Of a stretch of DNA of 56,907 nucleotides, positions 1 to 56,907 are shown one piece after another. Both the position numbers and the translations under genes were made by a program. Source of the stretch: a bacterium (GTDB lineage Bacteria; Latescibacterota; Latescibacteria; Latescibacterales; Latescibacteraceae); contig JAJFUH010000220.1 in NCBI GenBank assembly GCA_021372535.1, positions 1 to 56,907 of the forward strand. The letters run 5' to 3'. Every line of letters begins with the position of its first letter. Position 1 is the stretch's first letter. The notes beneath the pieces were generated by a model that worked only from the letters and a program-made list of their open reading frames with translations, ran no database searches and was not told the DNA's origin.

Positions 1-1
1 C

Positions 2-1030
2 GACCGTGAAATGGACATGCTCATGTCGAGCGGGGAACAGATATCGATGGCGGTGCTTTCGATGGCGATACAGGCGATGGGATACGATGCCATTTCGCTT
101 ACCGGACCGCAGGCCGAGATTATCACCGATTCTTCCCACCGTCGGGCCCGTATCACGGATATCAAGGCTACCCGTGTCAAGGAGGAACTGGAAAAGGGCC
201 GGATAGTTATTGTCGCGGGATTCCAGGGTATCGGAGATGACAACGAGATCACCACGCTCGGCAGGGGAGGCTCGGACACCACCGCTGTTGCACTGGCGTA
301 TGCGCTCAAAGCGGAAATCTGTGAAATTTACACGGATGTGGATGGCGTTTATACCGCTGACCCCCGAATCGTACCCAATGCACGGAAACTCGATATCATA
401 TGTTATGAGGCCATGCTGGAACTGGCAAGCATGGGAGCAAAAGTACTCCAGACACGGTCTGTCGAGCTTGCAAATAAATACGGCGTCAGGCTTTTGGTGG
501 CTCTTGCCCACGATGAAATTCCTGGTACTATAATAAAGGAGGAGGATAGTTCAATGGAACAGGTGCTTGTACGGGGTATAGCACACAACCTTGATGAAGC
601 CAAGTTCACCGTATGGCACGTTCCGGATAAGCCGGGTGTCGCCGCCGGAATTTTTACAATGCTGGCGGAAAAGGGTATCAATGTTGACATGATTATTCAA
701 AATATCGGCGCCGACGGGTTTACCGATCTGTCGTTCACCGTATCCACCGAGGATATCGAAAAGACCAATGCGCTGGCTGAACTGATAAAAAACAGCATCG
801 GAGCGGAAGAGGTCACCTGCAATGAAGATATCGCCAAAATCAGCGTAGTCGGTGTCGGAATGCGCTCTCATGCAGGAGTTGCAATGAAGTTGTTCCAGGC
901 GCTCGCCGATCATGATATCAACATCGAAATGATCAGCACATCGGAAATCAAGATATCGGTTGTTGTCTCCAAAGACAGGGCAGGAGATGCCGTACGGGCC
1001 CTCCACGACGCATTCGAGCTCGGGGGATAA
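2..1030 (+). CDS. lysC: aspartate kinase, 5'-truncated by window edge
   Basis: The reading frame is open from the first bases, so the true start and roughly the first 65 residues lie outside. The product phosphorylates aspartate, the first step to lysine, threonine and methionine. The kinase part carries a GRGGSDT segment about 84 residues after the first visible Met and the conserved tail ending in GTIIKEE. From about residue 190 two ACT domains follow (around KPGVAAGIF and [10 protein letters not shown]), the usual site of feedback inhibition. A strong Shine-Dalgarno (AAAGGAGGAGG, 535-545) sits inside the gene, 8 nt before an in-frame ATG at 554, matching the internal beta-subunit start of Bacillus-type aspartokinase II. 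The downstream partner asd follows after a 281-nt gap that contains a dispersed repeat. The family call is very secure. Confidence 0.95.
554..1030 (+). CDS. putative internally initiated aspartokinase beta subunit
   Basis: This in-frame internal start within lysC would give a 158-residue protein made only of the two ACT domains. The ribosome binding site is better than that of most genes in the window: GGAGG at 541-545, 8 nt before ATG 554. Codons for Lys-Glu-Glu-Asp create the SD, so part of the match could be a by-product of conserved protein sequence. In Bacillus subtilis aspartokinase II and in Corynebacterium, separate beta subunits made this way form alpha2beta2 enzymes. That this organism does the same is inference. 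Confidence 0.6.
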
Positions 1031-1062
1031 TCCGCACTCATCACCGGCCGGCTGCCGGAGTG

Positions 1063-1092
1063 AAAACCTGTGAAAGTGCCGCTTCAGGTTTA
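1063..1092 (+). terminator. weak terminator-like hairpin after lysC
   Basis: AAACCTG (1064-1070) pairs with CAGGTTT (1085-1091) across a 14-nt loop and is followed by TATTC, not a real U-run. It may slow or end lysC transcription, but it is far weaker than the terminator after asd. Confidence 0.3.
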
Positions 1093-1160
1093 TTCATAAA
1101 CGGGGCCGGTTCCGCAAAAATCTTTTATCCTTTAGAAATGTGGTGAAAGTGTACCGTGAC

Positions 1161-1276
1161 CATGGATAAAAGTTGTCAAAGGTCGGCACAGAGTACCGAT
1201 TTACATGCACTTGACATTAAACGGATGACATATTTCGTTATCGGGCTCATGAAAAAGACACTTTTTCATCGCCCTC
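1161..1276 (-). repeat. dispersed hairpin repeat family 1, copy A
   Basis: Read on the minus strand, this ~115-bp stretch aligns along its whole length with the copy at 34811-34930. It holds a perfect hairpin (ATGAAAAAG-TGT-CTTTTTCAT), the core CATGTAAATCGG, and a second inverted repeat (TCGGCAC facing GTACCGA-like sequence). It lies between lysC and asd. Confidence 0.8.
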
Positions 1277-1311
1277 TCAATAGAGCACAGTGAAACACAG
1301 GAGTACACAGA

Positions 1312-2319
1312 ATGGGATTTAATGTATGTGTGGCCGGCGCCACGGGGAATGTTGGCCGCACGATGCTGAAGATACTGGAGGAACGGAACTTCCCGGTTGA
1401 CAGGATTCGTCTGCTGGCGTCATCGAGAAGTGTGGGTAAAACCCTGTCATTCAGGGGCAACGATATCGAGGTCGAGGAGCTTGCGCTCGATTCATTCGAG
1501 AAGGGCGAGCTCGTGCTGAGCTCTCCGGGAGGCTCGGTGTCGAAGTGGTACGTTCCCTCGGCGATAAAAGCCGGAGCGCTCATCATCGACAATACGAGCG
1601 CTTTCAGGATGGACAAGGATGTTCCCCTCGTGGTTCCGGAAGTCAATCCGCACGAGGCATTCAAACATCACGGAATTATCGCAAATCCCAACTGTTCGAC
1701 GATACAGATGGTGGTTGTGCTGAAGCCGCTCCATGATGTCGCACGGATACTGCGGATTGTGGTTTCGACCTATCAGGCTGTCTCCGGCGCCGGTATTGCA
1801 GCGATAAAAGAGCTCGAAAACCAGTCGAGAGCTGTTCTTGACGGCGTGGCTCCCGAACGTTCGGTTTTTCCTCACAGGATCGCGTTTAACTGTATTCCCC
1901 AGATTCCTCAGAAAAACGCCTTCGGTAGTAACTTTTACTCCGAAGAAGAAATGAAGATGGTCAACGAGACCAGAAAGATCATGATGGACCCGACGATAGC
2001 GGTCACCGCAACAACTGTTCGCGTGCCTGTTTTTACGGGCCATTCGGAGTCCGTTAATATCGAAACCGAACGCAAGCTCACGAGGAACGAGGCGATAGCG
2101 ATCCTTAAAAAAGCGCCGGGTGTCACCGTAATGGATGATCCGGTCAATCAGGTATACCCGCTTGCATGTGAAGCGGAAGGCAAGGATGCGACTTTCGTAG
2201 GGAGAATCCGGGAGGATATCTCCCACGAGCGTGCGCTCGATATGTGGATTGTTTCCGATAACCTGCGGAAAGGCGCCGCTCTCAATGCAGTCCAGATAGC
2301 CGAATTATTTATTTCATAA
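1312..2319 (+). CDS. asd: aspartate-semialdehyde dehydrogenase
   Basis: The enzyme reduces aspartyl-4-phosphate to aspartate semialdehyde with NADPH, the second step of the aspartate pathway. The 335-residue length is normal. The N-terminal GATGNVG (residues 9-15) is the NADP-binding loop, and the active-site Cys is C128 in NPNCSTIQ. The SGAG segment near residue 157 and the R-x-P-V substrate region downstream also fit. AGGAG lies 8 nt before the ATG. It sits 281 nt after lysC in the same direction, so pathway genes are neighbours although a repeat separates them. A strong terminator follows directly, so asd ends its transcription unit. Confidence 0.96.
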   Translation: MGFNVCVAGATGNVGRTMLKILEERNFPVDRIRLLASSRSVGKTLSFRGNDIEVEELALDSFEKGELVLSSPGGSVSKWYVPSAIKAGALIIDNTSAFRMDKDVPLVVPEVNPHEAFKHHGIIANPNCSTIQMVVVLKPLHDVARILRIVVSTYQAVSGAGIAAIKELENQSRAVLDGVAPERSVFPHRIAFNCIPQIPQKNAFGSNFYSEEEMKMVNETRKIMMDPTIAVTATTVRVPVFTGHSESVNIETERKLTRNEAIAILKKAPGVTVMDDPVNQVYPLACEAEGKDATFVGRIREDISHERALDMWIVSDNLRKGAALNAVQIAELFIS

Positions 2320-2324
2320 ACATC

Positions 2325-2354
2325 CCGGGTGCAATAAAAGCACCCGGTTTTTTT
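2325..2354 (+). terminator. Rho-independent terminator of asd
   Basis: A perfect 8-bp stem (CCGGGTGC / GCACCCGG) with a 7-nt A-rich loop is followed by seven Ts. It begins only a few bases after the asd stop codon. Confidence 0.93.
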
Positions 2355-2422
2355 AAGCGTAACTCTTAAATATTTTTTGTTGCCCTTTTAATCCGGATGT
2401 ATCTATTTATCAGAAAACAGCC

Positions 2423-3229
2423 ATGTCCCGTGTCAGCAAAAAACCCTGGTATGAGGATTATTTCGGACCCGATTATCTCCTTATCGATATACAGGAGCAT
2501 ACCGCCCGTGAGGTCGAGTTTCTCTGTGAGGTCTTGAACCTTGGCCGGAGAACACGTCTTCTGGATGCCGGCTGCGGATATGGCCGTCATCTCCTGCCGC
2601 TTGCGGGACGCGGCATTCCCGTAGTGGGCTGTGATTTATCCGAATACATGCTCCGGGAATTGAAACGCCGTTTCAGGAAGGCTGTGGGGGAAACGGACAA
2701 ACATGAACGGAACAATCTGAAAGCATGGATGACGGGCGGACCCCGTCTCGTCCGCTGTGACACCAGAGCGCTGCCGTTCCGTCATGAATTCGACTGCATT
2801 ATCAATATGTTCAATTCTTTCGGATATTTTAAAGAGGAGCGCGACAATTATACCATGCTGGCCTCGATTGCCGAAGCGCTCAAGCCGGGGGGTCTGTTTC
2901 TCATCGATCTCGTCAACCGTGACTTCGTATTACGGTTCAATACGCGGAAAGAGTGGTTTGAGCACGGTGATGCGGTCATTCTTGAGAACAAGTGGTTCGA
3001 TCCGGTGCTGAATCGTTCCGAAATTGATGTGACAGTTATTGACAAACACAGGAAAAGAAGTTATCATCACTCCATACGTCTCTATTCATATACGGAACTC
3101 GCAATGCTCCTTGAGGCAGCCGGATTCAGAATAAAAGCTGTTTTTGGCGGATTTAACGGGGAGCAGTTTGATATTAATCACGACCGTATGCTGATACTTG
3201 CCCAAACTCTCGAAGGGGAGGCTGCATGA
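2423..3229 (+). CDS. class I SAM-dependent methyltransferase
   Basis: This 268-residue protein has a Rossmann methyltransferase fold: motif I DAGCGYG at residues 48-54, an acidic D-L-S after the second strand, and a post-motif LKPGG with FLIDLVNR. The substrate cannot be told from the sequence. A clear paralogue lies at 10103-10849; both begin with W-Y-x(5-6)-G-x-x-Y-L-L and share the FNSFGYF/FTSFGYF segment, so they come from one subfamily. Its stop overlaps the ATG of the MBL-fold gene by 4 nt (ATGA), so the two are co-translated. The start is supported only by a weak purine run upstream. Confidence 0.85.
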   Translation: MSRVSKKPWYEDYFGPDYLLIDIQEHTAREVEFLCEVLNLGRRTRLLDAGCGYGRHLLPLAGRGIPVVGCDLSEYMLRELKRRFRKAVGETDKHERNNLKAWMTGGPRLVRCDTRALPFRHEFDCIINMFNSFGYFKEERDNYTMLASIAEALKPGGLFLIDLVNRDFVLRFNTRKEWFEHGDAVILENKWFDPVLNRSEIDVTVIDKHRKRSYHHSIRLYSYTELAMLLEAAGFRIKAVFGGFNGEQFDINHDRMLILAQTLEGEAA

Positions 3230-4185
3230 GGGTAACATTCTGGGGAACACGAGGCTCGCTCCCGACACCGATGGATACAGCGGAGTTCAGAATAAAAGCA
3301 AAACGCCTGCTCATGAACGCCCGTGATATCGACCTCAGTGATGAAATGGCTGTTGATGAATATCTCGACAACAGTGCTCTTCCCCATGCAATGACCTTCG
3401 GCGGAAACACGCCCTGTATCGAGGTTACCGAGGGTGACGAGCACCTCATATTCGACTGCGGCTCGGGAATGAGAGTTCTCGGCCACAGCATGATGAAAAG
3501 CGGTTTTACCCCTGGCAGCCGTATCGACATTTTCCAGACGCATACCCACTGGGATCACATCATGGGATTCCCCTTTTTCGCTCCGGCTTTAGCAGGCCGC
3601 GCCGATATCCATATCTATGGTGTGCATCCCGGCCTCAAGGAGCGTTTCGGGCAGCAGATGGATCGTATCCATTTTCCCATAACGATGGATGAGATGAGCT
3701 CCTCCGTCACGTTTCATCAGCTTTCGAGCGGCGAGAAAGTGACCGTGGGCGCATTCACCGTCTCCAACAAAGGGCTTCATCACCCCGGCGGCTCGTATGC
3801 ATACCGTATTAATGCGGGGAACAGGTGCCTGGTTTTCGCCACGGACGGCGAATACAACGACCCCAACAATGAGGGATTGGACGGATATGTTGACTTTTTC
3901 AGAGACTCCGATGTGCTGATTTTCGATGCGATGTATGCAACGCTCGAACAGACCGTTGAAAAAGAGAATTACGGTCACTCGACCGCGGTTATCGGAGTCG
4001 ATCTGGCTCTGAGCGCCTCGGTCGGTAAGCTCGTCCTCTTTCACCACGACCCCGAAAGCAACGATACACAGATTGCCAAATCCTACCTCGATGCCCGGAA
4101 ATACCTCAAGAATCGTGAGCATGAATTCCCCGGCAACGGGCTGTCGATTGTCACATCGTACGACGGTCTCGTGCTCGATGTCTAA
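3226..4185 (+). CDS. MBL-fold metallo-hydrolase
   Basis: This is a metallo-beta-lactamase fold hydrolase of 319 residues. The metal motif H-x-H-x-D-H is present at residues 106-111 (HTHWDH). Further ligands expected of the fold appear as the His in LHHPGG, the Asp in FATDGE and a late His in GHSTA. The start W-G-T-R-G-S and the GGNTPC segment match a group of uncharacterised MBL hydrolases related to PhnP/RNase Z-like phosphodiesterases. The exact substrate is unknown. GGGGAGG lies 5 nt before the start, inside the methyltransferase gene. The 3' end overlaps the convergent metF-metV gene by 4 nt. Confidence 0.85.
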   Translation: MRVTFWGTRGSLPTPMDTAEFRIKAKRLLMNARDIDLSDEMAVDEYLDNSALPHAMTFGGNTPCIEVTEGDEHLIFDCGSGMRVLGHSMMKSGFTPGSRIDIFQTHTHWDHIMGFPFFAPALAGRADIHIYGVHPGLKERFGQQMDRIHFPITMDEMSSSVTFHQLSSGEKVTVGAFTVSNKGLHHPGGSYAYRINAGNRCLVFATDGEYNDPNNEGLDGYVDFFRDSDVLIFDAMYATLEQTVEKENYGHSTAVIGVDLALSASVGKLVLFHHDPESNDTQIAKSYLDARKYLKNREHEFPGNGLSIVTSYDGLVLDV

Positions 4186-5735
4186 TCTGTTTTCCGTTCC
4201 GGCGCGTTAAAAAACTCCGTATAATCATAACCCGTGTGATCGTAATTGAGGTGAAAGTTCACCCAGCCGGATGTTTTCTGGAGTTTCCAGTCGCGCGGGC
4301 CGATGATGGTTGTGCGGAGGCCTTCCAGCTCGTTGTAGGCTTTCGCCCTCGTGTACACACGGTTCCAGACACAGGGACGGTCGGGGTAGACCTCGCATGC
4401 ATCGAGCCTCGACCCGCCGCAGGGGCCATTCCGCTCCTGCTTTGGGCACTGGGACTGCGGACAGAGGAACTGGAGTTCGGGGAGGGCGCAGTCGCCGCAG
4501 TCACGGCAGTCGAACAGAGCGATTTTCGTTATCCATTCTGCCAGATGTGAAAGGAAACCGAGCGGTTTGACCCGGTCGAGCACCCGTGAGACTGCGCGCA
4601 TGAGACCGCTCAATCCGCCGGTTTTGGTGAACAGGAGCTTGTGGAGCATGCGCATGACCAGATAGACCGGCCAGCCGCTCCTGAGTTTTCCCGTCGCTTT
4701 TGAACGCGCAGTGGCGCCGGTTTTTCCGAGGTAGAAAGAGCCTCCGGGTGCGAATGCGAGTTTTTCGGCGCACTCCTCCCACTGCGGTTTCAGTTCGTTC
4801 GCCCGGCCGAGGATGGTTTCGACCATGTCGAACTTGAGGATCATCGCCTCGATGTGAGCCCCGCGGTATCCGAGACCCATGAGCACCGCCACGTGCATCG
4901 CAGCTCGTTCGAGCGAGGCGGCGCGGCCCTTGTCGCTCTCTTCGGCCTCTTTACAGATGACATTCCAGAACTCGTCCGTGATGAAAGAGCCGGGAATCTC
5001 GCCGCGGTGCATGGCTCCGGCAGCACCCTTTCTGAGAATGAACACACTGCCGAGGACGGGCAGTTTGATGTTGTGCGTTTCACGGTACGATTTCAGGTCC
5101 CGGAGCTTGGCCGCATCGAATCCGAGCTGGGTAACGAAATAGCGGGCACCGGCACGGGCTTTCATCTCCATTTTGTAAAACTGGAGCAGAATCCCCGGCT
5201 CGGTGAACTTGAACGGAGACACAACGGCGCCGTGGAAAAAGTCCGTTCTGGGACACTCTTCGAGCGAGCGGTCGGGGAATGCAACACGCCAGCCCTTGTT
5301 CATGAGGGTGAGCATTGTCAGAATGTGGATGGGATCGTTATCGAACACCGGCATGGGAAGACCGGCCTGACCCAGAGCCTGGTAGTCGCCGCTCATGACG
5401 AGCACGTTCCTGATACCCATGCGGTCGAGGGCGAGCGCTCTCGACTCGACCAAGTTGCGGTTCATGTCTTTGGCGCTGAAGTGGACGATAACCGGAATGC
5501 CGGTCTTTTCGATCTCCGCAGCAAGGAAATCAGGAAAGATGGCTGGTGCCCCGCCGGGATTATCGGTGAGGGTCAGGGCATGCACGAGCCCCGATTCATG
5601 GCATTTCCCTGCAAATGCGATTATTTCATCGAGCTTTTTGTCGCGCGATACCCTGCCGGGAATATGTTCGCAGGTTATGACAAACGTGTCCGTGTTTTCA
5701 ATGAGGTGCTGAAATGTGTTGGTTGTGTCTGCCAT
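4182..5735 (-). CDS. fused methylenetetrahydrofolate reductase MetF-MetV
   Basis: The first ~300 residues are the MTHFR TIM barrel that reduces 5,10-methylene-THF to 5-methyl-THF. An early TCEHIPGR, a GDYQALGQ-like nucleotide loop and an FFVTQLGFD-like strand (YFVTQLGFD) fit. The last ~170 residues are a MetV/MTHFR-C domain with clustered cysteines (CRDCGDC, CPQSQCP, GPCGGS, then a late Cys-Val-Trp). In acetogens MetV is usually a separate subunit that helps electron transfer. Here the two are one 517-residue chain. The gene is monocistronic or follows rraA after a terminator. The family call is firm; the electron donor is unknown. Confidence 0.9.
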   Translation of the reverse strand: MADTTNTFQHLIENTDTFVITCEHIPGRVSRDKKLDEIIAFAGKCHESGLVHALTLTDNPGGAPAIFPDFLAAEIEKTGIPVIVHFSAKDMNRNLVESRALALDRMGIRNVLVMSGDYQALGQAGLPMPVFDNDPIHILTMLTLMNKGWRVAFPDRSLEECPRTDFFHGAVVSPFKFTEPGILLQFYKMEMKARAGARYFVTQLGFDAAKLRDLKSYRETHNIKLPVLGSVFILRKGAAGAMHRGEIPGSFITDEFWNVICKEAEESDKGRAASLERAAMHVAVLMGLGYRGAHIEAMILKFDMVETILGRANELKPQWEECAEKLAFAPGGSFYLGKTGATARSKATGKLRSGWPVYLVMRMLHKLLFTKTGGLSGLMRAVSRVLDRVKPLGFLSHLAEWITKIALFDCRDCGDCALPELQFLCPQSQCPKQERNGPCGGSRLDACEVYPDRPCVWNRVYTRAKAYNELEGLRTTIIGPRDWKLQKTSGWVNFHLNYDHTGYDYTEFFNAPERKTD

Positions 5736-5817
5736 CCGTAAACCTCATGATGATGTACGGTGAATGTATTCGAGTATCGAAGTAAAATACATTTTTCTGA
5801 CCAGTTGTTCAATAAAA

Positions 5818-5856
5818 AACGGCGGCTCAACCCAAAGGGCAGAAACCGCCGTATAA
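5818..5856 (-). terminator. Rho-independent terminator of the RraA-like gene
   Basis: On the minus strand ACGGCGG pairs with CCGCCGT, with a further CCC/GGG pairing inside the loop, and is followed by TTTTTTATT. It lies about 150 nt past the RraA-like stop codon and 83 nt before the metF-metV start, so it separates the two genes. Confidence 0.85.
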
Positions 5857-6003
5857 GAAAACTGTATACCCCTTCCACTTTTTATCATTTACAGACACGG
5901 AAAATAACCCGATCTCCATTCGCCGGATGAAAGGGGGAAACAGTTATGCAGATGTAAAACCTCCCGTGAACCGGGCAGTCAGTCTGAATTAATCAGCGGT
6001 ATT

Positions 6004-6741
6004 TTACAGCTGCTGGGCGCCCATTTTTTTCGCGGCTTCCTCCGGTGTCATGCCTGATTTGATGAGCTCGCGGATACTCGTCTCAAAATCTCTCCGGGCT
6101 TCGAGCTTGACAATCACTTCCTCGGCAACGGCTTTCGGCACGACAATGACGCCGTCGCTGTCCCCGACTATCACATCCATCGGCTCGATTTTTACTCCGT
6201 TGATCAGAATGGGGAGATGCCAGCCGCGGAGACGGTTGTTGCCGTAAGCGTCAACGGGACTCGAAAACTTGCAGAACACGGGGAAATCCATGAGTTTCAC
6301 GAAACCGGTATCCTTTGCGCCGCCGTCAATGACCGATGCTCTCACGCCATTCCGCATCATGGCATTCGTATTGAGCTCACCAAGATAACCGGCCTCCGGG
6401 TCTCCTCCGGTATCGACAACGAGAATGGCATTCCTGAAGTATGAGCTGAGCATCTTCTCGGCGGGTAAAGTTCGTTCGTCCGGGCTCGGGTCCTTAAGCC
6501 ACTGGATTGTGAAAGCAAATCCCGCGACTACGCTTCGGCCCATTTCCTTCGTTCTGCACTTGATTTCGGGACCAAGCCACATGGCTGGCAGCCCGAGATT
6601 TCCTTTGAGAGATTTATTGCTCAAAACATCGTGAATTGCCGCAACATAACATTTTTCATAACGTTCGATCAACTCGTCGGGATCGATTGAATAGGGGTAG
6701 GGGATTTCACGTTTGGAAATGATTTCGTCTTCTCTGCCCAT
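6004..6741 (-). CDS. RraA-family protein (aldolase-like)
   Basis: RraA-like proteins include 4-hydroxy-4-methyl-2-oxoglutarate/oxaloacetate aldolases-decarboxylases and, in E. coli, an RNase E inhibitor. The characteristic core is present: GDSDGVIVVP near the C-terminus and DGGAKDT at about residues 139-144, numbered from the ATG at 6741. Known aldolases have R-D at this place; here the Arg is Lys. The N-terminus is longer than in E. coli RraA, as in many metal-dependent relatives. A GTG at 6750 is an alternative start (MSN before the Met). The gene ends at a good terminator. A catabolic role is plausible but not shown. Confidence 0.8.
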   Translation of the reverse strand: MGREDEIISKREIPYPYSIDPDELIERYEKCYVAAIHDVLSNKSLKGNLGLPAMWLGPEIKCRTKEMGRSVVAGFAFTIQWLKDPSPDERTLPAEKMLSSYFRNAILVVDTGGDPEAGYLGELNTNAMMRNGVRASVIDGGAKDTGFVKLMDFPVFCKFSSPVDAYGNNRLRGWHLPILINGVKIEPMDVIVGDSDGVIVVPKAVAEEVIVKLEARRDFETSIRELIKSGMTPEEAAKKMGAQQL

Positions 6742-6750
6742 GTTCGACAC

Positions 6751-7146
6751 CTGTCACCTTTCTTAGTTTAAAACATACATTTACAACAAAAAATAATTAC
6801 ATATGAAACATATAATAATCCATATATTTTCCATACCATAATAAAAAACCTTTGGAACCCAAAAGCAAGCTTAAAAATCCGGATAAGAATACCGTCTGCA
6901 GGATAATACTTTCGTCAGTCAGCACGTTGTGCCGATTTACATGTCTTTGACAGCTATACAAGAGCTTTTTTTATCATCGGACGGCCTGATATCCCGGCAG
7001 TTTTTCCCAATATTTCCGTCTGCCCTGCATTTTTAATGCTCATGAACATCCAACATCCTTGACAGGAAGCATTTACACGTGTACTTTACTGATAGTGCGG
7101 GTTTGTGGAACAATGACAGATCACCCATAAACGAAAGACTGACGCC
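6751..7146. other. 396-nt divergent intergenic region
   Basis: This AT-rich region separates the RraA-like gene from the cyclase operon and must hold both promoters. It contains repeat family 1 copy B. A 10-bp palindrome TACACGTGTA lies at about 7073-7082. No promoter could be assigned with confidence and no RNA gene was recognised. Confidence 0.5.
6911..6990 (-). repeat. dispersed hairpin repeat family 1, copy B
   Basis: On the minus strand the core GTCAAAGACATGTAAATCGGCAC matches the other copies in pieces (GTCAAA, CATGTAAATC) and is followed by GTGCTGA, giving the hairpin TCGGCAC-AAC-GTGCTGA. The poly-A hairpin at the other end is degenerate in this copy. Confidence 0.65.
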
Positions 7147-9309
7147 ATGGCTTCGAAAAAAGAAAATTTCGTGACGTATCTTGCGTACATTCTGATATGT
7201 CTGGGTACTATTGTTGTTGTTATTCTTCTGGACCGGCTTGAGTTTTTTGCAAAAACGGAATACACCACCTATGACATGCGATTCCGTATACGGGGAATCG
7301 AGGACTATACCGATAAAGTTGTCATTGTCGGCATCGATCCCCAGACGCTCGATCTTCTGGGACTCATCGGTGTGCCTCCCCGCAACTATCACGTGAAACT
7401 GATCGAGAACCTCTATAATGCCGGCGCGAAGGCGGTACTGTTCGATATTCTGTTTCTCACCTATACGGGGAAAAAGACTACCGATAACTATACCATGAGT
7501 CTCGAAGCGGCACCGTCCGCCGTTGACTCGATGCTTATGGACGCCCTGTTCATGTACCCCAATACCATAATTGCGCGCAAGCAGAAGGTGAAAACCGGGA
7601 AAGCCACTACCACTTCGGTCGGCGAACCTCCCCTTCCGATCGAGATGTTTCAGTTTCCGCGGCAGCTGGCATTTGTCGACATGGTGCTCGATTCGGACAA
7701 GTTCGTACGGCGCGCCCAGCTCCTGCAGGATGACACCGATCCGAAGATGGAATGGCAGTATTCCTTCGCCCTCAAAGCCGCCATGTTCGCCATGGATGCC
7801 GACACAGCATGGATCGACACCGATAAACATCTCGTCCATGTCGGCGACAGAATCATTCCCCTCGACAGTGGCAATTCCATGTACATAAACTATTGTATGG
7901 ATGAACAGAATTACGCCAACAGTAACGGATATATTTCGTACGAACAGGTGCTCGACAATGAGAGCGATACGGGTATTAAAGCGCTTATGCAATCCGGGGT
8001 GTTCCAAGATAAGGTCGTCCTCGTGGGCGCCAATTTCCCCGAATCGAAGGACTGGGAATCAACCCCGTTTTACCTGGGCACAAAACTGTTCAGCTCATCC
8101 GAGCTTCCCATGTACGGTGTCCATATTCACAAGAACATCGCCTCGACGATTATCGACAACCGTTTTCTTATACCGCTCAAGTACTGGCAGAGTGTGCTTC
8201 TTATCATAATCATGGCAATTATCACCGCGTTTATAAACTTTCGTTTCAGAGGATTCACCGCGCTGTTTCTCTCCCTCCTGCTCATCATTCTTTTTTCCGG
8301 AGCAGCCTTATTGCTCTTTATTTTCAACAGGCTCATTATTCCCATCGTGGCGCCTTCCTTTGCCACGGTGGTTCTCATGTACCTGAGCGCCGTGACATAC
8401 AACTTCCTGACAGAGCGCCGCCAGAAAGCCATGATCCGCGGCGCATTTGCCCATTACGTTCCCGGAAAGGTTGTCAGCGAGCTCCTGAAAGACCCGGGCA
8501 TGCTCACGCTCGGAGGCGAGGAACGGATCATGACGGTTATTTTCAGTGATGTGGCCGGATTCACCACCATATCGGAAAGTCTTACCCCGACACAGCTCGT
8601 CGAGCTTCTCAACGAATATCTCACCGCGATGACCGATATCGTTCTGCAGTACGACGGCATCATAGACAAGTATGAGGGCGACGCCATCATGGCAGAGTTC
8701 GGGGCGCCGCTCCCCGACGATGATCATGCGGTCAAGGCGTGTTTTGCCGCCATCGAGATGCAGAAGAAGCTTGTCGAAATGCGTAAAAAACTGAAAGAGG
8801 AAGGGCGGGCTGAACTCCGTGCCCGTGTCGGTATCAATTCGGGAGTGATGGTTGTCGGGAACATGGGTTCGCGTGAGATTTTCGATTATACCGTCATGGG
8901 CGATAACGTCAACCTGAGCTCACGGCTCGAGGGGGCGAACAAGGTGTACAGCACCTATATAATGTGCAGCGAAGCGACACGAAAGATGGCAGAAAACGAA
9001 ATTATAACCCGCGAGCTCGATCTCATCCGGGTAAAAGGAAAAACCGAGGGAGTCAAAGTCCACGAGATTATCGCCAGAAAATCCGAAGGGATCGATGAAA
9101 CGAAACAGCGGGTGATCGATGCCTATAACAGCGGAATCGTTGCCTACAAAGAGCGCCGGTGGCAGGATGGCATCAACCTCTTTAAAGAAGCTCTTGCCGT
9201 CGATTCCGAGGACGGGCCCTCAAAAGTATATCTCGAACGGTGCACCGAATATCTCGATAATCCTCCTGCGGACGACTGGGACGGTATCTTCACCATGAGG
9301 ACAAAATAA
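7147..9309 (+). CDS. CHASE2-domain class III adenylate cyclase
   Basis: This 720-residue membrane sensor makes cyclic AMP. One N-terminal helix (about residues 9-28) leads into an extracytoplasmic CHASE2 sensor domain (about 35-340), then three close membrane helices (about 345-430) and a cytoplasmic class III cyclase domain (about 460-640). Metal-binding D467 (FSDVAGFT) and D512 (EGDAIM), transition-state N589 and R593 (NLSSR), and adenine-selecting K508 and T582 are all visible, so it should be active and ATP-specific. A short TPR-like tail ends the protein. It overlaps the SAM hydrolase by one base and heads the operon. CRP-type sites elsewhere in the window suggest where its product may act. 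Confidence 0.92.
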   Translation: MASKKENFVTYLAYILICLGTIVVVILLDRLEFFAKTEYTTYDMRFRIRGIEDYTDKVVIVGIDPQTLDLLGLIGVPPRNYHVKLIENLYNAGAKAVLFDILFLTYTGKKTTDNYTMSLEAAPSAVDSMLMDALFMYPNTIIARKQKVKTGKATTTSVGEPPLPIEMFQFPRQLAFVDMVLDSDKFVRRAQLLQDDTDPKMEWQYSFALKAAMFAMDADTAWIDTDKHLVHVGDRIIPLDSGNSMYINYCMDEQNYANSNGYISYEQVLDNESDTGIKALMQSGVFQDKVVLVGANFPESKDWESTPFYLGTKLFSSSELPMYGVHIHKNIASTIIDNRFLIPLKYWQSVLLIIIMAIITAFINFRFRGFTALFLSLLLIILFSGAALLLFIFNRLIIPIVAPSFATVVLMYLSAVTYNFLTERRQKAMIRGAFAHYVPGKVVSELLKDPGMLTLGGEERIMTVIFSDVAGFTTISESLTPTQLVELLNEYLTAMTDIVLQYDGIIDKYEGDAIMAEFGAPLPDDDHAVKACFAAIEMQKKLVEMRKKLKEEGRAELRARVGINSGVMVVGNMGSREIFDYTVMGDNVNLSSRLEGANKVYSTYIMCSEATRKMAENEIITRELDLIRVKGKTEGVKVHEIIARKSEGIDETKQRVIDAYNSGIVAYKERRWQDGINLFKEALAVDSEDGPSKVYLERCTEYLDNPPADDWDGIFTMRTK

Positions 9310-10103
9310 TGATCATGTCGGGGCTTGTAACACTCACCACGGATTTTGGAACGAGAGACCCTTATGCGGGTATCATGAAGGGAGTGCTGTACAGCTCGAA
9401 TCCGAATGTCACCGTCATCGATATTACCCACGATATCGCTCCTCACGATATCATCGATGCTGCATTTACACTCGCACGGGTGTTCGAATACTTTCCTGCG
9501 GGCACCGTGCATGTGGCCGTTGTCGATCCCGAGGTCGGTGGTCAGCGGAAGAATGTCGCGCTGAAAACCGACCGTTCTATTTTCATCGGCCCCGATAATG
9601 GGATTTTCGCCATGGTTCTCGAAAAAACGAAACCGAACGAAATCCGGGAAATCACTAACCCGCCCTTTATACTCGATAAAATATCGAGTACCTTTCACGG
9701 CCGTGATGTCTATGCACCGTGCGCCGGGCACCTGTCTTCGGGAAAGAATTTCGGCGATGTCGGGCCGGTTGTCGAACGGCTCAAAAAGCTGGATTTTCCG
9801 GAAATCACCTACAAAGGCAATGTGCTTATCGGCGAGGTTATTGCCATCGACTCGTTCGGAAACCTTATCACCAATATTTCCCGGCATTCGTTCAAATCGT
9901 TCATCGGCAGACAGAACGCTGAGATTTTTTTCGGCCCGGAACGTTTCCAGAAAATCATGGACCACTACAGCGAGGTTCCGAAAGGTTCGCCGCTCGCCCT
10001 CTTCGGTTCATCGGGTCACCTCGAGATATCGATGAACGAAGGAAACGCCGCATCGTACTTCATGACGGCAAAGGGATGCAAGGTCAGCGTGAGGAAATCG
10101 TGA
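9309..10103 (+). CDS. SAM hydrolase (SAM hydroxide adenosyltransferase, DUF62)
   Basis: This protein belongs to the fluorinase/chlorinase-like DUF62 family; ordinary members split S-adenosylmethionine with water into adenosine and methionine. The start TLTTDFGTRDPYAG, the VDPEVGG segment and IGPDNGIF are diagnostic, and the length of 264 residues is normal. Start codons ATG 9309 (overlapping the cyclase stop) and ATG 9315 are both possible. The stop overlaps the next methyltransferase by one base. A SAM-consuming enzyme co-translated with a SAM-using methyltransferase hints at control of the SAM pool, but this is inference. Confidence 0.92.
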   Translation: MIMSGLVTLTTDFGTRDPYAGIMKGVLYSSNPNVTVIDITHDIAPHDIIDAAFTLARVFEYFPAGTVHVAVVDPEVGGQRKNVALKTDRSIFIGPDNGIFAMVLEKTKPNEIREITNPPFILDKISSTFHGRDVYAPCAGHLSSGKNFGDVGPVVERLKKLDFPEITYKGNVLIGEVIAIDSFGNLITNISRHSFKSFIGRQNAEIFFGPERFQKIMDHYSEVPKGSPLALFGSSGHLEISMNEGNAASYFMTAKGCKVSVRKS

Positions 10104-10849
10104 TGGAATGGTACAAGCGGTGGTTCGGCGAGGAATATCTCCTTGTCTACGAACACCGTGACATCCGTGAAGCCGAACAGGAAATTGCTTTAATCCGTAA
10201 AATTCTCGATCTCGGGGAGAACGATCTGATTCTCGACCTCTGCTGCGGTCCGGGACGGCATGATGTGCCGCTTGTCCTTTCGGGGTGCCGTGTTATCGGG
10301 CTGGACTATTCCATGCCGCTCCTCAGAATCGCCGTGGATGGCAGGCCGCCGGACAGTGAATATCCCCTCTATGTCTGCGCCGATGCCCGGAACATACCTT
10401 TCCGCGGGGAGTCGTTCGATGTCGTGCTCAATCTCTTCACATCGTTCGGCTATTTTGCCGACGAAGAAAACGCGGAATTTATCCGGTCCATGGAGCGGAT
10501 ACTCAAGCCCGGCGGGCGGTATCTCATTGACTATCTCAATCCTCCACAGGTAATTTCGGGACTTGTCGGGGAATCGGTACGGGAAAAGGAAGGGATGAGA
10601 ATCACCGAGAAACGGCGGATCGATAAGGCATCGCGGCGGATCGAGAAGACCATTGTTCTCTGCTGTGATGAACATACGCAGGAATTCAGGGAATCCGTCC
10701 GGCTCTATGACCCCGATGAACTGCTCGGCCTGTTACGCGATGCGGGGCTTACCATTTTGGGCATTCTGGGCTCGGTAAATGGCGAACCGTACTGCGAAAC
10801 ATCTCCGCGAATGATTATTCACGGCCTCAAACAGCGGGGATTCCAATGA
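10103..10849 (+). CDS. class I SAM-dependent methyltransferase (paralogue of 2423-3229)
   Basis: This Rossmann methyltransferase of 248 residues has motif I DLCCGPGRHD, an acidic LDYS after strand 2, and LKPGG. It resembles the 2423-3229 gene throughout. The ATG at 10103 overlaps the stop of the SAM hydrolase (TGATG) and has GAGGAAA about 6 nt upstream, so it is preferred over an ATG at 10076. Its own stop overlaps the bshC start by 4 nt. The substrate is unknown; the bshC overlap makes thiol or bacillithiol metabolism one possibility. Confidence 0.85.
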   Translation: MEWYKRWFGEEYLLVYEHRDIREAEQEIALIRKILDLGENDLILDLCCGPGRHDVPLVLSGCRVIGLDYSMPLLRIAVDGRPPDSEYPLYVCADARNIPFRGESFDVVLNLFTSFGYFADEENAEFIRSMERILKPGGRYLIDYLNPPQVISGLVGESVREKEGMRITEKRRIDKASRRIEKTIVLCCDEHTQEFRESVRLYDPDELLGLLRDAGLTILGILGSVNGEPYCETSPRMIIHGLKQRGFQ

Positions 10850-12459
10850 TCAAAGCGGTCGATGCGGTTACCTTCTTTCCCCGGACACCACCGCCCGCCG
10901 TCATTCCCTCCGATGCGGATGCGCCCGGCTGGGAAACCCTCGTGCGCCGGGTAAACACCATCGACCAGTCCCGTTATCCCCTCGATGAGGTCAAAGCGAT
11001 TCTCCGCAGGGAGAATGAGCGCATCGGCGCGGACAGCTCAACGCTCGGGGCTGTCGACTCGATCGGCAGCGGAACGGTATTCGTTGCTGCGGGACAGCAG
11101 GCAGGATTGTTCGGCGGTCCGCTCTATACGCTCTACAAGGCGCTCCATGCGGTGTGTCTTTCGTCACGTCTTTCAGACGCCACCGGCAGGCGGGTTCTTC
11201 CCCTTTTCTGGATAGCCTCGGACGACCACGATTTCGAAGAGGTCAGGAGTATCGGCCTGAGAACACCGGACGGCAGCGTGCTCCGCGCCGAATATACGCC
11301 TTCCCCGTATCGCGAAGGCATGCCGGTCGGCGAGATTACCATCGACGAAGGCATCGAGAGCGCCATCAGTCTCCTTGCCGGAACGCTGCCGCCTGGCGAC
11401 CGTGCAGACCGTTACCTTGAGATTATCCGTTCATCATGGAGGCCGGGAGTTTTGTGGAGCGACGCTTTTGCGGCGCAGATGGCGCGGATGTGCGCATCAT
11501 CCGGTCTCATTCTCGTCGATCCCCGGTGGAAGGGCGTCAAAGAGCTTTTCGGGAATATCATGGCCGCCGAGATCGACAACCCCCGTGTATCGGCATCGCT
11601 TGTCAACGAAGAAGCCGGAAAGATCGAAAGCTCCCGTAACCGCAGAAAGGCTCTCCGCAAGCCCGAGGGTTCGACCAACCTGTTCATGGAGCTCGAAGGC
11701 ATACGCCATCCGCTGTTCCATGACGGGACGAATTTCCGTGCGGGAGAGCGAATTTTTTCGACTGCGGAGCTCCATGAGATACTCAAATCGGCACCGGGAA
11801 GGTTCAGCCCCGGAGCAGCACTGCGGCCGGTATGCCAGGATGCGGTATTTCCGGTTGCGGCGCTCATAGGCGGCCCGGGAGAACGTCGATATCTTGAACA
11901 GACCGCCCCGCTCTATGAATTTTTCGGGGTGGACGGCTCGATTGTCTGGCCGAGAGCGTCGTTCACCCTGGTCGACCGGCGTGTCGAGCGGATTTCGCAG
12001 AAGGAAGGGATTCCCCTGGCGCTCCTGTTCGAAGACATTGACCGTATACGGTCGGAATATGCCTCGGAACGTTTCCCCGAAAAGATACAGAAACGATTCG
12101 ACGATCTCGACCGCTCAATTGCGGAGGGTTTCTCCGGTCTGGGTCAGAGCCTGGGAGTACTCGACCGGACGCTTATCGAATCGGTGGAAAAGGAAAAGGG
12201 GAAAGTGCTCCATATTCTCGATGGTCTCAGGGAGCGCGCACTGCGTGCCCACAAGGCCTCGGCGGCTGTAAGCGAAAAGCGGTTTGCCGCTGCGGTATAT
12301 GCTCTCCAGCCCGGTGGAAAGTCGCAGGAACGCTGGTTCGGAAGCGATGCCGCGTTCATGATGCTCGGTGAGGACGGGATTTGTGAGCTGATGAATCTTA
12401 CCAGTCCCGGCGAGGAACATCACCGGCTTGTGTTTCCCGAGGATTCCGGGGATTCGTGA
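10846..12459 (+). CDS. bshC: bacillithiol biosynthesis cysteine-adding enzyme BshC
   Basis: BshC adds cysteine to glucosaminyl-malate to give bacillithiol, a glutathione substitute. The 537-residue length fits. Family signatures are the GQQAGLFGGP loop (about residues 84-93) followed by LYTLYKA, and PLFWIASDDHDFEE (D126, D127, H128, D129). A C-terminal coiled-coil region is visible as charged heptads around residues 420-480. No bshA or bshB is in the window. The gene is the last of a four-gene overlapping operon led by an adenylate cyclase, an unusual setting. Confidence 0.93.
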   Translation: MIKAVDAVTFFPRTPPPAVIPSDADAPGWETLVRRVNTIDQSRYPLDEVKAILRRENERIGADSSTLGAVDSIGSGTVFVAAGQQAGLFGGPLYTLYKALHAVCLSSRLSDATGRRVLPLFWIASDDHDFEEVRSIGLRTPDGSVLRAEYTPSPYREGMPVGEITIDEGIESAISLLAGTLPPGDRADRYLEIIRSSWRPGVLWSDAFAAQMARMCASSGLILVDPRWKGVKELFGNIMAAEIDNPRVSASLVNEEAGKIESSRNRRKALRKPEGSTNLFMELEGIRHPLFHDGTNFRAGERIFSTAELHEILKSAPGRFSPGAALRPVCQDAVFPVAALIGGPGERRYLEQTAPLYEFFGVDGSIVWPRASFTLVDRRVERISQKEGIPLALLFEDIDRIRSEYASERFPEKIQKRFDDLDRSIAEGFSGLGQSLGVLDRTLIESVEKEKGKVLHILDGLRERALRAHKASAAVSEKRFAAAVYALQPGGKSQERWFGSDAAFMMLGEDGICELMNLTSPGEEHHRLVFPEDSGDS

Positions 12460-12466
12460 GACAGGA

Positions 12467-12512
12467 ATAAATGGAACGCGGATTTGCGCGGATTGGGCTG
12501 ATTTACGCGGAT
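12467..12512 (+). repeat. dispersed repeat family 3 (GCGGAT type), copy 1
   Basis: The stretch holds GGAACGCGGATTTGCGCGG followed by further GCGGAT units. It is shared in variant form with 27189-27214, 49532-49575 and (inverted) 52493-52540. It lies between the convergent bshC and propeller genes. Confidence 0.7.
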
Positions 12513-12620
12513 AAAAAATGCAGAATTTTTAAGGGTGATATTTTTGAATTATCCGGGTTGACGGTTTTTCATGGTCGGTTTGATAACGATGATTTGTGTG
12601 TTTTACCATGTATCACGGTT

Positions 12621-14792
12621 TCACTTCACCATCACCATTTTCCCCGTCGCTGTCCGCCTGCCGCAGGTCAACCGGGTGAAGTAGATGCCCGCCGAGACCG
12701 GAGCTCCGCTGTCGTCTTTGCCGTCCCATACGGCAGTGTGCCGTCCCGCTGTCATACTCTCCGCAACAAGCCCGCGCACTTTCTGCCCGGCTATATTGTA
12801 TATGATGAGGGTCGATGAACCGGCTTCCGGCAGGGTGAACCCGATGGTTGTCGATGGGTTGAAGTGGTTGGGGTAGGAACGGATGAGGAGCAGCGATTGC
12901 GGGATTGTTGTGTTTTCATCCACCGAGGTTGTTATCATTTCACCGGTGTACCTCGAAACGCCGTTGTCGGTGCCGAACCAGATGGTGTTGTTTTTCTCGA
13001 CCGCGATGGCGTTGACTTTATTGTCACAGAGGCCGCTGTTCTGTGTGTTGAATGTGGTCCATGTCTCGCCGCCGAAGCGAACCACACCGGCATCGGTTCC
13101 GATCCATTTAGTGTTGTTGTGGTCGCAGGCCAAGCTGTAAATTTGAGCTTTTTCCAGACCGCTGTTTTCTGCCGTATATTCTGTAAATGTAATGCCATTA
13201 AAACTGTATAGAGACGAGAAACTTTTTTCTTCTCTCGGTCTTGGATGTAAAACACCAAACCATACATTATCATTCCGATCGACCTCAACGGAACTAATAG
13301 AATTGCCCGACAGACCCTCAGCTTCTGAATACCGGGTTAAAGTAGTGCCGTCATATTTATACAACCCGTTATATATTGTTCCGATCCAGAAATTTTTAGC
13401 TGAATCCACCGCAAAGTCAGTACAATCAGCCTTAAATATTGCATGGCCGGGGATGACGTAATATCCCTGTTTATCATCATATTTGTAGTTGTCGGTATCG
13501 CTCATGTCAATCCACCAGAATCCGCTGCCGGAATCCATTGGTATAGTGTATGAAACACCCCAGATAATAGTGCCATCGATATAAATATTTTGTATATCTC
13601 CAACTGATTGATCACTACCGTCATCGAATACCCCTTCATATACTATATTATATTTGGATACTGCCCCGTTGTATTTAAATAGAGTTGAACCTCGATGGCT
13701 CCATATTGTACCATTTTTGTCAACACAGAGAAATTCACCGAGTCCTGCCAGACCAACATTCCAGATATTCCTATAAAAACAGGAAACAAGAGTAGAAGAA
13801 TCATCTGAATGTGAGCACCAGATTTTACCTTCATTATCGATAACGATTGACATAACCTCATCCGAATAAATACATGAAAGATGCCTCTCTGCTATACTAC
13901 CATCGATACTATATAATCCACCTCTTGTCCCAATCCAGATAATACCGTTATTATCACAATTCAAAGACCATACTTTGCCATAATAGGGACTGGTAACAAT
14001 CTGGTGATCATAAAGAGTCCCATCCCGGTATTCTTTCAGTCCATCATCGTTACCAATCCAAACGGTCCCATTGTGATCGATCACAATACGTTGGTATGAT
14101 ACTGTATGCAAATCAGGTTTTATAACGGTATCAGAATCGATGTTGTATGTATAGAATCCTTTTGATGTAACATACCATATTTTGTTGCCAATAGAATCAT
14201 ATGCCATGTCTTCTATGGGATTGTATTGAATAAATGTATCCTTACCTATTACCGTTTCTTCGGTACCGTCAATACGAAGAATATAATTATTCCCCATACT
14301 CTCTTTGCTTCCCAACCATATTGTATCTTTCTCATCTATTAAAATACAATTGAAATTGCCTTTCTTAACGGTACTCCATTCACTACCGTCAATAGTAAAC
14401 AAACCTGCTAAGGTAGTGAGACCAAACAAGGCGCCTGTATTACTTATCGCAATATCGCTGACAGGCTGGGAAATAAATTTATCCCATGTAGAACCATCAA
14501 AACGAGATAGGCCATTATTGGTCCCAAACCATTTTACTTCATTATGATCAACAGCAATACAGGTAACGGTGTTGCTGAACAAGCCATCATCGGTAGTATA
14601 CAATCTCTGCGTTCCGGTTGTTTTGTTATAGGCAATAACACCTTCATTTTCTGTCCCGCACCAGACAATATCATCCTCGAATGCTATGGAGAGAACTATC
14701 GGAGATTTATGCCATGATGTCCAAAGCGATTCGGCATTTAAGAATTCTGAAAAAAAAATGAACAGTACAAATACAACAATACATTTCTTCAT
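12621..14792 (-). CDS. exported Reg_prop propeller protein with FlgD-like C-terminal tail
   Basis: The 723-residue protein starts with a clear signal peptide (MKK, hydrophobic core, cleavage near FLNA/ES). It is filled with two-component-regulator-propeller repeats of the form W-F-G-T-x-N-G-L-S-R-F-D-G, with at least ten copies between residues 40 and 610. The last ~85 residues are a FlgD-Ig/type IX-like tail (NHFNPSTTI, IYNIAGQKV, W-D-G-K-D-x-x-G, GIYF, MVMVK). No kinase domain is present, so it is a surface or secreted protein, not a sensor kinase. The 3' ~560 bases are GC-rich while the rest is AT-rich, a sharp internal change. A CRP-type site lies about 350 bp upstream. Confidence 0.85.
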   Translation of the reverse strand: MKKCIVVFVLFIFFSEFLNAESLWTSWHKSPIVLSIAFEDDIVWCGTENEGVIAYNKTTGTQRLYTTDDGLFSNTVTCIAVDHNEVKWFGTNNGLSRFDGSTWDKFISQPVSDIAISNTGALFGLTTLAGLFTIDGSEWSTVKKGNFNCILIDEKDTIWLGSKESMGNNYILRIDGTEETVIGKDTFIQYNPIEDMAYDSIGNKIWYVTSKGFYTYNIDSDTVIKPDLHTVSYQRIVIDHNGTVWIGNDDGLKEYRDGTLYDHQIVTSPYYGKVWSLNCDNNGIIWIGTRGGLYSIDGSIAERHLSCIYSDEVMSIVIDNEGKIWCSHSDDSSTLVSCFYRNIWNVGLAGLGEFLCVDKNGTIWSHRGSTLFKYNGAVSKYNIVYEGVFDDGSDQSVGDIQNIYIDGTIIWGVSYTIPMDSGSGFWWIDMSDTDNYKYDDKQGYYVIPGHAIFKADCTDFAVDSAKNFWIGTIYNGLYKYDGTTLTRYSEAEGLSGNSISSVEVDRNDNVWFGVLHPRPREEKSFSSLYSFNGITFTEYTAENSGLEKAQIYSLACDHNNTKWIGTDAGVVRFGGETWTTFNTQNSGLCDNKVNAIAVEKNNTIWFGTDNGVSRYTGEMITTSVDENTTIPQSLLLIRSYPNHFNPSTTIGFTLPEAGSSTLIIYNIAGQKVRGLVAESMTAGRHTAVWDGKDDSGAPVSAGIYFTRLTCGRRTATGKMVMVK

Positions 14793-15116
14793 TCTTGATC
14801 CTCCGCAAAGAGGAGGAGCGTAATCATGAAAGCGCTCCTCCCCTGAGAGAATATTATCAGTTTATATCGTACGGCCTCCAATGCGAGAAGAAAAGCACAT
14901 CTTCGAAGGGGGTACTTGTCGAGTCAGTGATGAATATCTTTTTTATCGTTGAACAGAATAATCATTTTCATGATTGTATCCGTTGAATGAATATACCTGT
15001 CAAATATTTCAATTATTTAAATCATGGTGGTACAGAGGTACATATAATTACAGATTATTATCCAATAATTCGATAACAAACCTATTACCATGATTATATT
15101 ATGAATAGTACTGTTA

Positions 15117-15159
15117 TTAATATAGTGGCTTTTGAGATTAAAATGTGATACAGATCACA
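15117..15159 (-). promoter_or_regulatory. CRP-type site and -10 box for the propeller gene
   Basis: TGTGATACAGATCACA (15144-15159) is a perfect CRP-type palindrome (TGTGA-N6-TCACA), embedded in AAATGTGA as in the E. coli consensus. On the minus strand a TATTAA -10 box begins at 15122, 29.5 bp from the centre of the site, which puts the site near -41/-42 of the expected transcription start: class II activator geometry. The transcript would then have a ~320-nt leader. Confidence 0.6.
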
Positions 15160-15393
15160 AAATTTGAAAATAATGAGAATATTTTTGCTGATATTTTTAA
15201 ACAGATCGATTCATGAATGTGAGCTTGTACCTTGATCCGATCTGTGACGATGCAGCGCAGCGAATCGTGGAATAAAGGGGTTTAAAGGGGATTCAAAGTA
15301 GATAATAATGGGATGTTTTCTCGGAACTTTTTTACGAATTACCCGGAGAAGTTATTAATAACAGTTCTCCGTGTTTCCTATACAATTATCACG

Positions 15394-15438
15394 AAAAAAA
15401 TCCTCTCCTTCACCCTGCGGGAGTGAAAGAGAGGATTT
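15394..15438 (-). terminator. Rho-independent terminator of the ppiD-like gene
   Basis: AAATCCTCTC pairs with GAGAGGATTT, extended inward by TTCAC/GTGAA. On the minus strand the hairpin is followed by seven Ts. It lies ~50 nt past the stop codon of the gene at 15490. Confidence 0.92.
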
Positions 15439-15489
15439 CTATTGATTCAATAACTTTCCGGCTCGAACGATAATCCGGTGCAGTCCTTG

Positions 15490-17373
15490 TTACAAATTAT
15501 AGTACATATATCTGTCATCGACAATCTTGGCTTTTTTACGGAGCTCTTCGACGATTCTCGTGAGAACCTTTTCCTGGCTGTCACGTTTCATGCGTTCGCG
15601 TAACTCTTCCTTTTCGCTCTGATATTGTGCCTCATCGACAGGCTGCTTTTCCTTTAAAACCGCAATGCCGACTCCCAGGTCCGTTTTGACGGGCTCGGTA
15701 CATTCGCCGACAGTTTTAAGGTTAAAAGCAGCGGCAGTCAGAGGACTCATGCTGCCAAGTCCGGGCACGTTTTCAACACGGGTCAGCGTACTGGTCCGAG
15801 CGGTGAATTTCAATGTCGAATCTGATGAGGCCATAGCCGCTTCCTCGATGCTCATACCGGACTTGACGCGCTGATACATGCCATTGATTGCCTCTTCGGC
15901 AAGTTCCATGCGTTTTTTACGCTGCACATCCTGCGTCACCCGCGACATCACATCCTGGAAGGAGGGAATCCCTGCAGGCACTATTTCAGCAACCTGAACT
16001 ACATAAGCTCCCTGATCAGTGTAGTATATGGGAAGTATCTCCCCCTTTTTGGAGTTGAACACCCGTTTCGCAAGAAGCTCGGCAAACGGCCCGACATTAC
16101 TGATATATGTTGCATCCCGGTTAAAAGGCTGCGACCGGTTAACGGTGAGACCGGTTTCCTGAGCAAGCTGCGTAAAATCCTTTTTTCCGGTCGTTACCGC
16201 ATCGTAAAAGGCTTTTACACCGTTTTCCATCTTTTCACGGCTGCGGGCGGACGGTTCGATTTTAAGAAGAATATGGGCGGCTTTTATCTTTTCGATTTCA
16301 TTGGTGGGTTTCCCCTTCGCATCGACCTTGTACTGAACAGAATCGACTTTGACGATATGATACCCGAACTGTGTGAGCAGGGGATCGGAAACCTCGCCGG
16401 GTTTAAGGCCGAATGCAACATCCTCAAATGTCTTCACCATCATGCCTCTGCCGAACCAGCCGAGATCGCCGCCCTGTGAAGTATTCTGAGCTCCCCTGTT
16501 GCCAGGGTCTTCCGAATATCCGTTCGCCAGATCGGCAAAGTTTTCGCCGCTTTTCGCGCGCTGCGCGAGCATCCTGATACGCTCCAGCACATCCGCGGAG
16601 TCCTGTTCGCTCGTTACAAGCTCGAATAATACTGCATCGACCGCCCGCAGCTCCTGGTGCTCGTAATCCTTTTTATGCTCGTTGTAATAGGCCTCGAGTT
16701 CCTGCTGGCTGGGAGTCAGGACGGCATTATTGAAACGGGCGGGAGTGATAAACACCCAATCGATGGTGCGTTTCTCGTTCTCCTGGAGCCAGCGGTCACG
16801 AACCATGACATCGGGAATCAGAATGCCACCGGTCACCATTTCCTGAAACTTCAGAAACGGTAATGTCGATTTTGCCTGGGTTTCAAGATACTGCATGAGC
16901 GAGGCAGTCTGCGGATTTTTATAGTTATCGGGATTACTGACAAATGACTGGTATTTGGTGATACTGAACGTGCCGTTTTCCTGGAACAGCGGCACCTGAT
17001 ACACAACCTGCGGAGGATTGGAGAGTATGAAGCTGAGCAGCTCACGGTCGGTGAAGGATATTTTACGTTTTTTTATTTCCTGGGCAATGATGGTCTGGTT
17101 CACAATTTCTTCCCAGACCTCGGAATGGAGCCTCCGCTCAGTCACGTAATCCGAGCGCTGCTGCTCACCCAGACTCTGACGGCGATTCTGAATAATGGTG
17201 CCGTAAGTATCGGTACTTATTTTCTGGCCGTTTATGACTCCGACTACACCTGTCTGCATCCGTGACCGTCTGCCTGTAATATCCATACCCCACGCAAAAA
17301 CCATCATGGCGACAAAGCACACAGATACAATGATCATAATTGATTTGGTGTTTGTTCTCAGCGTTTTTAACAT
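15490..17373 (-). CDS. PpiD/SurA-like membrane-anchored peptidyl-prolyl isomerase
   Basis: This periplasmic folding factor of 627 residues is tethered by one N-terminal helix (around [18 protein letters not shown]). It has a SurA_N/PpiD-type N-terminal domain, a parvulin domain (roughly residues 240-350, with [10 protein letters not shown] and FGYHIVKV) and a second, degenerate parvulin-like region starting at AAHILLK. The start ATG at 17373 is chosen because GAGGAG sits 7 nt upstream; the open frame extends 14 codons further without support. It is divergent from the M23 peptidase gene. Such proteins help outer-membrane and exported proteins fold, fitting the large exported proteins nearby. 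Confidence 0.88.
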
Positions 17374-17660
17374 TAAAGCGGCTCCTCGATATATGTTGAT
17401 TTCAGGTTTTTGCAAACCATTTTACGGTTAATAAAGTAATTTACTGAATTATTGACGGTAAATCAAATAAAATTTATACCCGCAAACAGTTCATCTGCTG
17501 CCGTGGAATTACCACCTGCCCGTTCGCGAAAACATAACATCATTTCTTCTTTACATCATAAAGAATGAAATAACTTGCCCACGGAAACCCCATTGTTATA
17601 TTATGGCGGGTGTACCGTATACTCATTTCGGTTTTTTCCTCTTCACACATAAATAAAAGA

Positions 17661-19958
17661 ATGACTGTCCGGACCATACTCTCTATAGGTAAAAACTTAT
17701 ACTGTTTGCCTCGAAACCGATTTCCCGGAAATATTCTTCCCATTTTCCTTTTTACCGTTGCCGCGCTCATTTCGACGGTTGTTTCTCCCTTCGCCGAGGA
17801 ATTGATCTGGCCCATCGATTCTCCCCCGAGCATTACATCATCATTCGGAGAACCGAGACCCGGCAGGTTTCATTATGGCGTCGACCTGCGCTCCGGAGGA
17901 GTCACGGGAAAGGAAGTGTATGCGTTCGGCGACGGCTATATCTCACGAATCCGTACATCACCCTTCGGTTACGGAAAAATGATGTATATCAATCTCGATT
18001 CCGGACAAAGTGTTGTTTATGCGCACCTTTCAGGTTTTACACCGGAAATCGAGGACATCCTGTTCAACACACGTATCAGGGAAAAATCCTACGATGTGGA
18101 TGTGTGGTTTAAATCAGGCGAACACCGTGTCACAAAAGGGCAGCTCGTTGCATACTCCGGTGATACGGGGAGCGGAGGTCCGCACCTCCATTTCGAAATC
18201 CGCGACAGCAGCAATCAGCCGTTGAATCCGCTCGATATTGGTTTTACGGTCAGGGATACCATTCCTCCTTTCTTTACGGCGATCGCGCTGATGCCCCTCG
18301 ACAACGCCTCGACGGTGGATGGTTTCCCGGTTGCAAAACAGTTCAAGCCTGAATCCCTGAAAACCATAATGCCTGTTCTCTTCGGCAGGATCGGCATCGC
18401 TGTTTCGGTATGGGACAGAACGAATAACTCTCAGAATCTTGTCGGTGTTTATACCCTGTCGCTCAGTGTCGATTCGACACAGGTATTTTCGAAACGGTAC
18501 AGCAGAATATCATATGATTTCAACGGGTGCGGAGCACTCGATTATCTCGACGGCTCTCCCTGGGGCGGCAACGGTTATCTGTCGGCTTTGTTCAGACGGG
18601 AGGGAAACGCGGTCGATTTCTATGAGGGCAATGGTGTCCTGTCCGTCACACTTCCCGAACTGACGAGTTCTCATACCATCACCGTAACGGCACGTGATTA
18701 CTCAAACAATACGAAAACGATTTCATTTCCTGTTCTTTTTGGTGAACGGCCGGCTTTCATATCCTGCGGGTACGATGGCGACGGCTCCATGGTCATTGTC
18801 GGCGATCATCCGTCAGGCCGTCTCGCCGGAGTCGATCTCTGGAATCTTGAGTCCGGAAACACGTGGACTTTTGTCAGGAACTACCCTGTCGGACAGTCGC
18901 ACTGTGCTATCAAGGAGCCTGTTTCAAGGGGAGCGGGGAAAACATTCAAGGCTGTTCTTGTCGGGGAAGATTCGGTCAGGTCGCTGCCTGCCATTTTCGG
19001 GATAAACGGTACCAAATCCCTTAATCATACGGAAGAACAAGGCGGAATCACGGTGATCCCGGAGCTTCACCATGATTGCATTATTGTCCGTATCACCGCT
19101 CCCGCGATACTGGCTTCGCTTCCGATTGTCACGGTCGAGGAAAACGGTCATGTCATGGATGGTTTTTTCAGCTCCGTTCCCGAAAGTCCGACCTCATGGA
19201 CAGCATCGATTCCCCTTCCGAAAACCGGACATACAACCATGCGTATCAAAGTATCGGCGTACGACCGGTCCCTCAATGCGGTATGGAAAATCATCCCGCT
19301 GGAATTCACCGTTGCCGGCTCACGTGTCCCCGTAAAGGTATCGGCTCCGGACAGTCTCTTCACCATGACCGTGGAACCCGCAGCTCTGTACCGGCCCGCT
19401 CCGGTGTATATCGACACGGTCGATGTAAAATCCTCGAACGGCCTCGTATGTGTCACGAAAGGTTACAGAGTGGTCTGGGGCGATTCGCCGATAAAGGGAA
19501 ATGCATCGGTGAGCCTGACACTCGACACGGAACCGCCGGTTGGTTCGGCGCTGTTCATATCGTCCAATGGCAACGGATGGCATTTTCTATCGGATCAGCG
19601 CAGCGGGCTCGTTTTTAACGGGGTCATCAAATCCCCGGGGAAAATCGCCGTTCTCTGCGACACCACGGTTCCCTATGTCCGTGTCCTCGAGCCCCGCCCG
19701 GGAGGAGTCATCCACTCCCACCGTCCTAACCTGAGGGCATATATCGAAGACAGGGGCGCCGGTATAGCGGGATCGAACAGCATAGCCATGAGTATCGATG
19801 GCATTCCCGTGTACGGCGAGTACGATTATGAAGCCAATACTGTCTCCTATCGCATACACGATGATCTCCAGACCGGTTCCCATACGGCCGAGATAACGGT
19901 GACAGACAGGGTCGGGAATGCGAAAACCCGATCGTGGGAATTTAAAATAGCACAATGA
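17661..19958 (+). CDS. exported M23-family peptidase with C-terminal beta domains
   Basis: An N-terminal hydrophobic stretch (IFLFTVAALISTVVSPFAEE) serves as signal peptide. A LytM/M23 zinc peptidase domain follows, with H-Y-G-V-D as the first metal motif, V-V-Y-A-H-L, and H-L-H-F-E at its end. M23 enzymes cut peptidoglycan cross-links. The remaining ~550 residues look like Ig-like or fibronectin-like beta modules (repeated DTTVPYVRV- and DTEPPVGS-like starts). A GTG at 17610 could add 17 residues; ATG 17661 is preferred for signal peptide length. It ends 17 nt from the convergent transporter gene. Confidence 0.85.
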   Translation: MTVRTILSIGKNLYCLPRNRFPGNILPIFLFTVAALISTVVSPFAEELIWPIDSPPSITSSFGEPRPGRFHYGVDLRSGGVTGKEVYAFGDGYISRIRTSPFGYGKMMYINLDSGQSVVYAHLSGFTPEIEDILFNTRIREKSYDVDVWFKSGEHRVTKGQLVAYSGDTGSGGPHLHFEIRDSSNQPLNPLDIGFTVRDTIPPFFTAIALMPLDNASTVDGFPVAKQFKPESLKTIMPVLFGRIGIAVSVWDRTNNSQNLVGVYTLSLSVDSTQVFSKRYSRISYDFNGCGALDYLDGSPWGGNGYLSALFRREGNAVDFYEGNGVLSVTLPELTSSHTITVTARDYSNNTKTISFPVLFGERPAFISCGYDGDGSMVIVGDHPSGRLAGVDLWNLESGNTWTFVRNYPVGQSHCAIKEPVSRGAGKTFKAVLVGEDSVRSLPAIFGINGTKSLNHTEEQGGITVIPELHHDCIIVRITAPAILASLPIVTVEENGHVMDGFFSSVPESPTSWTASIPLPKTGHTTMRIKVSAYDRSLNAVWKIIPLEFTVAGSRVPVKVSAPDSLFTMTVEPAALYRPAPVYIDTVDVKSSNGLVCVTKGYRVVWGDSPIKGNASVSLTLDTEPPVGSALFISSNGNGWHFLSDQRSGLVFNGVIKSPGKIAVLCDTTVPYVRVLEPRPGGVIHSHRPNLRAYIEDRGAGIAGSNSIAMSIDGIPVYGEYDYEANTVSYRIHDDLQTGSHTAEITVTDRVGNAKTRSWEFKIAQ

Positions 19959-19975
19959 TGGTTTTAGGTGCTGGT

Positions 19976-20878
19976 TTAGCGAATCATTTTCGAGGATAAA
20001 ACGATAATAATCGATCCTCCCACCATGAGAATAGTGGCAAGGCTCTTCCTGAGCAGATTTTTTTCACGGAACATCGTGCCTCCGAATACCACGGTACCGA
20101 GGATATTGAGCAGGGTGAGCGCCCGCACATATGTCGTACCCGATTCAACCCCGAAAGCAGCACCGATGGCGAACATCTGGCATGAATATCCGCCAACCCA
20201 GAAAAGGCCCTGAATATACACGTGACGGTCGGTCAGGGCTTCTGCGATCCGTCGGACAGGATTGTTTTTCAGGCAGATGATCGCCATGACAACCGTCGAC
20301 GACACCGACCACACGTAGACATAGGAAAATGCCGATGACGCCGTTATCGCGATTTTATCGCATACGGTGTTGAACGCGAGGCACATGGAAACCACAAGCA
20401 TGAGCCGTGATGTCCGTTCGCGGAAAATCGATGCGAGCGGAGCGAAAAGCGGTCCAGATGTTCCGGTCAGGTTGATTATGTACGACCCCGCGCAGGTGAG
20501 CATGATGCCCAGGAAGGCAATACTACCGGGGAGTTCCCCGAGCATGAGCAGGCTCCAGGGAATCATGAAAATCGGGATAAAGCTCAGGTAGGGCACCGAG
20601 CGTGATATGTCCTCGCGCTGGAGAAGCGCAATCTGTATGACCGTGGCAAACGCTGTGATGAGCACGGTCAGGGCGGTGAATCCGGCGAAAACCGGAATCC
20701 GCGTTATGGTAATCCCCTCGATGACCGCAAAAGGCAGCAGGATAACCGCACCGCACAGGCGTGTCACGAGTATGACAATTTCCGAGGGGTAAGCGCTGCA
20801 TTTGTTCTTTATGTGGATCTGCCGCAGGCAGGTAAAAATTGCAGATAGTACGGCGAATGTCACCCATGCCGATTTCAT
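19976..20878 (-). CDS. EamA/DMT-family transporter
   Basis: The roughly 300-residue protein is almost entirely made of about ten hydrophobic helices arranged as two EamA repeats, as in drug/metabolite transporters. The substrate is unknown. ATG 20878 is chosen because it overlaps the mnmG stop (ATGA), giving translational coupling; an in-frame start 11 codons upstream would lie within mnmG. It is the second gene of an mnmG operon and is convergent with the M23 peptidase gene. Confidence 0.82.
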
Positions 20879-22746
20879 CGGTCTTTTTCCGCGGTGTGCC
20901 GTTTCAGCCACACCATGAGGATGGAGATCGCGGCGGGGGTCATTCCCTGTATGCGTGATGCCTGCCCGAGCGATAACGGCCTGATGACGCTCAGTTTTGC
21001 ACTGAGCTCCGTTGAAATTCCGGGAATCGAGCAGTAATCGATATCGACGGGAAGCTTCATCTTTTCAAGGTTTTTGAATTTTCTGACCTCGGCTTCCTGA
21101 CGTTTCAGGTATCCCTCGTATTTGCACTGAATCTCGACCTGGCGCCTGACCCCGGCGGGCAGACCGGCGGGGACTTCATCGATTTTACCGATATCGTCGT
21201 ACATGAGTTCCGGCCGTTTCAGGAGCTGGGCGAGCGAGGCCGCTTCATCGAGGGGTGTGGAGTCACGTTCCGTGAGGAGAGCGTTGACGGCTATTGAAGG
21301 CTTTATCCATGTCCGTTCGAGCCGCGCCAGCTCACTCGTAATGAGCAGCTGCTTCTCCCTGAGTTTTTCGAGGTTTGCGCGGGTCTGGAGGCCGAGCTCG
21401 CAGCCTTTTTCGAGGAGACGGAGATCGGCGTTGTCCTCACGGAAGAGGAGGCGGTACTCGGCCCGTGAGGTAAACATCCGGTACGGCTCGTTCGTGCCGC
21501 GTGTCACGAGGTCGTCGACCATGACTCCCATGTATCCCTCGGAGCGGTCCATAATGAAGGGTTCGCGTTTCTGCACCCCGAGCGCGGCATTGATTCCGGC
21601 CCATAAACCCTGTGCGGCGGCCTCTTCGTAGCCCGATGTCCCGTTGACCTGTCCGGCGAGATACAATCCCCCGACGAGCTTGGTTTCGAGCGTGGGCATG
21701 AGCTGTGTGGGCTGGATGAAGTCATACTCGATGGCGTATGCGGGCCGCATAATCTCGGCTTCTTCGAGTCCGGGTATCGAATGGAGCAGCTCAATCTGAA
21801 TCTCGTACGGCAGAGAATTCCCCGTTCCGCTCACGTAGATTTCTTCGGTGTCGAGTCCTTCCGGTTCGAGGATGATCTGATGAGAATCCCTGTGGGGAAA
21901 CTTGACTATCTTGTCCTCGATGGATGGACAATACCTGGCGGAGACGCCTTTGATTGCTCCGCTGTAGAGCGCCGAGCGGCTGATGTTTCGGGTTATGACC
22001 TCATGGGTTCGCGGATGGGTGCGGCCTATATAACAGGATACCTGCGGAAGTGGAATCGATTCGGTAAACATCGAAAAGGGACGCGGGACATCGTCACCCC
22101 GCTGCTCGGTAAATGCAGTGAAATCGATCGTACCCCTCCTGACACGCATCGGGGTTCCCGTTTTCATTCTCCCGATAACGAATCCCAGCTTAGCGAGGCT
22201 GTCGCCGAGGCCGTCCGCGGGGAACTCGCCCGCTCTGCCCGCATGGATCCTCGTTTCCCCGATATGCACAAGCCCGTGGAGGAAGGTTCCGGCGGTCAGT
22301 ACGACCGCCTTTCCGGTAAAAACCGCACCGATGTTGTCACGCACGCCGATAACTCTGCCGTCCCCGACAAGTATCTCCTCGACGAGGGCCTGTTTCAGTT
22401 CGAGACCCGGCTGGCGCTCGAGCACCTGCTTCATGAGCACACGGTACCGCGCCTTGTCGTTCTGGGTTCTCGTGCCCTGGACTGCCGGTCCCTTGCTCGT
22501 GTTGAGGATACGGAACTGGATGGCGGTTAGATCGGTAATTTTCGCCATCTCGCCGCCGAGCGCATCGATCTCCTTGACAAGGTGTCCCTTTCCCAGTCCG
22601 CCGACAGAAGGCGAGCAGGGCATGTGGGCCACGGTATCGAGATATATCGACAGGAGGAGCGTCCTGCACCCCATCCGTGCGGATGCAAGCGCGGCTTCGC
22701 ACCCCGCATGACCGGCGCCGACCACTATGACATCATAATCGTTCAT
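20875..22746 (-). CDS. mnmG: tRNA uridine-5-carboxymethylaminomethyl(34) synthesis enzyme MnmG
   Basis: With MnmE this FAD enzyme modifies the wobble uridine of several tRNAs. The FAD-binding [12 protein letters not shown] lies at residues 8-19, and the [15 protein letters not shown] and [13 protein letters not shown] segments are hallmark MnmG sequences. The length of 623 residues is normal. GGGGGA lies upstream of the start at a rather long spacing. The companion mnmE is not in the window. The downstream DMT transporter overlaps it by 4 nt. Confidence 0.96.
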
Positions 22747-23080
22747 CGTGAAAAAATCCCCCAGCTCATTTGTCTGCAGCGAATCGGACTCATAAGTTTA
22801 TAACAGGCACAGAGAAAAGACGGTTATTGTACTTGACATTCCGGGAACTGTAAAGTACTCTTTATTGTGCCGTAAGTCAATATGCAGAACGATCAGGCAG
22901 TTCGCATACCACAGGTAATATATTGATATTGAATGCAATAAGTTGATAATGACCGATTCTTTCGGGTTATTGCTCCAGTGAAAAATAATGATACTAATTT
23001 TTGGAATAGATGCCGAAACAAGTTCGGCATGACGTTATCCGATGTCACAGTTTAAACACAGAAGTAGTAATACCTCTCCA
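22747..23080. other. intergenic region with repeat, upstream of yhcC-like gene
   Basis: The region holds the divergent promoters of mnmG and the yhcC-like gene. About its right third is MITE-like repeat family 2 copy 1. Nothing else was recognised. Confidence 0.5.
22967..23072. repeat. MITE-like palindromic repeat family 2, copy 1
   Basis: The ~105-bp element has a central hairpin (ATGCCGAA-acaag-TTCGGCAT) and imperfect terminal inverted repeats beginning TTATTGCTCC and ending near GTAGTAATA. Its right end reaches the start of the yhcC-like gene. The terminal repeats are the most decayed of the three copies. Confidence 0.8.
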
Positions 23081-24004
23081 ATGCCGGAACACCTTTACAA
23101 CGACCTCAACTCATTCCTGCGCGCCCGTTTCGGATGCAGGGTGCAGAGAATAACCATCGATGCCGGGCTCACCTGTCCCAACCGTGACGGCACAGTCGGT
23201 CGCGGCGGCTGTATCTACTGCAATGCCCGGGGGTCAGGTACGGGAGCCTCGGCCCATGCCTCGATCACGGAGCAGATATCCTCGGCGAAACCCTTTCTTC
23301 ACCGCCGCTACGGTGCGGAGAAGTTCATCGCCTATTTTCAGTCATTTTCCAATACCTACGCGCCTGTCGAAACACTGAGGGCCATGTATGAAGAAGCTCT
23401 CGGATCAGGCGACATCGTGGGGCTGGCGACAGGCACGAGACCGGACTGTGCGGGAGAAGAGGTTCTCGATCTTCTCGCCGGCATGAACCGGAAAACATGG
23501 ATCACGGTCGAATACGGGCTCCAGAGCATCCATGACCGCACGCTCGAACTCATCAACCGAGGGCACACCGCGGCGGCGTTCCGAGATGCTGTCGAACGTA
23601 CCCGAGAGCGGGGTATCGATATATGCGTCCATGTCATTCTCGGTCTTCCGGGGGAGACGAAGGATGATATGCTCGCGACCGCACGGGCTGTCGCCGCCAT
23701 GAACATACAGGGAATCAAGCTTCACCTCTTGTATGTCGTCCGTGACACGCCGCTGCACGATATGTACGAAAAAGGTCTATATCAGTGTCTCACACGGGAT
23801 GAGTACATCGACATTCTCTGCGGCTTTCTCGCGCTCCTGCCGCCTGATATGGTTATTCACCGGCTGACCGGCGATCCGCACCGTAACGAGCTCGTCGCAC
23901 CCCTCTGGGCGCTTGAAAAAACCGCAAATCTCAAGGCGATACGCGATACGCTGATAAACCGTAATCTCCGCCAGGGGATTTTATATGGGAAAGCACGGGA
24001 ATGA
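23081..24004 (+). CDS. TIGR01212/YhcC-type radical SAM protein
   Basis: A radical SAM protein of ~307 residues. The cluster-binding region TCPNRDGTVGRGGCIYCN has the spaced cysteines typical of this YhcC family, followed by FQSFSNTYAP and a TEYGLQS-like strand (VEYGLQS). The physiological substrate is not established. The open frame runs 13 codons further upstream to ATG 23042, but those codons lie in the MITE-like repeat, while family members begin just as the MPEHLYNDLN sequence does, so ATG 23081 is preferred. No strong SD is present for either. Confidence 0.85.
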   Translation: MPEHLYNDLNSFLRARFGCRVQRITIDAGLTCPNRDGTVGRGGCIYCNARGSGTGASAHASITEQISSAKPFLHRRYGAEKFIAYFQSFSNTYAPVETLRAMYEEALGSGDIVGLATGTRPDCAGEEVLDLLAGMNRKTWITVEYGLQSIHDRTLELINRGHTAAAFRDAVERTRERGIDICVHVILGLPGETKDDMLATARAVAAMNIQGIKLHLLYVVRDTPLHDMYEKGLYQCLTRDEYIDILCGFLALLPPDMVIHRLTGDPHRNELVAPLWALEKTANLKAIRDTLINRNLRQGILYGKARE

Positions 24005-24135
24005 ACAGATTCGTCTGCCGGTGATTACAGAGAAAATGCAGTCCGGAAGGATTATTCACTGAACCGGATATGAGTGGATTTTTTTCCCAACTTGTTCATA
24101 AAAAAATATATGGAACGTGGATTTTTTATATAGTT

Positions 24136-24166
24136 TTCATTGTATCTTGGTGTCTTTGTGGTAAAA
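24136..24166 (-). repeat. short dispersed repeat family 4 (CCACAAAGACACC type)
   Basis: On the minus strand this reads ACCACAAAGACACCAAGATA, resembling 52393-52424. It is a common type of intergenic repeat in draft genomes. A related variant lies at 27366-27400. Confidence 0.55.
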
Positions 24167-24236
24167 TATTTTCATGAATAACTCTCATGACCACTCGTGA
24201 TCACAACGATGGATGAAAAGCCGGAGACAGGTTGTA

Positions 24237-26267
24237 TCAGCGCCGTGATGATAACCGGGCGAGCAGGGCATCGACAAGCTCTTTCGGGCTGCCGTATTTA
24301 CCGGCAAGCTCCGCGTGTTTCACAGCCAGCGAATCGTTCCGTGTCCGGTAATACAGTTTTGCAAGGTTGAGGTAGGCTTCGCCATAGTCCGGTTTGAGAC
24401 TCAACGCTTCGTTAAATTCGTTCCGGGCATCGTCCCACATGTTCAGGTTTGCATAGATACAGCCGAGGTCGTTATGGATTGAATGAAGAACGGCTGTATC
24501 ATGAGGGTGTTTGAGCGCTTCTTCATACGCATTCCTGCTGTCCTCGAAACGTCCCAGTTCCGCATATGTTCTTCCGAGGAGATACGGTATTTCCAGATGT
24601 TCCGCATTGAGACTGCGCGCTTTTTCCAACTCTTCGCGGGTGCGGTCAAACATCTTTTTTTCGAAATAGATCATACCCAGTCCGTAATGACCCTCGGGAT
24701 TCAGACTGTCTTTCTGAATAAACACCCGTAGTTTATCGATCTCGTCAAGGCCGACATACAATAGAACGACGTTTTTGAATGCCCGTTTGTTGTCGGTAAT
24801 ATCAAACGATTTTTCATTATGAAATATGGCTTTTTCGGTGTTTCCCGCCTTGTAATAGTAACTCGCGAGCATGTCGTGTGCATATCCCCGTGAAGAATCC
24901 GGCCACCAGGGAGTTTCCAGAATTTGCTCAAAGCGGGCGAGGGAATGCTGTTCGGATGCATTGACCCAAATCCAGGGTACGGTATGGAAAAGCGACACGA
25001 GGATTAGGGGAAACGCCATACCGAACAGCGATTCATGCGTGGATTCGGTCGTTTCGATAATCAGGATACCGCACAGAACTGTCAGCGGAAATCCGGCCAG
25101 GGAAAATATATCCCAGTCGCGGGCAAAACCGAGCTTCGGATTGAAAAGACACATGAACACAACCGGCCCGATACTGCACAGCATGCTGAATATCGCAGCT
25201 CGCGAAACCTGCACCGTCCTGATACGGGGCAGGAGGAAAGCAAGCCCGACCAATGCGGGGACAATAAGCGCCAGCTCATTGAGAACATCCGCGAGATGGT
25301 ACCATGAGAAGACTCCATAGAGCTCGCCGCTCGTAAAAAACGGGAGCAGATTACTCCCGTGGAGATATTTCCCGATAAACTGTGAGGGAGGATGTCCCCC
25401 GGCGAAGAATACCGAAACGATCAATACGATAAACAGAACAAATATCCCCGCCGGTTTCATCATGTACAGGTATGCCCTGGCGCTGTCGCTGTTTTCCCGG
25501 ATGACCCGGTAATATGCATATACAATTCCCGGGATAAGAAGAATCCCGATCGAATGCGAGATAATCGCCAGCGAGAGAAATATGGCAGGAATAATGGATA
25601 GTTTTTCCTCCCTGAGCATGACGAGACCCGAGAGTATGAAAAGAAGGGCGCAGCAATTGGTAATGGTGTAACTTTCGACATATCCGAAAAACAGCTGCAC
25701 GGCACCCGATGATGCGAGAAGCCCTCCCATGAACCATCGTTGACCACTTTTTTCGAACAGCCTGCGGCCATAATGGTACACACCCCACAGGGCAAACAAT
25801 CCCATGACAATGCTCGTCCACTGATAGATTTCCGTTCCTCTTTCACCCACATACGGCTGTATCGCGCAGAATACCGCTGAATGGAAAAGGGCATCGAGCG
25901 GTTCCTCGAACAGGAAAATCAACCGGTTGGGTGCAAGGATTCCCGCCCGCAGGTACCCGTCGCCGAGAAACAGCGTTCTCTCGCGAAAAACATACAATAG
26001 TACGGCTGCTGCGGGAATCCAGACGAGAAAAGGAACATGGGCGAGAGAGCCGCTGAGCTTTATGGCGCGGGATTTCAGGAACTGCCGGATTGGGGGCATA
26101 ACAGAGAGAAAGCAGATTGCCAGGAATACGGACAGTATTGCCGGATTCGCATATCTCCAGCCGTCAACTCCCCACAAAAGCGCCGAAGAGCTGTATACGG
26201 CCAGGACATGCAGCAGGAGATAGAGCAGACCCGCGAGTATGAACCATATGTGAGTTTTTACATTCAT
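24237..26267 (-). CDS. polytopic membrane protein with C-terminal TPR repeats
   Basis: This 676-residue protein has about twelve hydrophobic helices in its first ~450 residues. Loop sequences FLGDGYL, FFGYVESYT and FARDWD look like conserved acidic motifs of GT-C glycosyltransferase-like proteins. At least five TPR units follow (residues ~470-670: HYGLGMIYFEKK, PYLLGRTYAELG, DLGCIYANL, YLNLAKLYY). Membrane protein plus TPR is common among protein O-glycosyltransferase-like or DUF2723-type proteins; a sugar-transfer role is only a guess. ATG 26267 is used in place of the adjoining GTG. Confidence 0.7.
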   Translation of the reverse strand: MNVKTHIWFILAGLLYLLLHVLAVYSSSALLWGVDGWRYANPAILSVFLAICFLSVMPPIRQFLKSRAIKLSGSLAHVPFLVWIPAAAVLLYVFRERTLFLGDGYLRAGILAPNRLIFLFEEPLDALFHSAVFCAIQPYVGERGTEIYQWTSIVMGLFALWGVYHYGRRLFEKSGQRWFMGGLLASSGAVQLFFGYVESYTITNCCALLFILSGLVMLREEKLSIIPAIFLSLAIISHSIGILLIPGIVYAYYRVIRENSDSARAYLYMMKPAGIFVLFIVLIVSVFFAGGHPPSQFIGKYLHGSNLLPFFTSGELYGVFSWYHLADVLNELALIVPALVGLAFLLPRIRTVQVSRAAIFSMLCSIGPVVFMCLFNPKLGFARDWDIFSLAGFPLTVLCGILIIETTESTHESLFGMAFPLILVSLFHTVPWIWVNASEQHSLARFEQILETPWWPDSSRGYAHDMLASYYYKAGNTEKAIFHNEKSFDITDNKRAFKNVVLLYVGLDEIDKLRVFIQKDSLNPEGHYGLGMIYFEKKMFDRTREELEKARSLNAEHLEIPYLLGRTYAELGRFEDSRNAYEEALKHPHDTAVLHSIHNDLGCIYANLNMWDDARNEFNEALSLKPDYGEAYLNLAKLYYRTRNDSLAVKHAELAGKYGSPKELVDALLARLSSRR

Positions 26268-26435
26268 CACGTGAAAACCATATCCGTGACCGTGCCCCGT
26301 TTAAATCGGTATACAGCACAGTATACAATTTCACAGGAATATATTCAAATACTTTTCTTCATGGTTTCATACATCGATCATACAGAACAGTATGTCGGAA
26401 AATGTAATCCTCTGTTTCCGGGTTGAATACTTCCT

Positions 26436-27140
26436 TTACCGGCTGTTGCTTGTTTTTATATACTTTTGTGTCCACGGGCAGACATGAATGCAGATTCCGC
26501 AGATGGTTGCCTTTATGCCGATTTTCGCCGACAGATCACGGGCGGTTTTACAGCAGGCGAAAGCGTCACATATGAGCGCACGTTCGATACCGGCTTCCCA
26601 GTGGTTCCCGGAGATGGCCCGGGCCGGGCAGTGTGTCACGCATTCATGGCAGTTTCCGCACCGTGAGGTGTTCACCGGCGTTCCGGTTTCAAACGGGTAA
26701 TCGCAGAGCACGGTGGTAAGCCTGACCGCTGTTCCGAACCGCTCGGTTACCAGAAGCGCCGATTTCCCTATCGAACCCAGTCCGGCGCGTGTGGCAACGG
26801 TTTTGTGCGGTAGCGGCGTCGCCAGTGTATCATCGTCAAGAGCCTCGACTGTGGGTTCAATTGCATGGGCACGGCATCCTTTTTCACGGAGAAAATCGGC
26901 GGTGCGTTTCACCAGTCGTGATAAAAAACGGTTGGCCCTGCAGTACTCCTCATAGTAAGGCGCCGTTGGCCCGTCCGCGATACCGCGAATAATTACCGGG
27001 TCGAGAGCGAGAGCTATCGATACCGCATAGTCCATCCCCTGGCGGATATCGGACGGCAGTTCGCGGATATCGGCAAAACCGACAAGAGAAGCCCCCTCAT
27101 CGAGGAGGAGCGATTCTGTCGCGGCAGTGATATCTGTCAT
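26436..27140 (-). CDS. QueG-like protein with two 4Fe-4S clusters
   Basis: The C-terminal half carries a double-cluster ferredoxin domain: C-G-N-C-H-E-C-V-T-H-C-P, then CDAFACC and C-G-I-C-I-H-V-C-P. The middle contains a TVATRAGLGSIGKSALLV strand as in epoxyqueuosine reductase-type proteins. At 234 residues it is much shorter than QueG (over 300), with no C-terminal HEAT region, so it is better called a QueG-related reductase of unknown substrate. It may work on a corrinoid or other cofactor. It stands alone, with no clear SD. Confidence 0.75.
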   Translation of the reverse strand: MTDITAATESLLLDEGASLVGFADIRELPSDIRQGMDYAVSIALALDPVIIRGIADGPTAPYYEEYCRANRFLSRLVKRTADFLREKGCRAHAIEPTVEALDDDTLATPLPHKTVATRAGLGSIGKSALLVTERFGTAVRLTTVLCDYPFETGTPVNTSRCGNCHECVTHCPARAISGNHWEAGIERALICDAFACCKTARDLSAKIGIKATICGICIHVCPWTQKYIKTSNSR

Positions 27141-27188
27141 CTTTGTACTCTTTCATGTAACGATTTGATTCGATCTATGCATACAATT

Positions 27189-27214
27189 CAATAGAACGCG
27201 GATTTTCGCGGATT
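27189..27214 (+). repeat. dispersed repeat family 3, copy 2 (short)
   Basis: AATAGAACGCGGATTTTCGC is identical to the start of the copy at 49532; the second half of the repeat is missing here. Confidence 0.65.
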
Positions 27215-27399
27215 TATTTTATATTTCTTTATTTTATTGTGATCGATTAATAATTAATCAGGATAATATTAACTTTATGTCAATTTTTATAAAATTTGTA
27301 TGATAACCTTCAAACCATGAATGGCCGCAATGAAGGGTGAAAAGCATTTTCAAACAGATACAGGGCTTTTCTCTGTGTTCTCCGTGTCTCTGTGGTTAT

Positions 27400-27506
27400 A
27401 TTATTGCTCCGGCGGATAAATAATGATACCAATAGCAGGAATAGATGCCGAAACAAGTTCGGCATGACGTCATCCGATATCACTGTTTAATCGCCGAAGC
27501 AATAGT
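27400..27506. repeat. MITE-like palindromic repeat family 2, copy 2
   Basis: The best preserved copy: central GATGCCGAA-acaag-TTCGGCATG, left end TTATTGCTCCGGCGGATAAA and right end (inverted) CTATTGCTTCGGCGATTAAA. The arms match at most positions over ~26 bp, so the whole element can fold into one long hairpin. Confidence 0.85.
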
Positions 27507-27530
27507 TGATTTTTTTCGGATAAAGCCGGA

Positions 27531-27977
27531 TTATGAAGGCAGCTCCACGATTTCTTCGAGTATTTCGGCGGCATCCCTCACACATTTGGGACAGACAGTA
27601 CCGAAGAGCCCCTGATCTCTCACTTGTGCACGGTTTTCCGGAGAACATATGTCGCTGCCGAGCAAATCCCTGCAGTTTACACTGCCGCAGCGGGCCCCGA
27701 ACCGTTTAAAAGCCTCCTGTACCAGGGAATATGTTTTAATTTTTGCTTCATTCTCTCCGCTTTCCGTGGAACCGTATACCAGCCCGATGACAAGCACTGC
27801 ACCGGTGAGCGCTCCGCATGTTTCTCCCATGCGTCCCATGCCTCCTCCGAGGCCCCCGGCGAGCCTGAGGGCTGTTTCACGGTCAATCCCCAGATGTTCC
27901 GCATATGTCGAGAAAACAGACTGGGAACACGAAAATCCTTCGTTAAAGCATGATACCGCCCGCTCGACTCTGTTCAT
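27531..27977 (-). CDS. C_GCAxxG_C_C family redox protein
   Basis: The family is named for its cysteine pattern, seen here as F-S-C-S-Q-S, then G-E-T-C-G-A-L-T-G, then Cys residues in CGSVNC and VCPKC. The length of 148 residues is normal. Members are small putative redox or electron-transfer proteins, often near radical SAM or Fe-S proteins; their function is unproven. GGAGA lies just upstream of the ATG. The gene stands between the QueG-like and URO-D-type genes, all on the minus strand, but the gaps are too large to call an operon. Confidence 0.85.
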   Translation of the reverse strand: MNRVERAVSCFNEGFSCSQSVFSTYAEHLGIDRETALRLAGGLGGGMGRMGETCGALTGAVLVIGLVYGSTESGENEAKIKTYSLVQEAFKRFGARCGSVNCRDLLGSDICSPENRAQVRDQGLFGTVCPKCVRDAAEILEEIVELPS

Positions 27978-28055
27978 TATCAGTCTCCGCTGACCATGGC
28001 GCCGGGAAATGAAAACGTCCCGACATGGCCGGTGTGGTTATTGTTATAACAGGTG

Positions 28056-29267
28056 TTATGCATATGCCCGACAGCGTTCGAAGGCTTCAATCATCGCAAC
28101 TATGTTTTCCGGCGGGACATCGGGCTGGATATTGTGAACCTGCGTGAACACGAATCCGCCGCCCGGAGCGAGGTCACCGACACGCCGCTCGACCTCCTCC
28201 CGTATCTGAGATGCCGACCCGCTCCTCAGAACACGCTGAGTGTCGCAGCCGCCGCCCCAGAACGTGATGTCACCCCCGAAACGTTTTTTCAGGAGCGCGG
28301 TATCCATACCCGCGGCGGACACCTGTACCGGGTTGAGGGAATCGACACCCGCCTCGATGAGGAACGGAATAAATTCCGAGACCGCGCCGCACGAATGAAA
28401 CAAGATCGATGCGCCGGTCTTTCCTTTAATGAAGCCGAAGAGACGTTTCTGGTACGGCCACAACATCTCGCGGTAGCAGTCCGGGGAAATCATCGGCCCG
28501 TTCTGCGTGCCGAGATCGTCGTTGAGGAGCACCACCTGCACGAGGGTGCCGACACGGTCGAGATACCGTTCACACCGCCCGATGTACGCATCGGTGAGCA
28601 TATCGAAGAGCCCATGGACGAGGGGTTTGTTGAGCAGAAGATCCATCATGAACGTCTCGTAGCCCCGCAGCTGCTGTCCCGCGGCGAGAAGGTGGAGCTG
28701 GAGATTGGCCACAATGGCGAGATCGGTTTCCTCAAACAGCCGTTGCGCCCGCATCCCGATAGAATCGAGGGTTTCATCCGCGTAAAAGGGCCAGTCGGAC
28801 GACTCTATATCACGGGCGAATGCGTTCAGTCCGGCAGGATCGGATATATCCGCGAGCGGGGCATGAACCGATTCGAAATAGTAACCCCCGGAAGGCATGC
28901 GGGCTGTAACCGTTCCATGCTCATTCCGCACAACCAGATTATCCGCGCTGTCCTTCACCGGATTCCATTTCGAGGGGACGGAGCACGGAGAACCATCGGG
29001 AAGAATTGAGGATTTCCACGACACCGGCTCGATGAGCAGCGGAATGGTGTCGGGTTTCAAAACACGGCGGACATCATCCTCGATTTTGGTTATCTGCTGG
29101 TAAACGTCGAATATCGGTGTACTGCCGTACCCGAGACCGAGATGCTCCCTCAGCCTGTTGTATGCGATGCCTGTGATGCCCGAGGATTCGATGCCGCCGA
29201 TATCGAGGGGAATTTTGTCGGGTTCACGGTGTTTGAGTGTCGCGACCACCCGTTCACGCGGTGTCAT
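28056..29267 (-). CDS. uroporphyrinogen decarboxylase-family methyltransferase
   Basis: The 403-residue protein starts with MTPRERVVATLKHREPDKIP, the usual N-terminus of MtaA/CmuA-type members of the URO-D family. F-H-S-C-G-A-V supplies the H-x-C zinc motif used by corrinoid-dependent methyltransferases, and GGGCDTQ follows near the C-terminus. True heme URO-D proteins lack this motif. It probably moves methyl groups to or from a corrinoid or coenzyme, substrate unknown. No corrinoid protein is adjacent. AGAGGAT precedes the start codon. Confidence 0.83.
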   Translation of the reverse strand: MTPRERVVATLKHREPDKIPLDIGGIESSGITGIAYNRLREHLGLGYGSTPIFDVYQQITKIEDDVRRVLKPDTIPLLIEPVSWKSSILPDGSPCSVPSKWNPVKDSADNLVVRNEHGTVTARMPSGGYYFESVHAPLADISDPAGLNAFARDIESSDWPFYADETLDSIGMRAQRLFEETDLAIVANLQLHLLAAGQQLRGYETFMMDLLLNKPLVHGLFDMLTDAYIGRCERYLDRVGTLVQVVLLNDDLGTQNGPMISPDCYREMLWPYQKRLFGFIKGKTGASILFHSCGAVSEFIPFLIEAGVDSLNPVQVSAAGMDTALLKKRFGGDITFWGGGCDTQRVLRSGSASQIREEVERRVGDLAPGGGFVFTQVHNIQPDVPPENIVAMIEAFERCRAYA

Positions 29268-29372
29268 GGTATCCTCTTTTTTTTATAATACCATATTTCT
29301 GGCCATTGATCAGTATAGGGATATTTCCGACCATTTTCCAGCTTTATTCGGAACAGCCAGATTGCGACAAGA

Positions 29373-31613
29373 TTACTCGGCGAGCAGTTCTTCCACCTGT
29401 CTGTCCGGAAGGGCTTCATCGGACGGTTTTCCCATATGCGTATACCGAACGATCCCCTTTGTGTCGATGATGAAAAATGCCGGGATTTTTTGCAGGCCGT
29501 ATTGTTCCATTACGATTTCATCCGAATCGAGGAGAACACGGCAGGTTATACCGTGTCCGCCGAGAAACGTTTTCACCGTTTCCGCTTCCTCGCGCTCCAT
29601 GGTATCGATTCCCACGACACGGACACCTTTCGTGCCATATTTTTCATGGAGGCTCTGAACAAGAGGCATGGCTTCAACACACGGTTCCGACCATGTGGCA
29701 AAGAAGCACAGTACCACGACGTTGCCCTTCAGACCGGACAGCGTCACATTATCCCCATTGACATCGTTGAGCGCGAATTCGGGAGCTTCGCGGCCGTTCA
29801 GGTCTACCACTTCGGGCTGGGAATCTTTCCGCGGGCCGAACGAATCGACCTGTTCCGCTCCCTGAAACGTTTCAAGCGAAAACATCCCTTTCGGAAAAAC
29901 CGGATTGGTAACGATATCGGAATGTATATCCGTCATGGTTACCTTTATCCCTTTCATTTCCTTACGCTGACTTTCGGGAAGACCTTCGCACAGTTTTTCC
30001 ATATCGAGCCTGACCGATGCTTTTCGTATGAGAAAATCCTCGTTCCCTATCCATACTCTGAAACTGATCGGGATATCACCGGTTATTGTTACGGGAATCA
30101 GCGCCGGGGAATACGATCCGCATGGTATGGTCAACTCGACAACCGTTGTGGATTTGCCGTCCAGCATCTCCTCGCTCACCCGGGATACCGTGCCGATGTT
30201 CTTTATAAAATCGTCCAACGGATTATCGCTTGCCGCCAGAAGCTGTACAATCATGCTCCCGCCCACTATTCTATCGGGCATCTGCAAATTGGAGATCGAG
30301 AGTTCCGCGGGAGCGTCCTGTATCATCATCTGGTTCCATCTTCCGATGCACCTGATCTGATAGTTACCGTCACAGACAAGCGAAGCAAAACCGGCAAATG
30401 ATTGTTCCGGACTCTCTATCTTATACTGGTTCGACCGTTCGCTCGCGAACAGAAACGGTACGGTCTGTGCGATGTTTCCGGCGGGTCGTATAACGTCGAA
30501 ACTGACCAACGTTGTATCACGGTAGCTCCTGAGAGATTCGTATGCGGCAATCGATTTTTTCAGAATATCCGGAAGAACGAGAGGTTTCGGGGAATAATCC
30601 CGGACTGCGGTTTTCCCGGATTTAACGGTGATTTTCATGGCATAATCAGGATCGAAGCCATGACCGCTCCCGGGCTTGAGAACATATTTTCCCCGAGGCA
30701 GCATGACCGTATAACGTCCGGTACTGTCGGCCCTGACATTTCCAAGCCATTCTTTTTCCTGGTAAATCCTGAAATCGAATCCGGGGATTGCCCCGTGGTC
30801 ACTCTTGTTCGTGACAGATCCCGTGACAGTTCCCGCATCTCCGGCCTTCCCGACGAGGAGTACGCTGCCGAGCATATCGCCATTGAAGAATTTCAACGGC
30901 GCATACGGCCCCCAGCTTACCCAAGCCGCATTGTCATCTTCACTGTCCTTGTCCGCGACCACCACATCCATTCCGATCGTTTTCCCCGGCACAAGGATGG
31001 AGGGTCTGGCCGGGAAACTGTCGTAGGCCTGTATCGCCCATTCGTAGACGGAAATATCGCCTGTCCGTACATACGCGCACCGTGTTCCCGTTATGGTTAT
31101 ATCTCCACCTGCCAGATCGGGATTAAGTGAGTTTCCAGCACCGTAGTCGCCTCCGGGCGGGCACATGATATACTGGAGCGCTGCCATGGTTTCCGCGGTG
31201 AACTGCCGGAATGAAGCAGAATGTTTTTTATACCGTTTCGTGCCCTCGATGTATATCTCGCAGCCATCCGTCCGGTTCGGACCGAAGCCGGTCTGAACGA
31301 TGTCATCGCGGACCAGCACTGCCACATATAGCAGGTTCTCTTCCGCGCTGTATCCGATCATGAACACGGGGGACAAATCGGCCGACGAGGTCAGGTCGGC
31401 GTTATCGATGTCGGTCGTACCATACGCCTGGCCGTGGTGAAGGATAGGATACCGTACCATGCCGTCCGGCCAGTCATTCAGTTTACCATCGATGGTGATT
31501 CCCTTCAGAGGAATGGCACAGGCTGTCGTAGTGCCGGGCTGCGCATAAGCAGCCACAGAGCACAGTAGGACCGAAAACAATCCCAGAACGATGCAAATCA
31601 CAGGTGTTCTCAT
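29373..31613 (-). CDS. exported CBM9-like / TlpA-like thioredoxin fusion protein
   Basis: A 746-residue exported protein. A signal peptide (cleavage near AAYA/QP) is followed by a carbohydrate-binding CBM9-like domain (IDGKLNDWP, about residues 35-265), a CarboxypepD_reg-like beta module (GSVTNKSDHGAIPG), a lipoprotein-sorting/DUF2092-like middle region (about 350-600), and a TlpA/AhpC thioredoxin fold (about 605-746). The redox motif reads W-S-E-P-C (S642, C645): the first cysteine of the normal C-x-x-C is a serine. A disulfide exchange by the usual two-cysteine route is therefore not possible. AAAGG lies before the start. Confidence 0.8.
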   Translation of the reverse strand: MRTPVICIVLGLFSVLLCSVAAYAQPGTTTACAIPLKGITIDGKLNDWPDGMVRYPILHHGQAYGTTDIDNADLTSSADLSPVFMIGYSAEENLLYVAVLVRDDIVQTGFGPNRTDGCEIYIEGTKRYKKHSASFRQFTAETMAALQYIMCPPGGDYGAGNSLNPDLAGGDITITGTRCAYVRTGDISVYEWAIQAYDSFPARPSILVPGKTIGMDVVVADKDSEDDNAAWVSWGPYAPLKFFNGDMLGSVLLVGKAGDAGTVTGSVTNKSDHGAIPGFDFRIYQEKEWLGNVRADSTGRYTVMLPRGKYVLKPGSGHGFDPDYAMKITVKSGKTAVRDYSPKPLVLPDILKKSIAAYESLRSYRDTTLVSFDVIRPAGNIAQTVPFLFASERSNQYKIESPEQSFAGFASLVCDGNYQIRCIGRWNQMMIQDAPAELSISNLQMPDRIVGGSMIVQLLAASDNPLDDFIKNIGTVSRVSEEMLDGKSTTVVELTIPCGSYSPALIPVTITGDIPISFRVWIGNEDFLIRKASVRLDMEKLCEGLPESQRKEMKGIKVTMTDIHSDIVTNPVFPKGMFSLETFQGAEQVDSFGPRKDSQPEVVDLNGREAPEFALNDVNGDNVTLSGLKGNVVVLCFFATWSEPCVEAMPLVQSLHEKYGTKGVRVVGIDTMEREEAETVKTFLGGHGITCRVLLDSDEIVMEQYGLQKIPAFFIIDTKGIVRYTHMGKPSDEALPDRQVEELLAE

Positions 31614-31700
31614 TTCGGTAACCTTTTAATAGTGTATGAGCTTCGAGCGATATCGTTTCCCCGGTAATACAACCGGCCGGATAACACAAGGAACATCACG

Positions 31701-31793
31701 TGGACTGTGAAAAAGTGTTTTTACGCGCCCGATGATGAAATATATAGTTTTATTGCAGTAAAAGACATGTAAATCAGCACTTCATGTCAGGAT
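31701..31793 (+). repeat. dispersed hairpin repeat family 1, copy C
   Basis: TGTGAAAAAGTGTTTTTACG is followed by CCCGATGATGAAATAT and AAAGACATGTAAATCAGCAC, in the same order as in copies A and D. It lies between the TlpA-fusion gene and the KamA-family gene. Confidence 0.75.
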
Positions 31794-31892
31794 TTTTCAG
31801 CATCGGGGTTGCCAGCATGGAAGAAACACAGCCGCAGACTCTTATCCGGAATGCATGGTGTGTACGAAGATCTGGGACGTATTTCAAGCCTT

Positions 31893-33071
31893 TTACTCCA
31901 CTGCCAGGAGACCGGAATCATTGATAGAAGGGCAGGTTTCCAGTTCCGCATCGGATACATGAAACGGATTTTCAAGCAGATAATCTTCGATTTTTTCGCG
32001 GTAATCATCGTACCAGTACGCATGGGGATTTCGCCTGTAAATGACAATTCGGGCTTTCTTGTCATAATGTGCAGCGCGGTGGAATTTGAATACGACATGA
32101 GCTTCCGTCAGACCAAGCACCTCGATTTTCCCCAGGCTGTGGGACATCACGAACCGTGACCGCTTGGCAAGTCCCGAACAGCGCATTTTCGCCTGTTCGT
32201 GGATCTCGTAGGCACGTTCCACAGGGACAGATAGATGCCTGTTGCCCTGTGTCGGGCGGCACTGGAACACATAGTAGGGCGGAACCCCGATATATGAGAG
32301 TTTATCGAGCAGTTCCGCGAGTACTTCCGAGGAATCATTGAGACCACTGATAATCGGTGTCTGATTGGCGGTAACGACTCCGGCCCTGTGTATTGTGTGA
32401 AGCGCCTGTACCGCAGCATCGGTCAATTCGCGGGGATGATTGAAATGGACGATCATGTAGATTTTTCTGGAGGGAGTACTGTACTTCGAAAGCATTTCAG
32501 GCAGCGAGGGATCATGCAAAATCCTGAAAGGATTGAACGCGGGCATCTTGGTGCCTATCCGTATGACCCGGACATGGTCGATTTCGCGGAGCCGGCTGAT
32601 AATGCCCCCGAGCCTGTCAGTGGAGAGAACAAGCGGATCGCCGCCCGTGATAAGAATATTGTTGAGTTCCTGGTGAGCACGGATATACTTCAGCGCTTCC
32701 GAGATGTCGCGAATCGTTTCATCATTGTCATTCATGAAGATACGTTTCCGGAAGCAGAACCGGCAGTATCCGCCGCAGACGTTGTTGACAAGGAGAAGGG
32801 CTGTGTGCTCGTACTTGTGCTCAAGACCCGGCACCATCGTATAGTGCTTCTCGTTCGAAGCATCGAGCTGCCCCCACGGTTCCAGTTCGGCGAGGTCGGG
32901 AATGATGATTCTGCGGATGGGATCTCCGGGATCGTCCCAGTCTATGAGGGAAAGATAGTAATCGTTCGCCCGGAATGCGTGGAATCCGCACACATCCTGA
33001 AGCTCGATCTGTTCTCTTCCGGACAGACCGGCAACCTTATCGAGACGGGAAATATACGTGGGTTTGATCAT
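31893..33071 (-). CDS. KamA-family radical SAM protein (lysine 2,3-aminomutase-like)
   Basis: The radical SAM cluster motif is C-G-G-Y-C-R-F-C, followed by FRKR and ILITGGDPL as in lysine 2,3-aminomutase and EpmB. The PLP-lysine motif of true aminomutase (D-A-P-G-G-G-G-K) is absent; SHSLGKIEV carries a Lys that could take its place in this subfamily. The amino acid acted on is uncertain. The start is set at ATG 33071 since AGGAGA stands ~6 nt upstream; the open frame's TTG five codons earlier has none. Length 392 residues. Confidence 0.82.
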   Translation of the reverse strand: MIKPTYISRLDKVAGLSGREQIELQDVCGFHAFRANDYYLSLIDWDDPGDPIRRIIIPDLAELEPWGQLDASNEKHYTMVPGLEHKYEHTALLLVNNVCGGYCRFCFRKRIFMNDNDETIRDISEALKYIRAHQELNNILITGGDPLVLSTDRLGGIISRLREIDHVRVIRIGTKMPAFNPFRILHDPSLPEMLSKYSTPSRKIYMIVHFNHPRELTDAAVQALHTIHRAGVVTANQTPIISGLNDSSEVLAELLDKLSYIGVPPYYVFQCRPTQGNRHLSVPVERAYEIHEQAKMRCSGLAKRSRFVMSHSLGKIEVLGLTEAHVVFKFHRAAHYDKKARIVIYRRNPHAYWYDDYREKIEDYLLENPFHVSDAELETCPSINDSGLLAVE

Positions 33072-33694
33072 AAGGTCTCCTTTCAAAGAACATACACCTC
33101 AAATAAAGCCACAGAAGCCCTATCGAGCGCCACGCGGAAAGACATAAACCTTGGAATATATCCAGACTAAGTGGAAGAATTGCCAGCGGGTTATATCATT
33201 AGAATAAATTAATACGCATAATACACTTATACGAAGAAAATACCATAAAACCGCAATTCGGATGAAATTCCCACACTGTCGCGGCAGTATATGATATGGT
33301 ATTCAACCGGATTATTTTTTTCTCTGTTTACAGTATAATATCGAATGGCTTGTTATGCAATTTTTTATTTCATAAAAATCCCATATTTTCATATGAAATT
33401 CCATGCAGGATAATTACTGCCCGACTCATGGTTTACAGTATTCCGGACCGGATTGTTATGAGTATGAATCTTCAGGCGGATTATGCCCGGCCGGTTTCGG
33501 TGTCGGTAAAAGTGATGTTTTCATTTTCGGCTGCTTTCTCCCCTATGGAATTCACCATGTACCATTCATATACCCTAAACGAACTATTGGTGATTTTATC
33601 CGGAGTATTTATGTTAATGGAGCGGATAGTGAAAAAGTTTTTTCATGCACCCGGTTATGATATACAGTGAGTCGATGCCAGCAGGGAATGCACC
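33072..33694. other. ~620-nt intergenic region
   Basis: This AT-rich region has two overlapping open frames (33296-33670 and 33403-33660) with no recognisable domain, no good ribosome site and poor composition for coding, so neither is called. The right end holds the half copy E of repeat family 1. Confidence 0.5.
33622..33664 (+). repeat. dispersed hairpin repeat family 1, half copy E
   Basis: Only the poly-A hairpin half is present: GATAGTGAAAAAGTTTTTTC, then a CCCGGTTATGATAT-like stretch. The CATGTAAATC core is missing. Confidence 0.55.
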
Positions 33695-34645
33695 ATGACG
33701 GAAAAAATAAAAATCGGCGTCAGCGCCTGTCTTCTCGGTGAAAAAGTCCGGTATGACGGCGGCCACAAGCATGATTGCTTTATTACGGACACGCTCGGGA
33801 GGTACATGGAGTTTGTTCCGGTCTGTCCGGAAGTCGGGTGCGGCCTTCCGGTTCCACGTGAAACGATGCAACTCACCGGCGACCCCACTGATCCGCGTCT
33901 TGTGACCTGTCGGACCGGGACAGACCATACCGTGCAGATGGCGTCATGGGGAAAATTTCGGCTCTCCGGAATCGAAAAAGAATATCTGTACGGATATATA
34001 TTCAAAAGCAGGTCGCCGTCGTGCGGTATGGCGCGTATCAGGGTTTATAACAGCCCGGGAATTACTGCTCACACCGGTACCGGAGTCTGGGCGCGGATGT
34101 TTATGGATCATTATCCGCTTCTGCCCGCTGTGGAAGAGAGCTGTCTCCATGACCCGATCCTGAGGGAGCATTTTATTGAGCGGATTTTCGTTTACAGACG
34201 GTGGCGCGAGATGCTTTCCCGGGATAAGACTCCAGCCGGTCTGATAGATTTTCACACCCGGCACAAAATGCTCATCATGTCTCACAGCCCCCTGATTCTC
34301 CGTGAGCTCGGGAAACTGACAGCCTCGGGTATGAACTGTAATATTGATGAGCTCTGCTCTTCGTATATCGCGCTGTTATCCACAGCACTCGATCTCAAAG
34401 CTACCGTAAGGAAAAACGTCAACGTTCTTCACCATCTCATGGGATATTTCAAAAAGCGGCTTACCCATGATGAAAAACGGGAACTCGCCGACATAATCGA
34501 TAAATACGGCAGGGAATGTCTTCCCCTCGTCGTACCGGTCACTCTCGTCAATCACTATGTCGGGAAATACGATCAGCCTTACCTGAAAATCCAGTATTAT
34601 CTCAATCCCAATCCAATCGAGCTTATGCTTCGCACCCATGTCTGA
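33695..34645 (+). CDS. TudS-like DUF523 domain fused to DUF1722 (YbgA-type)
   Basis: The N-terminal ~150 residues are DUF523, a family that includes the Fe-S thiouracil desulfidase TudS: S-A-C-L-L-G, V-C-P-E-V-x-C-G-L-P-x-P-R-E and S-R-S-P-S-C-G supply the conserved cysteines. The C-terminal ~150 residues (YRRWREML to the end) are DUF1722, as in E. coli YbgA. The function of the fused form is not proven; sulfur removal from a thio-base or RNA-derived compound is a fair guess for the first domain. AGGGAA lies before ATG. Confidence 0.85.
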   Translation: MTEKIKIGVSACLLGEKVRYDGGHKHDCFITDTLGRYMEFVPVCPEVGCGLPVPRETMQLTGDPTDPRLVTCRTGTDHTVQMASWGKFRLSGIEKEYLYGYIFKSRSPSCGMARIRVYNSPGITAHTGTGVWARMFMDHYPLLPAVEESCLHDPILREHFIERIFVYRRWREMLSRDKTPAGLIDFHTRHKMLIMSHSPLILRELGKLTASGMNCNIDELCSSYIALLSTALDLKATVRKNVNVLHHLMGYFKKRLTHDEKRELADIIDKYGRECLPLVVPVTLVNHYVGKYDQPYLKIQYYLNPNPIELMLRTHV

Positions 34646-34702
34646 CAGGTAAGCTCTGCCGCCGATTTTTTTCTGTATCACGCGCCGCTTAAAAACCGAT
34701 TG

Positions 34703-34807
34703 TTATTACTTCGGCGAATAAATAATGCTACTCATATTTGGAATAGATGCCGAAACAAGTTCGGCATGACGTCTCCGATGTCACTGTTTATTCACCGGAG
34801 CAATATA
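34703..34807. repeat. MITE-like palindromic repeat family 2, copy 3
   Basis: The central GATGCCGAA-acaag-TTCGGCATG hairpin and arms TTATTACTTCGGCGAATAAA and, inverted, TATTGCTCCGGTGAATAAA are well kept. It joins family 1 copy D with only a few bases between. Confidence 0.82.
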
Positions 34808-34810
34808 TAA

Positions 34811-34930
34811 GGGGGCGATGAAAAAGTATTTTTTTCACACACTCTATGACGAAATGTGTTATTTTTTTGCTGTCAAAAGCATGTAAATCGTCAATTTGTG
34901 CCGACCTTTAACAGCTTATATCCTGACGTA
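34811..34930 (+). repeat. dispersed hairpin repeat family 1, copy D
   Basis: The fullest plus-strand copy: GGGGGCGATGAAAAAGTATT with a facing TTTTTTTCA, then GACGAAATGTG, GCTGTCAAAAGCATGTAAAT, and TCGTCA-attt-GTGCCGA as a second hairpin, ending CCTTTAACAGCTTATAT. Confidence 0.8.
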
Positions 34931-35101
34931 TGGTGTTTTTCACCACGATTATAAAGTGCGATAACAAGATACTTTTTTTACATATCGCTTATTCAAATGA
35001 TTAAAAAATGCGTATTCACAAAAATATATCCGTATTTTTTTATAAACAACTATTAAATAATACAAGATGTTAATAATCTCATGAAAATGATTTTCCTTTT
35101 T

Positions 35102-35143
35102 TGTGATTGGCATCACATTATCAAACAGTTGTTTTGATATAAA
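35102..35143 (+). promoter_or_regulatory. CRP-type site and -10 box for the giant surface-protein gene
   Basis: TGTGATTGGCATCACA (35102-35117) is a perfect TGTGA-N6-TCACA palindrome. A TATAAA -10 box lies at 35138-35143, 28.5 bp from the centre of the site, so the site sits near -41 of the expected start, as for class II CRP activation. This arrangement is within 1 bp of that at the propeller gene. The leader would be about 120 nt. Confidence 0.65.
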
Positions 35144-35270
35144 TTCAATTGTATTACTTCATATTACGATAGAAATGTGTTGCTTTATGCCGATATTCGT
35201 TTTAGAATAGGAAAGTCATACATATTATATTTTCTCTCCGTTCATTTTATTTCTTCATTGGACATTGTTA

Positions 35271-38200
35271 ATGAAACTCCGTGTTAAAAACATACTCCTC
35301 CTGATATGTGGTTTCCTCTTTTTCTGTTCAGGCGTTTTTGGCGATATGATGCCGGCAGGTGCAATACCCGGCACACTCGACGAATCATTTGGATCGTTGG
35401 GCAGAACTTACACCGATCTGAACCAGTTTTCGGCAGAATACGGCAAAGCTGTGGTTTGTAACTCGGAGGGGAAAGTCATCGTTGCCGCTACGGTCAATGG
35501 CACCATAGCCCTCGCGCGCTTCGATTCAACCGGTGTTCTGGATCCCGCCTTCGGAGATGCTGGAATAGTAATAACACCTATCACTGGTGAAGCCAAAGCT
35601 CTCAATTTATTATCTGCCGAGGGAGAATACTATATTGTCGTCGGTTCTACTGATGACGGGGGCGAAAATGATTTCGTGGTGGCCTGTTACGATTATTTGG
35701 GTGCCCCTGAAACAAATTTTGGCAATGGCGGTGTTGTTACCACCGATTTTGGAGGCACGGATGACAGCGCCTGTGCTGTCGGTATTTCTTATGACGATGG
35801 GGGGATTCTGGTCGCCGGCTATACCAATGTAAATGGTAATTACGATTTTGCCGTGGCAAAATATACCTTCCCCTTCGGCAATTTGGATACCAGCTTCAAC
35901 ATCACCGGTAAGTCTACATTTGATATTAATGATTCGGGTTATGATGATAAAGCATTTGGAATTACCATCAATGCTATCGATTATTCAATTTTGGTGACAG
36001 GTTCTGCCGGTAACGGCACAGACAGCGATCTCGCGCTGATCTGTTTGGATACTAGCGGAGATCTCGACTCTGATTTCGATTCAGATGGCATATTGACCTG
36101 CGATTTCAACTCGAACAATGACGACATCGGGTATGCAGTATCCTATAATTCAACAAATACTTGCATTGTTGTTACCGGCACCACCGATAACGGTACCGAT
36201 CTGGATTTTGCCATTGCCGTGATAGATTCCGACGGTGTTCATCTTGTGACAAAGGATTTGGGCGACGATGAACAGGGAAACGGCGTCGCATTTCAGACCG
36301 ATGGGAAAATAATTGTTTCCGGTACGGCAGGTTCCGATTTTGCCGTAATACGTTATCAGGCCGATATCGATAACGGGCTGGACACGACGTTTAACGATCC
36401 CGATGGTTATTTGATTGCCGATATTGCGGGATTCGATGACACTGCGAACGGCATGTCTCTTGATATATTCGATAGAATAGTCATTGTCGGCACCAGTATC
36501 GTTTACGGTAATCCCGATCTCGTCGTTACCCGAATAACGGCCGATGGCAGTCCCGATTACGATTTTGGCAGCGGGAGCAGTTATCAGGCAGTCGACTTTC
36601 CGTTGGTTCACCAGAATGACTGTGCATTCGGGGTAGCCGTTCAGTATGACGGAAAAATCGTCGTTTCCGGAAGCAACGGTTCGTCCGCGGGTCTTGTCCG
36701 ATATAATTCAAACGGCTCCCTCGATACGTCATTCGGTTCCAATGGCACCGTCAAGGTCACAATACCAGGATATACATGGACGGCAAATGAAAAAGTTGTA
36801 ATACAGCCCGACCATAAAATTATTCTGGTGGGTTCGACTGAAGAAGTAGGCGGTCCGCTCGTCATTTCGCGTTTCAATGAGGACGGCTCTCCGGATATCG
36901 GTTTTGGGATCAACGGGAGAGTGGAACAGGATCCGGGAGTACCGGTTTACATAGCCGGTGTCGGATTACAATCCGACGGTAAAATCGTGGTTGGAACCAC
37001 AGCCTCCGATGACGGGGATTACTTTGTATTGGTTATCCGGTTGAATACCGATGGCAGTCTTGATGAGACGTTTGGCGACGGAGGGATGGCTTATGATGAA
37101 AACGGCATGTCATATTCCGCCATGGTGTATGATATGGTCATACAGCCGGATGATAAAATCGTGTTGTCCGGTGGTATCATCAATGGGATTGTGCCGAATT
37201 TTTTCCTCGTTCGATTTACCGCCGGAGGTGTGCTGGATACCACATTCGGTTCCAATGAAGACGGAAAGGTCATTATCACACCCGGTCCGTTTGCAACTAT
37301 AGCGAATGGAGTTGCCCTTCAGCCCGACGGTAAAATCGTAGCGGCCGGATTGATGGATACTACTCAAGGAATGTGTAAGATTGCACAAGTTCCTCGTGCT
37401 CCTCGTGCTCCGAGAACTCCGAGAGCCCCGAATGCCGCTAAAGCTGCGAAAGCCGCAGAGAATTTTTTGAATATAGTCATTATGAGGTTTTTGAGCGATG
37501 GCACACTGGACGAGACATTCGCTGACGAAGGGATAAATGTGCTTGATACCGGTGAGGATATTTTTATTGAAGATGTCCTCATCGATACGAACGGGAAAAT
37601 CGTCGTTGGAGGAAATTATAATGGATGGGATTTTGCGGTCGGGTGCTTCAACAGCAACGGGTCCATTTGCAGCGAGTTTGGTGACAGTTATGTAACTGGT
37701 TTTACATTCCCGGACTTATCAACCGGTGGTGATTTTGTTGATGACTGTACCGCCATCGCGCTCGATTCCAATCATAGAATCATCGCTGTCGGTTTTTCCG
37801 ATCAGGGAACGACATACACGGACTTCACGATCGCCCGTATCAACAGTACTCCTTTAACGGTGAAATTCACTACCACAGGTCATGGGGAAGTTCTTGCGGA
37901 TTCCACACAATATGTTGTTTACAACGGTGTAACAACGTCGGTGTCACCGGATCCCGATTACGGGTATCATTTCTCCGGGTGGACCGGCGACCATACCGGA
38001 TCGGAGACTGATTTTCCCCTCATTCTCACCAATGTCATCCAAGACATGAATATCGTCGCCCATTTCTCCAAGAATACGTTTACAGTGGACTTCACCATCA
38101 TGGGGAATGGATCGATAACCGGCACGCTCTCCCAGAATGTCGAATTTGAAGGTTCCACGACGCCGGTTACCGCGGTGGCCGATCCGGGCAACCATTTCAC

Positions 38201-41200
38201 CGGATGGACGGGTGATGTTACCACAATCACCAATCCCCTTACCATCACCAATGTCGATAACAACATGGTGGTCACTGCCAATTTCAATGACGCATGCACT
38301 GTTATGAATACCGACGACAGCGGTACAGGTTCCCTCCGTCAGGCGATTCTCACCGCCAATTCGGGCGAAACGATCCTCTTCGATGCCGGTGTGATGGGGA
38401 CAATCACGCTGACATCCGGCCAGCTCGCTATCAATAAAAAACTCACGATCCACGGTCCGGGCATCGATGACCTCACCATCTCCGGCAACAATACGAGCCG
38501 GATATTCTTTATAGGCCCGAACGGAGATGTCACCATCAACCTCATGACAATAACAAACGGCAATGCGGGAATAAATGCCGGCGGCGGGATTTGGAGCCAG
38601 GGCAAGCTGACACTCTCTGCCTGTGTCGTTTCCGGCAATACCACCGACAACAATTTCGGTGCGGGAATCTGCAACTCCGACGGTGACCTCATGGTGGAGA
38701 ACTGCACGATTTCCTCCAACAACGCCGGGACAACGAGCGGGTACGGTGGTGGAATCTATGTCAGGTCCGGCTCCGCTCTCATAACGAACTCGACCATCAG
38801 CGGAAACTCGGCATACAAGGGCGGCGCTCTGTACAATACGGCATTCAATGATACATCGGCTTCAGTGTCAACCATCGAAGTTTATAACAGCACGCTGAGC
38901 GGCAACACGGTCTCATGCCAGGGTGGTGCGCTTTTCAACTGGGCTCATGACAACGTGAATGCGCATGCAAAAACGCTCTTCAACAACTGTACTATCACAG
39001 AAAACAGCGCGACTGTTGAAGGCGGTGGTGTGTATGTGAACGATTATACCGGTGACGACCAGTTGTGCGAGGTCATGCTCAAAAACACCATCCTCGCGGG
39101 GAATACCGCTCCGACCGGCGCCGATTGCCTCAATTCTCCGCAGGCAACGTGTACCACTCAGTCGCTCGGGTACTGTCTGGTCGGCGCAACAGTCGACTTC
39201 ACCGGAGGAACCGGCGACATAAACATCGGCGCCGACGATCCTTTGCTTGCCCCCCTTGCAGACAACGGCGGCCCGACCTTTACCCATGCATTGGAAAGCG
39301 GCTGCCTTGCCGTCAATGCAGGTGCCGGAACGGACAGCGAAGGTAATCCGGTCCCAAACGATCAGCGCGGCGTGGCTCGTCCCCAGGGAGCATCCAACGA
39401 TATCGGTGCTGTGGAAGCTGCGGTTCATACGGTGACATTCGTGGCGGGACCGAACGGCCACATTGACGGTACGCTCGTGCAGCAGGTTATTGATGGGGGG
39501 AGTACGACTTCGGTAACCGCAGTGCCCGATGAAAATTATCTGTTCTCCGACTGGACGGGAGATGGTCTGTATAAAACCTCAAATCCCCTCGCAGTCACCG
39601 ATGTAACATCCGATATGAATATCACGGCCAACTTTGTATCCAATACTCTTACGGTGACAAACGATTATGATGATGGTGCCGGATCGCTGCGGAATACAAT
39701 AGCCATTGCCCCGCCTGGTGCTGTTATTATGTTCGACAGTGGCCTGGCGGGTCAGGTGATAACGCTGACAACTGATGAACTCGTCATTAACAAAAACCTT
39801 ACGATCAACGGTACGGCGGCGCCGAATCTTTCGATCAACGTTTATGAGCCTATCCGTATATTTAAAGTGATCAGCGGTGTAAGCGCAACCATCACAGGGC
39901 TGACTATCAATGGCGGATATCTGGAAGGAGGCTTCGGTGCGGGAATCCTGAACGAAGGCTCGCTCATCCTCTCGGATTGCACGGTAAAAGACTGCACCAA
40001 CATCAATGGTTTCGGCGGTGGTATCTGCAACAGGGGCGATCTGGTGGTGCAGAAATGCACCATAAGCGGAAACAACGTGGGGAATGGTGACGGCGGGGGT
40101 ATTTTTAACGAGCACCTCGGGAATCTCACCGTAAACTTTTCCACAATCTGCGGTAATTCCGCCCAGCGCGGCGGCGGTATCATGAACTGGGAAACGAATA
40201 TCGAGTCCTCGGCCATCACAACCATTAACAACAGCACCATAAGTGGAAACAATGCATCCTCTTATGGCGGCGGAATAATGAACTACAGTGATTGCCAGGA
40301 TGCCAATGCGCATGTTGCGATCAATTTTGCGACGATCACCGACAATTCCGCCGGGAGCATCGGTGGCGGCCTCTATCAGGACTGGGGTGTTCAGGGTACG
40401 AAAACCGCCGAAATCGAGTACCGGGACACCATTATAGCGGGAAACAACGGCGAAGCTGGCCCCAATGACTGTGCTCAGTCCAATGGCACCATGATATCGC
40501 GAGGGTACTGCCTCATCGGTGAGACCACCGGAGATGTGACCGGCGATGCAACCGATATTGTCATCGGAACGGCAGACCCCAACCTCGGCCCGCTCGACGA
40601 TAACGGAGGCCCGACCAAGACACACAAACCGCTGTCCGGGTGTCTCGCCATCAATGCAGGTAACAGCCAGGGTATCGGCGGAACAGAATTCACGGTCGAT
40701 CAGCGATTTTTTGCCCGTCCCCAGGGAGCAGCCCACGATATCGGTGCTGTGGAAGCTGAGCTCCATACGGTAACTTTCGTGGCAGGACCAAACGGCCATA
40801 TTACAGGAACTCTCGTTCAATATGTTTCCGATGGCGGGAGCACGACGCCGGTTACCGCTATTCCCGATGAATTCTATGTTTTCTCCAACTGGTCGGGAGA
40901 TGATTTTTATAAGACCAACAATCCTCTTGTGGTAACTAATGTGTTATCCGATATGATTATCACAGCCGATTTTGCCTATGGAATTTACACGGTAACAAAC
41001 GATATGGATGACGGCTGCGGGTCGCTGAGGCATGCAATAACCTATGTTCCTCCCAATGGGTATATCGTGTTTGACAGCTCCCTTGCGAATCATGTAATAA
41101 CATTGACAACAGGTCAACTTTTCATTACTCAAAATCTTATCATCGATGGCAGTGCCGCGCCCAATCTGGAGATCAGCGGAAACAATACATCCCGCGTTTT

Positions 41201-44200
41201 TAAAGTGGACACCGGTGTAACCGTGGCCATCAGCGGATTGATTATTTCGAACGGGAATTCTTCCGGCAGCTATGGCGCCGGAATATATAATCAGGGTTCT
41301 CTGACTCTTACCAATTGCGAGATCAAAAACTGCACAGCCCCCAGCGAAGGATACGGCGCCGGAATCGCAAACAGCGGCGTTCTGGTGGTACAGAAATCCT
41401 CCATACACGATAACTCTCTGCCATCCGGTACCGGCGGAGGCATCTTTAACAGTCCACCCGGTATTGTAACCATATGCTCTTCCACAATTGCCAATAATTC
41501 CGCCTACCAGGGAGCCGGTATTATGAACCTGGATACTACCCTCTCGGCGGGTTCGGTTGTCGTTATCAACAACAGCACCATCAGCGGGAATGTGGCTTCC
41601 GACAAGGGCGGCGGCATCATGAACTACAGTGAATACAACGGTTCCGATGCCCGTGTTACCATCAATTTTGCTACAATCACCAATAATTCCGCCGCTATTG
41701 CCGGTGGAGGAATCTGCCAGGAATGGGGGTCGTCCGGCACTAAAATAGCCTTGACGCAGTACCGGAATACCATCATAGCCGGCAACACCGTCGAGGTTTC
41801 TCCCAATGACTGTGCACTGATCAATGGCACTATGATATCGATGGGGTATTGCCTTATCGGTGTGACTTCAGGAAGCCCGACCGGCGATGCCACCGATATC
41901 GTAATCGGAACGGCAAGCCCCAATCTCGGTCCGCTCGAGGATAACGGCGGCCCGACCAAAACGCATAAGCTGCTGCAGGGATGTCCCGCTATCGATGCGG
42001 GTAACAGCGAGGGTATCGGCGGCGTAGTACTCACAGTCGATCAGCGAAATTATTATCGCCCCCAGGGCGGAGGATACGATATCGGGGCTTATGAAGCTTC
42101 CGCCGGAGAAATTACAGCGGACTATACAATTATTTTCAACGCCGCCACGGGAGGCACCATCTCCGGGACAACACCCCAGATTATTCCCCCCGGCGGCACC
42201 ACGACTCCTGTAACGGCGGTTCCCGGCGCCGGGTATCTGTTCAGCGGATGGACCGGAGATTATACGGGAACGGAGAATCCGCTGACCATCGCCGATGTCT
42301 CGACGAACATGACCATCACCGCACAATTCGTTCAGAATAATGCCCCCGTACTGCTTGTTGATCGAACCCCGGTTATGACACCTATCGCCCAGGGCGCTGT
42401 TAATAATCCGGGAAATACTGTCGCCCAGATTGTCGTTGACGGTTCTATCACCGATGTAGAGGGGGCTGTGGAGGCTATTGCGGTTACTTCGGTGGATAAC
42501 AGGAACGGAAGATGGGAATATTCCCTCGATGATGGCAGCACATGGAATAATTTTTCAGCAGCGATCGGGACGATCGCATCTTTTGCAAATCTTGCCCGGT
42601 TGCTCGACGGTGTTGCAATAAGCAGCACGACGAATAAAATAAGGTTTGTGCCCAATACAAACTATACCGGTACGACATGGTTTCTGTTCCGCGCCTGGGA
42701 TAAGAGTGCGGGTACAGTCGGCCAGACAGGCAATGCGTCAGTCACCGGCGGCTCGACGCCATTCAGCGCCCAGAGAGATACGGCATATGTAAAGGTGGGG
42801 ACCCAGTACACGGTAACGTTTACCTCAGGACCGCATGGCCATCTCACCGGAACGACGACGCAGACGGTTATTTCCGGGGGGAGTTGCACACCGGTGACCG
42901 CCGTTACGGAATCAGGGTACCAGTTCGCAGGCTGGACTGGCGATTATACCGGCTCGAACAACCCTCTGACGGTCACGAATGTCACCCAAAACATGACAAT
43001 TACCGCAAACTTCGAAACCGCCCTGCACGCCGTGACCTTCACAACGGACGGGCATGGTACAATCCAGGGTGTAACGCCCCAGGGAATTCCGCATGGCGGG
43101 GATTGTTCACCGGTAACCGCTGTTCCCGCGAGCGGGTATCATTTCATCGGATGGACGGGCAGCATCACCAGTCCCAACAATCCGATTACCGTACAGCAAG
43201 TAACCGAGGACATGACCATTACCGCAGTTTTCTCGAACACATGGGTGGTACACTTTTCTGCCGGAGCTCACGGGAAACTCTCGGGTGAAACCGCGCAGCT
43301 TGTCGTTCAAGGGCAAGGCACCTCATCGGTGACCGCCATTCCCGACGCAGGATATCATTTTACGGGCTGGACAGGCGATGTAACAAGCAGCAGCAATCCG
43401 CTTTCCGTCTCGGGAGTGTCATCAAATATAAGTGTAACCGCTAATTTTTCCAATACATACACTGTCTCCTTCTCTTCCGGCGGCAATGGGAAGATAGAAG
43501 GTTCGACCTCTCAGGAGGTGATCAGCGGGCAGAGCTGCACCATGGTGACTGCCGTACCGGATACGGGTTACCAGTTCTTGGGCTGGACAGGCGATTTCGA
43601 GGGTACCGGGAATCCTCTCCTCATCGCCAATGTCTCAAAGGATATGTCCATCACCGCGCTTTTTGGTCTTCCCTCTTTTACGGTGACTTTCTCTGCGGGC
43701 TCCAATGGTTCCCTTACCGGCAATACGACACAGACTGTCGGCAAGGGTGAAAGCTGTACCGAAGTCACCGCGTTACCGGCGGATGGGTATGAATTCACCG
43801 GCTGGTCTGGTGACTACACGGGTAAAGACAACCCGCTCGTCCTGTCGAATGTAACCCGTGACATGACCATCACGGCTAATTTCGCGCTCCCTGTCTATAC
43901 GGTGAGCTTCTCTGCGGGCGCAAATGGTTCCCTTACCGGTAATACGACACAGACAGTCGGCAAGGGTGAAAACTGCACCGAAGTCACCGCGGTACCCGCG
44001 GAAGGGTATGAATTTACCGGCTGGTCCGGTGATTACACGGGTAAAGACAACCCGCTCGCCCTGTCGAATATCACCAGGGATATGACCATCACGGCTAATT
44101 TCGCGCTCCCTGTCTATACGGTGAGCTTCTCTGAGGGCGCCAATGGAAGTATTACGGGGAATACCACCCAGACGGTCAAGAAGGGTGAAAGCTCTACCGA

Positions 44201-47200
44201 AGTCACCGCGGTACCCGCGGAAGGGTATGATTTTATCGGCTGGACAGGCGATTATACGGGCGCTGCCAACCCGCTCACCCTGTCGAATGTCACTTCGGAT
44301 ATGACCATCACGGCGAATTTCGGCCAGCCTGTTTACACGGTGTCTTTCTCGGCGGGCGCCAACGGCTCTCTCACCGGACAGACTGCCCAGACAGTTAAAA
44401 AGGGCGGGAGCTGTACCGAAGTCACCGCAATTCCAGCAGAAGGGTATGATTTTATCGGCTGGAGCGGAGATTTTACAGGCGCCGCCAACCCGCTTATCAT
44501 ATCGAATGTCACTTCGGATATGACCATCACGGCTAATTTCGGCCATTCGGCCTACACGGTTACGTTCTCGTCGGGCTCCAACGGTTCGCTTTCCGGTCAG
44601 ACTTCCCAGACGGTCATAAAGGGCGGAAGTTGTTCGGCGGTTACCGCAGTGCCTGCCAACGGTTATCGCTTTACCGGATGGACCGGAGACTATACAGGCT
44701 CCGACAACCCGCTCACCTTGTCAAATGTCACCTCGGATATGACCGTCTTCGCCAATTTCTCGAACGTCTGGACAGTGACATTTTCATCGAGCGGCGGAGG
44801 GACTCTCACCGGCAACACCACCCAGACGGTAACGAACGGATCGAATTGTTCCATGGTTACCGCAGTGCCTTCAAACGGGTATCGATTCACCGGCTGGAGC
44901 GGTTCGTATAACGGTACCGATAATCCGCTCACCATATCGAATGTTACCTCGGATTTGACTATTACCGCAAACTTCTCGAATACATGGTCAGTGACATTCT
45001 CAACGAACGGTTTCGGGTCCATCAGCGGCAGTACATCTCAGACGGTGACAAACGGTTCAAACTGCTCCGAAGTTTCCGCGATTCCGGGAACAGGATACTA
45101 TTTTGCCGGATGGAGCGGAGATTATACCGGCGCTGCCAACCCGCTCACCATCACCAATGTCATGTCCGACCTCACCATTACCGCAAATTTCGTTCTCATC
45201 CCTGTTGTGGAGATTCCGAGTATCGCAGGATTTTCTCCGGGATCCGGCGGACCCGGGACCTGGGTTACCATCAGCGGATCGAACTTCAAGGGTGTGACCG
45301 ATGTATCGTTCGGCGGTACACAGGCGGCGAGCTTCGTGGTTGATTCCGATACACAGATAACAGCCCAGGTGGGCAGCGGTTCCACCGGTACGATATCGGT
45401 GACAACCGCAGGCGGAACGGCCTCGAGCACGGGAATCTTCTCCATGAATGTGAATGAAGCGCCGACCGATATTTCGCTGTCGAGCACTTCTGTGGATGAA
45501 AACAAAGATGCTGGAACGGAGGTCGGCACTTTTTCGACCACCGATGTCAATTCAGCAGACATTCATACCTATTCATTCGTAAACGGAGAAGGCGATACCG
45601 ACAACGGCAGTTTTTCGATCAGCGGTTCCTCGCTGGTCACGACGTCAAAACTCGATTACGAGACACAGAATACCTATTCGATCCGTGTTCGCTCAACCGA
45701 CAACGGCAATCCGGGATTAAGTTGCGATAGATCCTTCGTTATCACTGTCAACAATACAAACGATCCCCCTGTTATCGGTGAACTGGCCGGTGGCACCGTC
45801 AGGGAGGGAGAGCAGTTCACGCTCCAGGTTTCGGCGGTCGATGTCGAAGGCGATGCAATAACATACTCATTGAACGAAGCACCGGAGGGGATGACGATAT
45901 CCGAAACGGGCGGGATAAGCTGGACACCGGATTTCACCATGGCAGGAGACTATACCGTTACCGTTCAGGCGACGGATTCGAAGGGAAGCTCGAGCGAAGC
46001 TTCATTCAGTCTTAAAGTGCTCGAAGGCGGCACAGCGCCGGTAATAACCACAACGGAACTGCCCAATGCACAGAAAGGGATCCCGTACTCGGCTCAGATC
46101 ACGGTCGAAGACCCCGATGTTGGTGACAGTTTTGCGTTCGAACTCCTGAGCGGTCCCGGCTGGATGTCGATCAACGATGCCACGGGAGAACTGTCGGGAA
46201 CACCGTCTCAGAGTGATATTGCCGACAGTGTGACCGTTTCCGTCGGTGTAACGGACAGCGGAGGACTCAAAGCCGACAAGACCTTTACGATAACCGTGGA
46301 GAATGTGAATAATCCTCCTTCGCTGACCAACGAATCGTTACCGGATGCCAGACAGAACGAGCTCTATACGGCTCTCCTGGCCGCAACCGATCCTGACGAA
46401 GGTGATACGCTTACATTCATTATGCCGGGAGGCCCGGGCTGGATGACCCTGAATTCCGAAACGGGAGAATTATCGGGTACACCGGGCAACGGAGATGCCG
46501 CAGACAGTGTGCTGGTGACTGTCGGAGTGAGAGACAGCGGCGGTTTGACCGAAGAAAAAACGTTCATGATCAAAGTGGTCAATGTCAACGATCCACCCCG
46601 TATAACGACCGCGTCTCTGCCCGATGCCACCGAGGGACAGGAATATTCCGCGGGGATTGCTGCTGATGACCCGGATCAGGGCGACACACTGGCATTTTCG
46701 CTCGTTCAGGGTCCCGGCTGGCTCGCTATAAACTCCGAGACCGGAGCACTTTCGGGAATTCCGGGCAGCGATGATATCGCGGACAGTGTCACGGTCACCA
46801 TCGAGGTGAAGGATGCCCAGGGATTGACCGACAACCGCGAGTTCATGTTCACGGTGATCAATGTCAACGATCCTCCGGAGATAGTGACCGAGAAACTGCC
46901 GGATGGATTCGAGGATTTACCTTACGAGGCAAAGGTCGATATACTCGATCCCGACAGGAACGACACACACCTGTTCGAGCTCGTGAGCGCACCGAAATGG
47001 CTTGAGATCGATCCCACCGGAGGAGGGCTGTCCGGAAAGCCGGGTACATTTGATGTGGCTGAGGAAGTGACGATTATCATCAGAGTGACGGATGAAGGCG
47101 GATTATTCGCCGAGAAAACCTTCATGATACCGGTCAAGCCGTCTCCTCTTCCGAAAATCGAGGTGCTTTCTCCGAATGGCGGAGAAAAAATAATGGCCGG

Positions 47201-48638
47201 AGGTTCGTTCGACATCGCATGGATAGCTAAGAATCTCGCCGCCGTGATGATCGAATATACCACCAACGAGGGGGCATCATGGGAGAAAATCGTCGACAGT
47301 ATTGCGGCCGACGAAAATTACACTACATGGACTCTCCCGCAGATTCAGTCCACGCTGTGCCGTATTCGTATCAGCAATCCCGAGAACAATCTCGTGTTCG
47401 ATGTGAGCGATACGACCTTCACGATATACAGGCCTCCGGTTCTTACGGTCGACGATATATTGGGCACGCAATCGGGAAATGTTTCGATCGGTGTTCTTTC
47501 AAGCGATGCGGGCAGCGATTCGACAGGACTCATCGTATCATATGTTATCGACAATATCGAGCAGCCGGCCACAATCGATTTACCGTTCATCCCGAGCGGG
47601 CAGAAAGTGACAGTCACATGGTCGTCTTTTGCGGACATGGGCTATGTCTATAAAAAGAATCTGATATTACGGCTCATACCCTTCAATACGTACGGCAGGG
47701 GAGAGGTGACCCAGACAAAGATATTCACCGTAACGAATTATGTCGGAGACTACAACAACGATCTCTATATTGACGGCGAAGACCTCCGGATATTTGTCGA
47801 TGCATGGGAGAACGGGGACCTTACGCGTGAAATAGCACCGACCAGCGGTGAAATTCCCGATCTGCAGGTTATCCCTGACGGCAGGCTGGATTACGAGGAT
47901 CTGTCCGTATTTGCATGGATGTGGAACTGGCAGACGCTCAACCCGTTCGGAAAACCGGCTGTCGCTCTCAAAACGGCCATTCCCGATGGAGATTTTCTGT
48001 CATTCATCACCATCGTTCCCGACAGCGACGGGAATATCAGGCTGATGAGCGACCGGAGCCTTTCCTATGTGAGCATCGAGCTCGCCTCCGACCGGATTAC
48101 ATCGATTTCGGGTTCCGATTACTGGGATGGGGACGGCAAGGGTGTCGCTCTTACACGGGTATTAGCGGACGGTTCGGGTGAATTCGCTGCCGCGCGCCTG
48201 GAACCGACCACGGCGACATCAGGGATTCCCGTGACAATTGCCTCGATTTCGCTTGACGACAGGGACAACGACAACGGAAATCTCACCATCCGGTATAAAG
48301 TGAGAATTCACGGCGAGCCCGAAGTTATTTCGGGAGCATCTGCATATACCAGGGAAAAAGCGGTTGAAAAACCGGCCGCAACGACTCTTTTCCAGAACAG
48401 CCCGAATCCGTTCAACGGCTTTACAACCATTACCTATGCCCTTACGGAGGAAACGAAGGTTAAACTGACCATATACAATGTTTCGGGCCAGCAGGTGAAA
48501 GTACTGAAAGATGAATATGTGTCTCCGGGAACTTATTCTGCTTTGTGGGATGCTTCCGGTATGCCGAGCGGGATATATTTCTATTCATTTGAAGCAGGCA
48601 ATTTCATCGCTACGAAGAAACTGCTCCTTGTCAAATAG
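35271..48638 (+). CDS. giant modular surface protein (delta-60, beta-helix, B-repeat, Ig, dockerin-like, FlgD-like tail)
   Basis: About 4,455 residues with a signal peptide (cleavage near VFG/DM). Approximate domain order: ~14 delta-60 repeats (30-860), broken at ~708-730 by a PRA/AKA low-complexity insert; two InlB-type B-repeats (865-1008); three units of right-handed beta-helix plus one B-repeat (1010-2358), each ~1.34 kb; a beta domain (2359-2512); eleven tandem ~73-residue B-repeats (2514-3312); IPT/TIG; cadherin-like; five putative Ig domains (3500-3960); a Kre9-like module; a dockerin-like pair of F-hand loops (4160-4225), the first with D-x-N-x-D-x-x-x-D-x-x-D; a beta domain; and a FlgD-Ig/type IX-like tail (SPNPFNGFTTI to LLLVK). 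It should be secreted and displayed as an adhesin or carbohydrate-binding fibre. TTG 35265 is an alternative start. The function is inferred. Confidence 0.9.
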   Translation: MKLRVKNILLLICGFLFFCSGVFGDMMPAGAIPGTLDESFGSLGRTYTDLNQFSAEYGKAVVCNSEGKVIVAATVNGTIALARFDSTGVLDPAFGDAGIVITPITGEAKALNLLSAEGEYYIVVGSTDDGGENDFVVACYDYLGAPETNFGNGGVVTTDFGGTDDSACAVGISYDDGGILVAGYTNVNGNYDFAVAKYTFPFGNLDTSFNITGKSTFDINDSGYDDKAFGITINAIDYSILVTGSAGNGTDSDLALICLDTSGDLDSDFDSDGILTCDFNSNNDDIGYAVSYNSTNTCIVVTGTTDNGTDLDFAIAVIDSDGVHLVTKDLGDDEQGNGVAFQTDGKIIVSGTAGSDFAVIRYQADIDNGLDTTFNDPDGYLIADIAGFDDTANGMSLDIFDRIVIVGTSIVYGNPDLVVTRITADGSPDYDFGSGSSYQAVDFPLVHQNDCAFGVAVQYDGKIVVSGSNGSSAGLVRYNSNGSLDTSFGSNGTVKVTIPGYTWTANEKVVIQPDHKIILVGSTEEVGGPLVISRFNEDGSPDIGFGINGRVEQDPGVPVYIAGVGLQSDGKIVVGTTASDDGDYFVLVIRLNTDGSLDETFGDGGMAYDENGMSYSAMVYDMVIQPDDKIVLSGGIINGIVPNFFLVRFTAGGVLDTTFGSNEDGKVIITPGPFATIANGVALQPDGKIVAAGLMDTTQGMCKIAQVPRAPRAPRTPRAPNAAKAAKAAENFLNIVIMRFLSDGTLDETFADEGINVLDTGEDIFIEDVLIDTNGKIVVGGNYNGWDFAVGCFNSNGSICSEFGDSYVTGFTFPDLSTGGDFVDDCTAIALDSNHRIIAVGFSDQGTTYTDFTIARINSTPLTVKFTTTGHGEVLADSTQYVVYNGVTTSVSPDPDYGYHFSGWTGDHTGSETDFPLILTNVIQDMNIVAHFSKNTFTVDFTIMGNGSITGTLSQNVEFEGSTTPVTAVADPGNHFTGWTGDVTTITNPLTITNVDNNMVVTANFNDACTVMNTDDSGTGSLRQAILTANSGETILFDAGVMGTITLTSGQLAINKKLTIHGPGIDDLTISGNNTSRIFFIGPNGDVTINLMTITNGNAGINAGGGIWSQGKLTLSACVVSGNTTDNNFGAGICNSDGDLMVENCTISSNNAGTTSGYGGGIYVRSGSALITNSTISGNSAYKGGALYNTAFNDTSASVSTIEVYNSTLSGNTVSCQGGALFNWAHDNVNAHAKTLFNNCTITENSATVEGGGVYVNDYTGDDQLCEVMLKNTILAGNTAPTGADCLNSPQATCTTQSLGYCLVGATVDFTGGTGDINIGADDPLLAPLADNGGPTFTHALESGCLAVNAGAGTDSEGNPVPNDQRGVARPQGASNDIGAVEAAVHTVTFVAGPNGHIDGTLVQQVIDGGSTTSVTAVPDENYLFSDWTGDGLYKTSNPLAVTDVTSDMNITANFVSNTLTVTNDYDDGAGSLRNTIAIAPPGAVIMFDSGLAGQVITLTTDELVINKNLTINGTAAPNLSINVYEPIRIFKVISGVSATITGLTINGGYLEGGFGAGILNEGSLILSDCTVKDCTNINGFGGGICNRGDLVVQKCTISGNNVGNGDGGGIFNEHLGNLTVNFSTICGNSAQRGGGIMNWETNIESSAITTINNSTISGNNASSYGGGIMNYSDCQDANAHVAINFATITDNSAGSIGGGLYQDWGVQGTKTAEIEYRDTIIAGNNGEAGPNDCAQSNGTMISRGYCLIGETTGDVTGDATDIVIGTADPNLGPLDDNGGPTKTHKPLSGCLAINAGNSQGIGGTEFTVDQRFFARPQGAAHDIGAVEAELHTVTFVAGPNGHITGTLVQYVSDGGSTTPVTAIPDEFYVFSNWSGDDFYKTNNPLVVTNVLSDMIITADFAYGIYTVTNDMDDGCGSLRHAITYVPPNGYIVFDSSLANHVITLTTGQLFITQNLIIDGSAAPNLEISGNNTSRVFKVDTGVTVAISGLIISNGNSSGSYGAGIYNQGSLTLTNCEIKNCTAPSEGYGAGIANSGVLVVQKSSIHDNSLPSGTGGGIFNSPPGIVTICSSTIANNSAYQGAGIMNLDTTLSAGSVVVINNSTISGNVASDKGGGIMNYSEYNGSDARVTINFATITNNSAAIAGGGICQEWGSSGTKIALTQYRNTIIAGNTVEVSPNDCALINGTMISMGYCLIGVTSGSPTGDATDIVIGTASPNLGPLEDNGGPTKTHKLLQGCPAIDAGNSEGIGGVVLTVDQRNYYRPQGGGYDIGAYEASAGEITADYTIIFNAATGGTISGTTPQIIPPGGTTTPVTAVPGAGYLFSGWTGDYTGTENPLTIADVSTNMTITAQFVQNNAPVLLVDRTPVMTPIAQGAVNNPGNTVAQIVVDGSITDVEGAVEAIAVTSVDNRNGRWEYSLDDGSTWNNFSAAIGTIASFANLARLLDGVAISSTTNKIRFVPNTNYTGTTWFLFRAWDKSAGTVGQTGNASVTGGSTPFSAQRDTAYVKVGTQYTVTFTSGPHGHLTGTTTQTVISGGSCTPVTAVTESGYQFAGWTGDYTGSNNPLTVTNVTQNMTITANFETALHAVTFTTDGHGTIQGVTPQGIPHGGDCSPVTAVPASGYHFIGWTGSITSPNNPITVQQVTEDMTITAVFSNTWVVHFSAGAHGKLSGETAQLVVQGQGTSSVTAIPDAGYHFTGWTGDVTSSSNPLSVSGVSSNISVTANFSNTYTVSFSSGGNGKIEGSTSQEVISGQSCTMVTAVPDTGYQFLGWTGDFEGTGNPLLIANVSKDMSITALFGLPSFTVTFSAGSNGSLTGNTTQTVGKGESCTEVTALPADGYEFTGWSGDYTGKDNPLVLSNVTRDMTITANFALPVYTVSFSAGANGSLTGNTTQTVGKGENCTEVTAVPAEGYEFTGWSGDYTGKDNPLALSNITRDMTITANFALPVYTVSFSEGANGSITGNTTQTVKKGESSTEVTAVPAEGYDFIGWTGDYTGAANPLTLSNVTSDMTITANFGQPVYTVSFSAGANGSLTGQTAQTVKKGGSCTEVTAIPAEGYDFIGWSGDFTGAANPLIISNVTSDMTITANFGHSAYTVTFSSGSNGSLSGQTSQTVIKGGSCSAVTAVPANGYRFTGWTGDYTGSDNPLTLSNVTSDMTVFANFSNVWTVTFSSSGGGTLTGNTTQTVTNGSNCSMVTAVPSNGYRFTGWSGSYNGTDNPLTISNVTSDLTITANFSNTWSVTFSTNGFGSISGSTSQTVTNGSNCSEVSAIPGTGYYFAGWSGDYTGAANPLTITNVMSDLTITANFVLIPVVEIPSIAGFSPGSGGPGTWVTISGSNFKGVTDVSFGGTQAASFVVDSDTQITAQVGSGSTGTISVTTAGGTASSTGIFSMNVNEAPTDISLSSTSVDENKDAGTEVGTFSTTDVNSADIHTYSFVNGEGDTDNGSFSISGSSLVTTSKLDYETQNTYSIRVRSTDNGNPGLSCDRSFVITVNNTNDPPVIGELAGGTVREGEQFTLQVSAVDVEGDAITYSLNEAPEGMTISETGGISWTPDFTMAGDYTVTVQATDSKGSSSEASFSLKVLEGGTAPVITTTELPNAQKGIPYSAQITVEDPDVGDSFAFELLSGPGWMSINDATGELSGTPSQSDIADSVTVSVGVTDSGGLKADKTFTITVENVNNPPSLTNESLPDARQNELYTALLAATDPDEGDTLTFIMPGGPGWMTLNSETGELSGTPGNGDAADSVLVTVGVRDSGGLTEEKTFMIKVVNVNDPPRITTASLPDATEGQEYSAGIAADDPDQGDTLAFSLVQGPGWLAINSETGALSGIPGSDDIADSVTVTIEVKDAQGLTDNREFMFTVINVNDPPEIVTEKLPDGFEDLPYEAKVDILDPDRNDTHLFELVSAPKWLEIDPTGGGLSGKPGTFDVAEEVTIIIRVTDEGGLFAEKTFMIPVKPSPLPKIEVLSPNGGEKIMAGGSFDIAWIAKNLAAVMIEYTTNEGASWEKIVDSIAADENYTTWTLPQIQSTLCRIRISNPENNLVFDVSDTTFTIYRPPVLTVDDILGTQSGNVSIGVLSSDAGSDSTGLIVSYVIDNIEQPATIDLPFIPSGQKVTVTWSSFADMGYVYKKNLILRLIPFNTYGRGEVTQTKIFTVTNYVGDYNNDLYIDGEDLRIFVDAWENGDLTREIAPTSGEIPDLQVIPDGRLDYEDLSVFAWMWNWQTLNPFGKPAVALKTAIPDGDFLSFITIVPDSDGNIRLMSDRSLSYVSIELASDRITSISGSDYWDGDGKGVALTRVLADGSGEFAAARLEPTTATSGIPVTIASISLDDRDNDNGNLTIRYKVRIHGEPEVISGASAYTREKAVEKPAATTLFQNSPNPFNGFTTITYALTEETKVKLTIYNVSGQQVKVLKDEYVSPGTYSALWDASGMPSGIYFYSFEAGNFIATKKLLLVK
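37390..37461 (+). repeat. in-frame low-complexity insert inside the giant gene
   Basis: Short units encoding Pro-Arg-Ala (three and a variant PRT) then Ala-Lys-Ala interrupt a delta-60 repeat between K-I-A-Q and the strand N-F-L-N-I. The DNA is made of GTGCTCC/CGAGAACTCC-like pieces that do not resemble the surrounding repeat and recall the gagctccacgagctccggg stretch at 56652. Confidence 0.6.
38292..42336 (+). repeat. three ~1.34-kb tandem units encoding beta-helix plus B-repeat
   Basis: Units start near 38292, 39640 and 40984. Each begins with V-T-N/M-N-D-x-D-D-G-x-G-S-L-R, passes through an N-S-T-I-S-G-N rich beta-helix and ends with a PQG...DIGA(V/Y)EA segment and one B-repeat. Spacing of 1,348 and 1,344 bp marks a tandem triplication. 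Confidence 0.85.
42805..45200 (+). repeat. eleven tandem InlB-type B-repeats, period ~219 bp
   Basis: Each unit has T-V-T-F-S-x-G-x-N-G, then G-Y-x-F-x-G-W-T/S-G-D, then N-P-L, then N-V-T-x-D-M-T-I-T-A-N-F. Units five to nine (about 43675-44545) are near-identical at DNA level; the string TTCGCGCTCCCTGTCTATAC recurs 219 bp apart (43881 and 44100), so recent unit duplication or gene conversion is likely. Confidence 0.9.
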
Positions 48639-48699
48639 GATCGGAATTAACAGGGAATATTTATAACTGTCAGAGGTTACAGTATTGAAACCGCCGGAT

Positions 48700-48716
48700 C
48701 GATAATCCGGATTAAC
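48700..48716. other. small hairpin between giant gene and lipoprotein gene
   Basis: CCGGAT-cgata-ATCCGG forms a 6-bp stem without a T-run, so it is not a convincing terminator. A near-repeat TTAACAGGGAATAT/TTAACAGGAATAT brackets this region. Confidence 0.35.
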
Positions 48717-48736
48717 AGGAATATGTTGAGTATCGT

Positions 48737-49522
48737 ATGAAGAACACCTTAGCCCGCACCATATCGCCCTTTATCATTTCGCTTCTGGTCATCCTGCTCG
48801 GTAATCTTGGATGCAGGGCGATTACGGAGCCTGAAATCGAGTATACCTCCTTCAAGGATGGCGATGTTTTCGTTACGCGGGATATTTCGATTAACTGGGA
48901 GGGTGTATTTCACCAGGAAATTGCCGATCACTGGAGACGGAACGACAATCTCAATTACTATTATAAACTCGACAACGGATTATGGATTTTCACGACCGAG
49001 CTTTCCGCCACACTGAGCGATGTATCCGAGGGGCAGCATAAATTATCCATCCAGTCCCAGTTTGAGGATGGAATACCGGGCCCGCCTACGACGCTCACGT
49101 TCACCGTGGATACCATTCAGGGGCCGGGCCTTACTTTTAATCCCCGTAAAGTTACGAGCGATTCGACGGTTGCGCTCAAGTTCGAGGATGTTCAGAGTAT
49201 CATGTCCGCCCATATCGAAATCGTGTGCGATAACGATTGCGCGGAACTGAGCGGTTTTGTGAAAAACGGCGCGCTTGTTACAAGCGGCGAATATATTGTC
49301 CTCATTAACGAGAAAAATCCCTCACGGCTTATCATCGATCTGGCCTTTGCGGGCAATCCGGACGGTAAAAGCGGATCGCCCGATTTCGGCAGTTTCACCG
49401 TAAAGCCCAAAGGTAACGGAACAATCACGATCGATCCCGCCACACTCCGTTTCAAAGATATCGACAATGCCGATGTTCCTGTCGATCCGGCGAGCCTCGA
49501 CTGGATAAAGGTCGAGCAATAG
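48737..49522 (+). CDS. lipoprotein with cohesin-like domain
   Basis: A 261-residue protein directly after the giant gene. A hydrophobic N-terminus ends in L-G-N-L-G-C, a lipobox-like site (Gly at -1; Asn at -3 is unusual). From about residue 128 the pattern L-T-F-N-P, A-H-I-E-I-V, N-G-A-L-V, A-F-A-G-N-P-D-G-K-S-G-S, then F-T-V-K-P-K-G-N-G-T-I-T-I and a last L-R-F-K-D strand resembles a cohesin beta-sandwich. With the dockerin-like segment in the neighbour this suggests an anchor for it. The resemblance was judged by eye only. There is a 98-nt gap and no strong SD, so co-transcription is likely but not proven. Confidence 0.65.
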   Translation: MKNTLARTISPFIISLLVILLGNLGCRAITEPEIEYTSFKDGDVFVTRDISINWEGVFHQEIADHWRRNDNLNYYYKLDNGLWIFTTELSATLSDVSEGQHKLSIQSQFEDGIPGPPTTLTFTVDTIQGPGLTFNPRKVTSDSTVALKFEDVQSIMSAHIEIVCDNDCAELSGFVKNGALVTSGEYIVLINEKNPSRLIIDLAFAGNPDGKSGSPDFGSFTVKPKGNGTITIDPATLRFKDIDNADVPVDPASLDWIKVEQ

Positions 49523-49531
49523 AATTATAGA

Positions 49532-49575
49532 ATAGAACGCGGATTTTCGCGGATCGGGCGGATTAACGCGGATTA
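49532..49575 (+). repeat. dispersed repeat family 3, copy 3
   Basis: AATAGAACGCGGATTTTCGC then GGATCGGGCGGATTAACGCG: a full-length copy that begins ten bases after the lipoprotein stop codon. Confidence 0.72.
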
Positions 49576-49730
49576 TATCAATACGTAATTCCTCGGTACG
49601 GTCACTTCCTTTTTTTGCATTATCTCGGAAAACATTAATGAATAATCCGGGATAATTTCTCTGCTTAAAAAAGGACTATCCACACTTATCCGGTGCGACA
49701 ATTATTTCCGTCATCACGATTCAACGGGAA

Positions 49731-50198
49731 TCACTCACCCGAAAGCGCCTTCAGGGCATTGGGCACCGTGTCTTCGGGCTTGACCTTGTACCATGCCTGC
49801 AGAACTTTCCCGGTTTCATCGATGAGGAAAGAAGACCGCACGATCCCCATGACTTTTTTGCCATACATGGATTTTTCACCCCAGACGCCATACGCCTCGG
49901 CAGCAGCATGATCGGGATCGGACAGCAGCGGAAAATCGAGGCTGTATTTGCCGTCGAACTTCTTCTGCCTGTCCGGCATATCCGGGCTTATGCCGACAGC
50001 CGCAATACCGAGCTTCGAAAGGTCAGGCCGGGCATCACGGACGCTGCATGCTTGCCTGGTACAGCCCGGAGTGTCCGCTTTCGGATAAAAATAGACGAGC
50101 AGTTTCCGGCCCCGGAAATCCTGCAAAGACACCGTGTTTCCATGCTGATCCGTGAGGCTGAAAGCGGGGGCTTTGTCTCCCGGTTTAAGTTGTGGCAT
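49731..50198 (-). CDS. bcp: Bcp/PrxQ-type thiol peroxidase
   Basis: Bcp (PrxQ) reduces hydrogen and organic peroxides using thioredoxin. The sequence has PGDKAPAFSL, then Y-F-Y-P-K-A-D-T-P-G-C-T with the peroxidatic Cys and a second Cys five residues on (Q-A-C), the usual atypical 2-Cys arrangement. Length 155 residues fits. Two ATGs are close together; the second (50198) lies 7 nt after AAGGAG and is chosen. It may also work with a bacillithiol-linked system given bshC in the window, but that is speculation. Confidence 0.93.
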   Translation of the reverse strand: MPQLKPGDKAPAFSLTDQHGNTVSLQDFRGRKLLVYFYPKADTPGCTRQACSVRDARPDLSKLGIAAVGISPDMPDRQKKFDGKYSLDFPLLSDPDHAAAEAYGVWGEKSMYGKKVMGIVRSSFLIDETGKVLQAWYKVKPEDTVPNALKALSGE

Positions 50199-50648
50199 GA
50201 CCATGCTCCTTTAAGAATGAGTAAAACTTTGCACTTTTCATATATATCGTTGGCCGTTCTCTTCGGAATTTATTTTTTCCGGTTATCCAGTTAAATCAGC
50301 TGACATGATTGATCCCCCTCGGCTTCGCCGTCTCCCCCTTATAAAAGAAAGGGGGACGAAAGTGCCCCAAAAGCCATTCCCCCCTTAAAAAGGGGGGATG
50401 CCGCAGACAGGGGGAATCACATACTATCGGAAGAAATTATCAATTCTGATTAAATGGTTTCCTATGCTTATCAAACTGGATAACCGGATTATTTTATTAC
50501 AAATCTAAAGCCTGTATCGGTACAAATGCAAGAACGTTGTTTCATACGGGTATTGTATATCATTCTCGTATATGCCGGGTATCCGTGTCCGGAAAGAAAA
50601 AGGAGGGGATAATCCCTCCTTTCCCGTCGCTATGATTTACGGTCTCCG
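50199..50648. other. 450-nt intergenic region with C/G-run hairpins
   Basis: Around 50310-50420 CCCCCTTATAAAAGAAAGGGGG and CCCCCCTTAAAAAGGGGGG-like runs form strong hairpins, a typical low-complexity repeat of draft genomes. No gene was seen. The hcp terminator is at the right end. Confidence 0.55.
50597..50622 (-). terminator. Rho-independent terminator of hcp
   Basis: On the minus strand AAGGAGGGATTATCCCCTCC forms a stem of about eight pairs followed by TTTTTC. It lies ~27 nt past the hcp stop codon. Confidence 0.88.
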
Positions 50649-52307
50649 TCATGCGGTTCCGAGGATGGCAGCAAGATCCTGTTCCGCGGTGGTTATCGGC
50701 ATGATATTGAATTTCTCCACAAGCACATTGAGGACATTCGGCGTTATGAACGCGGGAAGGCTCGGTCCGAGACGGATGTTTTTGATTCCGAGGTAGAAAA
50801 GTGTCAGGAGGATGACAACCGCCTTCTGCTCGAACCACGAGAGCACGAGCGACAGCGGCAGGCTGTTGACATCGGTATCAAAGGCTTTCGCAAGCGCAAG
50901 GGCGATCTGTATGGCCGAGTAGGCATCGTTGCACTGACCGATATCGAGCAGCCGCGGAATTCCTCCGATGTCGCCGAAATCGAGCTTGTTGAAACGGTAT
51001 TTTCCGCAGGCGAGGGTAAGGATAACCGAATCGTCCGGTACCGCCTGGGCAAAATCGGTATAGTAGTTCCGCCCGCTCCTGGCGCCGTCGCACCCGCCGA
51101 CAAGGAAGAAATGCCTGATTTTGCCTTTTTTCACAGCCTCGATAACCTTGTCTGCCACACCGAGAACAGCGTTATGCCCGAAACCGACCAGAATGGTGCG
51201 ATCCGGCCCGTCCTCGTCGAATCCCTTTTCTGCAAGGGCCGCCTCGATTACAGACGCGAAATGTCTGTTCCTGACATGGATGACACCCGGCGCTCCGACC
51301 ACATTGGTGGCGAAAATCCGGGACGCATATGAATCCTTCGGTTTCTGGATACAGTTCGTTGTCATGAGAATGGCGCCGGGGAATTTATCGAACTCCTTCA
51401 ACTGATCCTGCCATGCGCCCCCGTAATTACCCGCAAGGTGACTGTATTTCTTCAGCCCGGGATAACCGTGGGCGGGAAGCATCTCGCCGTGGGTGTAGAC
51501 ATTGATGCCGGTGCCTTCGGTTTGTTTGAGCAGCTCCTCGAGGTCCCTGAGGTCGTGCCCGGACACGAGAATTGCTTTGCCCTTGAGAGGCTCTATCCTG
51601 ACCTTTGTCGGAACAGGATGGCCGTAACGACTCGTATGAGCCGTATCGAGCAGTTCCATGACCCGGAGATTGACCTCGCCGCATTTCATGTTCATTGCAA
51701 ACAGCTCATCAACCGTTACACCGGTTTTTGTCAGGAAATCGAGCGCCTCGTGCGTAAACGCGAATACGGCATCGTCCTGCTTTCCGAGATCGAAGGCATG
51801 ATCGGCGTATGCGGCCATTCCCTTGAGACCGTAGGTGAGGAGCTCCTGGAGTCCGGTGATATCGTCTCCGAGCGAGGCTTTCCGCTTCTCGATGGATAGT
51901 TCCCCCGCCTGTCCCAGAAGATCATCCATGTCCCCGGCAGGGATAAATTCCGCAGGACCGCCGGGAGTTTCTTCCGCGATTCCGGTTTTCTTACAGGCAT
52001 CCCGGTAGAATCCCCTGATCTTATTGCGAACATGTACCGCCCGTTCGAGCATCTGACGGATCCGTGCCGAATCGAAATTGACATTGGTGAGGGTGGTATA
52101 GAGCGCCTGAATCACGAAGACATCGGTTTCGGGGTCTTTCACGCCGAGTGTACGAGCACGGTGAGCGTACATGGAAATGCCTTTTGTAACATGCAGGAGC
52201 AGGTCCTGGAGCGCCGCGGTTTCAGGGTCTTTACCGCATGTCCCGTAGCTCGTGCATGCGATTCCTTTGGTGACCTGTTCGCATTGATAGCAGAACATCT
52301 TTGACAT
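50649..52307 (-). CDS. hcp: hybrid cluster protein (hydroxylamine reductase)
   Basis: Hcp reduces hydroxylamine and nitric oxide and protects against nitrosative stress. The N-terminal cysteines C6, C9, C18 and C24 (CYQCEQ, ACTSYGTC) bind the 4Fe-4S cluster, and the hybrid-cluster ligands are visible as VSGHDL, TTNCIQ, GGCDGARSGR, TLACGKYRF and IGQCND. The length of 552 residues is normal. GGAGAAG precedes the ATG. Its neighbour is a ferredoxin-like protein that could supply electrons and an Rrf2 regulator on the same strand. Confidence 0.96.
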   Translation of the reverse strand: MSKMFCYQCEQVTKGIACTSYGTCGKDPETAALQDLLLHVTKGISMYAHRARTLGVKDPETDVFVIQALYTTLTNVNFDSARIRQMLERAVHVRNKIRGFYRDACKKTGIAEETPGGPAEFIPAGDMDDLLGQAGELSIEKRKASLGDDITGLQELLTYGLKGMAAYADHAFDLGKQDDAVFAFTHEALDFLTKTGVTVDELFAMNMKCGEVNLRVMELLDTAHTSRYGHPVPTKVRIEPLKGKAILVSGHDLRDLEELLKQTEGTGINVYTHGEMLPAHGYPGLKKYSHLAGNYGGAWQDQLKEFDKFPGAILMTTNCIQKPKDSYASRIFATNVVGAPGVIHVRNRHFASVIEAALAEKGFDEDGPDRTILVGFGHNAVLGVADKVIEAVKKGKIRHFFLVGGCDGARSGRNYYTDFAQAVPDDSVILTLACGKYRFNKLDFGDIGGIPRLLDIGQCNDAYSAIQIALALAKAFDTDVNSLPLSLVLSWFEQKAVVILLTLFYLGIKNIRLGPSLPAFITPNVLNVLVEKFNIMPITTAEQDLAAILGTA

Positions 52308-52347
52308 ATTTCTTCTCCGTCTGAAAAGGATTATAAAACCATTACTG

Positions 52348-52376
52348 CCTGATTATAACCAGATAAACCTGATTAT
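52348..52376 (-). promoter_or_regulatory. candidate direct-repeat operator upstream of hcp
   Basis: Two CCTGATTAT repeats spaced two helical turns apart lie 41-69 bp before the hcp start. TATAAT occurs on the minus strand within the repeats and again just downstream. They differ from the palindrome before the Rrf2 gene. Confidence 0.4.
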
Positions 52377-52392
52377 TCATGAAAATATGTTT

Positions 52393-52424
52393 AACCACAA
52401 AGACACCAGGGCACAAAGAGACAT
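52393..52424 (+). repeat. short dispersed repeat family 4, plus copy
   Basis: TAACCACAAAGACACCAGGG then CACAAAGAGACA, a widely seen intergenic repeat type; related copies lie at 24136-24166 and, more distantly, 27366-27400. Confidence 0.6.
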
Positions 52425-52492
52425 AATATATTATTAATACTATCTTTAATTACAATTTAAAATCGACATTACTCCCAGTGATATTTAAAATT

Positions 52493-52540
52493 CAAATCCG
52501 CGAAAATCCGTCCGATCCGCGAAAATCCGCGTTCTATTAA
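52493..52540 (-). repeat. dispersed repeat family 3, copy 4
   Basis: On the minus strand it starts AATAGAACGCGGATTTTCGC and continues GGATCGGACGGATTTTCGCG, parallel to the copy at 49532. Confidence 0.7.
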
Positions 52541-52674
52541 ATTTTGTGAATAGATCGGATTAAATTTGTGAAATGATCGGGACAAAAGAGTATTTCCACA
52601 TCCGAAAAATCTGAAAATCTGGGTACTCCTCTCAAACCATATACAGTATGCCAGCTGACAGGTATCGGCGACCG

Positions 52675-53406
52675 CTATTCCGTCATTTTCCTGATTGTAT
52701 CCCCGGAGATGCTAACGATATGAACTTCGAGCAGTACATCGGGGCAGGCCCGATTACGGGCATCGATTACGGCATGGGCAATTCCGCTGCAGCAGGGAAC
52801 CTCCATACGCAGCACGGTGATTCGGACGGGTTTCGACTCCCGGAATATTTCGAGCAGTTTTTCACGGTAATATGGCAGATTATCCAGTTTCGGGCATCCG
52901 ACCAGCACTGCCCTTCCTTTGAGATAACGGTGGTGGAAATCCGGCACTGCGAACGGAACACAGTCGGCGCACACGACAATATCAGCCCCTTTCAAAAACG
53001 GCGCTCGCGGCGGTACGAGCATGAGCTGCACGGGCCAGTGCCGAAGTTGCGAAGGTTCCGGTGTATCGGTCTTGACGGTGTCAGTATCTGCGGTATCGAA
53101 GGTGCGGGCAAGCGAACCCGGGCAGCCGCCGGAACACGCGGACAGCATATCGTCTGATCTGTGAGACTCAGGCGCCAAATATTTTTGAACTGCTTCTTCA
53201 TCAAATTCGCCGGCCTCGCGTTCCTCGATGGAAAGAGCGCCCTCGGGGCACTCGCCGAGACACGCCCCGAGCCCGTCGCAGTAAGTCTCGCTCACCAGGC
53301 GGGCTTTCCCGTCGATAATTCTGAGCGCTCCCTCGACGCAGTTCGGAACGCACAGACCGCAGCCGGTACATTTTTCCTCGTCAATCTCTATAATTTTACG
53401 AATCAT
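52675..53406 (-). CDS. 4Fe-4S ferredoxin-domain protein next to hcp
   Basis: A 243-residue protein. The first ~60 residues are a two-cluster ferredoxin domain (C-T-G-C-G-L-C-V-P-N-C and C-D-G-L-G-A-C-L-G-E-C-P). Later cysteines (SACSGGCPG, VVCADCVPF, LVGCPKLD, VPCCSG) suggest more metal or redox sites. Similar proteins are often found beside hcp in anaerobes and are thought to pass electrons, though that role is inferred. It begins 3 nt after the Rrf2 stop codon, with AAAGGATAG upstream, so the two are co-transcribed. Hcp follows 367 nt later. Confidence 0.85.
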   Translation of the reverse strand: MIRKIIEIDEEKCTGCGLCVPNCVEGALRIIDGKARLVSETYCDGLGACLGECPEGALSIEEREAGEFDEEAVQKYLAPESHRSDDMLSACSGGCPGSLARTFDTADTDTVKTDTPEPSQLRHWPVQLMLVPPRAPFLKGADIVVCADCVPFAVPDFHHRYLKGRAVLVGCPKLDNLPYYREKLLEIFRESKPVRITVLRMEVPCCSGIAHAVIDARNRACPDVLLEVHIVSISGDTIRKMTE

Positions 53407-53409
53407 GTA

Positions 53410-53835
53410 CTATCCTTTTACTTTCGGTTTCGCATGGGCGATATCGGACAGTTTTGTGGTGGTCAGATACTTCCTGACCGTAGTGTTCAATTCATCGAGA
53501 AGAGCGCCGAACACGCAGGTATCGAAGGAACACACCGGCGTCTCGAACAGGCAGGAGCTCGTTGACAATGGCCCCTCGAACAGCTCATAGATTTCGAGCA
53601 TGCTTATGGCGCCGGGATCATTATCGAGCATGAATCCACCCCCGGGCCCGCGGGTCGATTTCACGAATCCCGCTTTTACAAGCCGCTGCATGACTTTCGA
53701 CAGATGCGCTTCCGAGACACGATATTCCGTTGCGATTTCCCTGAGGGAAACCGTTCTGTCGGTGTGACCGGCACAGTAAACCAGTGCATGAAACGCCAGT
53801 ATGGCGGCATCGGAGATATTGAGCACACGAGACAT
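53410..53835 (-). CDS. Rrf2-family Fe-S regulator
   Basis: A 141-residue winged-helix regulator. The DNA-binding half has SLREIATEYRVSEAHLSKV and the TRGPGGGF wing. Three clustered cysteines, C95, C102 and C107, match the Fe-S ligand region of IscR/NsrR/RsrR-type members, so it likely senses NO, oxygen or iron-sulfur status. The spacing (x6, x4) differs from E. coli NsrR and IscR. ATG 53835 follows AGGAGG and is preferred over an upstream in-frame start. It heads the operon with the ferredoxin gene and probably controls itself and hcp. Confidence 0.9.
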   Translation of the reverse strand: MSRVLNISDAAILAFHALVYCAGHTDRTVSLREIATEYRVSEAHLSKVMQRLVKAGFVKSTRGPGGGFMLDNDPGAISMLEIYELFEGPLSTSSCLFETPVCSFDTCVFGALLDELNTTVRKYLTTTKLSDIAHAKPKVKG

Positions 53836-53846
53836 ACGCCCTCCTA

Positions 53847-53892
53847 TTTGGTATTCTGATACCATAATACCATAATTGAAGAACGTTGTCAA
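53847..53892 (-). promoter_or_regulatory. sigma70-type promoter with overlapping palindrome, Rrf2 gene
   Basis: On the minus strand TTGACA (53887-53892) and TATTAT (53864-53869) are spaced by exactly 17 bp. The palindrome TGGTAT-TCTG-ATACCA (53849-53864) starts at the last base of the -10 box and covers the start region, and a further ATGGTAT copy lies in the spacer. This is the layout of an autorepressed promoter. Confidence 0.82.
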
Positions 53893-54334
53893 GCATTTTT
53901 TTTGTTATATTGACTATATTATTCAAAGAAATTTTTCACTCACCCCTTGATTCCCGTGAATGGGAAAGGGTTCAACTTTCCGGCGTCCGGATTGAAGCAC
54001 CCCCTCGCCCATGCGCAGCGCGGGAGCAGGGGGGGGCAGGGGAGTGAGGGAGGAGCATATGAATGAATCAATAAAATGAGTATGCAAGTGAACATATTTT
54101 CTCTTGACAGGGGGAAAGATTTTACATTATTTACAGATATATTCTGAGCCGCATAAGATAACATAATAAAAAATAGCGTTTTGACACAATAATATGAAAT
54201 ATCAAGGGTTATTTACAATGTGAGACTCGTTATAAGGTTTTCTTGTACGGCACTTGGAACTCAACATGGTATGTTATGAAGATCAATGTAAAAAAATGTT
54301 GGTACAAAAAGCGAAGCGAAAGGATCAAATATAG
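53893..54334. other. 442-nt intergenic region before the restriction genes
   Basis: Around 53940-54055 a GC-rich stretch (CCCCCTCGCCCATGCGC, then GGAGCAGGGGGG) is a draft-genome type repeat. To its right the DNA turns AT-rich. TTGACA at 54104-54109 has only a poor -10 17-18 bp on. No gene was seen. Confidence 0.5.
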
Positions 54335-55216
54335 ATGACTAAACACGCACAACCACTTGCCGAAGTCTTTGGTCACCTTATAAGTGATCAGACGAAAAAG
54401 GCAGTCAGGTACCGTTCGCATCGCCTTTGTCCATTTAATAACAAAGTTCCAAATTGTACAAAAGACAAAGCCAAGAACCCCCTTGGTGTATGCAGTGTGT
54501 TCCATGATGGGTCCCCATCGATAACCTGCCCTATCCGATTTAGAGAGAATTGGCTTATTACCGATGATGCTGCTTCTTTTATCTTTGATGAAGGCACTGC
54601 ATGGAGTTCCCTTACGGAAGTCCGCCTGAACGACGCTAATGGTAAGTCGGCTGGTAATATTGACATTGTTCTTATCGCATACGACAACAATGGGAAAATC
54701 ATAGACTTTGGGGCTCTTGAAATACAAGCGGTTTACATTTCTGGAAATGTACGCGATCCATTCGAATACTTCATGAAAGATCCTAAAAATCGCGGACAAA
54801 TGGATTGGTCAACTCAGCCGAACTATCCACGTCCAGACTATCTTTCCTCTTCTCGCAAGAGACTAGCTCCGCAATTGCTGTTCAAAGGCGGAATTCTTCA
54901 TTCGTGGCAGAAGAAAATAGCTGTCGCAATGAACAAGTGTTTTTTTGATACACTCCCCCCCTTGACAACTGTGGATAAAACAAAAGCCGATATCGTATGG
55001 CTAATCTATGATCTCGAGATGGCTAAAGAGGGTGATCAGGACAGGTATATACTCACGAAAATTGATGAAGTGTTTACAGAATTCGCACCTGCTTTGATGT
55101 CAATTACCACCCCCATGCCAGGGGAAATCGATGACTTTGTGAAAATGCTTCAGGAGAAGCTTGATGAGCAACTTGAAACTCCTCCGACTAACAAAACAGT
55201 TGAAAGGCCATTTTGA
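54335..55216 (+). CDS. NotI-family type II restriction endonuclease
   Basis: The 293-residue protein matches the NotI family: R-L-C-P-F-N-N-K-V-P-N-C-T-K-D-K followed by L-G-V-C-S and later I-T-C-P supplies the four cysteines that hold an iron atom in NotI. The nuclease core shows N-I-D-I-V-L and then A-L-E-I-Q, an Asp and Glu-x-Gln set replacing the usual E-x-K. The gene is AT-rich and codes unlike its neighbours, so it was probably acquired. It overlaps the methyltransferase gene. The recognition site is not known. AAAGGAT lies ~10 nt before the start. Confidence 0.85.
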   Translation: MTKHAQPLAEVFGHLISDQTKKAVRYRSHRLCPFNNKVPNCTKDKAKNPLGVCSVFHDGSPSITCPIRFRENWLITDDAASFIFDEGTAWSSLTEVRLNDANGKSAGNIDIVLIAYDNNGKIIDFGALEIQAVYISGNVRDPFEYFMKDPKNRGQMDWSTQPNYPRPDYLSSSRKRLAPQLLFKGGILHSWQKKIAVAMNKCFFDTLPPLTTVDKTKADIVWLIYDLEMAKEGDQDRYILTKIDEVFTEFAPALMSITTPMPGEIDDFVKMLQEKLDEQLETPPTNKTVERPF

Positions 55217-56153
55217 AATGAGGTCACTCAAACAACAGTCATTATTCCCTGAATTGTATGAAGATATAATATTATCCCCTAAACCGGTTAATGTCGCCTC
55301 TGTCCCGCAAAGAAGTCCCTTCCGCTACCCAGGCGGGAAAACATGGTTTGTTCCGGTATTCCGAAATTGGATTGCAAATCATTATCCCAAACCTGAAATT
55401 TTGATTGAACCGTTTGCTGGTGGAGGCATTATCAGCCTCACAGCTTTATTTGAGAACCTTGTCTCGCACGTTGTGATGGTTGAAATTGATGAAGACATTG
55501 CTGCGGTGTGGCAATCGATAGTCGATGGGAACGCAGAATGGCTGGCGAAAAAAATCCTTGATTTTGACCTTACTAAGGAAAAAGTCATACAGGAAATATC
55601 CCAAACTAGCCTCAGCATAAAAGAGAAAGCTTTTAAGACTATCTTGAAAAATAGAACGTTTCATGGTGGGATATTGGCTGAAGGGTCAGGTTTTTTGAAA
55701 CATGGGGAGAACGGCAAAGGAATTCACTCACGCTGGTATCCCGCAACACTTGCTAAGCGTTTTGAAAATTTAAAATTTATTGTTGATAGGATTACATTCC
55801 GTCAAGAAGACGGACTGGGTGTTATTCGAGAGTATTCTCAACGTTGTGACGTGGTGTTTTTTATCGATCCTCCTTATACGGCTGGTGGAAAGAAGGCAGG
55901 TAAACGTCTTTACCGTCATTTCAACATCGAGCATGAACGTTTATTCAAATACTGCGAATCTCTAAAAGGCGATTTTTTGATGACCTATGATAACTCAGAT
56001 GAGGTCAAGACAATGGCAATAAGGCATGGTTTTCAGATACGCCTCATTCCTATGATGAACACTCACCATGCAACAATGGAGGAACTGGTTATAGGTAAAG
56101 ACTTGGCATGGATGGATGGTTACCCGGCAATGCATGAGCCTATAGCTAAATAG
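55164..56153 (+). CDS. D12-class DNA adenine methyltransferase
   Basis: This N6-adenine methyltransferase shows the Dam/D12 order of motifs: F-R-Y-P-G-G-K, then E-P-F-A-G-G-G (SAM binding), then D-P-P-Y (catalytic). It should protect the host against the overlapping NotI-family nuclease. ATG 55164 lies 7 nt after AGGAG inside the nuclease gene, giving a 53-nt overlap; ATG 55218, just after the nuclease stop, is an alternative. Codon use is AT-rich like its partner. Length 329 residues. Confidence 0.9.
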   Translation: MSNLKLLRLTKQLKGHFEMRSLKQQSLFPELYEDIILSPKPVNVASVPQRSPFRYPGGKTWFVPVFRNWIANHYPKPEILIEPFAGGGIISLTALFENLVSHVVMVEIDEDIAAVWQSIVDGNAEWLAKKILDFDLTKEKVIQEISQTSLSIKEKAFKTILKNRTFHGGILAEGSGFLKHGENGKGIHSRWYPATLAKRFENLKFIVDRITFRQEDGLGVIREYSQRCDVVFFIDPPYTAGGKKAGKRLYRHFNIEHERLFKYCESLKGDFLMTYDNSDEVKTMAIRHGFQIRLIPMMNTHHATMEELVIGKDLAWMDGYPAMHEPIAK

Positions 56154-56609
56154 AAATCCTTTCCTAATAATTGTCCATCCCGCACATGTTTACTTCCCCC
56201 CCTTTTATACCCTCTTGCCTCCCTTCATTAACCTAACCTTCGCACCCAATCCCCAAATTATTTCATAACCTTCGTTATTTTTCTCTTGACTTTACAAGTG
56301 TAATTGATTATATTACCTCTCGGTAATAAGTGAGCGACCACGCTCTTTTTTTATGCTGATCAATAACGTTCGTTGGTTATGTGAATGTTTGATACAAACT
56401 ATAGTTACGGGCACAAGGCACAAGGCACAAGGCACAAGGCAGAAGGCAGAAGGCAGAAGGCATAAGGGGGAAAAACCAGAGACTTTCCGGGTTCACTTCT
56501 GACGATTAGAGATGGGTCCCCGATTAAAGATTCGGGGAAGACAGGTGGTGATGTGAAGGTCTTTTCACTCAGTGCCTCAGTGCCTTAGTCACTGTTTATT
56601 CATTCACTT
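56154..56609. other. 456-nt repeat-rich intergenic region
   Basis: A pyrimidine-rich stretch follows the methyltransferase, then the left heptamer array, then a stretch with CCCCGATTAAAGATTCGGGG (an inverted repeat, about 56519-56538) and a GTGCCTCAGTGCCTTAG repeat. No gene was recognised in it. Confidence 0.5.
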
Positions 56610-56637
56610 ATGCCTTATGCCTTATGCCTTGTGCCTG
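56410..56637. repeat. inverted pair of tandem heptamer arrays
   Basis: The left arm (56410-56467) is GGCACAA repeated, changing to GGCAGAA and GGCATAA. The right arm (56609-56637) is built of TTATGCC and TTGTGCC, the same units inverted. They enclose ~140 bp. Confidence 0.75.
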
Positions 56638-56907
56638 TCTGTATTAAATCCGAGCTCCACGAGCTCCGGGAATTCCGGAACCGTAAGGGTGTGACGCTTT
56701 CCGATCAGATCAGGGAATGGGTAGGAGCAACAAAAGGCAACTTTCTGGTAACAGATTGTTACAAAGACCTCCACTTAGCAACAAAAAGCAACATGAGTAA
56801 CTGCCGCCTGGTTCTCAGCCGTCTCGTCGAAGAAGGAGTCATCGAACCGTGCGGAACCAGACGGGGTCTGTACCGCCGCATCGAGGGCGATTGCGAGCGC
56901 ATCGACT
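56610..56907 (+). CDS. 3'-truncated hypothetical protein with winged-helix-like end
   Basis: An open frame runs from ATG 56610, or GTG 56631, past the window's end. The first ~10 residues are encoded by the right heptamer arm, so the real start may be GTG 56631 or further in. Later residues (KGNFLVTDCYKDL, LVLSRLVEEGVIEP, RRGLYRRIEG) look like a winged-helix fold common at the start of AAA ATPase/primase-type proteins of mobile elements. Only ~98 residues are visible and the function is unknown. GC content is higher than in the restriction genes. Confidence 0.6.
   Translation, partial: MPYALCLVPVCIKSELHELREFRNRKGVTLSDQIREWVGATKGNFLVTDCYKDLHLATKSNMSNCRLVLSRLVEEGVIEPCGTRRGLYRRIEGDCERID

What the first reader, a model, noticed from the sequence alone, without database searches (positions are those of the whole stretch)
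47740..49522. Possible cohesin-dockerin pair anchoring a giant surface protein
Near its C-terminus the ~4,455-residue protein has a segment with an F-hand loop of dockerin type (D-x-N-x-D then D-x-x-D, starting at 47748) and a second, partly degenerate loop ending D-G-R-L-D-Y-E-D-L. The next gene encodes a small lipoprotein whose last ~130 residues resemble a cohesin beta-sandwich. Cohesin-dockerin pairs are known from cellulosomes. Here they could hold a beta-helix/B-repeat fibre on the cell surface, alongside a FlgD/type IX-like tail. The pairing itself is inference.
Basis: partly seen in the sequence, partly recalled or inferred. Interest (0 to 1): 0.65.

Follow-up and report, generated by a model that had tools for sequence, protein, structure and literature searches.

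The report
Cohesin lipoprotein paired with dockerin giant
A giant surface protein ends in a calcium-loop plug (dockerin-like) and the next gene makes a small lipid-anchored protein with the matching kind of socket (cohesin fold); the same two-gene set recurs in several bacterial phyla, so it is probably a general way of holding very large exported proteins on the cell surface, although binding has not been shown.

Summary
The window comes from a Candidatus Latescibacterota genome. The 4,455-residue protein carries, at 47742-47942, two F-hand loop-helix units. The first loop is canonical and the second is a half loop. They are followed by a divergent cohesin-like domain and a type IX secretion tail. 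The next gene (48737-49522) encodes a probable lipoprotein. AlphaFold2 gives its last ~130 residues a cohesin jelly-roll (pLDDT mostly above 90), whose best PDB matches are cohesins (TM to target up to 0.70). Profile comparison with relatives that pass Pfam Cohesin gives 97%, E 2e-11. Curated models miss both window domains. A search blind to cohesins, made with the dockerin alone, recovered neighbouring stand-alone cohesin genes in Latescibacterota, Zixibacteriota, Marinimicrobia, Calditrichota, Poribacteria, Bacteroidota and a firmicute (adjacent 6/20 versus non-adjacent 4/155 ORFs, p 2e-4). Gene order varies; the strand is always the same. Within the genus three paralogous pairs exist, and both partners diverge in step. 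Heads of the giants vary; the tail is constant. No enzymes were seen. The T9SS gene sprA is present. Best reading: a non-cellulosomal cohesin-dockerin surface-anchoring pair for T9SS-exported giants, a new variant of a known kind. Binding, lipidation and surface location remain inferred.

The parts
35265..48638 (+). Gene for a giant (about 4,455 aa) surface protein: delta-60/DUF5122 propeller repeats, choice-of-anchor Q segments, 16 divergent InlB B-repeats, cadherin/He_PIG Ig domains, then the C-terminal module
47742..47942 (+). Dockerin-like domain: F-hand loop 1 (D-x-N-x-D-x-x-I-D-x-x-D, from 47748) plus helix; half loop 2 (P-D-G-R-L-D-Y-E-D) plus helix; divergent subtype near NCBIfam dockerin_GC but below its cut-off
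   Evidence: (helices 12-24 and 51-66)
47991..48368 (+). Divergent cohesin-like beta-sandwich directly after the dockerin
   Evidence: 9 strands; best PDB match C. perfringens cohesin-like module 2jh2, E 2e-5
48399..48635 (+). Type IX secretion C-terminal sorting tail (Por_Secre_tail / TIGR04183)
48737..49522 (+). Gene for the cohesin lipoprotein (261 aa): signal/anchor 1-26 with conserved Cys26, Ig-like domain about 33-125, cohesin domain about 128-261
49115..49519 (+). Cohesin domain of the lipoprotein
   Evidence: 97.3%, E 2.4e-11 versus Pfam-passing cohesins and a close relative of them; TMt 0.64-0.70 to 6kgd, 2vo8, 2xdh

Best explanation
The two genes encode a non-cellulosomal cohesin-dockerin pair. 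The giant protein crosses the inner membrane by Sec and the outer membrane by the type IX system, using its C-terminal tail. After tail removal its C-terminal region exposes a calcium-dependent dockerin-like domain. The neighbouring lipoprotein, inserted in the outer membrane by its lipid and raised on an Ig-like spacer, presents a cohesin that binds this dockerin. The giant fibre is thereby held non-covalently on the cell surface. Each giant has its own lipoprotein partner: same tail, different heads. Shown here: both folds (by prediction and profile), gene pairing, parallel divergence of pairs, presence of sprA. Inferred: binding, lipidation, outward orientation, tail cleavage.
For: Cohesin fold of the lipoprotein: profile-profile 97.3%, E 2.4e-11; pLDDT 85.7; most top PDB matches are cohesins, including the non-cellulosomal A. 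fulgidus cohesin 2xdh. Related lipoproteins pass the Pfam Cohesin cut-off (L048 34.1 bits, L036, L041; L052 32.7 bits). Dockerin-like domain; subthreshold dockerin_GC hits in 8 of 8 members. Co-occurrence: a dockerin-only query found 28 loci, and stand-alone cohesin genes lie beside the dockerin gene in L050, L052, L059, L067, L069, L070, L076 and one gene away in L053 and L074. Enrichment p = 1.7e-4 in loci not used to build the models. A further pair in G002. Same strand in all 14 pairs listed, with 4-bp overlaps in four. Paralogous pairs diverge in step: lipoproteins C45/G001-C384 49% and C158/G001-C256 45%, giants 53% and 42%, other lipoprotein comparisons within the genus 31-36%. SprA in the genome, 628 bits. 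Heads differ (propeller/B-repeats, HYDIN-ASH, FG-GAP, fn3, VWA) while the tail is constant.
Against: Loop 2 of the dockerin lacks positions 1 and 3, so calcium binding there is doubtful. The lipobox of the window protein is atypical at -3. The giant has its own cohesin-like domain beside the dockerin, and the pTM of 0.77 for that two-domain model leaves open that the dockerin is occupied in cis. Several dockerin genes have no cohesin neighbour on their contig (G002 C324 and C248, L056, L060, L073), although several other contigs are truncated on one side.
Confidence: 0.7

Rival explanations
1. The dockerin-like domain and the cohesin-like domain that follows it form one compact unit in cis (like an X-module with a dockerin), serving as a rigid C-terminal fold for type IX export; the neighbouring cohesin lipoprotein binds something else or the other giant domains.
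For: The two domains are always adjacent in the giants aligned; the two-domain AlphaFold model has pTM 0.77 despite a low-confidence linker.
Against: Does not explain why a separate cohesin lipoprotein is encoded next door in many phyla and in both orders; in the genus of the window the lipoprotein cohesin is kept while the cis domain has drifted almost beyond recognition.
Confidence: 0.15
2. Giants polymerise head to tail: the dockerin of one giant binds the cohesin-like domain of the next, and the lipoprotein cohesin only caps or roots the chain.
For: Dockerin and cohesin in one chain in the window giant and in many relatives (L044, L061, L062, L063, L066, L068, L071); proteins with one dockerin and several cohesins are reported in ANME (PMC9012536) and a dockerin-cohesin adaptor is proposed in the planctosome (PMC6461901).
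Against: The cis cohesin-like domain sits directly beside the dockerin at the same end, which does not lengthen a chain well; no direct evidence.
Confidence: 0.07
3. A degenerate, non-binding remnant: the EF-hand-like segment is a structural calcium element and the lipoprotein is an unrelated surface protein that happens to be co-transcribed.
For: Both window domains fall below curated Pfam and NCBIfam cut-offs; half of loop 2 is missing.
Against: Cohesin fold and homology are strong; the pairing is conserved across phyla and paralogues; loop residues are invariant over large distances.
Confidence: 0.08

Closest known systems
Cellulosomal anchoring scaffoldins and type I/II cohesin-dockerin pairs (Clostridium thermocellum, Acetivibrio)
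   Same: Cohesin jelly-roll and two-F-hand dockerin; a cell-envelope protein bears the cohesin and captures a dockerin protein; among the best structural matches.
   Different: Anchor is a probable lipoprotein with one cohesin, not an SLH or sortase protein with arrays; cargo is a giant adhesin-like protein with a type IX tail, no enzymes or cellulose-binding modules seen; diderm FCB-group organism.
Non-cellulosomal cohesins and dockerins (Archaeoglobus fulgidus, Clostridium perfringens; Peer et al. 2009 review, not held here, cited through PMC9012536)
   Same: Single cohesin outside any cellulosome; window cohesin aligns to A. fulgidus cohesin 2xdh and C. perfringens 2vo8.
   Different: Dedicated neighbouring lipoprotein gene plus type IX-tailed giant, repeated as paralogous pairs.
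Proposed planctosome (PMC6461901) and the Cloacimonadota Ca. Stygibacter cellulosome-like complex (PMC8542988)
   Same: Cohesin-dockerin proposed in uncultured diderm bacteria to tether large proteins at the surface; in Ca. Stygibacter the scaffoldin has a C-terminal domain for attachment to the cell surface, cited by its authors to a T9SS review.
   Different: There the cargo is peptidases or glycosidases and the scaffold has tandem cohesins or a lamin-tail anchor; here the anchor is a small lipoprotein and the cargo is the giant itself.
NCBIfam dockerin_GC (NF041540)
   Same: Only curated dockerin model that recognises this subtype consistently (8 of 8 members tested).
   Different: All scores stay below its cut-off of 29 bits; half loop 2 and a conserved G-P insert between the loops.

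Membership tests
Cohesin (PF00963) | Nine-stranded jelly-roll cohesin fold | tested here: met
   AlphaFold2 model of the window lipoprotein, then Foldseek: top PDB matches are cohesins, TMt 0.64-0.70
Cohesin (PF00963) | Score over the Pfam gathering cut-off (24.1 bits) | tested here: not met
   Window protein has no PF00963 hit; relatives do pass (L052 32.7, L041 26.3, L048 34.1). Filed as a divergent homologue, not as a Pfam member
Cohesin (PF00963) | Homology to accepted cohesins | tested here: met
   hhalign 97.3%, E 2.4e-11
Cohesin (PF00963) | Binds a dockerin | not testable with these tools
   No complex prediction or assay available
Dockerin (PF00404 / dockerin_GC) | Two calcium-binding F-hand loops, D-x-N-x-D-x-x-I-D-x-x-D | tested here: inconclusive
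   Loop 1 complete; loop 2 lacks positions 1 and 3
Dockerin (PF00404 / dockerin_GC) | Helix after each loop | tested here: met
   Model helices 12-24 and 51-66
Dockerin (PF00404 / dockerin_GC) | Score over curated cut-offs | tested here: not met
   dockerin_GC 22.9 versus 29 bits; PF00404 no hit for the window member, weak hits in 4 of 12 members. Works like a dockerin by context; called dockerin-like
Cellulosome | Scaffoldin with several cohesins plus dockerin-bearing glycosidases | tested here: not met
   No enzymes in the giant or the relatives scanned; single-cohesin lipoprotein
Type IX secretion substrate | C-terminal sorting domain and T9SS in the genome | tested here: met
   Por_Secre_tail 39.4 bits, TIGR04183 39.8 bits, both over cut-off; SprA over cut-off in the same genome
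Outer-membrane lipoprotein | Signal peptide with lipobox Cys | tested here: inconclusive
   Cys26 after a hydrophobic helix, conserved in homologues; window lipobox N-L-G-C atypical, several relatives canonical

The most novel reading that the evidence does not exclude
A widespread, so far undescribed surface-display system of FCB-group and related bacteria: each type IX-exported giant carries a constant dockerin-cohesin-tail module and a private lipoprotein cohesin, so one cell runs several orthogonal cohesin-dockerin pairs that replace the usual covalent (sortase and A-LPS) attachment of type IX cargo.
Probability: 0.35. Interest if true: 0.75.

Novelty: new variant of a known kind. Interest (0 to 1): 0.6.

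Why it matters
How very large surface proteins of uncultured diderm bacteria stay attached to the cell is mostly unknown. A neighbouring lipoprotein-borne cohesin with a matching dockerin gives a testable answer that does not involve cellulose, and it offers a natural set of divergent, possibly orthogonal pairs. It also shows that curated models miss both halves, so the system is probably under-annotated.

Tried and rejected
Direct HMM calls on the window (PF00963, PF00404) were negative, so the case rests on relatives and on fold prediction. phmmer of either protein against the PDB gave only chance hits or none. A profile search of the PDB with the dockerin alignment gave EF-hand proteins and a subsignificant dockerin; the many spike-protein hits are chance matches to a short stretch. 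Direct profile comparison of this dockerin type with classical dockerins aligned only loop 1 and was weak. The cis cohesin-like domain of the giant does not compare directly with the lipoprotein cohesin, only through intermediates and by fold. A cellulosome was rejected: no enzymes. Protein search of plasmids: nothing. Peer et al. 2009 is not held. A genome-collection scan with the lipoprotein alignment was not possible because it has no conserved stretch; the dockerin was used instead, which made the test blind to cohesins.
Full report
Observation. The window is contig C220 of a 5.35-Mb genome; relatives retrieved by sequence are named Candidatus Latescibacterota. The ORF 35265-48638 encodes about 4,455 residues. 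In 300 shuffles of the protein the two loops never appear together. The next gene, 48737-49522, on the same strand 98 bp downstream, encodes 261 residues.

The lipoprotein is a cohesin protein. Pfam and NCBIfam give nothing for it above chance. Homologues exist in the same genome (C45, C158), in another species of the genus (G001), and more distantly in the phylum. Of these relatives L048 passes the Pfam Cohesin cut-off (34.1 bits), and so do two lipoproteins of a second subtype, L036 and L041. Profile-profile comparison of the five close family members (their last ~130 residues) with a four-sequence cohesin alignment (L048, L036, L041 and the L048-like L045) gives 97.3% and E 2.4e-11. AlphaFold2 with 12 homologues (pLDDT 85.7, cohesin part mostly above 90) followed by Foldseek puts cohesins at the top of the PDB list, including Clostridium acetobutylicum CohA2 from its complex with a dockerin, C. 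perfringens and Archaeoglobus fulgidus cohesins (TM to target 0.64-0.70). The N-terminal part is an anchor helix ending at Cys26 and an Ig-like domain. Cys26 is aligned in the full-length homologues, although the window's own lipobox (N-L-G-C) is atypical.

The dockerin-like domain. Twelve related domains keep D3, D11, D14, W22, D50, E52, D53 and F57. The first loop is a complete dockerin F-hand; the second keeps only positions 5, 9 and 12. The model shows a helix after each loop. NCBIfam dockerin_GC recognises all eight members tested but always below its cut-off, and Pfam Dockerin_1 only weakly. I therefore call it a divergent dockerin-like subtype.

Directly after the dockerin the giant has a nine-stranded domain whose best structural matches are cohesin-like modules. 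In relatives this position is a clear cohesin; in the window it has drifted. Then follows a type IX sorting tail, and the genome encodes SprA, the type IX translocon.

Conserved pairing. The key test was blind. The 28 public loci were found with the dockerin alone, and the neighbours were then inspected. A stand-alone cohesin gene is immediately adjacent in L050 (Latescibacterota), L052 (Zixibacteriota), L059 (Marinimicrobia), L069 (Calditrichota), L070 (Poribacteria), L076 (Bacteroidota) and L067 (Dethiobacter), and one gene away in L053 and L074. In loci not used to build the models, 6 of 20 adjacent ORFs but 4 of 155 other ORFs encode a cohesin (Fisher p 1.7e-4); one of those four is two genes from the dockerin (L074) and the other three sit in runs of cohesin genes that begin beside the dockerin gene. 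The L052 lipoprotein passes Pfam Cohesin. Another pair occurs in G002. All 14 pairs listed share a strand, four have a 4-bp overlap, and both gene orders occur, which argues for selection on the pairing rather than inheritance of one fixed block.

Paralogous pairs. The window genome has a pair at C220, one at C158, and a third split between contigs C45 (lipoprotein plus first 1,204 residues of the giant) and C82 (last 784 residues), which match the two ends of the 3,295-residue giant of G001 C384. The lipoproteins diverge in step with the giants. A fourth, second-subtype set is possible: a dockerin in C85 and a cohesin lipoprotein in C36, whose relatives are adjacent in G001 C362. Heads of the giants are unrelated (propeller and B-repeats, HYDIN/ASH, FG-GAP, fn3, VWA) while the tail is constant. 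No enzymes were seen.

A third gene. In several loci a membrane protein with a DUF5683 region, often with PEGA domains, precedes the lipoprotein (L032, L038, L046, L059, L074). None of the neighbouring genes scanned in the window is of this kind, so it is an accessory rather than a core part.

Mechanism. Most likely the giant is exported by Sec and the type IX system and is retained because its dockerin binds the lipoprotein cohesin. Folds, pairing, parallel divergence and the presence of sprA are shown; binding, calcium dependence, lipidation, orientation and tail removal are inferred. The main rival is that the dockerin is occupied in cis by its neighbouring cohesin-like domain; the two-domain model's pTM of 0.77 keeps this open.

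Known versus new. Non-cellulosomal cohesin-dockerin systems are known or proposed in archaea, ANME and their bacterial partners (PMC9012536, PMC10553843), Planctomycetes (PMC6461901), Omnitrophota (PMC10066038) and Cloacimonadota (PMC8542988). I found no description of a dedicated cohesin lipoprotein encoded beside a type IX-tailed giant, nor of dockerins in Latescibacterota, in the open-access library searched; subscription papers were not covered. It is a new variant of a known kind.

Noticed in passing
L032:7064-8500, L038:4898-5989, L046:7065-7901, L059:5996-7414, L074:2921-4432: A DUF5683-region membrane protein (often with PEGA domains, once with a caspase domain) sits just upstream of the cohesin lipoprotein in several phyla; a candidate third component.
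   Followed up: partly
window 54335-55216 (+): NotI-family restriction endonuclease gene (PF12183, 210 bits), about 5 kb downstream of the pair; no methyltransferase was looked for.
   Followed up: no
L037 (G000:C9) 1559-8581 (-): Two further type IX-tailed proteins in the same genome carry classical Pfam dockerins, of a type different from the window's; their cohesin partners were not identified.
   Followed up: no
L067:5441-14334: In Dethiobacter the dockerin giant is followed by a run of cohesin genes and one classical dockerin protein, resembling a small non-cellulosomal scaffold cluster.
   Followed up: no
window 35265-48638: The giant combines an N-terminal delta-60 (DUF5122) propeller, choice-of-anchor Q segments and 16 InlB B-repeats, unlike its paralogues, whose heads are FG-GAP or HYDIN/ASH domains.
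   Followed up: partly

What the first reader, a model, noticed from the sequence alone, without database searches (positions are those of the whole stretch)
54335..56153. NotI-family nuclease paired with an adenine methyltransferase
The nuclease has the iron-binding cysteines and D...E-x-Q site of the NotI family, but its overlapping partner methylates adenine. NotI's own site GCGGCCGC has no adenine, so this system must cut a different sequence. That would be a new specificity within an uncommon nuclease fold.
Basis: partly seen in the sequence, partly recalled or inferred. Interest (0 to 1): 0.5.

Follow-up and report, generated by a model that had tools for sequence, protein, structure and literature searches.

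The report
NotI-like nuclease guarded by adenine methylase
This is a compact bacterial defence gene pair shared by distant microbes: a DNA-cutting enzyme built like the laboratory enzyme NotI, with a partner that looks like it marks adenine, so it probably cuts a different and still unknown DNA sequence.

Summary
Window 54335-55216 encodes a NotI-family nuclease: Pfam PF12183 E 3.5e-62, AlphaFold model matching NotI at Z 20.8 against 5.3 for the best non-NotI entry, four cysteines and D110...E129-x-Q131 as in NotI. The next gene is a D12-class adenine methyltransferase. The genes probably do not overlap: the likely start is ATG 55218, one base after the nuclease stop. Of 80 relatives from many phyla, 68 carry the same partner downstream; the three held genomes of the same genus or family lack both genes.

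Across the NotI family the partner varies: D12, C5 or N4/N6 type. A plasmid nuclease (L104), 80-85% identical to D12-paired ones, is paired with a C5 methyltransferase. If both are cognate and specificity is unchanged, the site of that branch contains both A and C; for the window this is extrapolation. Motif avoidance named no site. Verdict: a real Type II restriction-modification variant, specificity unknown.

The parts
54335..55216 (+). NotI-family restriction endonuclease, 293 aa
   Evidence: PF12183 E 3.5e-62; AlphaFold model pLDDT 90, NotI 3c25 Z 20.8
54428..54529 (+). Span of the four cysteines C32, C41, C53, C65 (metal-binding fold of NotI)
   Evidence: Invariant in 43 of 43 rows, C41 not in a wider alignment; all four align with NotI. 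Metal not tested.
54662..54727 (+). Catalytic D110 ... E129-x-Q131
   Evidence: D110 and E129 invariant, Q131 nearly invariant; aligned with NotI
55218..56153 (+). D12-class DNA adenine methyltransferase, 311 aa from the likely ATG start
   Evidence: PF02086 46 bits, cut-off 22; start inferred from spacing in relatives
55161..55217 (+). In-frame upstream extension from TTG that would overlap the nuclease gene; probably not translated
   Evidence: ORF; in 58 of 68 relatives an ATG lies within -4 to +7 bases of the nuclease stop
55202..55207 (+). Possible ribosome-binding site GAAAGG, 10 nt before ATG 55218
   Evidence: Read directly from the sequence; inference
55407..55427 (+). Methyltransferase motif I EPFAGGG (AdoMet binding)
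   Evidence: motif role recalled
55866..55877 (+). Methyltransferase motif IV DPPY
   Evidence: Present in 5 of 5 rows and 8 of 8 rows; motif role recalled
56332..56345 (+). Possible terminator hairpin followed by a T run, about 180 bases after the methyltransferase stop
   Evidence: 5 such sites found in the region against 2.8 expected, so weak

Best explanation
A Type II restriction-modification system. The nuclease has the NotI fold: a four-cysteine metal site braces the DNA-binding part, and a PD-(D/E)xK-type centre (D110, E129, Q131) cuts a short, probably palindromic site, most likely as a dimer. The downstream D12 methyltransferase puts N6-methyl on an adenine in the same site and so protects the host. 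The site therefore contains an adenine, and from the C5-paired relatives probably also a methylatable cytosine, so it is not NotI's GCGGCCGC. The actual sequence is unknown. Shown here: gene pair, fold, conserved residues, conservation of the pair, partner variation in the family. Inferred: dimer, cleavage, m6A product, cognate pairing, A+C site, recent gain by horizontal transfer.
For: Family and fold. Partner class. Conserved pairing: 68 of 80 loci, same strand and downstream; 57 of these 68 with both ORFs at least 270 aa. The D12 subfamily is shared even where nucleases are far apart: partners in L105 and L106 are 48-49% identical to the window's while the nucleases are 28-30% identical. 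A+C site: nuclease L104 is 80.5-84.8% identical to L105, L106, L251 and L293, yet L104 sits tail-to-tail with a C5 methyltransferase and the other four beside D12; no adenine methylase is annotated on L104's plasmid. 26 of 29 C5 sequences share one target-recognition stretch, (S/G)DHTKRYGR...TK(C/M)DxHWG (two of them near-copies, L244 and L245); the C5 beside the NotI relative L292 has another. Mobility: G+C 0.43 and 0.42 against 0.51 for the window up to 53800; the one held relative of the same genus and the two of the same family lack both genes, though these are draft genomes of 80-97% completeness; relatives in many bacterial phyla, Methanothrix, plasmids and viral contigs.
Against: No cleavage or methylation data. 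Avoidance tests named no site in hosts of the system; GCGATCGC gave 35 observed against 36.9 expected. The step to an A+C site assumes that nucleases 80-85% identical share a site and that both partners are cognate; the chromosome of L104's host was not searched, and that branch is only 28-31% identical to the window nuclease. The D12 enzyme falls below the NCBIfam Dam cut-off (40.5 against 114.85 bits). In the methyltransferase tree the partners of the second nuclease branch do not form one clade (4 changes, 2 forced by supported branches), so pairs have not simply descended together.
Confidence: 0.6

Rival explanations
1. The D12 enzyme methylates cytosine at N4 in an all-G+C site such as GCGGCCGC or CGGCCG, so the nuclease may still cut a NotI or EagI-type site.
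For: C5, N4/N6-type and D12 partners are exchanged within one nuclease family. Recalled, not checked: some adenine methyltransferases of this group can modify cytosine N4 in altered sites; EagI is a NotI relative cutting CGGCCG.
Against: Motif IV is DPPY, typical of N6-adenine enzymes (recalled), in each of the 8 and 5 D12 rows aligned. No natural D12 enzyme with N4-cytosine as its main product is known to me.
Confidence: 0.08
2. Specificity changed when the partner was exchanged, or the C5 gene beside L104 is not its cognate partner; the window system then has some adenine-containing site unrelated to those of the C5-paired relatives.
For: L104 differs from its D12-paired kin at scattered positions, mostly in the N-terminal half; its gene order differs (tail-to-tail) and it carries a Vsr gene.
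Against: The stretch RRPDYRSS...ADIAWF is identical in L104, L105, L106 and L251; the same C5 target-recognition stretch recurs in 26 of 29 C5 sequences.
Confidence: 0.2
3. The pair is decaying or has a changed role, and does not restrict in this host.
For: Relatives include broken copies: the L002 nuclease has a stop at codon 137, and 11 of 68 pairs have one ORF shorter than 270 aa, some through contig ends. Nine Chlorobiaceae loci keep the nuclease without a methyltransferase found in the locus.
Against: Both window genes are full length with the conserved residues.
Confidence: 0.1

Closest known systems
NotI (PDB 3bvq, 3c25)
   Same: Fold, four cysteines, D...ExQ active site
   Different: 17% identical in the structural alignment; the nearest NotI relatives found (L291, L292, 47% identical to a 185-residue NotI fragment) carry an N6_N4-type and a C5 methyltransferase, not D12
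RefSeq/PLSDB 'NotI family restriction endonuclease' next to 'DNA adenine methylase' on plasmids: Thermus brockianus, Aeromonas, Achromobacter pEST4011
   Same: Same two gene families side by side; Thermus pair 67% (nuclease) and 56% (methyltransferase) identical
   Different: Achromobacter and Aeromonas nucleases only 28-30% identical; no specificity is given in these three tables
D12 class adenine methyltransferases (Dam and others)
   Same: PF02086, DPPY motif IV
   Different: Far below the Dam model cut-off; the stretch after the NR motif reads HGGILAEGS, unlike the Dam GLxR motif as I recall it
PD-Lambda-5 defence system
   Same: The methyltransferase hits its B-protein model at 5.9e-40; PMC9519451 calls that system a compacted RM+Abi version (passages seen)
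   Different: No hit of the nuclease to a PD-Lambda-5 model at E <= 1

Membership tests
NotI family (PF12183) | Score over the curated Pfam cut-off | tested here: met
   210.3 bits against 22
NotI family (PF12183) | Four cysteines of the metal-binding fold | tested here: met
   C32, C41, C53, C65 invariant in 43 rows, aligned with NotI; C41 not invariant in the 45-row alignment
NotI family (PF12183) | D...ExQ catalytic centre | tested here: met
   D110, E129, Q131; Q in place of K in NotI is stated in PMC4081073 (passages seen)
NotI family (PF12183) | NotI fold | tested here: met
   Z 20.8, rmsd 3.8 over 273 residues to 3c25; best non-NotI entry Z 5.3
NotI family (PF12183) | Iron bound at the cysteines | not testable with these tools
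   Needs metal analysis
NotI isoschizomer | Cuts GCGGCCGC | not testable with these tools
   Needs a cleavage assay; the partner class argues against it
D12 N6-adenine methyltransferases (PF02086) | Score over the curated Pfam cut-off | tested here: met
   46 bits against 22
D12 N6-adenine methyltransferases (PF02086) | N6-methyladenine product | not testable with these tools
   DPPY motif present; product not measured
Dam subfamily (TIGR00571) | Score over the curated cut-off | tested here: not met
   40.5 bits against 114.85
Type II restriction-modification system | Nuclease and methyltransferase as conserved neighbours | tested here: met
   68 of 80 loci
Type II restriction-modification system | Shared target site, protection by methylation | not testable with these tools
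   No assay or methylome
PD-Lambda-5 | Both proteins of the system | tested here: inconclusive
   The methyltransferase matches the B model; at E <= 1 the nuclease hit only a Type II restriction enzyme model, and weak matches can be dropped by the filters

The most novel reading that the evidence does not exclude
Within one nuclease family the protective chemistry has been exchanged several times (m5C, N4/N6-type, m6A-type) while the cut site stayed the same, at least between L104 and its D12-paired kin. The window's system would then belong to a large NotI-like branch whose common site holds both A and C and differs from NotI's. One cleavage assay plus one methylome would read the site for the whole branch.
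Probability: 0.4. Interest if true: 0.55.

Novelty: new variant of a known kind. Interest (0 to 1): 0.4.

Why it matters
The solved member of this fold, NotI, is a rare cutter. A branch with a different partner class and probably a different site could yield a new tool enzyme, and lets one ask how a nuclease keeps its specificity while the enzyme that protects against it is replaced by a chemically different one.

Tried and rejected
Motif avoidance: palindromes in pooled hosts of the pair, in samples from three genomes with the pair and two without and in Chlorobiaceae. Many palindromes are under-represented with or without the pair. CGATCG has observed/expected 0.36 (G037) and 0.52 (G049) with the pair, 0.07 (G038) and 0.47 (G050) without; G000, with the pair, 0.56. 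The two 'without' genomes are imperfect controls: each has a distant NotI-like gene (L115, L117), and G038 also holds pieces of the D12 gene. No site could be named.

GCGATCGC or CGATCG as the site was an idea of mine from memory (AsiSI, XorII); no call supports it, and the recalled Dam-type recognition motif was not seen. The CGATCG-specific C5 methyltransferases described in PMC4390886 (passages seen) were not available for comparison.

Known specificity by kinship: orphan relatives of the methyltransferase in Bdellovibrio, Deinococcus and genome G020 gave no recognised nuclease (Pfam was run on one Bdellovibrio and two Deinococcus neighbours; G020 judged by eye from its ORFs). The C5 relatives at 45% or more to L104's whose neighbourhood I opened sit beside NotI-family genes; four at 36-37% do not, by annotation.

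Literature: I saw capped listings only in searches; no listed title or abstract start dealt with NotI-family nucleases and adenine methyltransferases. Searches returned no paper. The NotI structure paper and a classification paper are not held. Papers opened, passages only: PMC4081073, PMC9519451, PMC10609329, PMC4390886, PMC6789123.

Left out of counts: L118 (weak NotI match in G033) was not analysed; 54 of the 80 close relatives and loci L218-L226 and L245 (repeats) were not put in the nuclease trees.

Full report
What is there. The window holds two genes on the + strand: a 293-aa nuclease (54335-55216) and a methyltransferase ending at 56153. The nuclease is a NotI-family member by Pfam (E 3.5e-62), by profile search of the PDB (NotI 3bvq, 4.1e-6; the single sequence found nothing) and by predicted fold (pLDDT 90; 3c25 Z 20.8 over 273 residues, best non-NotI entry Z 5.3; Foldseek's only three matches at E <= 0.001 are NotI chains). 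The four cysteines, D110 and E129 are invariant and Q131 nearly so over 43 sequences down to 24% identity. A wider 45-row alignment keeps all of these but C41, which a 20-row alignment keeps in all rows. The methyltransferase is D12 class; the only solved relative found at E <= 0.001 is 7m6b, an adenine-specific methyltransferase.

Gene borders. In 68 relatives the in-frame ATG nearest to the nuclease stop lies one base after it in 32 and within -4 to +7 bases in 58 (the test favours near ATGs). In the window that start is ATG 55218.

Distribution. One scan of representative genomes gave 174 relatives, of which the best 80 were kept, 61-92% identical over the best segment. By record titles they span Nitrospirota, Planctomycetota, Verrucomicrobiota and kin, Chloroflexota, Chlorobiota, Acidobacteriota, Deinococcota, Pseudomonadota and others, and the archaeon Methanothrix. 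68 of the 80 have the D12 gene downstream on the same strand. Of the other 12, two end at a contig edge (L043, L044), one has a shortened nuclease C-terminus (L060), and nine are Chlorobiaceae loci listed under things noticed. In the host's phylum 11 of 64 genomes have PF12183: seven, the own one included, at E below 1e-59 and four as weaker, distant members; the one held relative of the same genus and the two of the same family have none, nor the methyltransferase. Elsewhere 13 of 398, 5 of 111 and 8 of 247 genomes have the family. The two genes have G+C 0.43 and 0.42 against 0.51 for the window up to 53800. All this fits recent horizontal gain.

Partner exchange in the family. I collected NotI-family loci from plasmids, viral contigs and genomes of four phyla. 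In one search, 17 of 141 loci (three of them repeats of other loci) had no D12, C5 or beta methyltransferase by my small search set; the other 124 had one or more in the locus. A tree of 91 nucleases (26 of the 80 close relatives chosen for spread, repeats dropped, NotI fragment left out) has partners D12 53, C5 27, beta 7, none 4. The D12 label needs six changes, of which well-supported branches force five; the changes include its loss in Chlorobiaceae. Several long branches make deep placements unsure. A tree of 41 methyltransferases puts the window's with L003 and L010 (100/97), close kin in the nuclease tree too, but the partners of the L104-L106 branch are not one clade.

The closest pair is the key. 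The nuclease of Paraburkholderia plasmid pBN5 (L104) is 80.5-84.8% identical to those of L105, L106, L251 and L293, whose partner is D12. L104 faces a C5 methyltransferase tail-to-tail and has a Vsr gene on the other side; the plasmid's annotation lists no adenine methylase (PLSDB gene tables are incomplete, and the chromosome was not searched). 26 of 29 C5 sequences share the same target-recognition stretch, 24 by the strict pattern and L241 and L301 with one change each; the exceptions are L018 (a C5 far from the nuclease), L242 and L292. L292 is, with L291, the closest to NotI itself (47%). So a nuclease of this branch appears to tolerate protection either by a C5 or by an adenine-class enzyme. 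The simplest reading is a site with both bases. The step from this branch to the window (28-31% nuclease identity, 48-49% methyltransferase identity) is an extrapolation.

What was not found. Avoidance tests named no site, no related system of known specificity was found, and the enzyme's site remains open.

Judgement. A real, probably active Type II system with a solved-fold nuclease and an adenine-class partner. The pairing is already visible in public plasmid annotation, so the gene pair as such is not new; the specificity and the exchange of protective chemistry are the points of interest.

Noticed in passing
L061, L062, L063, L066, L067, L070, L074, L079, L081: Chlorobiaceae loci carry NotI-like genes in frames with a long N-terminal extension (weak DUF2383 match in L062, below cut-off), six of the nine with a second copy on the other strand, and no methyltransferase found in the locus. 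In L062 both copies read ExH instead of ExQ. Possibly domesticated nucleases; in L062 the neighbours look like housekeeping genes by eye.
   Followed up: partly
L058:4246-6285: NotI-like gene followed by a gene with a weak HaeII restriction endonuclease match (below cut-off) and then only a C-terminal remnant of the D12 methyltransferase.
   Followed up: no
L002, L211, L214, L215, L217: Broken copies: L002 nuclease with a stop at codon 137; methyltransferase stretch with an internal stop in G033, and three separate methyltransferase stretches, one with an internal stop, in G038.
   Followed up: no
L209 (genome G031): The methyltransferase ORF begins with residues like the first 16 of the nuclease and no nuclease gene was found in that genome, as if the nuclease had been lost by an internal deletion.
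   Followed up: no
L116, L117: NotI-like genes overlapping the end of an upstream ORF that contains TDPPYYDSVQYS; no Pfam family found for the L117 ORF at E 0.001.
   Followed up: partly
window 35265-48638: ORF of 4457 aa with many repeats, by eye a surface protein.
   Followed up: no
window 56415-56640: Short repeats of the type GGCACAA / GGCAGAA in the intergenic stretch after the pair.
   Followed up: no
window 50649-53892, - strand: By reading the ORFs: a hydroxylamine reductase-like (hybrid cluster) protein, a ferredoxin-like protein and an Rrf2-like regulator upstream of the pair; families not searched.
   Followed up: no
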